Shown piece after piece: positions 1-64,000 of a stretch of DNA of 64,000 nucleotides (within the stretch, counting starts at the first letter, position 1; the number at the start of each line of letters is the position of its first letter). The stretch is taken from contig NC_079889.1 of the NCBI RefSeq assembly GCF_029227915.1, positions 1,052,001 to 1,116,000 of the forward strand, written 5' to 3'. The notes beneath the pieces were generated by a model. That model worked only from the letters and a program-made list of their open reading frames with translations, was not told where the DNA came from and did no database searches. The translations under genes and the position numbers were made by a program. The stretch comes from Hydractinia symbiolongicarpus (Eukaryota; Cnidaria; Hydrozoa; Anthoathecata; Hydractiniidae).

Positions 1-539
1 GACTTGGTTTGAAAATTGATGGATACGTTTTCCATCCTTCATACAACTTTTGTTTCCATTCATCATGTTGGCTCAATATTTTATAGAAATCCATCTACTA
101 GTGTATCCTTGCTATTATGTATAAAATAACAAATGAAGCACCATATGAACACTTGAGAATATTTTTGAGTGTATTCTACCTCAACTTTTCATTTGATGTA
201 TTTATTTGTGTGGTGGGGAGGTTTGAGTATAACAATAACACAAGACAAAGCAGTAGCTACACAAACTCATTTTTTCACAAAATATAGCACCAGAAATTTC
301 ATACAGAACAGAACCAGTGGGAAAACTTAGTGGCGTTGTGAATAATAAATAAGTATCTCATTCACTAGAGATATTTTTGCCGAGAGGAACCTAGCCTAGG
401 TAACCTAGAATAATCTTCCCGAGTCAAAAACTAAATCTGATATTTTAGGTCAGGGAACTACATACAACTACACACTGGGTACTTAAAATTCATAAGAAAT
501 AGTGAAAAAGACATCCAGAAACCTCAAAGTACCACAGTA

Positions 540-960
540 CCTCCGTCCATCTTCGGTTGATTGCTTATATACACGAACAAAGTGGACTTATGTTTGCATT
601 AATATTGTTAAGGTTGAGAAATTCTGTCTACCTTGCCTTTTTTTGCTTACTTGCTTATACGCGATAGCAAAGTAGTTTTTCATCCCCGCATTCTCTCCAT
701 GCAAAAAAGCAAGTATATCAACTTTGATACGCTTACTTGCTTATTTTTTAATAAGCGAGAAAGCAAAGTTGCTTTTCGTTTCGCTTCCTCAGAGTACTAT
801 CTATCTACTTTGTTTAGGAAACTGAATAAGCGCAATAAGCAAAAACACAACTTTCTTACCAGACTTCCTAAATAATGCAAGGAAAACTACACACGAGACG
901 CGCGCGGGCTTTTTCTCTACGTTTTTGAAAGTAAGCGCGCGCTTATCTTGCTTATACCTC
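540..960. repeat. Degenerate local repeat (GCTTACTTGCTTAT / GCAAAGT motifs)
   Basis: The words CTTACTTGCTTAT and AGCAAAGT recur at about 645-680 and 725-770, with weaker forms near 555-590 and 935-955. The open frame at 633-875 is built from this repeat and is not considered a gene. The block ends in a GC-rich patch (GCGCGCGGGC, then AAGCGCGCGCTTAT at about 933). Confidence 0.4.
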
Positions 961-2421
961 CATCCGACCCTGATATATATAATACAACAGGTTTATCGAT
1001 CAGCCTTTTAATGTCTAATTGCTCAACGGAGAAACTATAATTTAATAGAGCGGAATGATTAAAAAAATTTTTTTAATAACCAGTGAACATAATAACTTAA
1101 CGGTAAAACAATTTTTTAATAAACAGTTGATGTGGATGTATTCTTAATGACGTCATAAGCCTCGGTAATTGATGTTCTGTCTGATATAGGGTCGAGCATC
1201 TTTAAAATACCATACAGGTAAATGAATTCGTAAGATATCTTTTTTCTCACGCCTAGAGAATAGTTGAAATATAAAGAAAGAAAATAAAATCGAAAGTGGA
1301 CGTTTTTCATTATAGTAAATAAAATAAAAGTATACACTCCTTTTATTGTGTTCAATACTATTTTCTTATTTAACTACAGTTATTTCATATTTGAAAGCAT
1401 GCAAAATTACACGTCGTTAATCAGCAATTAGGAACAACAAAAATAAAAAAAAGTCCTTATTAGGACTTCCACACAAAATTGATTAACTTGAGCAAGACAT
1501 TATAACCGTCCAACATGGCAGTGAATAAAAGAGATTGGGTAAAACATGTTTTGTTATATTTTTATGCAAAAACTAAAAAGCTCAAGCCAGATGCTTAATC
1601 GTATTGTTTAAACGCTTTCCTAATTATCTCTTTACGCGGATAAACCATATTGTGTCACGTATTTTGTTTGAATAAGTGAGGCAGTATCAACTGACTCTCG
1701 ATTACTTTTCACATTTTTTTTGGTTAAATGCACGTTAAATTCTCCATGAAAGAAAATTACCCAATCATATGCATTTTCATCGTCATATGCATTTTTGTAT
1801 TAAGACTCTGAAATCAGCAAGCTATGATAATCTATTGAAAAAAATGGTGGGGATAACAAATTTCTTCTTATAGGAAATTAATTTTCCTTCTTCCGGTATT
1901 TTTTTCCACAACCATCAGCAAAAAACTTTTCCGTTTTATTAAAATCGTTAAAAACATGACAAAGCATTATTACGGTTAAAATCACCACAAACCATATGGC
2001 TGGTAATATTTCTCATCAGTATAAGTCACGCCTACAAGTTAAATGAGTCAATGAAGGTTGACAAAACTGTCACAGAGTTAAAACTAAAGAATTGAAAAAT
2101 AAATTTCGCTCTACAGATTTATTGTTACTCTTTACGCTGTGTTTTGCATTTCACTTGTAAAACACCACTGGTACATTAATTTTACTTCTATTTTGTCTTC
2201 GCGAGGAAGTAAAGACATTTTAAGAACAGCTGGATGGCCTTCCCTAAAGCCATTTTTCATTTGATGCTTTGCCTCCGCCCCCAAAGCAATGGGCGGAATG
2301 ATCTCTGGGGGTAGAAAAAAAAACGCTTCAATACAGAAAAGCAACCTGACACATATAACAAATGGAATAACATTATTGTTGTCTTTTTCCATCTCGATAT
2401 GGAAATACAGCCAGCGTTGAT

Positions 2422-2463
2422 AACGTTCTTTGTTAGTCCTTATAAAGACTAACAAAGAACGTT
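2422..2463. repeat. Perfect 17-bp inverted repeat (hairpin)
   Basis: The left arm AACGTTCTTTGTTAGTC (2422-2438) is exactly complementary to 2447-2463, with an 8-base spacer. It lies in non-coding DNA and could be a foldback/MITE remnant or a small hairpin RNA source; the sequence alone does not decide. Confidence 0.7.
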
Positions 2464-5400
2464 TTTATAATATTTGTTTTATGTTCAGAAAGCGTGTTAA
2501 ATCGGGGGCGAAATGATTTCCCGAAACGTGATTTCAAACCGCAGTGAAATTTCGACGTGCTTATATAGAGTTTTTGTATCGTGCTTGTGGAAAGTGCACA
2601 TGCGCAGTAGCCCTTTCAAAATTATTGCATGATGGTGAATTAAAAATGTCATTACAGTTTAATTTGGTCATTTTAGCAGACATATAATAGATCCCGAAAT
2701 CACTTTCATTTTACCCACTAAAATTCATGTAACATGTTTGCCATGAACCAAAATGAAAGATTTTGCCTCCATATAAAACTCTATGTAACCTCCCTCTGGT
2801 AAAGGAAACCTACACTAAAATTTCTCTGCAGAGTTGCTTGCACGCCCGTCATACATACTGGCTTTCAGTCAATGCAGAAGACCAGCCAATAACACGACAA
2901 CTAAATTGTGATAGTGTAAGTTACAACCCGACTGGAGACCAATTAATTGAGGAGCGTCAAAACAAACAAAAATATTAACGTGAGTGATTAAGGATTCTTT
3001 TTAGGTGTAATTAATTTCCGAAAAAGGAAATTGTGATTATAATATTTTGTAGTGATGAATAATTGGGAGATTTCCCTGTTATTATCAAACGATCCAAGCT
3101 AGAAGAAATAGAAATGAATTATTGCATTTATAGTTTATAATTATTTAAAAGAATATATAATATAAATATGCTTTATTTGAAAAGCTTTTTTATATTTTTT
3201 TATCAAAGATAGGTGCTCTGAAAAACATTGAATTTATTGCACAAAAGATGCAAGATATGGAGTAAAAACTTCTTTAAGAAATAGAATATCTGTTAATGAC
3301 AAAGTTTTTTTTAATTGACAATTCCTCTAATCAATACATTCTATTTTGTTCAAAGATGCAAAAATAGAAGTAGATGATAAGAAGCATATCACATACCATT
3401 TACAAAATCCATCTTTTCAATTTTTTAATTAGTTTATAATTTCGTAATCAACGGTTCTTTGTAGAAAAATTGATTGCTTTTCTAACGAGCTTAACGTCAG
3501 GGACTGCGTTATAAATAAAAGTAAACTTTATTCGAGAAGCCATCACAGTTTATATGTGGAAAAAGGTAGGAAGATTTTTTTGAATGAAGAGCTGTTATTT
3601 TACTATCTTATCTATATCTAAAACTTTTTGTCATTAACACATTAGTTTTTATTCTATCCAATTTTATTTTAAGTTATATCAAGTTATTTCGATATATAAG
3701 TATTTATGGTGTCTTAGTGACAAATAACAGAACATGAACATTTGCACGGAAAGCCTTGATGATGTTGTTCTGGGTGGCCATGTTACATATAACTCAGCAG
3801 AACGTTTCTTTTATGCAGAGAATCGTTGCTGATTGTGTGCGTTTTCATGTCTTTCTTTTATTGAACACTGTCATTTTCGTCATACGAAACGCGGATGTTT
3901 CAGGGCCATACACCAAGATTATTACCCTTTTGATAAAAAAAATTGTCGAGGTAAGGGAATAAATGTCTCATTAAGAGTGAGTTGTAGATTTTATATTACT
4001 TAATACGGTAGTGTATAGTGCTATAAAGGCTTTGTTGGATAGTCAACGTTTTTAAAGGTAAAATTTTCATCTACAGGTTATATTTACCACACCATCAGTT
4101 TTTACAATCGGTGTGTAATTTTTTTAAAAAAAACAGTATTATTTATTAATAAGCACTTTATTAATTGGCATAAGCTGTGATCCTTTAACCATGACTTTTT
4201 AAGACCTTTATTTAATATATTAAGGGTATTTTTATTAAGTCTTACAAGACCTACATTATACGAACATGCCATTTCGTAACGTCATGATGTGCAAATTTTT
4301 TCTGATTTTTTTGTGTTTCCATCTACGTATATCTTTAGCGAAAGTCCTTTAAGAGTTTTATATATTTAGTATTATGTAGTTCTTGTTTAATTAAACTTAA
4401 AATTAAATATTAGAAATTATCCCATACGCTTGTTTTGTTCACAGGAATATGATATTTTGCTTTGTCAAGTAAATTTAGGAGTATTTCACGTTTTTTTCTA
4501 ACTTTAAACATTGTATTAAACTTCTTTCTAATTGGAACACGATAATAAAAAACACACATATGTATAAAACTATGAACAATCATATTTTGACTTGATGTAA
4601 CAGATTTAGCTAGCTACCAAAAGGATTCGTGTTTAAATATTCGTGCACTATATTGACTAGTTAATAACACCCTGCTATCCAATTTGCTTAGGTCTGTATT
4701 TGTATGATTTCTAAGACGTATGATTTACAATTTCACGAATGAATATCTGTATAACTTTTAATATTAGGTTTCTAATTCTCTTTAAGTACCCACCTATACA
4801 TATATAGCTGCATGCGCCATTTTTATAATTGCAGACAATACAATGCCCATGCCGTCTAGAATAGGCTGTCTTATTGTTAGTCCAATTTTCCATTTATCAT
4901 AAAGAGCCACGCCCAATATAAATACTAACTAACCCTCTATCCGATGTTGTTGTTTATTCAACTTTTCAACTTTAACAAGCATTTGTAAGGCTTTCTAATC
5001 ATAAGCATAATTATACTTCTCACAAAGTCCCTTTGTTTAGGCTCAGCATTTTTCTGTTTTTTTCCTGGTTCTAGTTTTGAATTGTTTTTATCAGGACTCT
5101 TTTTATTTTATAACAGTCTAACAGCCCGACTAAAACACGATTTGTGATGAAAATTATTTTGTAAAATACTTATGAATGCAAGGGTAATAAAGCCATGATA
5201 ATCACTCTGTACGAGTGATACGGTAATGTGAGGGGATATCTAGTGAATATCTGTTTCCATACTTGTTCCACACATTCTTTAATGCCTATTAGTATTTAAT
5301 CTAAATGAACCCCAATAGTTTTCTAATTGTTTGTCAAAAAGCACATGATCTGATACATTTTAGTGGTCTGCTTTTTAAGCTCTACACAATAGAGGCAACG

Positions 5401-5535
5401 ATTTAACGAATTGCTAAAAAAATTAGTTGCAAATAGTCATTGCCATCATGAAAATTTCTAAAAATGTCTATTTTTTCCTATGTTCTTCAGCCTAAGAGGA
5501 TTTCTCTACAGGCCCTTTTCACTAATTTATTATAT

Positions 5536-5930
5536 TAGTACTAGTCATTGAGCCCGAAGCAAAGTCCAATTAGGCTGAAAAACAGTGGCAAAGATCCATC
5601 ATTCAAATATTGATGACATCAGCAATGCCCAGTCGTTAGGTAATGATTTTTACTTAAAAATTTGTTTACCTGTTGCCACTGCTGTGTACAGATTGAACAA
5701 CTGATCAAACTGATCAATTGGGGTTAAAAAGGCTTTTTGATTACGTCATCAACTTGTCTGTTCCAAAACAATTAGATTGACCAAAATGTAAAAAATTGGT
5801 TTCATTGTGCGGGAAATGACGTCAGTTAGTTAGTCAGTTTTCCACCTGTTTCCCGGACATTTTAACTCAGACTCAAAAGTACAATGCAATGACTTCACTA
5901 ATCTTATTAACCCTATTCAGGTTAAGTCTG
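5536..5930 (+). repeat. ACTAGTCATT-type interspersed repeat (candidate)
   Basis: The segment starts with TACTAGTCATTGAGCCCGAAG, similar in its first bases to the ACTAGTCGTT repeats seen many times in the window, followed by unrelated sequence with several TGACGTCA-like words. The right boundary is uncertain. Confidence 0.3.
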
Positions 5931-7738
5931 AGTGATCTGGTAAACATCACACAATAAAATAGAAATGTAATATATTGATTACATATGCTAAAATGCACTT
6001 AAAATTCTAAACAAAATTCTCATGTTTAATTTTTGCATAAGGGACCTTGGAAATATGGGCGTAGCTGGCAACCTGTTTAGGAGGCTAATTTAATTTATTT
6101 TTTTGTTACATCAACTTTATATAGATAGAAACTCAGTTATTAAAAATTTCAAGTAAAATAAGTCAGGCAAACAAAAGCTACAAGTAAAAAACGGATGGGT
6201 GGGGCATCCCACAAAATTAATTGTGGGAAAAAAAATATGTTGTCTCATTGAATCAATACACTTGACACGGTTTTCCAAGTTTATAATGCAGTAAAAGTTA
6301 TAGCTGCCAAAATGCATTTAACACAAGAAGGATTTGTCTACTGTATTTGGCTACTTTCACTTTTAAGCTGCTATAGCCACACACCACAGTTGCAGCTTAG
6401 ATTAAAAATCTGATTGGAGAAAAAAACAGAAATAGAAATAATGCCTGCTAAAATAAACCGCTTTTAACCAAACTGAATAATAGGGTCAGCTAGCAGGTTT
6501 TTTAGAATGCTTCCTCGGAATCTACGTTCGTAGCCAAAATCTTTACATAATTGTGCTGAAGATTTATATCTGGCTGAAGGACGTGATCATATATTCATCT
6601 TAGCATGTGAAAACATGCAGAAAATATATATATCTCATAGATACAAAGTATTTTGAAGAGAAAGAGTCAGAAGCACACCTACAAACCTCATACAATGACT
6701 TCCAACCCAAAAGACCTTTATGGGCAATTTCTTGAAATACAGCTGTGAGCAAAAAATTATTAAAAAGAATCCTTGTTAAGTTTTTTCCCGCGGAAGTTTT
6801 AAATGTTTTAAACGAAATGGACAACAATGAATGTTTATTTGCCAGTGACATTGTCCGTCCATTAATTTTTAAGAAAGCAATTACCTGTCAACCTGTCAAG
6901 GCATATTTAAATTAGAATACAATAGCTGAATTTTCCAGTTAATCAAATAGCATTATTCCATCACATGATTCTGTTCTGGCCAATAAGGTATGTAGAAAAA
7001 ACGGAAAATAAAATACAGAATATATTTTTGGGGGATTTTTTATAGGAGCTTTTAAAGAGAAACTGTAAAAAATATAATAAACTTTGCCTGTTACAGACAG
7101 ACACGTGTAAGCAGGCTTTTAATATAAGGGATGATATAGACATCAATGATTGGATACCTAGTGTTCACCAATGCAGTTAATTGGCTTAGATAATTAGTTT
7201 ATATGAACGGTACTTATCAAATAGGTTTTTTTTGTCATGATGATGTAAATATTACTTGTAAATATCAGCACGTCTTAAAAAATTATATCGGGATTATGGC
7301 CTCATGTATATAATAATAGCAATAGGATAAGCCTTAATTACATCTAAATCCAAGCAACCTCAGATGTATGCGAGACATTTAAAATAGTGCTACGGGATTG
7401 CTTGAGAATTAGTAGTAATCGTGAGTGAGAAAATCAATCGATTATCTTTCTTATTTCTGGCAGCCGTCAATTTGTCCGTGACGTAACTCGATAGAGAGGT
7501 TTCTAGGCGAGGTCTCAGCGGATAGAAAACTGTTACTATAATTTTGTTCTGTTCATAAAGGTTTTCCCGCCCGTGAAGATCTCGTGACATGACAAAAATC
7601 TTTATCAAGTTTAAGATATCTCAGATTTGACCATAAATGAAATGAAATAGAAGAAGAAGAAGAAAAAAAATGTTCATTTGTTTAGAATTAACAATAGAGA
7701 CTAAATCCAAAATGCGATTCCGTGGTATTATTATTTAG

Positions 7739-8420
7739 ACTAGCCGGGGAACCCGGAGTTGAAACGGCGGGTTAAGCCACAAGTAACTGTGTTACCTGTC
7801 GTTGAACGACTAAAAGAGCGATTAATAAGAGATGTAAACTGTGCCACACATTCAGATGAAAAGCTTTAGTATATTTTAGTATGTCATAAATTTAGTGAGG
7901 CACAGAACATAGTGTTTCCGGTGGAATATATTTTGAAAAAAATAACTTTTCACAACTTTAGCTAAAATAAAAACACAATTTACAACTATTATTTACAACT
8001 ATTTCTACCCTGTTATAGTAAAAACAATTGGCCAACCTTTTTTATTTTCAGAGAGCATTCCCGCTAAAAGTTCAAAAATGAATATTACTCCGGGCTGAGG
8101 GATTAATACAGGCAAACAATGACACATATCCATATATAGGTATAATACCCTTTTTTTGAAAAGAACAATCGCAACTTCGGATAAACAGAACCTCAGGAAA
8201 CAGCCATCATTAACATTGGACTGAGCGCTTAGTATAGGTAAACTGTGTCGTCAATGCGTTTAGACATAATAATTTTTTCAAAAAAAGTTTATTGCAACTT
8301 CAGTTTAAATAAGAAAACGGGAAAAACAGCCTGTCGTTACCCTGCCCAGCTAAAAAAATCACTCAGCAATTCTATTTTGTGGAGTAAGTTTTCATGACAC
8401 TAATAAAAGGTGTCGCTACC
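7739..8420 (+). repeat. ACTAGCCGGGGAACCCGG-type interspersed repeat
   Basis: This starts with ACTAGCCGGGGAACCCGG, which contains a GC-rich hairpin in otherwise AT-rich DNA. Internally, a block at about 8160-8215 (GCAACTTC, AACAGCC) is repeated in altered form at about 8288-8345. The part with CAGCCTG, CTGCCCAG, AGCAATT and a TTTTCATGACAC ending (8320-8402) recurs at 9225-9340, so the unit is dispersed. No coding capacity is seen. Confidence 0.45.
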
Positions 8421-9224
8421 TACTTAACTGCATCTAGCATAAATATTAATTAAGAATTTTGTCGTAGCTAGCCCAAACTGCAGCTCGCTACTTTTAGCCC
8501 AGAAGTAACTAAAGAGCTAGCTAGAAGAAAGCCACAACCCCAACATAAAAATAAATAATAATATACCAATGATGTGATGATATTTTCATCTTAATATGTG
8601 AAAACATAGACACAATGAAGAGAATGTCTTAAACATTGATAGAACTGAAATTTAGACAGTTAAATAATTATACCAACACAACGATTCGCAGCTTTGTAAA
8701 GTGAAGAAGCGAGAGTATAACAAATATGGCGTCCTTGAACTCGACCCTCGAAAGAAGCCTTAATCCCTAGAGCTTGGTTTAGTTGAACAAAATCCGCCTT
8801 ATTAAAAACATGAAAATTTGAAGGAGTATCTAGCATAGCTCATCAAATAATATTAAAATAACAGTCTATAACAATATTTGCGATCAAATGCTTAACACAG
8901 TCTTTGTTCTTTTTGCCAATTTAACAAATATCAAGATACGCCATAGTCGTATAACTATGTATACGCACACAGCTGTAGCGCTGGGTCGCGGAGTCAGGTC
9001 GGACTTTAAACTTGAATTTGCGCGCAAAGCATGATGGAAAGCAATGTATGCGTGGAAAACATGTAAAAATATCGACACGACGATCGCTTACTATACCAAA
9101 CAACTCGCGTATACGCGATTTGAATTATAAGTCTTATTAAACCATGTCACATAATCGTGTAGAGTGCTTATAGCAGTGTTCTCTTTCAGACGTAATTTCC
9201 TTATCAAAAAGTACATTCTTGCCC

Positions 9225-9340
9225 TATCGAGGTAAATACAAACACAAGTAACAGCCTGTTACTGCCCAGTCCAGCTGAAATGGTCACCAAGCAATTTTGT
9301 GTTGCATGAAAAGTTCTCGTGTCATTAAGAAATAAGCTAG
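9225..9340 (+). repeat. Second copy of the 8.3-kb dispersed repeat segment
   Basis: The order AACAGCCTGTTAC, CCAGCTGAAATGGTCA, AAGCAATTTTGTG, GTTCTCGTGTCATTAA matches 8320-8402 with substitutions. Non-coding. Confidence 0.45.
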
Positions 9341-10647
9341 GTCATATCAATTTAATTATTTCTCGCACCATGGTCACAAGAATAAATGATAGAATAAATT
9401 CTTAAATCTCTTTAATAATAGTCGTATTCTGTCTGCCTGTCCACAAGAAAATCCCACACAAAATTTTTATATGTGCACGAAATACCGAATGCAAAATATT
9501 ATACTGATATTCATGACCTCGACACGAAGGAACTGTGTAAATAAGATCCACGTTTGCCATTTTGATTCTGTGTGGGCGTGTTTAGTTTTCTGTATGTTTA
9601 TACAAATCTTAAACCACCAATTTTAAGATTTTGAGTACGAATGTAGATTTTGAGAAAGCTTCCTAGCTAGCCTTATCTATTTCTATTATTTTAAGTGTTT
9701 TCCCTTAGCCAATAGCTTTTGGGGGTTATTTTGGACAATCCGTTTCTTACTCAGCCGCACCTCGCGTCGTGGGTGCTGTTCCATAGCTATATCTGGCTTA
9801 AAAGTGAAAGTAGTCAAATAGAGTTGGCTGCTACAGAGTTTTTAACTACTCTTTCTTTTGCTAAATGCCATGATGTAGCTAGCTACAACTTTCTTACTGT
9901 AATAAGAACTTTTGCAAAAAGTCTAAAGTTTAATAATAACGAGACAACAGTCTCAATATTTTGTAACAACGGACTTTTGAATATTTAAAGTGACAATGCA
10001 TTTTGCAAACTTTTTTTCAAAAATAAGATTTCTGAGTGATTGTTTTATGGGGGAAGTGTAATGACAGGTTGTAACCGAAGTGGCAACAAAGTTTCTTTGA
10101 AAAGGGTATTACGCCTATACGCATCTGCGACACGATATACCTGTACTAAGCACACGGATTGATCCGTAATACAGATATTGTTATGGAAAACACAGCTAGC
10201 GCGTTCTTGACATTCGTAACTCCGTTTGCATTTCTGCCAAAGTAGAACTTTTACAGCCTACCGGATGCAGAGAACTGGCTAAGTGGATGCAGCTTTCACA
10301 TTTCGAAATGAGCAAAAAAGCGCAATTTCCCCAATATTACTTCCAGGCTACGTTTTTACTAAGTCTTAAGATGCGACAAATTATTCTTTCAAACGTGTAA
10401 AAAGATAAAATTCATAAATAAAACGAAATAAAAGGTATAAAGTTAAAAAAGTATGAGAAAAACCTTCAAAATGGCTCATGTTGTATTCATCGAAGGAATT
10501 GGTGTGTATTAAAGTTGACCTCAGATTATTACGGTTTCTCAGTAATTGTACCCTCAATCTTTTGCTAGGTTATCGCCAAGATTAAAGCAAATACTTTGGT
10601 GTCATTTTGATGCACGACCATTTAGGCAACAGGTATCACTATATTAG

Positions 10648-10735
10648 TATAAGAGACTAGTCGGTCGCTCGTCCATAAATCCACCTGTTTGCATGTCCTC
10701 AATATATCGCATTTCGTATTTCCTTACTTATTTCT
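10648..10735 (+). repeat. Truncated ACTAGTCG interspersed repeat
   Basis: It begins AGACTAGTCGGTCGCTCGTCC and continues with ATATATCGCATTTCGTAT, the same internal words as the copies at 15.4-15.8 kb. The tail with the GACAGACAGACG motif is missing. Confidence 0.45.
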
Positions 10736-11246
10736 CGTACACAATTGAAAAGACAGGTATAACATGACAGAGAAGAAAAAGCCTGTAATAAAAAGCCAAA
10801 ATTATCTTTAAGAATCCCCGGAAAATGTCAATTGAGTATTGTTCTCTATCAAGCATGCTTCATTCAAGTTGTCAATGGATTTCGTCATCATATAATTTTA
10901 ATTTTATGCGTTTTAATTAAAAACGTTCCGCGGTTAATTAGTGTAGTGAAAAATCCAACATTCAAGTGGCACAATGACGCAACACAAACAAAACGTGTCT
11001 CTAAAGACGTGTAGCGTTTGAATTGAGAACAAAAGTTGTGATAATATTTTGACCTTGTATTCATTCTAAACAGGTGTGCAAAATATTTCATTTGTTACAG
11101 TAAAATTCTTTTCTTGAGATTTATTTATTTACTTACTTTATATATAAGCTTTCTTTAATAAGTTTTTAAACTAAGTTCCATATAAAGGTGTTGATGGTAA
11201 AATTGTAAAATTGTAAGAGTGTTTTGGGTTTTTTAGCTTGTGGACT

Positions 11247-11380
11247 ATGGAAGAGGATTCACTCGATGTATATGAAGCAATCTGCAAAATAAAAGAACTA
11301 AAATACAAAGCGCGAAACGAGAAAGAACATTTAGTATTATTGTGCACCGAGTTGGCCATCATGAAAAAAGAAAAGAGGGA
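11247..11380 (+). CDS. Coiled-coil gene, coding exon 1
   Basis: It starts MEEDSLDVYEAICKIKELKY and ends with a split codon GA|C at a GTATGT donor. The acceptor at 11235-11236 and the short leader (11237-11246) suggest that transcription starts in an exon further upstream, which I could not locate. Confidence 0.55.
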
Positions 11381-13423
11381 GTATGTTCTTTAGAATATTA
11401 AACCTTTTTAACTTATTTTTTGCTTTACTATTTTATTTCAAATTGACATCGGTATTGACATTCTTTTAGATTTTTTTTCTTTTTTATTGTGTTTAAAACT
11501 CTATTTATTTGGCTATTTTACTTTAATTAACTTTCCTTCAACGCTTAGGACAGAGCTCTTAAAAATTTAAAATTACCCACTGGTAGCCTGTAGTAGAATA
11601 TTTGCTTCATGATCGCCGGTTTATTTTCTGGTTGAGTTATTCTAGCACTATGAAAGAGCAAATTGATCTTTTTTAAGCCCAGTATAAACATACTGGTGAT
11701 TAGACCGTAACAAATCCACGAGAACTTGCAGCTCGCTACTTGCAATTATCATTATTATCATAGACTAGTTGTTAACACGTGGAACATCCATGGAAACCAT
11801 CCCGTCGTGTGTATGTTTCCCGTATTGATCTTTCGTGCATTCTTGTTCCCCTGTTAGCAAGTCGTAATAAAATTTCTCTGCGGGGATGCAGGAAAATCGG
11901 TGGCTCAATCATTTTAAACAACAATTTTAAACTATTATTTTAGAGATGCAAAAGCACACCCTTTCCAAGTACCTTATTCATAGCAGTACTATTAGGAAGT
12001 AAACGGGCTATCGTAACACATGAAGCCATTTACATCTATGTCAAACAAAGAATAATTCCCATACAGAAACTTTTTCATAAAAGTTCGTTTTTTTATTAAA
12101 AAATAAAAATTAGGGACTACATCCTGCTAAAGATTTTCCATTAAAGGGAGGATTTTTTGACAGGTCATGCTAAAGGAATCTGTCTATGTACTTTGTAAGC
12201 ATTTTTATTTTGGCAAATGTTCAAGAAAAAGTTTCCTAAACGTTTTTATTTACGACATCTAATCATACTCCATTAAAAGTGACCGCAACGCAACAGCTGC
12301 ATTAGCGCAAAAATTGGATTGGTCGTGAACCAATGAAATGCTCAAAAACCTAAAGTGCGGGATTTTTCTTTTGGTGTAGACTAGGTATTAAATTTTATGA
12401 CTTTTTCATTATTACAAACACATACAGCTTTTAAATGGTGACGCTAAACAGTCACGATTAAGCACGCTTTTCTAATTACCACAATATGCGATGGAATGAC
12501 AAGCTCTGAGCCTTCTTTCTGGCTTTTTTCAAGGTAAGAGCTGTAACTCCAATAGAACAAGCGCTGATAAGCATTTACCGCTTTTTGCAAGAAACGAATG
12601 TTGTTTAGCTATACATTCATATTACCAAGACTAGATAGACAGCATAATAGATAGGTAGGCAAATCGAAAATTACTTTTTATACGCAGATAAAGTTGGATA
12701 ATGATTTAGACAATATTTACAGCGAAATTTTTTGTTTCTTAGGTACATATTCTCAAGGGTTTATCTACTTCCACGTTGAATTACTTCATCTCAGTTAATC
12801 CCTACATACAAAAAAATTTTTCTTAGGCGATAAGACCCCACGCCTATGTTCATTTCTCCGCGAATGTTTACGTTCTGATTATTCTTTTGTTTTTGCATCT
12901 CATTTTCATCTTTCTATGCACTTAATTGAGCAATTTCGCAGAAAACAATGCATTTTATTGCAATTTTTTATTGTATTTTTTTAGCCTAAGACAACGCAAT
13001 GAGGAATTACAGCAGATGATAATTCAACTACGACAGGAAAATAATCAACTTGCAACAGAAAACTCTAAATATAAAGAAGAACAATGGCAACATCAGGAGC
13101 AAAAACAAAAACGACAGAATCTACCACCAATCAAAGAAGTCCTAATTAATTCCAATATTTCAAAAGGAATTCAGACTGAAGAAAGATTACTTCAAAGTAC
13201 TCAAACACAAACTAATATCATTGAACGCTGTTCCGTTTTTACTTCGACAGAAAAAGTAACCACATCGTCCGTGCATTGCGACACTTCAGACATACCAAGA
13301 CATAAATCATTCAAAGAGAAGCTAGATAGAAGGAAATCTTGTCCAAACAACTCGACAACACAGCCTGACATACAAAACACAGTATGTATGTCATCCATTG
13401 CTGATGATGTTTTAACATCTTAG
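11247..13423 (+). CDS. Small coiled-coil protein, two coding exons
   Basis: The coding sequence joins 11247-11380 and 12985-13423 (573 nt, 190 residues plus stop) and stays in frame across a GT-AG intron with donor GTATGT and an acceptor after a T-rich tract. ATG at 11247 lies just downstream of another acceptor (TTTTTTAG ending at 11236), so a 5' exon, probably untranslated, is likely. Residues about 10-75 are rich in E, K, Q and L with heptad-like spacing and should form a coiled coil (for example LRQRNEELQQMIIQLRQE). The C-terminal half is polar and probably disordered, with two motifs resembling dynein light chain LC8 sites: KGIQTEE and STQTQTN. No catalytic domain or membrane segment is seen. 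I do not recognise the family. An exon-like segment at 14021-14118 could be an alternative 3' end. The protein may be a small centrosomal, ciliary or transport adaptor, but that is inference from the motifs only. Confidence 0.6.
11381..12984 (+). other. Intron of the coiled-coil gene
   Basis: A GT-AG phase-2 intron of 1,604 bp. It carries a decayed ACTAGTTGTTAACACGTGG repeat at about 11763-11860 and otherwise AT-rich sequence. No other coding exon is visible. Confidence 0.5.
12985..13423 (+). CDS. Coiled-coil gene, terminal coding exon
   Basis: The exon follows TTTTTTTAG and reads DLRQRNEELQQ onward to TAG at 13421. It holds the second half of the coiled coil and the candidate LC8 motifs KGIQTEE and STQTQTN. 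A possible alternative donor (GTATGT) lies at 13382 in phase 0. AATAAA-like words follow near 13708-13715. Confidence 0.6.
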
Positions 13424-15335
13424 CCTTTTGGCATTGATTTTGCAGCAAAAGGTTTTAAACATTCCAGCTGCGTATTAAAAGAAATGAACGTTTATTAACT
13501 AACTGCAAGTGTTCAAGCCATACATAAGTTTCATTTCCGTGCATTGCAGTTGATTGATATAACAATTTTGAGGAATTCGTTAAAATAAGACCAATTAAAT
13601 TTTGTGTAGAAGCTTGACCGCAAATTAAATCAGTTGCATATCCAATTGATAAAACGCATTTAGTGACCCTACAAATATGCTTAAGTAATAAGCGATTTTA
13701 CCAAAGGAAATAAATAATTATACCGTCAAACTAATGTGTGATTGAATCTATTATATGTGTTATTATTTCTTTTTTAGTTTTCCATATTGCAAGAACATTT
13801 ACAAAAGCCATCCAAATTAAAATTTTCTAGGTAACAACTTCTATAGTGACATTTGTTGAACCTTATCTTGATTGAAATACATTTTTATGTGTGGCCTACA
13901 TTGTTTTTGCATTTATGATTATCGTCTGGAGTTAGTCTAGAATTTTATAATAAGAAAAACCGCAATTTTCTTTTTACTTTGATGATAATAATTTTAAAAA
14001 TGAGCTACTTTTTTATTTAGACAAAAAGCCTGGGTACGAAAAGCTCCTGTTCCTGTCCCTTTATCCAACACAAACATATCATGAGCTGGAAAGCATCAAG
14101 GACTTTAATCCATCAATGGTAACAAAATAGGAGAATAGATAATTTATATGTTGTTGGTATTAATTTATTAGGCAGAATATGGAGGTATGGGCACAAAGTG
14201 TTTCCAGCTTTGTAAATGTTATAAATCTTATATGTTTCTTATATAAAAAGTGTAAATACATACTGATATATGGTGACTTTTTTTTCTGGGTCAATTTTTG
14301 CAATTAGTCAACTAAATTGCAAATATATATCGCGTACACTTTTTATTTATAACTAATAACTTCATACCCATGCGCTTCTCCACGAATAATTATAAATGAC
14401 GTCACAAAAAAGCGAGGACAGGCAAGTGCGTCCATGTACTCCAAATGTCACACACCACAATTGTTGTATTTTTTATGATCCTAACCTAGGCAAAAACATA
14501 TAATAACTTGCATGCCGATGTAGGAAAAATGTCCCTGTAGGAATAAATTAAATTTGCTTTTGCTCACGACAATCGTGCATATTTTTTCTTGCATCCCCGC
14601 TAGTCCTAGGAAAGTGTTCTTGTTCGCATATTAGGCTGTTTTTAAAATATTTTCATATTGAAAAATAAATGAATAAACGGACATGTTCAAATGAAATGAT
14701 GACATTTAACAGCACAAACGTCTTACAAATGATACGGCCGTTTGCACTGTTAAACTCATTTCTTGTTGTTGCAAGGGTTATTCGTTTGAAAAAAGTAGAC
14801 AAATAAAATCCCATTCGCGCTGTATGATTGAGATAAAAACTATGGCGGTTTAACAACTCCTTTCATCTATTTTCAGGCAGTTCTTTCGTAAACCATTCTT
14901 CTTATTCTGGGGGACGCTATTAACTTAACCCCATTATGTACAGGGTTTTCGAGTATTTTTTCATCGAAGGCAAATACAAATTGAATCAAGTTTCATGTGT
15001 ACGTCATGAGAGGAAAGGAATAAGTTTATGCTGTTGTCAGCACTTTTTTCGTAACGTCACCTAAAGCTTAAAAATTTGTCCACAATATCACTCCTTACCT
15101 AAAGTTCAATTATGTTTAGTTCTAGAACAAAAAATAGCATTCTGTTTAAAGTTTCTAACAGCCAAGTAAAAGTTATTTAACATATACGTTCTGGGTTTTA
15201 CATAAATGCCATTAGAGAACGCCAAAATTTGCCCAAAAATTAATTTTTTTCCCATTTTCCTGTAAACTTATAAAATATTGGGAAATCAGAAGATTTTAAT
15301 AAAGGTAGCCATATTTTGATAAGGAATTCATAGAA
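13424..15335. other. Non-coding stretch with one exon-like segment
   Basis: At 14021-14118 a good acceptor (TTTTATTTAG) precedes an open segment that reads KKPGYEKLLFLSLYPTQTYH in one frame and ends at ATG|GTAACA. It could be a further exon or an alternative 3' exon of the coiled-coil gene, but the phase does not match its last exon. Nothing else is supported. Confidence 0.35.
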
Positions 15336-15805
15336 ACTAGTCGTTAACACGTGGATAAATCCACGGAATTGCCCGTCCTTTATTAGCCGCATTTCGTGTG
15401 TCTCGCTACTACGGTTACCATTTTGCGTGACAGACAGACGCATACGGGTATTATAACACAGACTAGTCGTTAGCCCGTGGAAAACTCCACGGGTTCGCCC
15501 GTCCTTTATATTTACCCGTCGCAACAAAGTGGATAAAAATATATCGCATTTGATATTCGTGTTTCCGTAACATGATTTTCTAACTCAGCGGGGGTCCGCG
15601 CAGAGACAGACAGACGACGGCTATTATTATAGAGACTAGTCGTTACCCGTGGAAAAATCCACGGGTTCGCCCGTCCTTTATATTTACCCGTCGCAACAAA
15701 ATGGATAAAATAATCGCATTTGATATTCGTGTTTCCGTCACATCATTTTCTAACTCAGTGGGGGTTCTGCGCAGAGACAGACAGACGACGGCTATTATTA
15801 TAGAG
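15336..15805 (+). repeat. Three head-to-tail ACTAGTCGTT repeats
   Basis: Three adjacent copies (about 15336-15462, 15463-15632, 15633-15805) each begin ACTAGTCGTTA, carry a hairpin of the form CCCGTGG...CCACGGG, then GCCCGTCCTTTATATTTACC, and end in GACAGACAGACG(A)CGG followed by CTATTATTATAGAG. The second and third copies are nearly identical, so they are young or were locally duplicated. Single relatives occur at 38766, 54539 and 60492 and, reversed, near 55150. A short non-autonomous mobile element is the best reading. Confidence 0.75.
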
Positions 15806-15829
15806 ATAATACAAGTTAAAGGGGTAGTT

Positions 15830-15900
15830 TCACCCAACCTCTACTCTGTCTCCCTTCCCCCTCCCCCGTCTCCCTCGTCTCCCCCTCCCCTTTACCGAAT
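15830..15900 (+). repeat. Pyrimidine-rich simple sequence
   Basis: A C/T-only tract (CTCCCTTCCCCCTCCCCCGT and onward) follows the repeat array. Simple sequence without coding evidence. Confidence 0.6.
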
Positions 15901-16199
15901 AGGGTAATGAAAAATATGAAAATAAAGCTCGTAGATCTTCGCCATTTACTAAAGTTCCCACTGCCACAGCTTCATGCGATGGACACAACAATGTAAACAT
16001 TTCAGCAACGCTTTTGTTGTATTTTAGTTTTTGTTTTTGATCACGCGTTTGTGTTGCCTAAACATATATAAAAAGTAAAATCTCAGTTTGTGAGAATTCA
16101 CTGAAAACTAAGTCAAATATGACATGACGTCAGAAAGTTAAAGTAGCTACTGGATCGACCATTTGGCTGTTCCATTCTGCTCGTAGCTGTTTGGTTTAT

Positions 16200-18143
16200 A
16201 GTCACGCTTGTAATGAAGCCCAGCTTTACCACCTCCTTTGGTATAGAAAGATACATAAATCCGTGTGGTGATCCAAACAAAACGCTTATATCGCAATTGA
16301 TATGGACACAAACATTATCACCACTAAGAATAGGCACAAAATTCCATCTGTATTTAGATTTTTTCTATCCGGTTAAGTCAAACATTGTTTATATCTGTTC
16401 AAGAAAATATATTATCCATAGATTTAGTCGGTGACTTCAATATCAACCTACTTATATTACAATCTACCTGGAATTCATACGAAAAAATCCTACAAAACTT
16501 TTCATTATTAGAAAATGACATAGCCAAAACGAAAACAAAAGACACTTGTAGATCATATATCGACCAGTATAACTCAAAAAGCAATCCAAAGATCTGTCGT
16601 ACTAACTGATGAAATTAATGATCACGAACTCGATACATCATTATAAACATTAAAAAAACACGATTTGAATCCTGGTATCGAAAATAGTTCGGTGGGTGAT
16701 TTCAACATGTTCCCCTTGAACCCATTTATAGCTTTGAAGATCAGGTCAATATGTTCAACGAACCTTTTCTATCTTGTTCGCAAACATGATAACCTGTAAA
16801 TCCACTGGATGATCTAAGATACAAAAGAATATTGATCATTACTGTACTGATTGAAACGATTACAAAAAGGTTGAAAAGAGAGAAAAAATCGTCGTTTCTT
16901 CGAATCTGATTATCTTTAACCACAAAGAAACACGTTTGGATATACAGAATGACGAGCTTCGACGCGAATGTCTTAAATAAACATTATACAACGCAAGCTT
17001 CAGAATTTTGGAGTTTACCTAATACTTACGTTAATAATCTTGCGAGTGTTTTTTATTCTTTTTTCTATATTTTTCCACCCTTGTTTGTCTTTGATTTTGC
17101 CTCTTTACTCTTTTGTAGTTTTGCTTTCAAGTTTTAAAGGTTATTTGTACGTGGGTTTAATGTTTTAAAGTACGCTAAATAATTTACCAGTCAACCCGAC
17201 AGACAGTTTCAAAATCACACATACGACGCCTGATGAGGTGAAGAAAATATTTGTTTATCTGGTTACAAAGAAATACCCGTGAAATATTGATTGATCATGG
17301 TATCTTCCCTGATTCATTGAAAATCGCCAACGTATGTCCAGTATCAAAAGTCAAGAGTCCAATTCAATAGAAAAACTATAGACCCTTATCTGTCTTGTTG
17401 TTGCTGTCAAGAATATAAAGAGTTCATCGTGTCCAGTGGAACATCTGCAATCAGACTCATTCAGACATTCGACCTAAACATTCTTGATAAAACAAAAAAC
17501 AATATTCGCAAAGCAATAAGAAGAGAAGAAATAAAGCTGGCAGTGCTCATATGCAAAAGCGTCCAATACTATCAACCATGGGATACTAATCGACAAATTG
17601 AAATCTATAAACTTTGAAAGAATACAATACGTATCATAATTAACTACCATTCCAACAGATTCTAGTTTGTTCAAATCGATGAAAAACAATCGAACAACGA
17701 TCTACTTTGGTGTTTTCTTAAAAGGTAATATTTTGTGCCCAATCCTATTTAACAGTAACGTAGCTGATCTATTGTCGCAAGTAAAACGAACTACTATCCA
17801 GTATCCTGATGACACCACGTTATATTGTTCTTGTAAACATCAATATATTCAGAAATGTATTACAGTGCTAGAAAATCAATTTGGTCAAAAGGACAATGCT
17901 GAGTATCTAACAATGACAAATTACAGTTCATCACCTTTAGAAAGCCAAGAAGCTAACTTCCTACTGACAGATCCCACCTTATTAATTGAACAAGAGTCAA
18001 TTGCTAAGTTTTGGGGGGTTGATCTTGACGAATACATGTGTTCTAAAATCAAAAATACACATCTAGGACCAAGTCTTTGTTCGTTCCATAAACTAAAAAA
18101 AGAAAGAAGGAAAAAAGGAAAGAAAAAAATCAGATTATTTTAG
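16200..18143 (+). mobile_element. Decayed non-LTR retrotransposon (LINE, endonuclease and RT)
   Basis: Fragments in shifting frames of one strand follow the order of a CR1/L2-like LINE. The endonuclease end motif VGDFNINLL is at 16424-16453. Reverse transcriptase pieces follow: DHGIFPDSLKIANVCPV near 17295, NYRPLSVLL near 17380, and GNILCPILFNSNVADL near 17728. The catalytic box at 17802-17813 reads YPDD instead of the family's YADD. Numerous frameshifts and stops separate the pieces, so the copy is dead. The tail 17830-18143 resembles the post-RT region of such elements and ends in an A/G-rich stretch. Confidence 0.75.
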
Positions 18144-18925
18144 TTTCGGTGGGTGCATTCAAGGCGAAATATCAATTATAATAAATTCCATCTTCTGTTT
18201 GTCCAATGCTTTGCTTAATTCGTCACGCAACTTTTTAAATATCTCAAGTTTTTATATTGTCTATTTTATACCGTACGAAGTAATTTTTACTTCGTTTTAC
18301 AAGTCCAGATTTTAAGCCTTTTACTTCTTATTCGAGCCCTACATTTGATGCTCAGTCACGTAATGTTTTTAAACCAAGGTTTAAAATACTCCATACTACC
18401 AGCCATGCGTTCAAAGTTGTTATTTTGCCTCCTACGCAAACACTACTGTCCATGCCTTCAATATACTCACTCTAGCCCGAATTAGTTAAGTCTCAGATGC
18501 TTATTAAGTTATTTTTGTGTTTTCTCGACGCGTTAGTTGCATCCAATTTAACCCAAGCAAGTTTCTATATTAAATCCTTTTCAATATCGCCAATTTCGTC
18601 CAACCATATATATGTTTTATTCGAATTTCCCCGGTAAGTCTCTATTTTTTTACTACCGTATCTTCTAGAATATTTTTGCACTTACTTAATTATTTTGTTA
18701 AACTTATTTTCATTTAGATTAGTTATTTATTTTTATCATTTTAAGAAGAACCATATTAACCATAAAAACAACGTCCACCACGCCGGAGATACAACGTTGC
18801 AGTTTAAACTTTAGAAAAAAATCTCCTGATGATCAAAATTTTTCCGCTTTGACATGAATAGTCGATAAGTAAAAAACTAAACTCCAGGAGGTTCAGCTAG
18901 TCGACTAAAGTTGTATATAGTTATT
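18144..18925. other. Non-coding stretch between LINE relic and tandem array
   Basis: AT-rich sequence with stops in all frames. I see no recognisable gene or repeat boundary. Confidence 0.5.
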
Positions 18926-20115
18926 AAAACGGAAATATTTGATGATGTCATTGAATTTCCGCGCCCGAAGGCGTAGGAAATTCTTTAAAACCGTCGTTTT
19001 TTTCTTTTGGAGCATTTTTTGAGAAAAAATCGACCCTGGGATTTCACGTTCCTCTGATTTTTTGTTACCTAAATGTCATTTTACGCCAAAATTGGTTCAA
19101 AAATCAAAACTACTTTATTTTCCACAATATTTAGCACAGTTAACAAAAAAAGTATACTGAACATGATGGTGACATCAAAATTTCTATTTTTGGCCACCTT
19201 AAATGTCATTTTAGGCCAAAATTGGTCCAAAAATTAAAACTACTTTATTTTCCACAAAATTTGGCACAGCTAACAAAAAAAGTATGCTGAACATGATGGT
19301 GACATCAAAATTTCTATTTTTGGCCACCTTAAATGTCATTTTAGGCCAAAATTGGTCCAAAAATTAAAACTACTTTATTTTCCACAAAATTTGCCCACCT
19401 AACAAAAAAAGTATGCTGAACATGATGGTGACATCAAAATTTCGATTTTTGGCCACCTAAATCTCATTTTAGGCAAAAATTAGTCCAAAAGTTAAAACTA
19501 CTTTATTTTCGACAAAATTTTGCACAGATCACAAAAAAAATATGCTGAACATGATGGTCACATCAAAATTTTGATTTTTTGTCACCTGGAATGTCATTTT
19601 AGGCCAAAATTGGTCCAAAAATTTAAACTACTTTATTTTCGACAAAATTTGGCACAGTTAATAAAAAAAGTATGCTGAACATGATGGTGGCATCAAAATT
19701 TTGATTTTTTGCCACCTGAAATGTCATTTTAGGCCAAAATTGGTCCAAAAATTTAAACTACTTTATTTTCGACAAAATTTGGCACAGTTAATAAAAAAAG
19801 TATGCTGAACATGATGGTGGCATCAAAATTTTGTTTTTTTGTCAACTAAATGCCGTTTAAGACCATAAACGTTTCAATCGGAAGACTTTCAACCATGAAT
19901 GATAGGCTATAATTTTGTTCGCAATTTCTTTTAAAGTGTGAGTTTATTATGACACGTTTCGTTTTGTTTGCGTTTTTTGTAAGATGTAATGTCACTTGTG
20001 TGTTTTATCTTCAGAGCTTCAAGCACCAAACCTCTTCGAATGTTTGGCACGATAACAACGAATTAGCAGGTTGTCATCAAATATTTTGGTAGCGAGCGGA
20101 AATTCTTAGAGCCCC
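18926..20115. mobile_element. Candidate non-autonomous element carrying a 130-bp tandem array
   Basis: Flanking the tandem array are two pairs of inverted words: AAATATTTGATGA (about 18934) with TCATCAAATATTT (about 20075), and GAATTTCCGC (18953-18962) with GCGGAAATTC (20096-20105). Near the right side GAGCCCCCAGGGCTTC can form a short hairpin. Internal minisatellite plus subterminal inverted repeats plus a 3' hairpin resembles Helentron-associated or similar non-autonomous elements, but no transposase or Rep/helicase is present, so the class is a guess. Confidence 0.4.
19071..19870 (+). repeat. Tandem array, about six copies of a 130-bp unit
   Basis: The word AAATGTCATTTTAGGCCAAA restarts at about 19071, 19201, 19331, 19459, 19590 and 19719, with a truncated copy at about 19848: a period of 128-130 bp. 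Each unit also has CTACTTTATTTTC, AAAAAAAGTATGCTGAACATG and ATGGTGACATCAAAATTT. The copies differ by few substitutions. No frame stays open across the array. Confidence 0.85.
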
Positions 20116-20382
20116 CAGGGCTTCTTGTTAAAATTTTAATAAAGAATCTTTTTTTTATTTTGCCTAACTGTACTAAACATTAAAAAGACAGTCAAAAATT
20201 TTCAAATTTGCGATAACTTGACAACCAATTATTTTTCATCAAAACTTTAAAATAAACAAATAAACATAATAATAAATGATTAAAGGAAAAATAATCGAAA
20301 TTTCAAATTTTTGGAGTATTCTTTAATCAAATGATCCAACCCTACCTACCCTCTACTTCCATTTCTCTTAAAAGATGGGAAC

Positions 20383-20720
20383 AATGTACAAGAACAATAT
20401 TTTGGATTACGTTCATCAAGCGCAAGAAGGTTTATAGAAAACACATTCGGGAGACTGAAAGGTCGATTTGGTAGTCTAAGAAGAGCCATGGATGTGGTAG
20501 ACTAACAGTTATTTTGTCATGTTTTATAATGCATATTTTTTGTAAAGAAACCGTCTCTGCAGAAAGTATTGATACCGCAATTGCTTTAAAAAACGATTCT
20601 AACTATCTTCTGACAAAGGAAGTTAATATGAAGCAGATACAAATAAAGGAAGACAGACATGCACTCTTTTTTTCAGTAACGTTTTTAAATATTTTTAACC
20701 TTAACATTTACAGTTTATAA
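20383..20720 (+). pseudogene. PIF/Harbinger transposase (HARBI1-like) relic
   Basis: The first part (20383-20502) reads EQYFGLRSSSARRFIENTF then GRLKGRFGSLRRAMDV, the conserved C-terminal part of the Harbinger DDE nuclease around IENTFGRLK. After a stop and a frameshift, 20509 onward continues with VILSCFIMHIFCKE, matching the family's LHNFC region. Only the C-terminal part is present, so this is a fragment. The TIRs were not identified. Confidence 0.7.
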
Positions 20721-21183
20721 TATTGTAAATATTATTTATTGGTTTGTTCTTTATCGCCAAGTTTAAAGATCTACCATTTGGTGTGTTACCGTTTCTAAAA
20801 TTGTCCTATGGAGAGATTGCCTTATGGAGACATGTTGAGCTTGAAGCACTGTAGCCAAATTAAAATTGATGTTGCTTATGCATCATCATCATAGTTTAAT
20901 ATCCCTTGACAAGTCTAGGTCAAGACAGAAGGAAAATTTTCATGTTTTCCTGCAAACCTTGCTTGTTCCTATAAACTCTTGTTGATCCATCCTTTATAGC
21001 ATGTTTTTCTTGAAATCAAATTTTACTTGAACTATGCTTGAAAATTTGCTGATTAAAATGGAGTTTTCTTAACTATTAGAATTTTTTTTTGCAGTTTCGT
21101 GCCATAGATTTATTATTGTTTACTATCTGTATTTAGTTTTATAAATTTAAAAAAATACTATACGTTTAAAAAGAAGGAAAAAA
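20721..21183. other. Non-coding stretch upstream of the 21.18-kb exon
   Basis: AT-rich, many stops, no motif recognised. It could include the promoter and leader of the exon at 21184. Confidence 0.4.
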
Positions 21184-21332
21184 ATGGAAGGATCGATCAT
21201 CTCGGTCGCTATTGTGTTAGCGATCTTCTTCTTAGCATTTCTGTTGTTGTGGAGAATAAAAGAAAAAACATTGACTAAGCCAAGAACCATTCGTTTAGGT
21301 GATTTTCAATCATCTGAAACCGTTAAGATTAG
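21184..21332 (+). CDS. Orphan first exon with N-terminal membrane anchor
   Basis: ATG at 21184 sits in good context (AAAAATGG). The 49 complete codons start MEGSIISVAIVLAIFFLAFL, a strongly hydrophobic segment at residues about 5-22, followed by the basic stretch WRIKEKTLTKPR, and end at a GTAAGC donor after AAG ATT AG. This looks like a signal-anchor first exon of a membrane protein with its bulk on the cytosolic side. I could not find the next exon: the A1CF-like gene on the other strand begins only 2 kb downstream, so either the continuation is small or this is a relic. Function unknown. Confidence 0.35.
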
Positions 21333-21339
21333 GTAAGCA

Positions 21340-23449
21340 GCACTAGAATAAGTATACATAGACTAAAAAAATGTATTTGAGAGATAACATACCAGAGTTG
21401 TTGTAACTATATATTTAGCTTTTCGCAAAAACATTCTTTTCTCGGAAAATTTTTTTTTTTTTTTTGCCAAATTTAGAGGAATTCTTTACTTATCTGTTTC
21501 GCGATATATCTAGTCAGCAATGAATTGGAGAAATTTTCAAATCTAAATACAACGGCGCTGACCTGATGTTATTATTAAGTACGGTATTTTCACGCAAGAT
21601 AAAAAAAGCTCTCTTTGATTGTTGCGTTGACAACGATTTCTTACCTGGTAATGGTGTAAAAAACACCCGAAATGTTGTCAATACATTGTATTTATTTTTC
21701 TTTTTGTTCAATGTTCCAAATGTCCATCTAGTTTCAATTGATATAAATACCTTAAAAATTCGACAATATTTATCTGAAATAAAACAAGATTTAAAAAAAC
21801 CGCCTAGCCTAAAAGAAGGTTTCTTTTTTCGATGAAAATCAGCACGCTGGACAAACAATGCTATTTTACCACTCCCAATGATAATTTTAGCATAAATTAA
21901 ACTAAGTTCGAAATCTTCAGTTCTCATAATGATTCTGCAAGGACAGGGAAAAAAAAATTGCAATTTAATCTATACTAATATTCCGTTTTTGTACATTGTT
22001 GGTAAAAGCCACCATATAAATATTCCATATCGATGGTATACATTTTGATCACGTGATAAATCAACTATTATTCAGGCATGCATGTCACATGACGTCATAT
22101 GAAAAGGAGGCGAAATTATCTCAATTATATCGAATCTATATGGTATGACGTCACTTTGGAATGTATGCCTGTAAATTGATTGTTTGATGTAATGTTTATA
22201 TCAAGTACTTTTATATATAACATTTCAAGAGAATAAAACAAAAAACAAAAATGTACAACCTTTTATGAGCAGCAAACAAAACATTAATGACTTAAAAAGA
22301 ATGGTTTCTACATATTGCTTAGAAATATATAGAAATGCGATATATGATAGTATTCGACTATATAGAAACCATTCTTTTCTAGAGTAGTAAAAGTCAGTAT
22401 ATATTTATATGTCTATATCTGCTACTATTTTTTTCTAAAAGTTAAAAAAATATCTTAAACCAAAAAAACTCCCTCTTTTTACGAAAAATAATATACTCGA
22501 ATATCGAGTTACAAAAGGGAAAGTCATAAAACCTAAATATGAGGAAAAAAATAAACAAATAAAAAGCGAACAAAATATATAACTAAATATTACTATATTT
22601 GAACTAAAAAACAACACGAAAAAATTCGATGGTATTCGAAAAATACAAGTTTGAAAACTCGCCTCAGTTTTTCGTTTAAAATATTTTAAAAAAACGATAA
22701 ACCTTATTTTTGGAATAGATATTACAAAAATCACTGAAGTTGATTTTAGACAACCAAACATCGCACAAAAGAATAATGCGTTTTTAAATTGCTAACCAAA
22801 ATGTTTAATACCAATATTACATGCACAATATTTAAGTTTTACCCATAATGCACTCGTAAGGAGTACACCCATAATGCACTATACCCAATATTTACTCAGA
22901 AAATAGTAAAGCACGTTTTTGGATGTGGGTGCATTACAAGTCTAACGCCATATAATGTATCTAGAATAAAGCAGAAGTTTTTTTAGAATTTTTCAAAATT
23001 TTTTTTTAAAATGTATTATGCATCTCACTGGATTCAACTTGTGAAAACCATAGAACATAGTAATAATCTCCGAAAGCATAGTTTAGATTAGGCAGTTATG
23101 TACAAATAAATAGATGTGACATTAAACAATAAAATGAAACAGTATGACATGGAATATGCCTTTGATATATATATACTTCAATATATAACCGTGGTGTATA
23201 TATAAAACAGAAATAAAGTATGTGCATGCACAAGACAATATATAAGCTCTTTTTTAATGGTGCATATAGCGAAAAGCGCTTGTATTCTTTTTCAAGATAT
23301 GTTTTACCAAAAACAAAAAAATATCTTTCGTTAATACAATCAAACGAAGCGAAAGAAGGTAAAAAGAAATAGTTGAACTTTTATATTTCATACGCTTCTC
23401 ACTATTCTCGTTTTCAGTGCAAAAGAGATATTTATTAATCTAGTTTGGT
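21340..23449. other. Intergenic / 3' UTR side of the A1CF-like gene
   Basis: AT-rich sequence with open frames of 89-149 codons (21514-21963) that look random. It contains an inverted repeat at 22296-22377, a short direct duplication ACCCATAATGCACT at about 22842-22882, and AT dinucleotide runs near 23165-23215. An AATAAA on the minus strand (23431-23436) lies only about 14 bases after the stop codon of the A1CF-like gene, so the true poly(A) site is probably further left. Confidence 0.45.
22296..22377. repeat. Foldback with 15-bp perfect arms
   Basis: AAAGAATGGTTTCTA (22296-22310) is exactly complementary to 22363-22377; the 52-base spacer is AT-rich and partly self-complementary. It could be a small MITE or a hairpin precursor. 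Confidence 0.6.
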
Positions 23450-23637
23450 TTAGTAGCGATGGTACTGCTGGTACTCTTGTGGATCAGGAAACTCAAAGTA
23501 TGTGCCAGGTGGTGGTGGAACACCATTAGGCCAGGTGACCTTAGCAACAACACCTGGTACTACTGGAGTTTGTGTGGTGATAGGAACATACCCTGGATAG
23601 TTTCCACCATCATTGTTACCACGCCCATTCATGGCAG
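23450..23637 (-). CDS. A1CF/RBM46-like, terminal exon 10
   Basis: It reads [18 protein letters not shown] and ends in QEYQQYHRY then TAA. Low-complexity Pro/Tyr-rich tail. Acceptor TTTTTTCTAG. Confidence 0.85.
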
Positions 23638-26600
23638 CTAGAAAAAACATCGAAGAAGCATACATAACATAGTGGTTTTCCTTTTTTTTAACATTAACTA
23701 AGCAACAAGTAACTCTTAGATCAACCTAGTCCTAATATTTCAGGAAATCAAGATGCTTTGTAACTTATTGCAATATTAAACATTGTTTCTATAAAGCCTG
23801 CTCTTACTCTTAACTAATTGTGAATTATAACTCTTGGATGGCAAGAACACAGTTTGTTATCCAACTATATTTTGAAGATTGTATAAACATAAGGTGTTTC
23901 AGGTTTTAGAATATTATCGATCATGTGTTATCATTTATGCGATGCTTACTTTTTTTAAAATTTGTCACTTATGAAATGCTGCATACTAAAAATAGTGTTT
24001 TGTTCGTATTTCACAGTTACTAGAATCCAGAAGAATACTAACCTGCTGGCACACGAACAGGATAAGGTGCAGGGGAAAGTTGAGGTGAATTGTTAGCATC
24101 AGTACCTATAAGAAATAATTAAGTTAACCTTGTATAAAGCCAAAATTGTGATACTAGCCAAAAATTTCCTTAAAATTAGATTTTTGTACAAAAAGGGTTT
24201 TTTTTAGTTTGTTTGTTAGTCTATCCAGTTTAAGACTCGGTTATTTCATTTTTCTCAACTTGGCCTAATAATAGGTTAATTATTATACCTAAATATTATG
24301 CGCCTGTCTATTATAATTTTAGGTTCCATACATCTAAGGGCTTTAATTGTTGGCTATTATTCGAAACTACCCCTTAAATTCCCTGAAATCCAATATGGTA
24401 AATTCCATTGGAATTGTAATTAGCACCTGAAATTTACACCACACAATTATGGAGCGAACACATTTACCTATCCGGCTATAAAATGGCGGAAAAACCCCGG
24501 TCAAATTGAGTTAATATCAGGAATGGTATTCGAAGATGCTTTTGAAAAAAGTCCTGAAGATATTTAAATCAAATTGGCAACTGAGCAGAAAAATCACGCT
24601 CTATAAAAGCCTACATTCCCACTTACCAACTTGTGATAACGTATATTCTGCTGCAAAGTGTTTCGCTTCATCTAAACTTCGACAGAGTTTCTGTGGTTGA
24701 TATGTGTGTCCTAATGGTGGGATTGTAACCTAAAATCATCAAATAAAGTAGAAGTACAAGTTTCTGAAGTAAACATTGGATTTATTGGTCCTGCTGCTGT
24801 ATGAGAAGATTTTGTTCTCCGAAGGTGCAATAGTAAATAATGCCTCTTTCTGATTCAGGATTTTTTTGTGCAGCATTGTATAATAATGTATGTTGGGTAA
24901 GAAGAACCGAAATTTTGTGCTTCGGAATAAGGGGTTGGCAGTACGTATTTTAATAATAACGCCAATAACGCCCAACCCGGACAGATGCCACCTATTGTTT
25001 AAGGTACAGTTTCAGAGGGCGCTAAGACTTTGGTTTATTTGCTTTTATCCTATATACTAAGATACCAGGAGTTCTAACAAGGTTACAATTTTGCAGGTAT
25101 TAATAATAAGATATCAATACTATTCTCATTTTAAGCTCATTGACATTGCTAGTTTTAACGCAGTTGCTTTGAAATGACCGCTCGCCATACTATAAGAGAT
25201 TTTTACGACTAGAAAATCAACTTTCTACAACAAGTTTTAAAGTCTACCTTGTACAGGAATAACTGTCCGTCGTTAGTGACTGTGCTGTGTAAAGTATAAA
25301 TTGGTGTCCCCCAATTGTTCTTTTGGCAGATTTCCTCAAGAAGCTAAATAAAAACATAATAATTAAAAAAATGAATTCATAAATCGTATTATTCAGCATG
25401 ATAATTTATTACTTAATTTAAGTTCTTATGAAGTCGTAGAAGAATGCACGACGTTTCGTAGTTATTATTTCCTTTTTCGCAACTATGAAAAGGAGGAGGT
25501 GTAAAATTAAAAAGCAAAAGGCTTTCGGTTAGCATATTTTATACAGAAGCCCACGTGATGATAATATGCTGAAATTAAGGTACTTACTTGCTGGGGCGAC
25601 CTGCTCGATTGTGGTTTCAATGTCAATGGATTGGTCGGAGAAAGGTCCATTCCTGGTAGGATATCATACATATGTTCCTAAGAGTTTAAAATAACATTAT
25701 CAATATGAAAAAAAATTATTGTGTATATTTTTCTACGCAACATATGTGGTCTAACCAGATGAATAAAATTAGTTCGAAAGTTGGTGTCTGACAGAATGTG
25801 ATGTTAGAACTGCATTAACTGCATTTTTAAGATCGTTTAAGTTATCCACAAACAGGTTAAAGGTAAAATAACACAATTATGGTAAAAAAAATTAACACTA
25901 CTAACACAGCATCTTACTTGTGACAGGTTATTTCCTCCACCAATTGAAGCTTGTAGAAGAGGATGAAGAGATGGCAGGAAACCATTTAGAACATACGCTC
26001 TTCCTCCAGCTGATCTAGAACCTGCTGCTGTTCTACCTCTACCACGAGCGATTGGTCGAACTCCTCCTACTTGGCCCCTGAAAGAATCATTGCACAACGC
26101 TATAAGAACAGCTTTTTCAAACAACCAAGCAACAGGATATTCTGTTTGGTCTTATCGACATTAATTAAAGTTGCAAAATTTAATGGATGTGTTTGATAAA
26201 GTGGAATTTAGCGGGTTTAAAATTAATGTTAAACTGAAAGGTGTTTAAAATTTTTGCATTCCTTTAAAGTTGTCTAGTTTATCATCCGGTTCACTGTTCA
26301 TCAGGTGGTGGGAAGCCTATTGACTGAAGAGAGGTATCCTTACCCTCCAGGTAGAAATGGCGGTGGGTAAACAAGACCAGGCATGTGATTAAATGATGGA
26401 TGCATGCCATTAAATTGTGTAAGTTCGGGAGGAACAGGGAATTGTGGATACTGATTCGCCATCTGCATCAGTTTAGCAACTGCTCTTTGTTGCCTGTAAT
26501 GTTCTTTATCAACTGGTTTCGCAAGTGTGACTTCCACATCAGCTCCATCAATACTTTCTCCTGAAATGTTAAATGAACAGTGGAATATTTTTATTTATTA

Positions 26601-29600
26601 AACACAAAGTTCTTTCTGCAATATATATTCTATAAGAAAGAAGGTAATTTTTTGCCATTATTTTTATTACTACGGTGCGAAATTTGTGCCAAAAATAATT
26701 TCCATTGGCTAACCGCTAATTATATTTATAATTTTACGCAGTATGATCACATGAGTCACATTATCGGCCTTTACTCCCGACCTAGGTGGCGTTGATTTTC
26801 CCGGATGGCGTACATTATGTAAATAAATTTTGGCGCAGAGATTTCCAAATAACCATATCAACGTGCTTTTTTTGTTTTAGTTAATGTTTGGTGAGAAACT
26901 AGTCCCAAAACGGCGTTAGCTGGAAAAAATCTAAGGGTGGCAGTTAAAGTCATAAAATTCAAGCAAGCCAGAAAAAAGGCAATAAGGTGAAACCATAATT
27001 CATTTATAAAATCCGCTTTTGTAGAAGATAAAATTGTTAAAAAAACTAAATAAACTAACTGTTTAAACAAGACTTAAAAAGCGATTTAAAGATCTTAGTC
27101 TAATTTTCTGTTTTTCTATTAAGATGGCAGTTATAGACATTTTTAAGCGTGTTTATGTTTAAGATCTAAGTCAGAACTTGTTTATACTCCTGATGCTAAA
27201 GAAAACAAACGGTAAATTGAAATTCCATGTAAGGTTTTGCCATAATCTACAGCGTAAGTGTGTTTTGTGTGTTCTGATGAGCCAACAAAACCATGTAAAC
27301 AAAGGAAGTACCGCTTGGAACGAAAGTGGCAAGTTTAAATATGATGGATAGCTAAATAGTGTCGTATAAATTGTTTTGTTTGTAAACTCAGGATTTTTTT
27401 TAATTTTTCTTTTTGTTTTCTTTAAACTCAAAGTTAGCGGTTTATGCCTGTAACTAATAATAAAAAAATACCTTTCGAAAAATATTTTCGTTTATTTTTT
27501 GTGGCTAATATTTAAAAAAAATATTTAAGTATAGTTGGATCCAGTCCAATTTTGTCAAAATGGGACCAGTTAGGTTCTTTCTTTTTCATCCCCCCCGAAA
27601 ATTGAACTTCTTCCAAAATCTTTCGTTGGACAAATGTAAAGAATTTGATTACCATAAATATGATTCAGCAATTTATGGTTTCGAAACAGGTGCTGACATG
27701 TCTAGCACATTATCATTGCAGTCTCCATCACAGCCACTTTTATATTCCTCCTGATAGTCAACTCTAAAACACCATTTTTTCAATTCTGAATAGTTACATG
27801 ACTCAGGCATAATGAACCTGATATTTATATACTGCCAGGCAGTATGTTGACAATGCACATGGATGTGGCGATGTCTAAAATCCAGCCTTTTCAGCCTTAA
27901 TTTTTATATTCCGCTTTTGTTTGTTTTTCGGCATGTTTTTTATTGATGAATTGTTTAATCTAGATTTTCTTTTAATTTGCCTAAAACGAATTTTTCTTTA
28001 ACATTAATATCTTATTTTCTGTTATTGTTGTTTCTGTTTGTTTATTATTTACCTGTGAGTCTATTGTCAAACAGTAGAAATATTAATTTAGCTTTAACAA
28101 ACCATAAACATCTGAAATAAAGAACGAAACTTTATTAGAAAAGAAATATAATTGATTACGAATAACTTGAACTTTTTGTCTCCTCATTAATCTCTGGTAA
28201 ACAATAAACTTTTTTCCCTTTAGACAGTAATTCAAGATTTAGTCAATCGAAGATGTTCTGAAATTTTTTTATTTATATTGTTTACGCGCGAGTTTAGACA
28301 ATGTAATCAAAATATTTTTTCGGTAAACAAATCGGTGAATGTTATTATTAATAAGGCGCCATTGCAACAAAATTGTTGCAAACGCAAACACAAAGGTTTG
28401 AAGTTATAAATACAAGAAATTCTTAAAGTACTTTAAACTAGATAAGTATGCCTTAATATCAGTATGTTTTATAACATCATCTACAGCGACCATGGTTATA
28501 ACATTTAACAGCAAGATATGCCTTTGCTTGATTTTATTAAAAATAATGTGAAAATGTAATTAGCAAAGTTGTATTTACTTCCGACTTTGTTTTAATTAAT
28601 GCAATAATTATTGTTCCCAAGACAACTGTACCAGGATATACAAATCTAAACAAAAAGCTCGTACCTTGCATTTGTTCCAATGCATGTCGGGCACCGTCTC
28701 GTGTAGAAAAATGCACAAAACAGTAATCTTTAATTTTCTTTACGCGATCAACTTCTGCAAATTTCTTGAACAGATTTTCAATGGTTTCCTCTGTTGTGCT
28801 GAGTTGAAGGTTCCGAACGTATAAAACTTTCACCTAGAAAATATTTAAGAATATAAGGACATGTCAAACTGAAAAAAATAAGTAGTCCGGACTGCTATTT
28901 TGTCCAGATGAGCCATGAAATAAAGAAACACAAAGACATACATGATATTTTTTCTTGTACACTAGAAGCAAGGAAAATACTGAATGATAAATTAACTTTT
29001 AAGTCAACAACTCTTGTAAAATTTTCATTCCATCGAGTGTAAGAAACTAGATATCATTCATGCTGATGACATCTTAATAAGAACATTCTAGGGATAATGG
29101 CATGTAACCAATCAAAAAGCACGTACGAGCAGAATTTGCCTGCTCAAATTTTTTCCAAACGCCGCAGTTGGTAGAATGTCCAAAGCTGCTGTACATTGCA
29201 TCAGCTAGCTAACAAGTTTGCTATGTATGTTTTTCTTTAAACAAAACAAATTTTTTCACAAGCTGCCAAAATTGATTAGCCTCTAACCGCAAATATGTTT
29301 TAGCACATTTCTGACAAAACCTTTTCATTGATCAAACATGTCAACACCGTTTGAGTAAACCACAATTTTTTTTGCAGCCCAATGTCATCACTATATATTT
29401 TCTAGAAGGGTTTCTCACGTTCAATAAACACTGAAACATTTTATCAGCATTGTTGATATACTTTTTCAAGGTTTAGTTAACTATGAAAGGACTTAAATAC
29501 GATTCATGTAGGTGGCGACGTTGTTTTTATCAATAGCAGAGGAAATAAAAGATAAAGGATTAGCTATATTTAGTTTTGAAATACAAGAAACCAAATTAAT

Positions 29601-32600
29601 GGAACTTTCGTTTTGTGACTTTGTTGCATCAAAAACTCCCACGAAGTGACGTTTTTGTTGACATGCTGTCATGTGTTCGCTGACCTCTATCAGCTGATTA
29701 TCTGCTGAGATATTATTACATTTTTTTTTGAAATGTTAACAGAAATCTGACCGTGTCAATGTTTACAAAATTTAGTTTTTTTGCGTTAGTAAGAAAATTC
29801 TTCTGGGTCAACCGCTGACAAAATGGTTATTTGCAGCTGGTTTTCCGGAAATCGAGTTTGTACTTTAACCTGAATTCTTAACTTCAAAAATTTTAATCCA
29901 TAAGCTCCTATTTATGGTTCTTTCTGTATTTTCTTTATCAATTGCAAGTTAAAAGGAAAAGAAACGTATTGAAAGTGATAAGCATACTACGTATTGAGCT
30001 CCACATCACGATATGCATGCACCATCAATGTCATGCAATTTGACACATGACAAGATTTTCGCATGAGCAGACATGACATTTCGTTATGACAACTTGTTTT
30101 TTCCTGGTAAACCTCTAGTCTCTAGTCTTGTCTTACCATCTCTTGTTTACTTTAGAAGTTGTTGGAATGTATTTGTTGTCTTATTGCCGACATGCCGAGG
30201 CCTGTTTGAAGCTAGCATGTTGAAACAGATACTTGTATGCGTAAGACAAACACTCATGCTTCAGACGAAACACTTTCATGTGAAAATTACAAAAATAGAG
30301 CCTGCTTTTGTGGTTGCAATATTTGGAGACCCTAAATTGGACATGTTTTAACACAGTTCAAGAGTTGACAAGAATATGATTGTCTTTTTTTTGTTGTTGT
30401 TGATTTCTTAGAAACTTTGTCGACTTTATGTTCCACAAGATGCAACGAAGCAGGTCATTAGATGGATCACATTTATAAAACCTTTGCTGGCTGAAATTTG
30501 GTTTTTAAACTAGAATTAAAATAATTATATCTAGCTATCTAATTTTTGATCTTTAAATTAAAGAAAAATCAAATCCACATTTTGCGGCGCCGGAGAGGAG
30601 TCTTAGGACGTTTTTAAAGTAAAAACTTTTCTTAGTCCAACCCCACCCAGTATATATAGTATCTCCGTTCAAACATAGAACAAGAACAGTTCGTCCACTA
30701 ACTCCTGTTACTTACTAACATACTATTTTGACTTTTATGTTTGCTTAGCTAACAAAACAAAGAAGGTTGATTTAAGCTTAGCCCACACACTGCAAACATA
30801 AAAGATGGTGTTTCTTTACTTTTCCATAGGATTTGCGTTCTAAATCATGTGAATTTTATTTCATGTTAGTTCAAGTTGCTTGACTCAAAATTTATTGAAG
30901 GATAAGTTAGATTAAAGTCTTCTCCTATTCTGCCTCTTCGTTTATGATTCTTTTAAAATAATTTTGTAAATACAAATATGACTTTTTGGTCCTTAGGTGT
31001 TACCATTGAATTAACTTCATGCCTAAAATTTTAATTTGCATGAAATATGGTTATGGCACTTATAAAAAAATAAGAAAGGAATTGAAGTAAAAATATTCCC
31101 TTATTATTCAAGAGGCACATCACAATAAGGAAGGAAGGTGGTGCAGAAGGGAAAATCCCTTATAATTAAGAAAACTGAAAAAAAAATAATTTCTCTTGTT
31201 TACCACAGCCAACAATGAGTTTTTATAAGACATAAATTGCACCCTCTTTACATCTAAATAGTCAATTTTTCAAAAACGTTTTGCCATTAGCCCCTTCCCG
31301 TACCCCCTCTTTTCCTCCACATTTTCCACACCTCTCCCCCTTCCTTTTCTCCTTATGACTTGTATTTATTTACTATAAACCGCTACATAAAGAAAAATTT
31401 TTTTTCGTACTTTAACTCGTGTAATTTCAAGTCCTTCAATTCCTGTAGAGGACTTGATAACACCCTGTGCCCCTGTATCATTTTTAGTTAACTACTTAAA
31501 AAGTTTAAAGAAACTTTTTATTTTAATCGCATGCCGATTCGAGTTTTTGAGGTTCGATTGTATAAACGATTAGATGAACCATCCAATGATATATATGCCG
31601 TAAAAAGAAAATACAAAGCACTTTCTATGCTCGCTGCTCTATGAACATCTTCTGTTTTCGCTGCCTAATTGAACATTTGTTTATTCAAAAATATTTTCGA
31701 TTCCTTTCATGTTCGCATTAGTGGATGTGTATTGAAAACGCATTATTATATTACCTGATCCATTATTTCCTCGTCAACTTCTTGCTCAGGTTCAGCCCAG
31801 TCCACTGCAATTGGATGTCCCCACAGTTGAATCTTTCCATTCATGAGTTTTCTTCTTGCCATTGCAGCTGCTCGGTGATGGTCATATTCTACAAATGCAA
31901 AACCACGATTCTTTGTTTTATCTGTTGCTGATGGGTAAACAATCACATCAATGACATTGTCAGTGACTTTAGAAATCTCTTCCAAAATTTCTTCTTTCTT
32001 CACTTTCTTTGGAATTCCACCGATGAAAAGTCGACAGTTATCAACTGATTGGCATACCCCAAGTAGTCGTCCTTTTCTGATTTCATAGTTGTTTATCGTT
32101 CTGACGCATTTTTGTGCATCTCGCTTTGCGCAGTAAACTACAAAAGCGTAACCACGGTTTTGACCGTTATAATCCATCATCAGCCGTAACTCGTAAATTT
32201 TTCCAGCTTTTTCGAAAACAGGGACGAGCTCATCCTCGTAGCAGTCACGTGGAAGCTTTCCAACAAACACTTCGCACCCTCTTGATGGAGCTACGCCTAA
32301 AAAAAACTACAATCTATAATAAGGCCACAGCTGTGACGATCGCTCTGATTCACCTTCACACCCGTCACTTTAAATTTTCAAAAAAGCTTTGGTTATTTTT
32401 AATAAGAAAATGTACAAAATTGAATAATTGTCAACGTTACAAAAACGGATAATGTTATTTTTTTAAGAATTTTAAATTTGAAAAAGGGTAGACATTAACT
32501 TTTAAAATGGAAGTGTCCAAAGTATAAGAATTAAGATTTTTATATTCCCAGCCTTAATAAGAAAAGAAAAAATGGAATAACTTCCTCTACATTAAACATT

Positions 32601-33472
32601 TCTAAATGTTATCCTCTTAAACCACGTTAGTTTATTCATTTCAGCTTAACGTCTTCTGATAATACTTAGGTAAACAAAACACAAAGAGTTGCGGTGGAAA
32701 GTAACATGTTAAACGAGACGAGATTTGCTCAACTGTGTTGTAATGAGAGAGTAAAACGTGGTCGATTTTTTTTTATATTTGCTTAATTTTTATGTTATTT
32801 TATTTCTTGTTCTTATTTGCTTACTTTACATCGAATATTATTGCAACTCTATGAAGAGCAAATCTTTTTTGTTAAGCTTTCATCCAAACGCAGAAACTAT
32901 GGCATCTAAAAAATGACTAAGATTAAATCCGGGCAAATATTTGACCAGTGTCTCATCTCCCTAATTTTTATACTTAGATTTATTTCAGATTTATTTCATC
33001 CTAAATTTAGCAATTTAGAAGAGAGAGTTAGATATTTAAGAGATTAACCAAAATAAAAATTACTAAAACAAAAAACAAAAACACATGGTTTGTAAACTTA
33101 CAAACCATTAGTGGCTGCAAGATCTAAAAATATTCACATACCTGTCATATTAGGTGGTGGACCAAATTTACGTTGACCATTATTTTGTGTGATTGGGTAT
33201 CCAGTTCTTTCCATCAGCTCTAACAAAGCTTTTTCATTGGCTAACCCAGCAACAGCCTCCTTCCCAACTTTAACTGTTGTTGCATGTCCGTTCTCTGCAC
33301 TGTTCACTGTCATCTCTGCGTTTCTTTTTGGTTGTTGTTTGGGTTTCTGTTGTTGTTGTTGTTGTTGTTTGTGATTCTTTGGTGATGGCAGTGTTGGTGG
33401 TACAATATTGTTATTCAAATCAGGTGTTGATTGATTCTCGAATTCGTTCAATTTCTTAGAAATATTAATCAT
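23450..33472 (-). CDS. A1CF/RBM46-like RNA-binding protein (three RRMs plus dsRBD), ten exons
   Basis: Coding exons, 5' to 3' on the minus strand: 33472-33142, 32296-31755, 28833-28665, 26560-26344, 26077-25918, 25677-25588, 25343-25248, 24729-24627, 24105-24043, 23637-23450. All junctions are GT-AG and the sum is 1,959 nt, 652 residues plus stop. RRM1 (about 119-196) has VFVGKL and [11 protein letters not shown]2 (about 199-281) has LFIGGI and [11 protein letters not shown]3 (about 294-365) has LYVRNL and DYCFVHF. The signature [16 protein letters not shown] between RRM2 and RRM3 and a C-terminal dsRNA-binding-like segment (about 504-570, [16 protein letters not shown]) place it in the A1CF/RBM46/RBM47/DND1 group; three RRMs plus the dsRBD argue for A1CF or RBM46 rather than RBM47 or DND1. 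The family binds AU-rich RNA; A1CF is the APOBEC1 editing cofactor in mammals, RBM46 acts in germ cells. Length is slightly above the roughly 590 of A1CF. Start chosen: the first in-frame ATG (33472). Confidence 0.93.
24043..24105 (-). CDS. A1CF/RBM46-like, exon 9
   Basis: A 63-bp exon reading [20 protein letters not shown]. Phase 1 at both ends, so it can be skipped in frame. Confidence 0.8.
24627..24729 (-). CDS. A1CF/RBM46-like, exon 8 (dsRBD, second half)
   Basis: It reads [20 protein letters not shown], then [14 protein letters not shown], the helical end of the dsRBD-like fold (typically an EAK..AAEYTL pattern). It ends with split codon G|GT. Confidence 0.9.
25248..25343 (-). CDS. A1CF/RBM46-like, exon 7 (dsRBD, first half)
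   Basis: It reads [20 protein letters not shown] and ends QLFLYK, close to the C-terminal double-stranded RNA-binding-like domain of A1CF. Phase 0 at both ends. Confidence 0.9.
25588..25677 (-). CDS. A1CF/RBM46-like, exon 6
   Basis: Thirty codons, [18 protein letters not shown] onward, phase 0 at both ends, so skipping would keep the frame. The linker precedes the dsRBD. Confidence 0.85.
25918..26077 (-). CDS. A1CF/RBM46-like, exon 5 (RG-rich linker)
   Basis: It reads [20 protein letters not shown] and onward to GGGNNLSQ. The RGRGR cluster resembles the arginine/glycine linker in this family, a possible methylation and RNA contact site. Donor GTAAGA, phase 0. Confidence 0.88.
26344..26560 (-). 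CDS. A1CF/RBM46-like, exon 4 (end of RRM3 and linker)
   Basis: It completes RRM3 with [20 protein letters not shown], a strongly conserved family block, then becomes Pro/Gln-rich. Donor GTAAGG, phase 2. Confidence 0.92.
26561..28664 (-). other. Intron 3 of the A1CF-like gene
   Basis: A 2.1-kb intron. On the same strand, 27673-27858 holds a protein-like open segment ([18 protein letters not shown], three more cysteines nearby) preceded by TTTTAG; inclusion would need a donor I cannot find, so it is more likely a relic than a cassette exon. Confidence 0.55.
28665..28833 (-). CDS. A1CF/RBM46-like, exon 3 (RRM3, first part)
   Basis: It reads [18 protein letters not shown] and onward to EQMQ, with RNP2 LYVRNL and RNP1 DYCFVHF. 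The split codon G|GA continues in exon 4. Donor GTACGA. Confidence 0.92.
28834..31754 (-). other. Intron 2 of the A1CF-like gene
   Basis: A 2.9-kb intron. The open frame on the other strand at 30073-30351 has an ATG but no recognisable domain. A pyrimidine-rich stretch lies at 31285-31355. Nothing else is supported. Confidence 0.7.
31755..32296 (-). CDS. A1CF/RBM46-like, exon 2 (RRM1 and RRM2)
   Basis: It starts [13 protein letters not shown] after TTTTTTAG and ends ...EEIMDQ at a GTAATA donor, phase 0. Both RRMs lie in this one exon, with aromatic RNP1 residues intact ([16 protein letters not shown]), so RNA binding should be preserved. The 3' part holds the diagnostic [13 protein letters not shown] block. 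Confidence 0.93.
32297..33141 (-). other. Intron 1 of the A1CF-like gene
   Basis: An 845-bp phase-1 intron, AT-rich, with the direct/inverted words TTTGTAAACTTACAAACC near 33090. No other feature is seen. Confidence 0.7.
33142..33472 (-). CDS. A1CF/RBM46-like, exon 1 (N-terminal region)
   Basis: ATG at 33472 reads [12 protein letters not shown]; the frame is open further upstream but without another ATG. It contains a seven-glutamine run within a K/Q/P-rich low-complexity stretch and then the family's conserved pre-RRM block, [20 protein letters not shown]. It ends ACA G| at a GTATGT donor. Confidence 0.85.
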
Positions 33473-35956
33473 TATAGAACTTTCCAACAAGTAAAGTCTT
33501 GTGTAAAGTGTAAAATTTCGTAATTGGTTATGGATCAAAAGGAAATCACGGAGTCAATAATCTTGAACAAAAAAAATCCCTCCTTGATTTTATCAAATCA
33601 TAACAGTTATGAATCTAAAAACTCTGTTTCGACGCGTTTATTAACACAGATTTCTTTTCAATGTTGTTTTTGTCTCGTTGACTCAACAAAAACAATAACG
33701 AACACGGGCAAACAAGTCAATATTATTTCAACATTTACAATACAAGTGAAGAGAGTGTGTTTGACCAACTCACGTCACGTGACCGTCTTTCTAAAAAGGT
33801 TTGTAGAATCTGCGCAAATAGAAATTTTAAAAGATGTTTGTTTAGCAGTAACATGTGATCTATATATTTCTCTGGTAACTGAGCAATTTTGTCTCGATTA
33901 AGTAAAATTTAAAATTTTAATAAATTGTGCATATAAAATTTTTTATTTGTATACTGTTACGTCTTGTTACATAAAGGTTGGCTCCTACCCCCGGATTAAA
34001 CGCTCGAGTAAGCGAAAAACGAGTTAAATTTAAATGTTCGTTATTTTTCCTTATTAATTTTTAGGTCAAAAACTGAAAAATAAGAAGTAGTTCAGGTAGG
34101 CAAATGAACCCCCTAAAATTTTAACAAAATCTGCCTTAAGTTTAATTGTGGGTTTTATAATAACGGGGGCAAATTTTGAAATTCGATCATGCCGTGGAAC
34201 ATTCTTTAAATAGTGTTTATTCAAAACAACTTAATCTTTCCTAAACAAAAGCGTCGGTATGTTGTCATGGTTTCAAATAACAAAAGAACGGATCACGTGG
34301 TTAAAACGGTGTCGCATTGCGCAAAACGTTTCAATAAATGCCGCCAAAAGAAAAATCAGAAAGCAAGTCGTTTCAGCTTTTAAGAAAATCACGTGTTTGA
34401 ATTTTTTAAATATGTTTTAAAAAAATTGATATTTTCAAAATTTTCAAAAACAAATGTATCATTCGAAATAAAATGCATTATCACATTGAAATAAATAAAT
34501 AAAAAATTATTCTTACTTTTTACTTTTTTTAAAAACTTAATTCTTCTCAAGAGCATCTAATTCTTAAAGAATAGAAAAACACGTGCTTCCTTTACTCCAA
34601 GACCTGACCAACATAACTTAAAAATATACCTCCACCTTACTAAAAAAATAAAAACGTTTACAGGTCGAACTTAAACAAAATGTTGACAGGTCACTTAAAG
34701 CAGGAAATAATTAGATAAAATAAAATGAAACCATAAATAAACATTTTAAAAGCAGAGATGGGTATCCACATCGTTTCGTAATAATATCTAAGAAAAAAAT
34801 TCATTAAAATCATCATACTTTCTCTGCCTTTAAACTGTAACATTTTATAACATCTATTACCTTTCTGAGTATTGTCCACGTCTATTTGAAATCCAAGAAA
34901 AATTTAAACCTGTTTAATTTTATCTTGAGTTATATTTAATTATTTATTATCCTGATCACTAGCGTATATATGACATTGGCTTAGTTTACTTAAATCGCTA
35001 GGATTTAGAAAGCATGCATGATATATGAATAGCATTGATTGCCAAATATATAATCCTGCCTAAGCGTGTTGCCACCATATTTGTTTATGTTGAGAAAACA
35101 AGCATCGCAAATCAGCACGAAAGTTGGCTTCGTCTAAACATGCGTCTGCCATCTTTGTTTATTTAGTAACTTAGTTACTAAATATTTGCATACATTCTTT
35201 TGCTAATAGTATGTGAGTGGTAAGAGCAAACATTTGGGGTCTTGTGATTTTCTCAAGTCGTTTCAGTCAAAGCGTAGCTGAAATTTTACACCATTTAAGT
35301 TTGATCTTTGCACTTTTAACTTTTAACACTCTTCTTTTTTGTACACTAAACAAGGAATAGACGTTTTGCATAAGAAAAAATCTTATAAACCAACAAACCT
35401 TGCAAAAAAAAACAAGAAAAATATAATTTCTAAGTATTTTAAATGATTTAAAGAAAAACCTTATTAAGGATAAAAAATATATATATCTTTGTCGTTTTTA
35501 TTCCCCCAAGGTGTTATTGTTGCCCTTTAACTGAATTGGGCCTAGTTGTTACTCTAACTTTGGTGACCGTTGTTATTCCAGGATAGATACTTGGTAAATG
35601 TATATTTGAGTGGGCGCAGGGGCCCAGGAGGGGTTGAGCTTAATCAACTCGTTAAGTACGGTCTTGGTCTAGGAAAAATTATTATTTCAACTAATGGTGT
35701 CATCAAATTTCCGGAAATGCGTAAAAATTAGCTGAAATTTAAAATTCATAGAATATTGGTAACATTGCTTGGTATTTAGTTAATGTGACAAACAAAAAAT
35801 AATGTTTTGATTGCAATAAATAGCTTTTAAAAACATTAAAGGTTTTTTCAAGACTTTACTCAATTCGAAAAAATTGCGTCACTTTGGCATACTTTCCAAA
35901 GAAAAATTATGAAAAATGAAATCTAAATAGAAGTTAGAAAAAGTAATAAAATCTCA
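33473..35956. other. Upstream region of the A1CF-like gene
   Basis: It should contain the promoter and any untranslated 5' exon, but no specific element is recognisable. The 125-codon open frame on the plus strand (33524-33901) overlaps this region and has no recognisable domain. The rest is AT-rich without repeats that I can define. Confidence 0.4.
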
Positions 35957-36400
35957 TACCGTAATGCTTCGAATAAACGTCCGGGGCGTTTATTAAATTT
36001 TTTGACATTTGGGGGGGGGGAGCTTCTATTCGAGGGGGCGTTTAAAAGAGGGGGGCGTTTATTAAATTTTTAACACTTCGTCTCTTTTGCAGTTTTTAAG
36101 GATACCTATAATATATATCTTCACAACAGAAAATAGAAGATATTCACATGTTTTAGAGAATGAACTTTAAAAGCGAAAAGCTAAATTTCCAACCTTAAAC
36201 CTAAGATTTAGGAAAAAAGTGAGTAAGTAAGTAGCTATACTTTTACTATCACCTCGCATAAACTCCCCTTATGAGGAAGGGGCGTCTATTCGAGGGGCGT
36301 CTATTCGAGGGGGCGTTTATTTAAAAAATGACTGAAAAGGAGGGACGTCTATTCGAGAGGGCGTTTAATAGAAGGGGCGTTTTTTCGAAGCATTACGGTA
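35957..36400. mobile_element. MITE with TACCGTAATGCTTCGAA terminal inverted repeats
   Basis: The left end TACCGTAATGCTTCGAATAAA (35957) and the right end, read in reverse, TACCGTAATGCTTCGAAAAAA (ending 36400) match over at least 17 bases and on into GGGGCGTTTA-type repeats. The 444-bp element holds several internal copies of GGGGCGTTTATT / CTATTCGAGGGG. It has no transposase, so it is non-autonomous. The open frame at 36328-36591 is a by-product. Confidence 0.8.
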
Positions 36401-38562
36401 GTGTAACTACAATCCCGGACTTAATTTATGGGAAAAGAGGGCGGGATTTCATAGTTGGTTCCACAAGCAGTTATAAACACTGTTTCTACAAAAGACAAAG
36501 ACATTACGAACTTGTCAATGATTGCAAACAGACATCGCAAACAGACATCGCAAACGGACTTAGGACTTCGGATCTTAGATTATTTGGATAGTTTCAAATT
36601 CTTAATATATATTAATTTTTGCTGGCGACAGCACACCCCGTTTCCCCAAATTTTAGCACCTTAGCGGGCTGTCGTGTGGATTGCTCCTAAATGTGGACAT
36701 GACAGAAACTGCCAGTAGCGCATTTTAGACGTTATCTACCTGGCCTACACATCTCCCAAAGCGAAGCCTTTGCAGCCTGCCAGCTGCAGAGTTTTGACCC
36801 GTTCGAGAAATATCCAAAAATCGGCCTTTTCCAATAACATTATGTCCAGGATTGTAGAAGCTCATAAAAGTTTATTTAGAAAAGTTGATTAGAGAGGGGG
36901 CAAAGGTGAATCAGCACCACCTTCCTCCTCCATCCCCAAGCACGAAAAAGGTTATTTACAGATCAGTTTTCGTCACAAAGTTTTGGGTAAATTATGTTTA
37001 TTAAAGACATACGTTGGAAGATATTTTCAGGTTAGTGTGATTTTTTTTTCTATTTATGGAAGTGCTGTTCCGATTGGAAACATTTACATAACGGTTACTA
37101 GGAAGGAGTTTAAAAGTCATAAGTGGAATCATAAACAAACAAACTTCTCTTCTTGTATTGTGACTTTTTCTGTTGTAAAAAAACATTTTAAACGCCAACT
37201 ATGTCAGCAAAATTGAAGTAATAACTTTGGCAATCGTGGAGAAACAAAGAATGACAATTTTTTATGTGAAAATAGTATCTTGTTTGTTACACTTCATTTT
37301 CTCATAGCTTCGCCCTTTTTGTTTTAACCCTTCAGCACTATTCGTGCTGGCGTGAAGAGAATCTCGATGTAAATATTTTTCTTATGGCTGATATCTTTTG
37401 TGAAAGATGTGGCGCATAAAAATTAGGACAAAATCGCCATGATAGTGTTTTTATTATTCAAAGATCTAATTAACAACATCTCTGTTAACCATGTTGAGTT
37501 GAGGTCAAAGCGGCAGAAGCTGGGCAGAAACTGATGATATTGTGACGTAACACTAAAAATTATTTGAAAAACAAAAATTACGGGAAATGTATATTCATTG
37601 TGGTGAGAAATCTGATTCTAAAATGGTGAATGATTACAATTGATTTTTTGAAAAGGATAGGATAGAGTATATAGAGGACAGTGTTGACTTTAAGAAGGTT
37701 CAGTTATGATCTATAAGTTACTGGTTAAATGAAGCAACACACTCAACATTTAGGCACGAAAAGCACTTCCGCTCCCACTTTTTTGGAAATATACACTTAT
37801 TTTGCCAATTCTTTTAGTGTGTTGAACAGTTCAAGACACCCATTTTCTCAGCTCCAAACACACCGTTGTACTTTGGTTATTAAGTCGCCTTTTCTTTTAA
37901 AAGTTTTACATGATTCTGTATACTTAACGAAGAAATTAAAAGTGGTGGTTCCACAGCTTTAGCGCCATATTTAACGTTGATAACATGCAATCATCATTTG
38001 AATGTTTTAGCGGCGCTTTTAATCCATTCAAGTTCGGATTTTGTAAAGTAAATTAAAGTAGTATAATATTTGAAAAATAAATATAAATATGACGTAAATA
38101 TAATTCTAAAATGAATAATATTTTTCATTCTTTTTATTTGCGTTTGTTTCTATCTATTCTTTTCTTTACAATTGTTGTCATAAAATTGTTATTATTTGCG
38201 AAGATAATTAGTTTGTAATCAACAAACAAAAACAAAATTAAATAAATAAATACACGCAAATACAAACCACATTTGCAAAGAAAACACGATGTCCATGCAT
38301 TCTATGTTCGTCTCAAAATCTCAAAATTAAAATAAAATAATAAAAATAAAAACAACAAAAAGATTATTCCCCTGGCAAAATATCAATTTATTAAAAATCC
38401 ATAATGCAGACAAAACAACACAGGAAGCCTGCATGATAAAAATTTAAGACAGTTTAAAAGTTAGCATCTCGCGATTTTGCAACAATTGTCAATTGATAAA
38501 ACTTTGGCCAACATTGGCATGTAAAAGATTTATACCAGTTATTTCGTGAAGCAGTTAATGTA
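36401..38562. other. Intergenic stretch and probable 3' UTR
   Basis: It has a short tandem of a 13-bp word (GCAAACAGACATC, about 36524-36555) and otherwise AT-rich sequence. The part from about 38240 to 38562 probably belongs to the 3' UTR of the minus-strand gene ending at 38563; AATAAA on that strand is at 38387-38392. Confidence 0.45.
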
Positions 38563-38622
38563 TTAAAGACTTCTTCGTCTTTCTTCGATTTGTTCTGTTT
38601 CTACAGCATCGATGTCCTTAAT
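38563..38622 (-). CDS. Terminal exon of an unidentified minus-strand gene
   Basis: After a good acceptor (TTTTTCAG) the frame reads IKDIDAVETEQIEERRRSL and stops with TAA (38565-38563), followed about 170 nt later by AATAAA. The basic/acidic tail is typical of a real C-terminus. Upstream exons on this strand were not found with confidence between 38.6 and 48.8 kb; they may be separated by a long intron. The gene cannot be named. Confidence 0.4.
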   Translation of the reverse strand: MKDIDAVETEQIEERRRSL

Positions 38623-38765
38623 CTGAAAAAGACACAAACATTAATGACTAATTTTGAAACTTAGGAAAAACAATAAGAAAAGCTGCAAATGACCTTAACT
38701 AAAAATTTAACATATTTAAATTAAATGGCAGAAAATAGTTGCAAATAAAAGTGCAAATTCAATAA

Positions 38766-38880
38766 CTAGTTGATTGCCCGTAGATTAATCCACACCCGTC
38801 ATCTATTTACTATTTCGTGTGTCTCGCTAGTGTAGTTACAATTTTGCGTAACAGACGTATACGGGCATTATAACTTAGTT
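38766..38880 (+). repeat. ACTAGTTG interspersed repeat copy
   Basis: It starts AACTAGTTGATTGCCCGTAG, has TTTCGTGTGTCTCGCTA and TTTTGCGTAACAGACG, and ends TATACGGGCATTATAAC, as in the copies at 15336 and 54539. Confidence 0.65.
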
Positions 38881-39023
38881 TTGAAAGAAACACTGCTTAA
38901 ACTTGCGCCACAAAAATCAAAAACATCTATATTGTAAAAATTTTTTTTTTCCACAATGCAGTGCTTTGTAAATGACAAAAAGTGAAAAATAGAATTATTT
39001 ATCGAAATATTGAATTTTTTTTA

Positions 39024-39235
39024 GGCGGAAATACTGTAGTGGTAGCGCATTCGGCTTGTATTTATAAGGTTTTGGGTTCGAGTCTACACTCCGGCGCACT
39101 TTGTAGTGCTGTCAGCTTGTGTGACAGGCAAGCAAGTTACAGCAATGCGATACGTATCTCCAGCTGTAATGTAACATAGAAATCCCCAAGGACGCTGAAA
39201 CTTCCCGTCTTCTTACTCTAGCGACTACAAAGTCT
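39024..39235 (+). repeat. tRNA-derived SINE, family 1
   Basis: The head GGCGGAAATACTGTAGTGG has an A-box-like TAGTGGTAGCGCATTCGG and, about 40 bases on, a B-box GGGTTCGAGTC, followed by a non-tRNA body. The anticodon arm is degenerate, so this is not a functional tRNA gene. Confidence 0.55.
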
Positions 39236-39487
39236 ATTTTTGTTTCAATGGCGTATATTATAAGCAAATCGATAGTGTTGACATGGAGCCTACACTGGTT
39301 AATATTTTTGTGTCATTATAAAAAGATTTAGCTTAAAAATTGTCCGTCTAAATTTAAGCCGACCTTTTATAGGCGATATGTTGATGATTTTTTCATTTGA
39401 ATCACGTCAGCATGTTCAAAATTAAGAGTATATTAATTCCAGGCATCAGAATATTACATTTACGTTTGAGGAATATGTAATAAAATT

Positions 39488-39763
39488 TTGTCACGCTTGG
39501 ACGCTTGCGTCGTTCGTGAAGGTGATTTTTTGTCACTAACGTATATAGGAAACCAATACTTAGTGAAGTATATTACTAATTTTGCTAGTTTTCTACCCGT
39601 GGAATATAAACACGGTTTGTTTTTTCTTTTAAATTTGAAGGAGCCAGCGTCTCTTGCTCCTAAAACAGATTTAGTCCTTGTTTTACCGGTTTCAGGAAAG
39701 ATTTATTTACGAATCAGAACACGTATGTCCCGCTTGTTTAAGCAAAAAATAGCTGCATTGTGA
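39488..39763 (+). pseudogene. LINE C-terminal fragment
   Basis: The reading FASFLPVEYKHGLFFLL followed by LVLPVSGKIYLRIRTRMSRL resembles the post-RT C-terminal region of LINE ORF2 proteins (SFVPxxYKHGL ... VLPFLGxxSLxLRTRL). The segment between the two motifs is shorter than usual, so it is internally deleted. It starts at a non-ATG codon and is not a gene. Confidence 0.5.
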
Positions 39764-39984
39764 TGTTAAAATTACATTTTCTTTGAAGAGGACGCTAAGT
39801 AGATGCTTTTTTCTTTAAGGACAGAATAATCAAATCAATACGCCCCGGACTTGTTTACTGTTTGTTACTGTTACTGTAGTGGCTGCAACGCCACTTATTA
39901 TGGCAAACAAAACTTTATTTTAAAGTCTGTATATCTGAGCACCTAGGTATTTCCGAACTTACAAGTAAACGCGTTAAACTTGAT

Positions 39985-40075
39985 CTTCCGCCACTGCCGT
40001 TCTCAAAAATTTGATGTTTTTAATCACTCTCCCGCATCGTTTCACATCTTCACAGTACTTGCGGAAAAGTCTAAT
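39985..40075 (-). pseudogene. Open segment of unknown origin
   Basis: On the minus strand the segment reads LFRKYCEDVKRCGRVIKNIK and stops at QV-TAA. It is preceded by an AG but without a pyrimidine tract. It looks protein-like but is too short to assign. Confidence 0.2.
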
Positions 40076-40493
40076 GATTTTAAATCACTCTGATGGAGAG
40101 TTTATTAATTGAGTGTGACCGTCCTATTATAAAAAACACGGTAAAGTCTATGCTTTTAGAATTAAATTGATAGTTCTATTGTTACATTTTTTTACTTCTA
40201 TTGTTGGTATTTTATCTTACTGAGAAAAATATAAAAAGTGGATATGTCGTGGGTCATGTTTTTTTTCTTTCAATAACTTCGTTATGTGTTTAAATTTTGT
40301 AGAAATATTTCTCTTGAAATAGAGTTATGCTGTAAGTTTGAATTTATAATCTTAATACAAACAGAAGTTATTATTATGGGTTATAGAGATTTTGTAGGAA
40401 CGTGTGTCGACGATACAAACACACAAAACGATGTACAAATTAGCTCTATAACTACCATCCAGAAACGCTATCTGCTTGCATCGATAATATATT

Positions 40494-40600
40494 GCCGCAC
40501 GTAGTAAGTTCGCCTGTGGCTCCCAGTTCTTGGGACCGAGGATTGACCCCAGGCAATTTGTTAACGATACACAAACTAGCTCTACTTCTGTATGAAAATT
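40494..40600 (+). repeat. tRNA-derived SINE, family 2, plus-strand copy
   Basis: GCACGTAGTAAGTTCGCCTG, then TGGCTCCCAGTTCTTGGGAC and GAGGATTGACCCC correspond to A box, anticodon-arm-like hairpin and B box. The body continues TGTTAACGATACACAAAC. It matches the reverse-oriented copy at 46040-46155. Confidence 0.65.
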
Positions 40601-43039
40601 ATATTTGTTACTATCACATGTAAATATTATCTCGTGCTCTGACGTAACACAGTTTTTAGCAAACATCTAACCTAATTTTGTGATTTGATAAGCTACAAAG
40701 TGAGATTAAATACACAAGCAAATTGTAAGCAATATAAGAAATCAAACGCTACTCTGCAAAATAAAATTGCTATGTGACTGTTGTAGGGTAACTACAGGCT
40801 AAATTTCCTGAAATTTTTCCATAAAACAAATTTCTATGTCTCTAATTTCGCTAAACTAAGTTTTTTTGTACCCGAAGTTGTAATATATAAGTTTTGCAAA
40901 TTTACTAAAATTTCCAAGTAGACAGAAGACAAGGAAGACTTTTTTCGGAGTCGTGTTATTTTTTTGGTGAGTTTACATGTAAAGTTAAAAAGTAGTAATA
41001 ATGAGGATTGAAGAAAAACTATTTGTTCATTTAGTCTTTCTGGGGTTCGATTTCTATAACAACACGTGAAATTAATTTAAAATGCATGTGGTTGAGTCCA
41101 CCGAAATTGTCACCTTATTTACATTCTCCTTATTTTTTGCAAACCACGAATGTTAACCATTTATCTGTGCATGATAAATTATATAACATTTAAATAGCGC
41201 AATTAAAACTATTAGCTATTTCTTTGAAAACGAATCAACTTAGTTAATTCTCTTCTGGTGACAAGTATAAACAAGCAAAATTTGATCAACTTTTTTCTCG
41301 TTTTAGTTTCCGCGAAATTGAAAGACTTTCTTAGAAATTTTTTTATTCCTCTCACTGTGTTCAATATCTTAAAATGTCATCAATAAAATTTAAAAAATGA
41401 TGATCAAAGAAAAAATTCCGGAGTCAACCACCAGTTTTCTGTTAACATCTTTTAAATTGTGCTTGTCTATAAATTACATAGATGAAATGTGTATGTATAA
41501 ATTTTGTTAAAAGGATAAATATACAGGGGTCCAACATTAATAACTACACGTTGTTTTTTCAGAAGGTCTAAGCCTCAAAATAGCCTAGAAATAAACAACT
41601 TGTTTAGAAACCTTTATACCACAATTTCTAGAACACTACTGCCTCCTTCAAAACTGTTCCTGGCTGGACTGTGTAAGAAATCTTCTGGGAAGCAACATTG
41701 CCAGTATTTCAACGGCATTTACGTGTGCTTTCAAGAATAGTTTTGTGTGTGTTGAGTTAACTACTGACAAACACGGTACAAAGGCTAAATGTAGGGTTCA
41801 CAATATCTGTATTGTGTCGCTGCAAGAAGCAAAAGGTACACAAACAGCTAAGTATCTTGAGGGTCAAGAAGGTCCTTTACCCTTAGCAACCTAATGGCTA
41901 ACTTTAAAACTGAGGCCGCTTGTAATTGTTTTCGCATGAGGTATGGGGTAAGCTTTCGAAAATAAAAGCGTCACGTATTTGATGACGCAAAAGTAATAAA
42001 ACTTTTAACTGATTAAATAAAACTTCTCCACAGGGCTGCTTTTAGTAATTTCAATGCTGTTACTACGCTATTTTTCGAGAATATAAGGTACTTTCAGGAG
42101 AAATTGAGTAGTGCCTATTGTACCACACCGACTTAAACGCACCTGGTTTCTTTTCTCAATGCTGTTAAAAAACTTTTTTGTTAAAGGAAAAGTTGCGAAT
42201 TTCCAAAATTTTAGTCGGCTGTTTTGAAAATATGCAAACTGAAATTATTAATCTCTAATTTTGCCTGCGAAATGTCGATATAGACTCTAACTTATTTAAA
42301 AAAGCGTGTGCATAAATCTTGCAGCGCTACAACAACAGAAAAGTAACAAATCATTAGATGTAACCTTGGCGGAAGAAATACATTCCGTATTCTTTCCTCT
42401 AAGATGTGAAGTAGTCCGTAGAGTGAACACTCGTTAAATACATTGAGAAATCAGGTATGATTAAGATGAAACAGTAAGGAAAACTAACTCTATTCAGCAC
42501 TTAGAAATATTAATAACTAACAAAAAGTGCATACAAAGCAACAAAATTTCTACCATTGTTTAGAAAATGTTTAGAAAATGTTCTTACTTTATTTCTTAAG
42601 TTGTTATGATGGAAATTGCAAATAATAATACAGAAGGGAAACCTCTTCCCCTGGGCTTTTTCGGGGTTTTTTTACATTGGCACGGAACCTGAAAAAACCC
42701 CTAGCCCTGGATGATCACGACACAAGCTCTGCTCACATTTATAGTGTGGGCAGCGAAAATTATTATTCGTCTCGCTTTGCTGTCTTCTAGTACAATAAGT
42801 ACGCAAATAATCGAGAATTCCGCTAGTTAGCAAAACTACTACAGTGAGTTTAAATTTTAGCAAGTTTAAGCCGTGCCAGTAGCCTAAAAAGTTCATGCAT
42901 AACAACTAACTAGCTCTGCACCAGCACGAGGTAAGGAAAAACTAACCTGAATACTGACCACGCTGTTTGATTGGCTATTTCTCTTGTTCTTTCCTCATGT
43001 GATCATTGTCAGAAAGTCCTTTAATGTTTTGAGTTAAGT
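40601..43039. other. Non-coding stretch with one exon-like segment
   Basis: Mostly AT-rich. A possible exon lies at 41564-41741 and is listed separately. Nothing else is supported. Confidence 0.4.
41564..41741 (+). CDS. Possible terminal exon, unknown product
   Basis: Behind a strong acceptor (GTTGTTTTTTCAG) the frame reads RSKPQNSLEINNLFRNLYTT, contains PPSKLFLAGLCKKSSGKQ and ends at CFQE-TAG. A second overlapping frame is also open for about 95 codons, which can happen by chance or reflect a frameshifted relic. No domain recognised and no upstream exon found. Confidence 0.3.
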
Positions 43040-43340
43040 GCCTCCCTCGAATAAGCGCCCACCTGATAAAAGGGGGCGCCTAATCGAAAACTACCTTGAG
43101 AAACTGGGCGCTTATTTAAAAAAAATTTCTTATATCGAGAACCCGAGATAGACTAAACTTCATTTTGTTACATCTATTGTTCAATTTTATTTTTCAGGAA
43201 AAGCAAAGTTGAAAATTACTGTTGTCTTTAATTTGTGGGAAAATTTATAAGCGCCCAGCATTTTTAAGCGCCCCCCTCGATTAAGCGCCAATGCAAAAAA
43301 TCCAAAAATTTAATAAGCGCCCAGGGCGCTTGTTCGGATG
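43040..43340. mobile_element. MITE-like element with CGAATAAGCGCCC ends
   Basis: CGAATAAGCGCCC (43048-43060) is inverted as GGGCGCTTGTTCG (43324-43336), 12 of 13 bases. Further copies of the AAGCGCC word lie inside in both orientations. No coding capacity. Confidence 0.6.
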
Positions 43341-43489
43341 ACAAAGGTAATAAAAACAATCAACTAACTGTCTAGTTATTTGAGCTCCTACGTAGCGCTT
43401 TTTTTGCTTTTTTAACCGAGAGGACGCTTTATTTTAAAACAACTATTATTTAGAAAGTAATCGATTATTAACCCAGAAAGCGAAGGTAG

Positions 43490-43709
43490 TCTGGCAAAGA
43501 TAACGCATATCGTGAACTATGGAATAACAGCGACGCTACATTGGTTGTTGATGAAGAAACCTTTCAAGTTCATAGTCAAATTCTAGGGGCAGCATCTCCT
43601 GTATTTGACGATATTTTTAACTCCTCGAATTATAAGACGTGTAACATAACAGGAAAAAACAAATCAGCAGTCTTAGATGTGCTAGACATCATATATTCAG
43701 ACGAAATAA
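43490..43709 (+). CDS. Orphan BTB/POZ exon
   Basis: The open frame reads ELWNNSDATLVVDEETFQVH, then SQILGAASPVFDDIF and VLDVLDIIYSDEI, the first two-thirds of a BTB/POZ dimerisation domain (D-x-TLVV, F-x-VH, L-x-AASPVF and the later IY motif are visible). There is no in-frame ATG; a TAG precedes it, so the frame must come from splicing at GAAGGTAG (43489) if it is expressed. A plausible donor (A|GTGAGC) follows at 43710. The rest of the domain and any kelch, zinc finger or MATH partner were not found, so this may be an isolated exon of a dispersed gene or a decayed copy. Confidence 0.45.
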
Positions 43710-43744
43710 GTGAGCAGAGAGGTAGATATTTATGTTTGGTATGA

Positions 43745-45450
43745 AATAAGATTTTTAGGTGACAAAAAAAATGTTGGCATTTTGTCCATTAAAACATGCT
43801 TTTTATTTTAAGTAATTCTACTAAAACTTGCAAGACTGCTACGCAATTTAAGTACAAGTAATATCGCTGTAAAAAAAGCATAAGCAACACTTTATAAGTA
43901 ATACACCTTCCGAATTTCATAAATTATAATAATTATGACGTCATCCAAAATTTTATAATGATTCTGTGCTCTTCAAATAAGGATATTCAGATGGAATATT
44001 AAATTATCATGACAAAACTGAAGTTTTTAGAGCAATATAATATTCTGGTTGGATTTTATTTGAGATTTAAAGAAAATAATTATTTTGAAAACGAGGCTAT
44101 TCTTAAAAAGCTCGACTACATGAAGGGTGGGACCGTAGCTTTTAGCTCGGAATTGAGGCACTTAACGAATAAAAGTATTTATGAAATTAGATAATTTGTT
44201 CTACCTTTTGCTGAGGAACTCAGAGAGAAGAATCATTCTTAGTATTGACCTCTTTAATTGAGTTTGGCATAATTAGGAAATTTGTTAAAAGTCTATACAA
44301 GCTGAAATTTTTAGCAACTAGTAAACCGCAAGCCAGCCTCAAATGGACAAGTACAACTTTTTTCTTTTCTTTTTTATTAAGAGCTGTAAGTTTTGAAAAG
44401 ACAAGGCACAAAAAAGCTTATATAAGAACATGTTTACTTCACTGAGAATATTTAAGTTACAGTTATTTTCTTATTCACTTTCTTCAACCGAAAGTAATAG
44501 CCTACGAAATCTCTTCAAGACTTAGGACGCTATCAAAACTTTGAAAAGTGTAGTACAATATTTTTCTTTTTTTGAAGCAATATTAACGTCATTAAATCTA
44601 AAACAAGATGGCGTTTGTTGCTACAAATAGTTTTGACGATCAGCATTTTACAACGCTATAGATGTACAGTAAAGATAAATACAATACGAATAGAACTTAG
44701 GAAGAAAATGAATCAAAATGTTAAAAAACTGACACCGGTCCTAAAGGAATTAGTCTGTATTTATGAATCTGAGATCAGGCAGGCTAGTAAAGCAATGAAC
44801 AGCATATTTATGTCATAACTATCAAATTTTAAGGTTAAGAATTATATAGCTACATGGGGTAAAACAAAAAAAGGATTGGTAAAAATTGTACGAATCTTCT
44901 ACTCTTTCGGAGGGGAAAATTTTGACAATTCAAATACCAGGTCAAAAGCAAAGTTGCTTTTAATGAATTTAAGGTAATGATTTTAGTAGTAGCTAAAACA
45001 AAGCAATGACAGCTTCTGGTTTACTTAGATTATTGGGTTGATACGAAGTACCGTTATGAATTAATTTTGGGAATGTTAAAGGATTATCAGATTAATTCTG
45101 TTCAAAGATTCGCTGATTATGCTCTTGGCGAGAAACTAATAGTTTATCGCTCTTCCAGTTGGCAGAGAAAATTAACCTTAAGTTAACTTCTAACAAATGC
45201 TGTGAATATTTATCGAAATCAAAAGTTAAAGAGGACTTTTCTGGTTTATCAACAAGTGGTATTTCTCCAGATGCAAGGTTAAAAATACTGACAGCAAAAC
45301 TAAACAGTGCTCCAGGTGTCACAATAAAGCAACATGCACTCATTTAAAACCGATGGAAGTTAAAGGACCAGACCAAGCCATAATTTTAGCCCTTTTGAAT
45401 CAATGGATAACTAAATAACTGCTAATTGTATTGTTTTTTAGTCATATTTA
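43745..45450 (+). pseudogene. Decayed protein-like segments, possibly one lost gene
   Basis: Several short same-strand open segments lie here without a joining frame: a start-like MAFVATNSFDDQHF near 44608, LRKKMNQNVKKLTPVLKELV near 44695, KYRYELILGMLKDYQINSVQ near 45040, and SGLSTSGISPDARLKILTAK near 45235. The third vaguely resembles the helix-turn-helix part before the integrase core of transposon-derived proteins common in cnidarians. I treat them as relics with unknown origin. Confidence 0.25.
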
Positions 45451-48400
45451 ACTCCCTTTTTAGCTTTGGGAATAATCATTTTAAGTCATCTCTTTTTGTT
45501 TGTAAAACGGTGGTACGTGGCTACCATGGTGGATGCATGTTCCATGTTTTATAAAAGTTTTGTTTACATTTTGAATTAGCTAGAATACTTCACGTGATAT
45601 AACAAAGTGATTTTATTAGCAAGGAATTCTACTGTGTGCTAATTAAATTTGCCGTAACAAATGCTTTGTTATAATTTTTTGTGCAAGTTAAGTCACGGCC
45701 AATTAACGTTGTAATATTATTATAAAGAAATAAACAAAAACAAATTATGTCACGAAGAAATATATATTTTAAGACGAAAGTGGATTTTTCTTTTGTTGAC
45801 TATTTCATTCTGTGAATTTATATTTTTATAAAAGCATCTGAATTTTAGCTAGATGTGATGATAATATTCTTTTTATTGAGTTCTTAACTGAACAATCTAT
45901 AAAAGCATAGATTATTGTCAAATTTAGCTTTTTAAAAAGCTATTTGAAACAGAACCCTCTTTCATTTAAGCTGACACTTGGCCAAAAGTTAAGAATACAT
46001 CAAGACCATATTAATAGCAACTATATGCTAATTCATATTGAAGAAGAACTACTTTGTTCATCACTAACATACTGCCAAGCAGCGAGCGGGATTCGATCCG
46101 CGTTCCCCAGAACTGGGAGCCGCAGACGAACCCACTACACTACGTGCGGGTCCTACTCTTCCGTTTTTTACTTGTAACTTTTGTTTGCCTGGCTTATTTT
46201 GCCTAACTTTTTTAGTTGATTTAGCGAAAAAAAAATTGTGCCCTCAACACGTGGACAGATACGCCTATTTTTCTAAGATCCCCTATGCAAAAATTAGTTA
46301 TGAATTTTTTTTTTAAATGTTAAACGGATTTTACGATATGTTAACAATATTTTAGAATTATGTTATATTGTGTGGTGTTCACTCATTTATTACGCCTTTA
46401 CATATTATTTTGCCTCGTGTGGGCGAAAGTTACGCCCGTATTTTGCGGTAAATGTCTTTTTATATGTTTGTCACTCCATTAACAGTTTTAGCACATTTGG
46501 CACTCTATTACATAAGTATTGGCCTAAATAACATTAAAACACAAACGTTCTAAGTATTATATAAAAACTTTTTTGAAATTTCGATGGTCGACATAAAATA
46601 ATAAGATAATAATAAATATAGTTATTTTAGCGCCTCAATAAAATAATAGATTGACCTGCAATGAAAATTAGAAGACTAAAGCCACAATATTTTAGGTTGA
46701 AAAAATGTGCAATTTGATCTTTTACTTCATATTTGCAAATTATATACTCAAGAAAATTAAAAGCCAACAATTTTAAAAATTTTGCTGACGTCAGCAATTT
46801 ATCACATGACCAAAACTAAAGATTTTTTTGCCACTTTAATTAATTTATGCCCGTTAATATTTGTGGCAAATATTTTTTAAAATAAGCAAGTAGAGCTTAA
46901 GTGGTCACAAAAGCTATAGGTTGTGTCTGATAGATAACACGTCGTTTGTTTAACTTACTTTTAGGCAGATGTACGTCGTTCGGCTGTTACAGTATTTTAA
47001 AGAATTATTAGTTGCGATTAATACGGTTTTACATTTTATTTACTTCACAAATTTTAGGGCACTATGATGTTTGTTATTTAACTTAAGAATTTAAGGTGAG
47101 TGAAATGTGTTTAGATTAGGTAAAAGGATCTGTCTAAAAAGCAAACATTCTACGCAGAACTCGTATACCTTTACGAATATCATAAAACAATGCAGCAACC
47201 AGAAGTTTTTTTTACATTGTAGTATGTGTAAAGTTTAATAAACAACGTAAAGGATTTTCGTTAAAAAAGTAAAAACAGCGAAGGAGAAAGAAGGCTTGAC
47301 ATTAGGAAAAAAGTATTGTATTATAAACTTCCCCTCCTGTAATAGTATTTTCAGTAGAATTGGATATCTCATCGCTGTTTTACACAAACAATGTGTGGGT
47401 AGCTAACTACAATCATATTCATAATAGTTTTAGAAAAACCACTCGCCACCACCCCTCCTCCCCCCACTCTTCAGTGTCGGCTGGAGGTCTTTTTCAGAGT
47501 CGCTAGCAGTATTGTGGGGCACAGATCCACACCAAATCAACACTGGCTGTAGGGGGAGAGGAGGCAAACTCTGAAAAAAGCCTCAAAAGCCGATTTTCGA
47601 ATAACTTTTGAACATGATTGTAGCTATGTCGAAGAAACTTCGAAGAATCTGTTTACTTTAATTGTGAAACTTAACATTGTCGTTGTTTCTTTCATGGAAT
47701 ATTTTTTAGTTGGAAGTAGGCGTAAAACTATTTCCAATTCCTTTCGAAATATATTTTGCACTTGTTTACGTTTTAAGCTACCGCTTGTCTTCGCGACGGG
47801 TAGTAGCGGCTAGTCCACAAGTGTGTTGAGCCAGTCAGGATGCCTCAAAAAAACATATTGCCCACTAGCAAAATCCAGTCATGTGAATTTGTTTGTGAGT
47901 GAAACTGTTTAGACTCTGTTAATCTTGAGTCTATTGATCACTGTGATGTCGGAGCTGAGTTTATATGTGTGAAAGTTATTTTGATTGGTTGATGTTGTAT
48001 ATATTGTTTTTATTATTAATGTGATTGGCTAGTTCTTCTTCTGTATTGTTATGTAAATTTGTTGACGCGTGGTTGTATTTTGACTTTATGTTTTTTTAAA
48101 AGAAAGCCAGTTGGCAATTTTGAACGAACCAAGTGCGTCCGTTTTCTCCGGGTCCTTTTATAAATTTTATATTTTAATTCTCAGTTATTAAAATATGTAT
48201 ACACAGTCAACAAATTCTAGTATTGACGCAACCTGGAAAGGTAGCGTGCTGTAAATTTGGTGACAAAAGTAAATATATAGCTACTCTGGCTGACGTGTTT
48301 TCGTTCTTTTACTGTCACCACTAACTAGCACACTAAGCACGTGATCTGACATTCAACAAGATGCCCTGTCACGTGGTAATAATATATTCGTAATCGCTTG

Positions 48401-48532
48401 ACGGAAGTTTAATAAAACTAATTTTGTTTACAACCCAGAAAATAAAACTCTTAATAATGGAATTCCAACAAAAGAAGAAGAAGTATTACAATTTTAATGA
48501 TATGTGAAGCTAACCTCATTATCTTTTAATAG
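45451..48532. other. Non-coding stretch with a SINE
   Basis: AT-rich apart from a SINE (46040-46155) and a C-rich patch at 47440-47470. Open frames are short and random. No gene supported. Confidence 0.45.
46040..46155 (-). repeat. tRNA-derived SINE, family 2, minus-strand copy
   Basis: Read on the minus strand: GGACCCGCACGTAGTGTAGT, GGCTCCCAGTTCTGGGGAAC, then B box GGATCGAATCCC, followed by TGTTAGTGATGAACAAAGTA. It matches the copy at 40494 in both head and body. It is longer and better preserved, but the anticodon arm does not form a standard seven-base loop. Confidence 0.7.
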
Positions 48533-48586
48533 GATTTAAAGTTGGAAGCTATCGCTACACTGTGCAAAGAAAAGAAGGAAGTTTAA
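48533..48586 (+). CDS. Terminal exon of an unidentified plus-strand gene
   Basis: After CTCATTATCTTTTAATAG the frame reads DLKLEAIATLCKEKKEV and stops with TAA (48584-48586). The short coil-like peptide and the good acceptor suggest a last exon. It converges on the end of the large minus-strand gene (stop at 48813). Its upstream exons are not identified. Confidence 0.3.
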   Translation, partial: DLKLEAIATLCKEKKEV

Positions 48587-48812
48587 GTGTTGTAACATGA
48601 TTATAATGAGTCATGACGATTAGATCTTGTTTCAAAGAAAAACATGGTTCATGGCGCGAGGCACATAATTTTTATTCCGACATAATTTTAATCCGACAAA
48701 CACAAGTATGTCGTGTAACTATACACATTCAACGTCAATTCCCAAATTATTGTTATACCATCTTTTAGATTCGGAAAAATATAATGATGTTATTTGGTCT
48801 AAATGAAAACAC

Positions 48813-49012
48813 CTAATTTTTGTAGACCAAAATTTCCTCCAATTCCTGTGCCAATTTTTGCCCCAACACAATGTCTCCTTTGTCTCTTTCAACGCGGGGA
48901 AGCTTGTTAAAAGATCTTTTTTTAACTATCTCAGCAATTGCCATATTGATTGTAAATTTTACAGATCTTCCTGAATGAGTTTCAGAAGAAGGAGTTGATT
49001 TGGTTTCCTGTG
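48813..49012 (-). CDS. Mosaic protein, terminal exon 12
   Basis: It reads [20 protein letters not shown] then [20 protein letters not shown] and ends [12 protein letters not shown]. Acceptor TTTTAAAAG (weak, and not the nearby CACAG, which would shift the frame). A possible amphipathic helix with no known domain. Confidence 0.68.
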
Positions 49013-50381
49013 CTTTTAAAACGAAGATAACATCTTCATACTTGAAGAATGAATAAACAATTTTCCACTTATAATTAAACGTCTATGATTCTCACCCCGT
49101 GATATTTACTTTCGAACATGGGCGTTTTTTACATGTGGGCGTTTATTATTAACACATTTTTGCGCTTACCCTAGATATTATAGAATGGGCGTTTCTTTAC
49201 ATGTGGGCGTTTATCAACTATACATTCGTGTACTTAACCTGGATATTTGAGTGTAAGCATTTTTTCAGATGAAGATGTTTATTATTAATATATTTGTGTG
49301 ATTGCCCTTGAAAAATCAAAAGCATAGCCGTATGTGGGCGTTATACATTCGTGTGCTAACCTTGAACATTCTAAAACGGGCGTTTCTTTGTCGTTGGCGT
49401 CTATTGGGTCATCGATGATAGTTTTGTTATCTATCTTCACTGCTTCTCTATAATCTGACACGTCAAAAATTTGCTTCTACGTTTTTTTTTGGTTTTTTTT
49501 GACTGAAAAAGTCTGTAAAATTTTTTAATTTAAAATTTAGTTAAACACACGAATGCAGTGATTTAATGTTCTAAAAAGTCATTATAAACTTAGGATCTAA
49601 CCCAAAAAGAAGAAATTAATGATTTCCACTATCTGTTACTTTCTTGGTGGGTTTCGAAAACTATTACATAAGCTAAGTGATGTTGTTTCTTAACTGTTCC
49701 AAGTAAGTTACCTAATTGTTCTAAGTAGGACAGTAGGACGTTCTGTTATTTTTAAGACATGTTGTTTTTAATGCAAAGTGGTTGCCACGTTTCCACGTTT
49801 TGTAATTGATCGTTAATGTTTTGTTTCTGCTGCCTAACCACTGTTTCGTGTGAAGTAAAATAATTTGTGGAGTATAAACAATATTATGAGTTTCATTTTG
49901 TTGGGTTAAAACAATCTTCACAAGAAAAACAACTTCTGTGAACTAAAAGAGGAAAACCAAAAAGTTAAACTAATTTATTAATAAAGAACATATTGACAAC
50001 TTGTTTTAATAGGTAGACGATTAAAACTTGATTAAGTCTGTATTGCGGGAAATGGGAAATTCCTTGTTTCGTGGTTGCATGACAAAACATGATACCAAAA
50101 TAGCCTAAGCGCATAAATTAACATAATTTAGTTTCTGTTGAAGATTATTAATTATCAAGACACAAGTTTTGCATGAATTAGTTTCGGTTTCTTAAAATAT
50201 ATTTTTCCGAATAGCACTTTGTTACAGCACATTGGATCATATGCGAATGAGATGAGCAAGAGCAATAGAAAAGAATCATGGTTTGTAAAACTTGCATCTT
50301 TATGAGGTGTTTTCGCTACATGCGATCAGTGTTTGTGTTGCTTGTGAAAAAGCTAAGAGAACGAACAGAGCGAAGAAGAAG

Positions 50382-50412
<31 letters not shown>

Positions 50413-53400
50413 GGAGGGCGAGTGGTGCGTCAAGAATCTGAAGAGCATGGCGACAGTGAGTTGCTTGTTTCGAAGCAGTTTTCATATTGTTATGTCCAAA
50501 CGATCGAAGAAGATGGAACTAGGTTAATTACCTTACGAACAGATAAAAGAACTCATGTTGTGGTGAATCTACCCTAAGTTACTTATTTTGGATGATGGAA
50601 CGTATGTTTGAAATTTGTAATTAGTTGTGATTTTTTTTATTATTATTTTGAAGTAAAAAATAATATCGTATTTCGAGAGAACTGATTCGTTGCCACGTTA
50701 AATCTGGCGAAGTTTGTTACAGAAAGTACAGACACTTAAAAGCAGATTTTTTTAGCATAACTTTGTATATATATTACGGCATCTATGTAGCTCCATCGGA
50801 CTTTATTTTTTTTGCTATTATTCTTTCTGACTTATCCATGAAGTTTTATAAAAAATAGTTCCAGGGCAAACCTGGAAATACAATACATTTGCTGATATTG
50901 ACGCAGCGAAAGATCACAAAACAGACATCCATCGTTGTCAAGGAGAAAAATTAATCTGACAAGTTTATAATACAATTATTTTTTATACCCATTTTAAATA
51001 AAACAAGACGTATGATATACGCAAACAACCTCGCGAATAAAGTTTACAAAAAGCTGTCTATCAAATTGGGATTTTTGTTACGAAGTTAGACACGACATAT
51101 TTTACTATTCAGATACGCAATAATATTTGTTACACACTTATTTTTCAAAATTGATTTGTGAGACCTTCCTGAACGGAAAATTCCTCGAACTTTTAATTTT
51201 CGATGGGTCCCTCTTGGGTGAGCCGACTGACAGGAAGAAGAAAGACCACAAACCCACAAACCCCAAAATTTGCGAAATTCATTAATTCGGTTAATTCTGC
51301 CTACATTCACTTTTAAAAAGTTTGGTGGAAACACCTTTATTTACTAGTTAGTTAAACAAGTGTTTTGAACACTTGTCTTATCTTTTTAAAAAAGAAAAAA
51401 GAAAAAAAAAGTAAAAATAGTTACCAAGATGAGATTCGAACACACGACGACTCACGTGTCGGTGCTCAGAGAGGCAAAATTTCCATTCTTGTAGGACACA
51501 TTTGCGTTTTAATACAAGCTCACGAGCTTGTAAAAGACATACGTTTTATGCCGTTATTAATATTCGCAAAACATAATTTTGCAATTAATATATTCTTATA
51601 GAATAATATAATTATAGATTAATCCAAAATTTGCTGTGGGTTGGTCCTCTAAAAAATCCCTATTTTCCGCAGTAGAGTCTTTTAAAAACGCAGAATTAAA
51701 TATTATAGAACACACTCTATTCTATCTAACTTGTGGTCATTTTTACAAACCAAAATTTACAAGTATGAAAATATATTATAATTATCCCCTAACGTGTACA
51801 TCATTTAACAGAACTGATAAATTCAACATTTTACGATCCCAACTCAAACTCCACCATGTTTTGTTTATTGTCTTGTGATGAAACAAGGAATTGTCTGTCT
51901 TCAAGTTGTTGTTATCATAAAAAAACATGCACTATTTCTTATTACTCCCAGAAGATGATTGCATGTTTCAGTTGAACTTTACTTGGGTCGAGGGCGTTCT
52001 AGGAAATTAAAAGTTACTGTATCGTAAGTCAAGGCGTACATATATACGACATGATAACATTAAAAAGAACACAGCTAAAAACAACACCACTGACATTAAT
52101 TTCATACGTAAAGTAATTATAACAATTATTTATTTATTTACTGAGCTCTAAAAATTCTGAGTGTCTCGAGAAAAAATTTGTTTTGATAAACGAAAGAAGA
52201 ATTAACGTAACCTATTTATTTAATATGCTATACGTAGTATAACTGTCATAGAGGGTGAAGAGACGCATGAACTGCGATGGAGAGATTTCAAAGCGATAAG
52301 TTGTTGCTACCTTTGGGTAACGCATAAACTTATATTCATATACACAGGAAAATGTAAAATTTAAAAACTTACCCGACTTTTTCGAATGCAAGTTGTTTCC
52401 TATTGTACTATAGATGTCTTCATTGTATTTATTCAGTTTTTTCCTTGGTGTGTGTGACCGTGATTTACCTTTTTTCAGGTGGGTAAACTCAAGAACTAAA
52501 TAAAGAGTAATTTAGAACATTGCGTACTTATATTTCTCAAATAAAGTATCCAGGATTTATAATGCTCAACCTACGCATATCCGCGAGTAAAAACGACTGT
52601 TGTCTGTAGAAACAGGCTAATTCCATTACATTGTTTGAAAATATAATTCCCGGAAAATAAAAGAAAAATTGCATTCCTTCCTTCGAGAAGCTTTCTCCTG
52701 CATACCACATATTTGTAAAAACGATAAGATCGTAAGTTTAACTCTATTCGGACTGGGGTTTTTCGAACATACTATGACCGGGGAGGGGGGGGGGAATCCG
52801 CCCCCCTCAAAAACTTGTCATAGGGTTGTTCAAATTGAATCAAACTTGTCACACTTATATTACGTCATAAAAGGAACAAAATCGGTTTTTTTTCGATTTT
52901 CGGGTAGACAAAATCGGGAGATCGGATTAATCACGTGTCCAATTTATGCAAACCGATTCTTCTTAATAGAACAAAGTTGTGTTACAAATTTCAAATTCTA
53001 AAAATAATCTTAACAGGAGTTATTAAATTTTCCCCTTTATAAGGATTTCATAGAGATTTTTAGGGGTAGTTTCGAGTAATGGCCAATATCAAGGCCTCTG
53101 AAAGGTATGGGACCTAAAATTTGGCATACAGGTGTCTACTAGATAAATATTGAACTCAGTAAGTTTTATAGTCATATAACACAATAATAAGGATTTATTA
53201 AAAAAAAACCGTTAGGGGGGTCGAATCAGCCCCCGGATCGAATAGGGTTAAAATGCAGAAACACTTTGAAATTCACATTCTGCATGCTTAACAGAAACAT
53301 CAATCCAGTGAAAAGTGTAGTAAAGAGAATGGTAGCACATGTAACAAGGAAAATAAAAAGATGTGTTTAGAAGACGTACCTTGAGTAGTCTCCACATGGT

Positions 53401-56400
53401 GAACTGGTTTCGTCGTTTGAGTTGTGTCTTGATATTTATCAGGATTACTCAATAATGACAAACCTTGCTGCTTTGCATTCACTCCTCTTAAATGTTTATT
53501 TGTTTGTGATGTTTCAAGAACATTGTTTAAATTTTCTTTGTCTTTTTCACCGTTGCTATCCTCCTCGCTTGATTTATGCAGCTCTTTTAAAGAAGTAGTT
53601 GACAAAACTTTAGCTAAAGCACTCGTGGTGGAAGCGTGTTGTGGCATCTTTTCGACGTCTACAACATCATTCCCAAGATTAACTTTGTGAGAACGTTTCT
53701 TTTGTTTTAAAAGATTTAGTTTTTGTTGCAGAAAATTAACCTTTTGTTCTTTATCGGCTATTTTGGTAATTTGCGCTACTTTATGAAAAATATCTTTTTC
53801 GAAGTCATTACTAGTATAATTAGCATTATCTTCGTTATCGACGTCATTTGGTTCGGCTGCCGTTAGTTTAGTTACTTTCTTGGCTTTCGATTTTGTAATA
53901 GGCACCACAACAAGACCGGAATGTTTATGACCAGTCAAATGAGTCAATATCGGTTTGTTTATAAATGGTTTAACTGCATCATGTGCTCTCGTGTTTAATT
54001 TACTACTTTCTTTGCTACCATTTTTGCTTTCCTCCTCATCATCATCATCGTCATCATCATCTTCATTGCTTTCGTCATCATCAGAGTTTTCATTACTCGA
54101 AGAAACGCTAGTTGCGTTTCTCTTAACAAGATTGCCATCAGTTTTTGAAGCAAAGAATGATTGTCTCTTTGTACCAGAACTTCCTGTATATTGAAATACT
54201 TTGTATTATATAAGAGCAAGTTTGATTCATAGAGACAAATCATTTCATGGTTACAAATATGTTTATTGGCAGTGAAGTACTCACAATTGAAATTTGGTGC
54301 GGATCTAGGCTAAGATTAGTCTGGTATAACACACAAAGAGGAAAACTTCATTCAAGGCTAATCATTTACCTGCAGCTACTGGCATGTCTCCTCCCATGTC
54401 AGCATACGCCTTCTCTGTATTGACATTGAATCTGTCAAGAGTTACAAATTTACGCTCTTTCTCATGGCATGATTGCAAACATAAGCATGAATTCTTTAAT
54501 GCACCAGGTCCAACAACTAAACTCAAAATAATTGAAAGTACCAGTCGTTAGCCTGTGGAAAAATCCACGGTTTTGCCGGTTGCAGCTAAGCTACCATTTT
54601 ACGTGACAGACAGACGGACGGACAGACGTATACGGGCATTATAATAGATTATATAGGAGTATTATCTGGAAGATTTTTAAGGTTGATGTAACAAGAGCTG
54701 GACTAAAAGCTGCATCAGACAGTTCATACTAATAAAGCAACGAAAAAAACTTAACTTTTCATAACTTAAAAAAACATACTCACAAACCGGAAACAATTTG
54801 ACTCACCAATCGGCATGTTTATTTGTGCAATGCTGTCTTTGCTGTCAACTAGATCATCTTTTTCCCACGGGACGTTTTCACCTTTAAATCCCACAAAAAC
54901 ATATTTATCTCCCTTTCGTAATCGATTGGCTATCAAACTTCTCGCTCCAGTGCTACCCTAATATAAGAAAGTATTTGGAGTTTTATATTATTGGCCAACA
55001 AAGATTCGGTGGAAATAATCAACTTCGGTCTATATCTCTATGAATAATATAACCCAAATGTTTTCCTTATACTATACTTCGATCTAGTAAAATTCTTAAC
55101 CATTCGTCAAGACTAGTTTACTCTGGCAGTGTCAAAGATTCTTCAGAGCTAACGTCTTTCTGTCTGTCTACCTTTCCATGGGCTTGTAACTAGTCTCTTT
55201 TAATATGCACAAAACAAACTTGCTACATAGTTACTTACAAGCACCCTATAGGCATCATCAATCATTAACCGCCCTGCATTGCCACGTGTAGCACCTAATA
55301 CAACTTTTCCAGGTGAAAGCGATCTGATGAAGTTTGTCATTGCTTTTGCAGCTCCTCCATCAGATTCAGTATCAAATGTTTCAGTAGCTTCCACTTCACC
55401 AGTGTTAAAATCAACAACAACAACATTGAAGCCATTTTCATCTTTGCTCCAATCCTCACTATTGACCTTTATAACAGCTCGTTTATCAGAAGACTCAACA
55501 TCCACAAGCCGGCCAACTATATAATGGTGCATAAGAATGATATTTTTCGATCAACTTAAATGTAATTTATTCATTGGGTGCCCTGCTGTGTGAGGCAAGA
55601 AGACGTACAAGGGCAATAGCATGACTATGGCTGAGGGGGCTGTTAGTTCCAGTTAAGCAAAAAAGAATTAGAATTAAATCTCCTTAATATTCAAGTTATG
55701 ATATTTATTTATTTATTCAATTGCGATAGCGCGATGGTTTGGTTTCGGCTTGGTTCATCGTCAATTGGACGTTTTTAAGGTGGTTTAAAACAATTACTTT
55801 TATACGAACATTTTCCCGCACTTTGTGAATAGATCACAAAGTGCGGGAAAATGTGCAAATCTTTCATTTTAACCAACGGACATTAATAATTTATGAAGTA
55901 TAATATAAGTTTGTTTTTACACAAACGTATCGCTTCTTCTTCGCGATTGTAATATGCACAGCATTTTCTTGTTTTTGTTTTCATTTTAACACTATACCTA
56001 TGTATACATCGTTAATTGAAAGGGAAGCGTTTCACAACAACGCATGCAATAACTTACCCGTTACAATCACAAATATAAAAACAAGGTGAATCCCTTGGTA
56101 GTGTATAAATGGTCAGGTAGTGGCTAACTATTATTAGGTTGAACGCTGAACCAACGCACTGATTTTTAATGTATTTTTAATATCTCAAAGATGATGAAAA
56201 GCAACGTAACGTATATTTTGCAGGTTTATTGTTCATAATGTTACGGTGTAATCAATGTTTTTAACTTTCTTTTAAATGTACAAATCGACCTTTTTTATTT
56301 TAGTATTCACTTTTTTTACTTCTTTGTTACTTCGAATAATTACATCCGCTTATGTCGAGTTTCATGTTTTTGTTATCACAACTCTATCACCTATTTTAGA

Positions 56401-59400
56401 TTTGCTTTATTTATTTTGGCGCCGTAGCTTGGTGGCTATAACTCTTGTACTTTGTGCTGGAGACCAGGGTTCGATTGTCCTTCGCCGAAATTTAATATGG
56501 GCGAGTGAATGTTACCATAGGCCCGGGTTAACCCAAGTCAGGTAAGGGAAATCGGGCCGTTGAATATTGCAGAGAGTTGTTTGGTAGAGCGCGAACCCTA
56601 ATTAAGTCAGCGTAGTTTAAAAAATCAATAATAAATATTCTATCACACCCCATCTAAGGCATGGCTCTTCCTGGAAGTAATAGACAGGGTATATCCCTCG
56701 ATATTTGTGAGGCTAGCCATGTAAAATATGCCCATCTAGCTAAATACCTAGCAGTGATTCGGGAAAAATACTTACTCAAAGCTCTTTTGTTACTGCATTC
56801 TGTCCAACCTTAAAAATAAAACAGTTCACTAGATAAAAATTCATATACATTACAAGCTCATAACCTAGTCAAATACGCCTTCAGATTACTTACATCTTGT
56901 AGAGAAACCAGTTTGTTCCTTACCACAGTTTGATTTCGTGCTATCCTCTGGTTTAGTACCATCAACGTTTACCAACTCACCTCCACCAAATTTTCCATCT
57001 GAATCAGGTGTTCTTGAACTTGCTGCTGACTCACCGACATGTTGAAGAGAGTGAGCAGGATTATTCTCATTTTCCGTATGCTCTTTTGCTGTTAAACTGG
57101 CAATAACATCTGGCATGGGAGTATTTTCTTTATGTCCTAATGCAGAAGCTATCATAGCTTCCAAATTTGCGTAATTTGCTCCTTGGTTGGCTGCAGCTTC
57201 AATGCTTTGAGCTGTAGCTTCTGGTCCTTTATTTTGTTGCATACTACCTAGTTTAGCAACAACTTGCTGTATAATGTCTGGTGTAATGACGTTATTAGAA
57301 GGCTTTGTAGTTAATGCAGCTACCTCGGGTACCTCGTGCGGTTGTTGCGTTGCAGAAACACTTTGACTATTTACCAAACCCACCTGCGTTGAAGAACCAA
57401 TTGGACCTTGTCCCGTATATTGCGAATCAATATTTCCGGGCATTTGAAAATTCCCCCCACCGGCTCCTGCATCAAATGCCGGAACTGGGCTGTCTGAGAG
57501 TCCCCCACCACTTGGGCCGGGTACCATGTAGTTATTGGTCCTTGTTGCAGCTACAACATTAGGCAAGCTTCCCCCAAGCCCTCCTGCTAATGCATCAGCG
57601 CCACTACCACCTAAACCTGCGGCCATTGCAGCCAAACCAGCAGTACCGGGCGCTGCTCCTTGTTCAGCAAGTGCTAGAATAATTCCTCCAATCAATCCAC
57701 CTGGACTCTTGTTAGTACCCACTGCCTTTAAAGCGGCAGCTAATGCTGCATAACCAACTGCTGCTCCGGCTCCACCAACTCGTTGCAGAGCTTGTCCTAG
57801 CTGGTCTGCAATCCTTGCTACTGTTATGTCTCTGCCATCTTTTAAAAGTTCGTTTAAGCTAGCAATTCCAGCCGCACTTGCAGCCCCTCTTCCTCCTAAA
57901 TCAGCAATAGATTTCGCAAGTTTTGATGCTAAGCCTAACTTCAATGCCGCGTCCTTGTTATTGTTAGCTCCAGCTGCTACAAATCCAGACGCCATTAATG
58001 AAGCTATGCCTGTTGCTCCAGCGTCAGGAATTCCTAATGCACTTAATGCTGACGCAAGCCTTGATTCTCCCACGTTTCTTCCACCAGTCATGTCTGCAGC
58101 TGCTTCCATAGTTGAAGGGCCCCCATTGAATGAAGGTGTTTCTAATGGAGCAGGAGAATTTCCTTCCGCATCACTTGTTCCTGGTGCTTGCATGCCCATA
58201 TTTCCGTATGGATCGTCTAACCCTGAAGCTGGATGATATGCCTTAGCAGATTCTGCAGCTGCCTTTGCAGCACCATAGAGTGCACCAGTTTTTGCGGCGG
58301 CCGTGTTCACTGAAGCTGCTTTTGCCTCATCCGAAGCGCTTTTAGATTCTTGTTTAGATATATCATCGTGACTAGAATGAGTAGTTATATCAGGCGAACT
58401 ACCGGTATTTTGCTTTTCTGTTCGTGTAATAGCGTTATCATTAACTACGTTCAATAACGGACTGGGTGTGTTTTTAATAAATTCTTCAACAAAGGATTTA
58501 TCCGGCTGCTTTTCTTTCGTTGTATCGTCAAACGAATTTGTATCTATGCCCAAAGATTTAGCAACATTTAAAAGACTACCCACTGGGTCTACTGGAGAAA
58601 GTAGTTTTACAATGTCTGAAGGTTTTAACGAATTTAATAAATCTGATTTTCCAGGAACTACTTTCTTAATTTGGCCTTGGGCTATTCCTGTGCCACGTAA
58701 ATTACCAATCTTACCAGCTGTATTTCTGTTCACGCCCATCGCACCGGCACCGTTTAATTGACCAATTGAAACACCATTGCTACTTGAAGACCCACCACCT
58801 GTACCACCACTTAATTCCCCGGATATGCCTCCTGCGGCACCAGCTGATCCGCCACCCATTCCACTATTTTGAGCACTACCCATAGCTTCGCCGCCTCCTC
58901 CTATCCTACCACCACCTGTCCCTTCTCCCAACGCGCCTGCTCCTCCACTAACACTTCCTCCTAAGTCTCCGCCTGCACCACCAGCTATATCAGCCCCCGT
59001 ATTACCAGATACTCCACCTCCCGCATTACCAGAAATACCTCCACCCATCTCACCGCCTGATATACTTCCTGCACCAGCTGCACCAGCTACCCCGGTTGTC
59101 CCAGCTGCACCGCCTGCACCAGCTGCTCCACCTGCACCACCTACGCCACCTCCACCTGCTTCACCACCTACACCACCTGCACCACCTACACCACCTACAC
59201 CAGCCGCACCACCTACACCAGCTGCACCACCTACACCAGCTGCACCACCTACACCAGCTGCACCACCTGCACCAACTGCACCACCCACACCAGCCACACC
59301 ACCTACACCAGCTTCACCACCTACACCAGCTGCATCACCTATACCAGCTGCCCCACCTACACCAGCTGAACCACCTACACCAGCTGCACCACCTACACCA

Positions 59401-62400
59401 GCTGCACCACCTATACCAGCTGCCCCACCTACACCAGCTGAACCACCTACACCAGCTGCACCACCTACACCAGCTGCACCAGCTGCATTTCCTCCCATAC
59501 CACTTACACCGCCAGATACGTCACCACCTGCACTACCACTTATTCTGCTGCCTGCCATTTCCCCTCCACCAGCAGTTATACCACCACCTGCACTACCACT
59601 TATCCCACCGCTCGCAATATCCCCTGCACCGCCAGATATACCACCACTCACGCTTCCACCTACACCACCGCCCGAAATACCTCCTGAAACACCAGACATG
59701 CCACCACTTTCACTATCACCTATACCACCACCCGTCTTACCCCCTATACCGGCAGCTCTTCCACCACCTGCACTACCACCTATCCCATTGTTCGCTCTTC
59801 CCCCACTTGCTCCACCAATTGCAGCACCAGTTTTTCCACCAGCATCTATTCCCGCGGAACCTCCGCCAGCAATGGTGCTTCCAACAGCAGCATCACCGCC
59901 TTTCCCTCCCCCTTCGCTACTGCCTGCAGCATCCCCTATTCCAGCATTTACACCTCCATTTTGTTTTCCCCCTGTAACACCGCCTATACTGTCTCCTGTA
60001 TTACTCCCTCCACCAGAACCAGCGGAATTTCCTGCTTCTTTACTAGCAGCAAGCCCACCACCAATTCCACCGGAGAGTCCATTGCTTGATCCTCCTGTAC
60101 CATCTGCAGCACTTGCAGCACCTGCAGCACCTGCACTACCTGCACCACCTGCACTGTCGCTTTTACCTACCTCTCCTTCATTTGTAACCCTGCTTCCAGC
60201 GCCGTTTGAACCTTCCATGTTCCCTCCGGCTACTGTGGCTCCAGCCTGTGCACCTTTTAACATTCCATTCATAACCTGTGTCATCTTTCCACCAGCTATT
60301 TGATAAGCTTCTAAACCTATAGTAATAATTCATTAGACATCAATAAGATATCACACGTAATAATCATACAATTTTTGTACTAAAATTGGCATAAACCGAC
60401 AAATTTTTAAGAAACGTGGATAATAAAGGGAGATAAGATATTTTGAGAAGTGTGTATACAGAGTCACTTCTTTAAAGAAGGCATATTATTATAAACTAGT
60501 CGGTGACCTGTGCTTAAAATCCACGGGTTCGTCTACCTTTATATACCGTTTGCTTGGGTCTTGCTACTGACGGGTAGCATTTTGCGCATAGACAGACAGA
60601 CGACACATAATGTTGCTGTCTTCCCTGCTTATTAGAATCAAGAGAAGAAGAGAATACGACCATCATTCAATACGTTGAATTTAAGGTGAATTGCTACACC
60701 ATTTGCGGTCGTTATGTTATGGTAGAAATGTCAGAGGTTTATAAATTGATCTTACATATATTTTTTTTTAACTGAGGCAAGCATGTCAAATTAAGGTATA
60801 GTCTAATTACCTGCGACAATACTGACACTTATTACACTTGGACCTTCAGCAGCTCTGCTGTTTTCTTCACGTATCCAATCCATTTTTGCACGAGCACTCT
60901 CTGGTCCAGTCAATCCAACAAAAGCGTAACTGGAACGAAATTCAAGTTTTTGTGTCGCAATATCTTTGGCACCAATTTTTTCCTAAAATATCAAAATTTA
61001 ATAATCAGATGAAGATTCATTCTTGCGCTAAGTTTAGCATGGCCAAAGGTATAAATCCAATAATCCTGTACAGATATCGAAAGAAAAATAATATAAAGGC
61101 ATAGGATAAATATATTTACAAAGTTTTTAATTGCTGAGTCAGGTAAATAATTCTTCCCATCATCTTTAACTGCTACACATATTATTTTCCAATTGTCTAG
61201 GCCACCGATAAACTCCTCCAACTTTTCGTAAGCACCTGCTTCGCCATGAGTGTCAAAAGAAACTGACTTCTCTTGTTCGCCAGTTTTAAAATCGATTACA
61301 ACAAAATTGAAACCAGGTTTATTTTGACTCAGTTCTATTCCATTGACGACGATAGAACCTACAGTATCATCACAGTTGCTTCCATGGAAGGGCGGGTCGA
61401 AACATCCAACAGATTTAATAGTCAAACGAAGTGTCGTGGCTGGAATATATTAAAATATAATTCATAATAGCAGCTCTCTCAAGATACACCGTAAACAAGA
61501 AAGACTTATCCAAGTCTTCTGTAACAACAAAGCACACACGCATAAACAACCTGCAGTCTAACCGTTGCTTCATTTTTCAGCAAGCTTATGCTAATCTATT
61601 TTTACGTGTAATAATTTAAAACATTGTTGTACTAATTTGAATCATTTATATTCAACTCACGTGGTATATGAGTTTATCGTTACGGAGGTGGTGGGTTGAT
61701 TAGAATGTGCAATGAGAGAGCGTATATGTTGTATCACCGCTTATTTTTACCAATATGGTAATTTGAGTTGTTTTAACTTTTAATAGGACTGATCTTAAGC
61801 TTGGTTTGTTGTCTATTTATTTGTTAAAATATAATAAGAATTGAATCTAACGTTGTTTGAGTTTTTTTTTTATCAAGAGGCACGTCCTTAAAAAATTTTT
61901 GTTGTTAAATTTCGTATGATATTCTGGATAATGTAACACAAAAAGTGACTATGATAATTTGCTAAGTCAATTTTAGAGCTTTGTGTGACATAAAAATATA
62001 TTTTATACAGGCACTACCCAGATTACATGGATGTGGATATCTAAAGAGAAGTGAATAGCAATTTAAAACATGCTTAAAATGGATTAGTTGGATCAAATCT
62101 CAATCAAAAAATCCATCTGGTTATGGGTATTTTCAATTTTTTAGATTTGCTGTTAATAAGGGCAATGCATATACGGCATGCAGAAACTTCTCCACTATTG
62201 AATTTCATTATGTGGCTACTGATCTAGCTAGAACAAGGATATTGCAAAAAGAGTGCTAGAATCCATTAATTTTCTTACCTTTAAAATATAAAAATGACAG
62301 AAGTAAAAGAGCTTTGCAAAAGGAATTGTAAAGTATTTTAAAGTATTTTAAAGTAGGATAATTTTGTCTTACGTTTTGCTGCAGCTTTTGCTAAAGTGTT

Positions 62401-64000
62401 CATTGCTTCCTCGCTCATCTCTTTTTCTCTTCTCGACACATAAATATCACCTCGCTTGTTACCTGTCGTATCAGGCTGTATAAACTTCCGATGACTCTTT
62501 TTGTTGGATAGAATTCTCCATTGATTAACAAATTGGGAAGTCTTATCGTCATCACTTGGATTGTCATCCAATCCTTCGTTATACAGACTCACTTTTTCAT
62601 TGTCTGAAAAAATGGTTTTAGTACTTTATTTTATATAAACTTATGTCAATGTACTATATATTGGACGCGATCAATTGCCTTCACGCATGTGACTTTGTTT
62701 GGATAAGATACAATAGATAATAAAAAAAAAATTATGGAAGGAAAGGTACACCTAGAAAAGTTAAAAAAATGCAGAACTTTGCAAAAGCGTTATATATTCA
62801 AAGCAAATGCGTTTTTGTACGGTATCTATTAAGTAGTATTGTCTAGTAGTATTGTCGAAAATATGTCTCTACCTGATCCTTTAAGGTAGTCTTCAAATCC
62901 CATCCCGTCTACAGATTTAAACTCAGTACGATCCTTAACATTCTTTTTAAATGGAGTTCCAGAATGTCTCAATGGCTTCTCATCAATTATATCTTGCAGG
63001 TCGGTATCTAACTGTTCAATACGACTTCTTTCATCTTTATCTTTCAAGTTTTCCTCGCTAGCTTCTTCTATAACTTCGTTAGCAGTTTGTCCATTATCAC
63101 TGGATTCTTTGGTTTCATCGTTGGCCAATATATCTGCAGCAGTTTTGTGATCAAAGTTATCATTCTGTGTAGCATATTGAACGTGTTCTGTTATTTCATT
63201 TTCATCTGGACCTTGATCAGGAAGATTAAATGATCTGCTTGATGTAATGGCATCGTGTGCATTGTCAGGCTGAAAATTGGCAGCTAGCTCCTGTAAGTAA
63301 TCCTTGTACTCTGTAACTTTATTTCGTAACCATTTCAGTTTCTTTATTTTATATTGTTTTAGGTCTTTTCCGTAGCTTTTCTTTTTAGAATGGTGTGATT
63401 TCTTGCCGTTGCTGTTTTGAAATTTTGCTGCCGCATGGCCAATCACATCAACAACATCTTCACCTTCGCTTAATTTATTTTTAATAAAGTCTTCTAGATC
63501 TTCATCGTCTTTATTTTTATTTTTACTTTTCGTTTTTATATGTTTCTCATGCACAAAATTCTTCATTTCTTTTGCCAATGTTTCAAATGCTTTTAAGTTA
63601 TCTCCTTCGGTTATGCTAGGAACAGAATTATTTTCATCTTCGAACGGGTGCGTATTCTGGTGGTCATGATCTTTCCATTCTTCTTGTTTTCTTAGTCTTC
63701 TACCCCTGGAATGCTTCTTCTTTTTTCTCATAGATATTGTAAACATTTCATCATCTTCGCCTTTATACGTATCTTTCTTCCCAGCATCTGCTGCACTTGA
63801 ATCTGCTTTAAGAAATTCGTCCTTGTAGTTTTTGTCATCCGATGTTTGTTTATTTTTGCCATATTCTAAAGGCATCGGAGCAGAATCGGGAATGTTTTGA
63901 CTTACAGATGGTTGTTTATGTACTGATGAATTATCAATTGAATCCGAAGCTGAACTGGGAACGATTGATGGAACTGGCAAACTGATTGGATATGTGTACG
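48813..64000 (-). CDS. Giant secreted-type mosaic protein: two ILEI domains around a Gly/Ala-rich silk-like region (5' end outside window)
   Basis: Twelve exons on the minus strand: 64000-62873 (partial), 62603-62373, 61439-61120, 60982-60811, 60316-56894, 56808-56776, 55516-55239, 54957-54807, 54516-54370, 54183-53380, 52495-52373, 49012-48813. All junctions are GT-AG and frame-continuous: 7,010 nt, about 2,335 residues visible. Order: charged K/E/D-rich region; ILEI domain 1; 1,141-residue Gly/Ala/Ser exon; microexon with two cysteines; ILEI domain 2; acidic low-complexity and basic tail. ILEI domains (FAM3/PANDER type, also in POMGNT1 and CEMIP-type proteins) are shown by [13 protein letters not shown] and [13 protein letters not shown], then FDT, a helix with FI, and YAFVGLTG / YVFVGFKG. 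The Gly region is not collagen (no steady G-X-Y). Ten of the twelve exons abut phase-1 introns only. Secretion is inferred; the signal peptide would lie beyond the edge. I know no named gene with this layout. Confidence 0.85.
49119..49410 (-). repeat. Degenerate tandem repeat with GGGCGTTTMTTTACATGTGGGCG
   Basis: The word GGGCGTTT(C/T)TTTACATG occurs at 49120 and 49186 with weaker versions at about 49257 and 49379; TGTGGGCGTTTATTATTAAC recurs between them. The period is roughly 66-70 bp at first and then irregular. Confidence 0.55.
50278..50577 (+). CDS. Questionable 99-codon ORF across a GAA microsatellite
   Basis: It starts at ATG 50278 and includes a run of 13 arginines from the AGA/GAA microsatellite. 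The part after the run ([20 protein letters not shown]) looks protein-like. It lies antisense in an intron of the mosaic gene. It may be chance; no homologue recognised. Confidence 0.2.
50378..50411 (+). repeat. GAA/AAG trinucleotide microsatellite
   Basis: About eleven uninterrupted AAG/GAA units at the core of a longer purine tract (50370-50415). Confidence 0.85.
51421..51486 (-). repeat. Possible tRNA-derived fragment
   Basis: On the minus strand GTGTTCGAATCTCATCTTGG resembles a B box and 3' end of a tRNA, preceded by GAGTCGTC. No matching A box or acceptor stem is found, so it is at most a SINE fragment. Confidence 0.3.
52373..52495 (-). CDS. Mosaic protein, exon 11
   Basis: It reads [20 protein letters not shown] then [20 protein letters not shown]; basic. 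Phase 1 at both ends, acceptor CTTTATTTAG, donor GTAAGT. Confidence 0.7.
52496..53379 (-). other. Mosaic gene, intron 10, occupied by a MITE
   Basis: An 884-bp phase-1 intron, more than half of which is the element at 52737-53252. Confidence 0.7.
52737..53252. mobile_element. MITE with TTTAACYCTATTCG terminal inverted repeats
   Basis: Left end TTTAACTCTATTCGGACTGGG (52737) and right end read in reverse TTTAACCCTATTCGATCCGGG (from 53252) match over the first 14 bases with one change and on in a G-rich tract. The length is 516 bp with no transposase. Frames such as 52669-53001 ([19 protein letters not shown]) are by-products of the G-rich ends. Confidence 0.75.
53380..54183 (-). CDS. Mosaic protein, exon 10: acidic then basic low-complexity region
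   Basis: It starts [20 protein letters not shown], has an N-glycosylation-type NATS, then an Asp/Glu run (eight D followed by three E) at about 54035-54060, then a lysine-rich part with a coiled-coil-like stretch ([20 protein letters not shown]). Phase 1 at both ends. An apparent break near 53950-53995 in simple ORF calls is only a frame artefact: one frame is open throughout. Confidence 0.78.
54370..54516 (-). CDS. Mosaic protein, exon 9: cysteine-bearing linker
   Basis: It reads [20 protein letters not shown] then [20 protein letters not shown]; three cysteines in eight residues suggest disulphides. Phase 1 at both ends. No domain recognised. Confidence 0.72.
54517..54806 (-). other. Mosaic gene, intron 8, with interspersed repeat
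   Basis: It holds a repeat copy at 54539-54650 (ACCAGTCGTTAGCCTGTGG hairpin start, GACAGACAGACGGACGG tail and TATACGGGCATTATAATAG end). Confidence 0.7.
54539..54650 (+). repeat. ACCAGTCGTT interspersed repeat copy
   Basis: Same family as 15336-15805: hairpin CCTGTGGAAAAATCCACGG, ACCATTTTACGTGACAGACAG and the TATACGGGCATTATAATAG end. Confidence 0.7.
54807..54957 (-). CDS. Mosaic protein, exon 8: ILEI domain 2, C-terminal part
   Basis: It reads [20 protein letters not shown] then [20 protein letters not shown], the closing strand KYVFVGFKG being equivalent to YAFVGLTG in exon 4. Starts phase 0, ends phase 1. Confidence 0.82.
55150..55200 (-). repeat. Reverse-oriented ACTAGT interspersed repeat fragment
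   Basis: On the minus strand: GAGACTAGTTACAAGCCCAT, GGAAAGGTAGACAGACAGAAA. A truncated relative of the 15.3-kb family in the intron following exon 7. Confidence 0.4.
55239..55516 (-). CDS. Mosaic protein, exon 7: ILEI domain 2, core
   Basis: It reads [20 protein letters not shown] and contains [48 protein letters not shown] and MIDDAYRVL. Same order as exon 3. Starts phase 1 and ends phase 0 (donor GTAAGT). Confidence 0.85.
55808..55854. repeat. Perfect 21-bp hairpin, 5-base loop
   Basis: ACATTTTCCCGCACTTTGTGA (55808-55828) pairs without mismatch with 55834-55854; the loop is ATAGA. Intronic. It is GC-richer than its surroundings. Either a tiny foldback element or a structured RNA. Confidence 0.7.
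56418..56620 (+). repeat. tRNA-derived SINE, family 3
   Basis: Head GGCGCCGTAGCTTGGTGGCT (A box TAGCTTGGTGGC), B box GGTTCGATTGTCC near 56468, then a body with CCCGGGTTAACCCAAGTCAG and TGGTAGAGCGCGAACC. The tRNA part can pair at its ends (GGCG / CGCC), but the anticodon arm is degenerate, so it is a SINE, not a tRNA gene. Confidence 0.65.
56776..56808 (-). CDS. Mosaic protein, exon 6: 33-bp microexon
   Basis: It reads [11 protein letters not shown] (first C completed across the junction), phase 1 at both ends, between TTTTTAAG acceptor and GTAAGT donor. It supplies two cysteines just before ILEI domain 2, at a place similar to the two cysteines (GCFDPP...NCDD) in front of ILEI domain 1. Without it the frame still continues, so it can be skipped. 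Confidence 0.65.
   Translation of the reverse strand, partial: VGQNAVTKEL
56894..60316 (-). CDS. Mosaic protein, exon 5: 1,141-residue Gly/Ala/Ser silk-like region
   Basis: A single 3,423-bp exon, phase 1 at both ends. It opens [20 protein letters not shown], then about 470 residues dominated by G, A, S, I, V (GGISGGAGD-type and GGAAGVG-type blocks), a polar linker (about 58740-58200), an Ala-rich helical block (about 58090-57560; [20 protein letters not shown] and [20 protein letters not shown]) and a polar C-terminal part ending EQTGFSTR. It has no clear G-X-Y collagen rule. Cysteines are nearly absent until the end (SNCGKEQ). Glycine codons are mostly GGT/GGA, as expected for this AT-rich genome. 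Silk-, spidroin- or elastin-like mechanics are inferred from composition only. Opposite-strand frames here (for example the His/Leu-rich one at 59096-59977) are shadows of the repeat. Confidence 0.88.
59180..59510 (-). repeat. 18-bp / 72-bp coding repeats (GGAAGV units)
   Basis: On the plus strand the 18-bp unit CCACCTACACCAGCTGCA is repeated with small changes, each coding six residues (GGAAGV). Four units form a 72-bp higher-order repeat: ATACCAGCTGCCCCACCTAC occurs at 59341 and again at 59413. This marks recent unequal exchange inside the exon. Confidence 0.85.
60317..60810 (-). other. Mosaic gene, intron 4, with an interspersed repeat
   Basis: A phase-1 intron of 494 bp. It holds an ACTAGTCGGTGACCTGTG repeat copy at about 60492-60610 with the GACAGACAGACGACA tail. 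Confidence 0.7.
60492..60610 (+). repeat. ACTAGTCGG interspersed repeat copy
   Basis: AAACTAGTCGGTGACCTGTG, AATCCACGGGTTCG, then GTAGCATTTTGCGCATAGACA and GACAGACGACA. Same family as the 15.3-kb array, within an intron. Confidence 0.65.
60811..60982 (-). CDS. Mosaic protein, exon 4: ILEI domain 1, C-terminal part
   Basis: It reads [20 protein letters not shown] then [20 protein letters not shown]. The YAFVGLTG strand corresponds to the (W/Y)AFVGxKG strand that closes ILEI domains. It begins phase 0 and ends phase 1. Confidence 0.82.
61120..61439 (-). CDS. Mosaic protein, exon 3: ILEI domain 1, core
   Basis: It starts [20 protein letters not shown] and contains [46 protein letters not shown] and [14 protein letters not shown], the strand-helix order of ILEI/FAM3 domains, with three cysteines. 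It begins in phase 1 and ends in phase 0 (donor GTAAAT). Confidence 0.85.
61440..62372 (-). other. Mosaic gene, intron 2
   Basis: A 933-bp phase-1 intron, AT-rich, nothing recognised. Confidence 0.7.
62373..62603 (-). CDS. Mosaic protein, exon 2
   Basis: It reads [20 protein letters not shown] and onward to [10 protein letters not shown]; polar, helical, no domain recognised. Phase 1 at both ends. Donor GTAAGA. Confidence 0.75.
62604..62872 (-). other. Mosaic gene, intron 1
   Basis: A 269-bp phase-1 intron with a TTTTTTCAG acceptor. Confidence 0.75.
62873..64000 (-). CDS. Mosaic protein, exon 1 (partial): charged N-terminal region
   Basis: Open to the window edge, so the start codon is outside. 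It is rich in S, D, K and E, with basic clusters ([28 protein letters not shown]) that offer many dibasic cleavage sites, then an acidic part ending GFEDYLKGS. No globular domain recognised. Donor GTAGAG, phase 1. Confidence 0.8.

Follow-up and report, generated by a model that had tools for sequence, protein, structure and literature searches.

A gene on the minus strand of a 64,000-nt stretch of Hydractinia symbiolongicarpus DNA (NC_079889.1; the whole stretch is hereafter called the window) encodes a protein with two ILEI domains and, between them, a core of 171 residues that is more strongly conserved than either domain. Judging from comparison with its relatives, this core is the shared centre of the protein, and the far larger silk-like Gly/Ala/Ser region in the same exon is not. 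A known domain, ILEI, is here found in an architecture that we did not find described, together with an unnamed core; it is already in public databases, where its name was assigned automatically. These results bring out an unstudied family, present in the laboratory jellyfish Clytia, and a very strongly constrained domain without a curated family match.

Gene model

The gene runs from beyond position 64000, where its 5' end lies outside the window, down to 48813. Twelve exons joined in frame, from 63998 (open) to 48813, give 2,335 residues and a stop codon (Table 1). All 11 introns have GT-AG borders, nine in phase 1 and two in phase 0, and the last intron is ~3.4 kb long. An earlier note on this DNA had proposed twelve frame-continuous exons coding for at least 2,335 residues, and the consistent frame and phase across the junctions bear this out.

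We scored the codon use of the exons as log-odds, excluding every exon from its own training and taking 2,000 random intron segments as the null. Any stop codon in a null segment lowered its score, which makes an open frame count in favour of an exon; in exon 5, the last 497 codons were scored. Ten of the 12 exons outscored 2,000 of 2,000 intron segments. The score of exon 6 was reached by 153 of the 2,000 segments and that of exon 11, a weak one, by 20, so both exons are left undecided by codon use.

Cysteines are present in the lead of ILEI-1, in the lead encoded by exon 6 and in exon 9. The highest 19-residue hydropathy (not a TMHMM value) in the available part of the protein, from which the N-terminus is missing, was 1.39. 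In the protein pieces scanned, Pfam gave no domain above cut-off besides ILEI. Past ILEI-1, outside the stretch that Pfam assigns to the domain, exon 4 encodes an extension (17-residue type) that P0015, P0016 and Clytia share with strong conservation.

Table 1 Features of the two-ILEI gene, in window positions.
Feature	Position	Strand	Description
Exon 1	62873..63998	-	Open at 5' end; charged, Lys/Asp/Ser/Glu-rich; unmatched among retrieved proteins
Exon 2	62373..62603	-	Charged; unmatched among retrieved proteins
Exon 3	61120..61439	-	First part of ILEI-1; Pfam ILEI; nine relatives (P0001, P0003-P0010)
Exon 4	60811..60982	-	End of ILEI-1 and conserved extension (WIREENSRA); P0015, P0016, P0022
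Exon 5	56894..60316	-	Holds the silk-like block, the anchor motif, the conserved core and a variable end
Silk-like Gly/Ala/Ser block	58632..60284	-	Between exon-start motif and anchor motif; 18-bp and 60-bp tandem repeats
Anchor motif, 19 aa	58542..58598	-	Common to P0019; weakly P0022
Ala/Gly/Leu-rich core domain, 171 aa	57558..58070	-	Conserved; all-helical in low-confidence model
YTGQGP motif	57384..57437	-	Conserved, after core; matched by pattern in six of seven relatives and by eye in P0019
Exon 6, 33 bp	56776..56808	-	Cys-containing lead of ILEI-2; P0022 in overall alignment only
Exon 7	55239..55516	-	First part of ILEI-2
Exon 8	54807..54957	-	End of ILEI-2
Exon 9	54370..54516	-	Cys cluster after ILEI-2
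Exon 10	53380..54183	-	Charged tail with Asp/Glu run; likeness to P0022 confined to the first residues (GTKRQ)
Exon 11	52373..52495	-	12-residue match (EDIYSTIGN) to P0022; weak codon score
Exon 12	48813..49012	-	End and stop codon; unmatched among retrieved proteins

Elsewhere in the window, a minus-strand ORF in the region 31746-33553 contains two RNA recognition motifs (Pfam RRM_1, 97.2 bits), and upstream of it lies another ORF (33134-33553) without a Pfam match; the region may encode an RNA-binding protein of the A1CF/RBM46-47 type. A plus-strand ORF at 17640-18143 weakly resembles a reverse transcriptase (RVT_1, 22.1 bits; cut-off 29.6, not reached) and is probably a retroelement remnant. 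Two tandem repeats look non-coding: 15429-15806 (172 bp, 2.2 copies) and 19056-19852 (130/388 bp, 6.2 or 2.0 copies). Neither Rfam nor a tRNA scan gave anything in the 64-kb window.

The two ILEI domains

Both ILEI domains recognised in the earlier note were confirmed by Pfam (PF15711): spliced exons 3 and 4 scored 72.0 bits and spliced exons 7 and 8 scored 70.9 bits, against a cut-off of 27. The unspliced ILEI exons scored 47.7 and 55.6 bits, and this rise on joining indicates that the splices restore domain sequence. The sequence relatives of the domains in the PDB are FAM3B, FAM3C, FAM3A, POMGnT1 and cell surface hyaluronidase. The ILEI-1 exon was not found in viral contigs.

ILEI-1 and ILEI-2 are 34% identical and lie about 1,150 residues apart. 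Both have phase-1 introns at their boundaries and one internal phase-0 intron at the same aligned column, and this agreement points to duplication of a single exon module. Each domain is closer to its counterpart in Clytia (66.7% identity for ILEI-1, 53.4% for ILEI-2) than to the other domain of the window, which places the duplication before the split of the lineages.

Relatives and the Clytia protein

A profile of both ILEI domains retrieved 17 proteins. Sixteen are single-exon pieces of the two-ILEI family, nine of them corresponding to exon 3 (P0001, P0003-P0010), five to exon 7 (P0002, P0011-P0014) and two to exon 4 (P0015, P0016). At the placed splice donor, all nine exon-3 pieces and all five exon-7 pieces read through with Val (GTN). 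Some of these 14 pieces nearly duplicate one another (such as P0012/P0013) and others hardly differ from the window (P0001, 99.0%; P0002, 97.8%), so they do not stand for 14 independent species. P0020/P0021 are near-duplicates too, and the number of relatives should not be taken as a number of independent species. The remaining match, P0017, was rejected as a member of the two-ILEI family. In this 227-aa protein, from a contig of 3,493 bases, ILEI is joined to ankyrin repeats, an unusual partner for the domain.

Searching with the later part of exon 5 gave at least seven proteins, a lower bound drawn from the 7,994 candidates (~627-1,995 aa) that had the most words in common with the query and were scored. 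Six of these core-bearing relatives are single-exon pieces. For one of them, P0024, and for the exon-3 piece P0004 the longest contig is 6,636 bases, which suggests that the two may lie together. A search of long proteins, run with the 2,335-aa query over its ILEI-2 region, gave none at E 0.01 or better among 569 candidates; the length floor of ~1,284 aa for such a query excludes the Clytia protein described below, so this result is no evidence of absence.

The seventh core-bearing relative, P0022, is a predicted protein of 1,175 aa from the leptothecate hydrozoan Clytia hemisphaerica, listed in UniRef as 'ILEI/PANDER domain-containing protein'. It gives the window protein a cnidarian relative, and the ILEI-core-ILEI layout, by which we propose to define a family, is present in both. 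Its two ILEI stretches and core are collinear with those of the window: BLAST matched exons 3, 4, 5, 7 and 9 in order, and exons 6 and 8 were placed by the overall alignment, exon 8 giving only a faint BLAST match (E 0.074). The match to exon 10 covers the first residues only, and that to exon 11 a stretch of 12. The two proteins also share the YTGQGP and GGELV motifs, the Cys lead and the Cys cluster. P0022 differs from the window protein in lacking counterparts of exons 1, 2 and 12, and in its pre-core linker, which is 2.2% Gly with no silk-like block; its Gly-rich patch lies after the core. The predicted protein starts ~35 residues before ILEI-1, with no signal peptide obvious by eye.

Clytia is genetically manipulable, so the function of the gene is directly testable there. 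In the open-licence literature, as covered by titles and abstract starts among the matches listed, we found no description of a two-ILEI family, of the core or of ILEI together with a silk-like region; the earlier note had likewise not known this architecture as a described family.

The conserved core

The core is free of gaps across the window, Clytia and six other relatives, while the linkers around it diverge. With P0021 left out, 123 of the 171 columns are invariant in the seven sequences, and pairwise identity is 78-98%; in alignment A2, the six relatives are 80-84% identical to the window. Its identity to Clytia is 83.0%, above that of ILEI-1 and ILEI-2. Ala makes up 25.7% of the core, Gly 19.3% and Leu 14.0%.

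Neither Pfam nor NCBIfam gave a match to the core above cut-off. Matches below the Pfam cut-off (HTH_15 in five of seven members, best 21.7 vs 27.2 bits; DUF6471 in two; HTH_24 in one) were rejected as probably driven by composition, as were those below the NCBIfam cut-off. A profile search of the PDB with the core returned nothing significant (best E 0.064). AlphaFold modelled helices throughout at low confidence (mean pLDDT 43.5 alone, 46.3 with seven relatives), and Foldseek found no match to this model at E 0.001 or better (best 0.96), the model being too weak for this to say much. Two peptide patterns each, searched in prokaryote genome contigs and in viral contigs, found no core.

Within the core, a repeat of ~42 residues has partial support that is suggestive only. 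The local scores between its putative units were reached by 1 of 500 shuffles for R3-R4, 2 for R2-R3, 12 for R1-R2, 23 for R2-R4, 74 for R1-R3 and 240 for R1-R4.

Possible roles of the protein

Of the roles we considered, a secreted, self-assembling structural one appears most likely, and we propose it tentatively. In the conserved plan, ILEI-1 would be followed by a fast-changing linker, the core and a second linker that also varies; a Cys-containing lead then introduces ILEI-2, behind which come a Cys cluster and a charged tail. The protein would be secreted into an extracellular material, which might be cuticle, perisarc, mesoglea or nematocyst wall. There, copies of the core, if helical as predicted, could pack through close Ala/Gly contacts and so build the material. 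The Cys-bearing ILEI domains would form folded ends, with the tasks of keeping the chain in solution and tying it to partners. Spacing would be left to the linkers, the first of which presumably grew in this lineage, through tandem repeats, into a flexible spacer of Gly and Ala.

In P0019 and P0022, two of the seven relatives, the core is followed by a patch in which 26 of 80 residues are Gly. These patches suggest that sequence of low complexity tends to collect next to the core, as passages of PMC4944945 describe for silk-like structural proteins. No solved structural protein matched the core in the PDB sequence and Foldseek searches, and strong conservation of a non-repetitive core would also suit the binding of a fixed partner.

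Such partner binding belongs to a different reading, which we consider unlikely but deserving of weight: that this is a glycan-binding or signalling protein. The ILEI domains would then bind sugars of the GlcNAc type, as happens in POMGnT1, FAM3C and C. elegans FAMP-1, and the core would have a binding partner in place of building a material. The nearest solved relatives of the ILEI domains, listed above, fit this reading, and a partner-binding surface would suit an invariant core. According to the accessible text of PMC9802357, GlcNAc is bound by the stem domain of POMGnT1, by FAM3C and by Fam3L2 of FAMP-1; the contacts in POMGnT1 are Arg129, Asp179 and Arg207, and a FAMP-1 domain without Asp179 and Arg207 does not bind. 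At these three positions ILEI-1 has P, D and R in both the window and Clytia, so that two of the three contacts are retained and Arg129 is substituted. ILEI-2 has N, G and G in the window and D, G and P in Clytia, none of the contacts in either case. The full set is thus absent from both ILEI domains. Asp179 itself is kept in only three of seven aligned exon-3 relatives, or in five of nine when P0001 and P0007 are added by eye. At the level of aligned residues, this speaks, though not decisively, against POMGnT1-like sugar binding as a shared function of the ILEI domains.

The structural reading has a more specific form, which we regard as speculative and rather doubtful. The core would stand for a new class of helical structural domains capable of self-assembly, and silk-like, Gly-rich blocks would have arisen beside it independently in different lineages of hydrozoans, before it in the window and after it in Clytia and P0019. 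If true, the family would offer a natural example of how silk-like sequence evolves beside an assembly nucleus that stays fixed.

The silk-like block

Exon 5 encodes 1,141 residues, among them 300 Gly, 190 Ala and 112 Ser. At a threshold of at least 25% Gly per 80 residues, it contains a single long run of 577 residues (aa 612-1188), and smaller overlapping runs fall in and after the core (aa 1452-1598). The long run has no Cys, and its commonest hexamers are AAGVGG, GAAGVG and AGVGGA. Tandem repeats with units of 18 bp (20.4 copies) and 60 bp (4.7 copies) lie within the block. On its flanks, the exon-start motif is common to P0018 and the anchor motif to P0019; the patterns of the two motifs were unmatched in the other relatives, the weak likeness of Clytia to the anchor motif apart.

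Before the core, the Gly maximum per 80 residues is 43 in the window and 5 to 11 in the seven relatives. The block is very probably lineage-specific, and we read it as a tandem-repeat expansion in the lineage of the window. The patches in P0019 and P0022 show that the window is not alone in having Gly-rich sequence beside the core, and this complicates a simple story of expansion.

The earlier note had taken the silk-like region for a core capped by the ILEI domains. This is not supported, since the pre-core stretch is not Gly-rich in any of the seven relatives and what they share is the later 171-residue domain. The claim could be kept if an ancestral silk-like protein with ILEI caps had lost its silk part in the relatives. 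The large size, open frame and Gly content of the block would suit such a history, as would the post-core patches, but the block is absent before the core in all seven relatives whereas the core is so well preserved in six, and its tandem repeats are what recent expansion would be expected to leave. We therefore consider a silk-like functional core improbable. A lineage-specific block would mean that a silk-like, low-complexity stretch can arise inside an older protein and leave the conserved parts unmoved. The comparison also sets right an understandable error, that of mistaking an eye-catching repeat for the core.

Continuity of the gene

Exons 3-9 almost certainly form one gene of the two-ILEI/core architecture, because the predicted Clytia protein contains two ILEI domains in matching order; being itself a prediction, P0022 settles one gene against two for these exons only to that extent. 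The single gene assumed in the earlier note is in this way supported for exons 3-9, and for exons 1, 2 and 12, unmatched among the 24 proteins retrieved, the support consists of frame, phase and codon use. That the exons come from two or more neighbouring genes, the mosaic being an artefact of modelling, is very improbable: these unmatched exons and the long last intron would allow it, but counterparts of exons 3-9 are united in one predicted protein and each of the 11 junctions is consistent in frame and phase.

Comparison with known systems

The ILEI domains of FAM3 proteins, the POMGnT1 stem domain and cell surface hyaluronidase are homologous to those of the window, where the GlcNAc contacts are partly kept. 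In all of these proteins the surroundings of ILEI differ from the architecture described here. FAM3 cytokine-like proteins are small and consist essentially of one ILEI domain, unlike the window protein with its 2,335 residues and two ILEI domains.

Two FAM3-like (ILEI) domains also occur in one protein in C. elegans FAMP-1 (M70.4), as far as the available part of PMC9802357 describes it. There, the pair is in tandem at the N-terminus and is followed by a POMGnT1-related C-terminal domain, whereas in the window the two domains are widely separated. Hydra cnidoin resembles the window protein in being cnidarian, with a Gly-rich, silk-like centre and Cys-bearing ends; in the portion of the source at hand (PMC4321713), it has Gly/Gln-rich GXGQQ repeats and minicollagen cysteine-rich domains, where the window protein has Gly/Ala GAAGVG repeats without Cys and ILEI ends. 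Silk-like structural proteins (SLSPs) are defined, in the accessible section of PMC4944945, by a Gly content of 25% or more over 80 residues together with a signal peptide; having no transmembrane segment is a further mark of the class. The 577-aa run, with a maximum of 43 of 80, places the Hydractinia protein with this class by Gly alone, the end that would carry a signal peptide lying outside the window.
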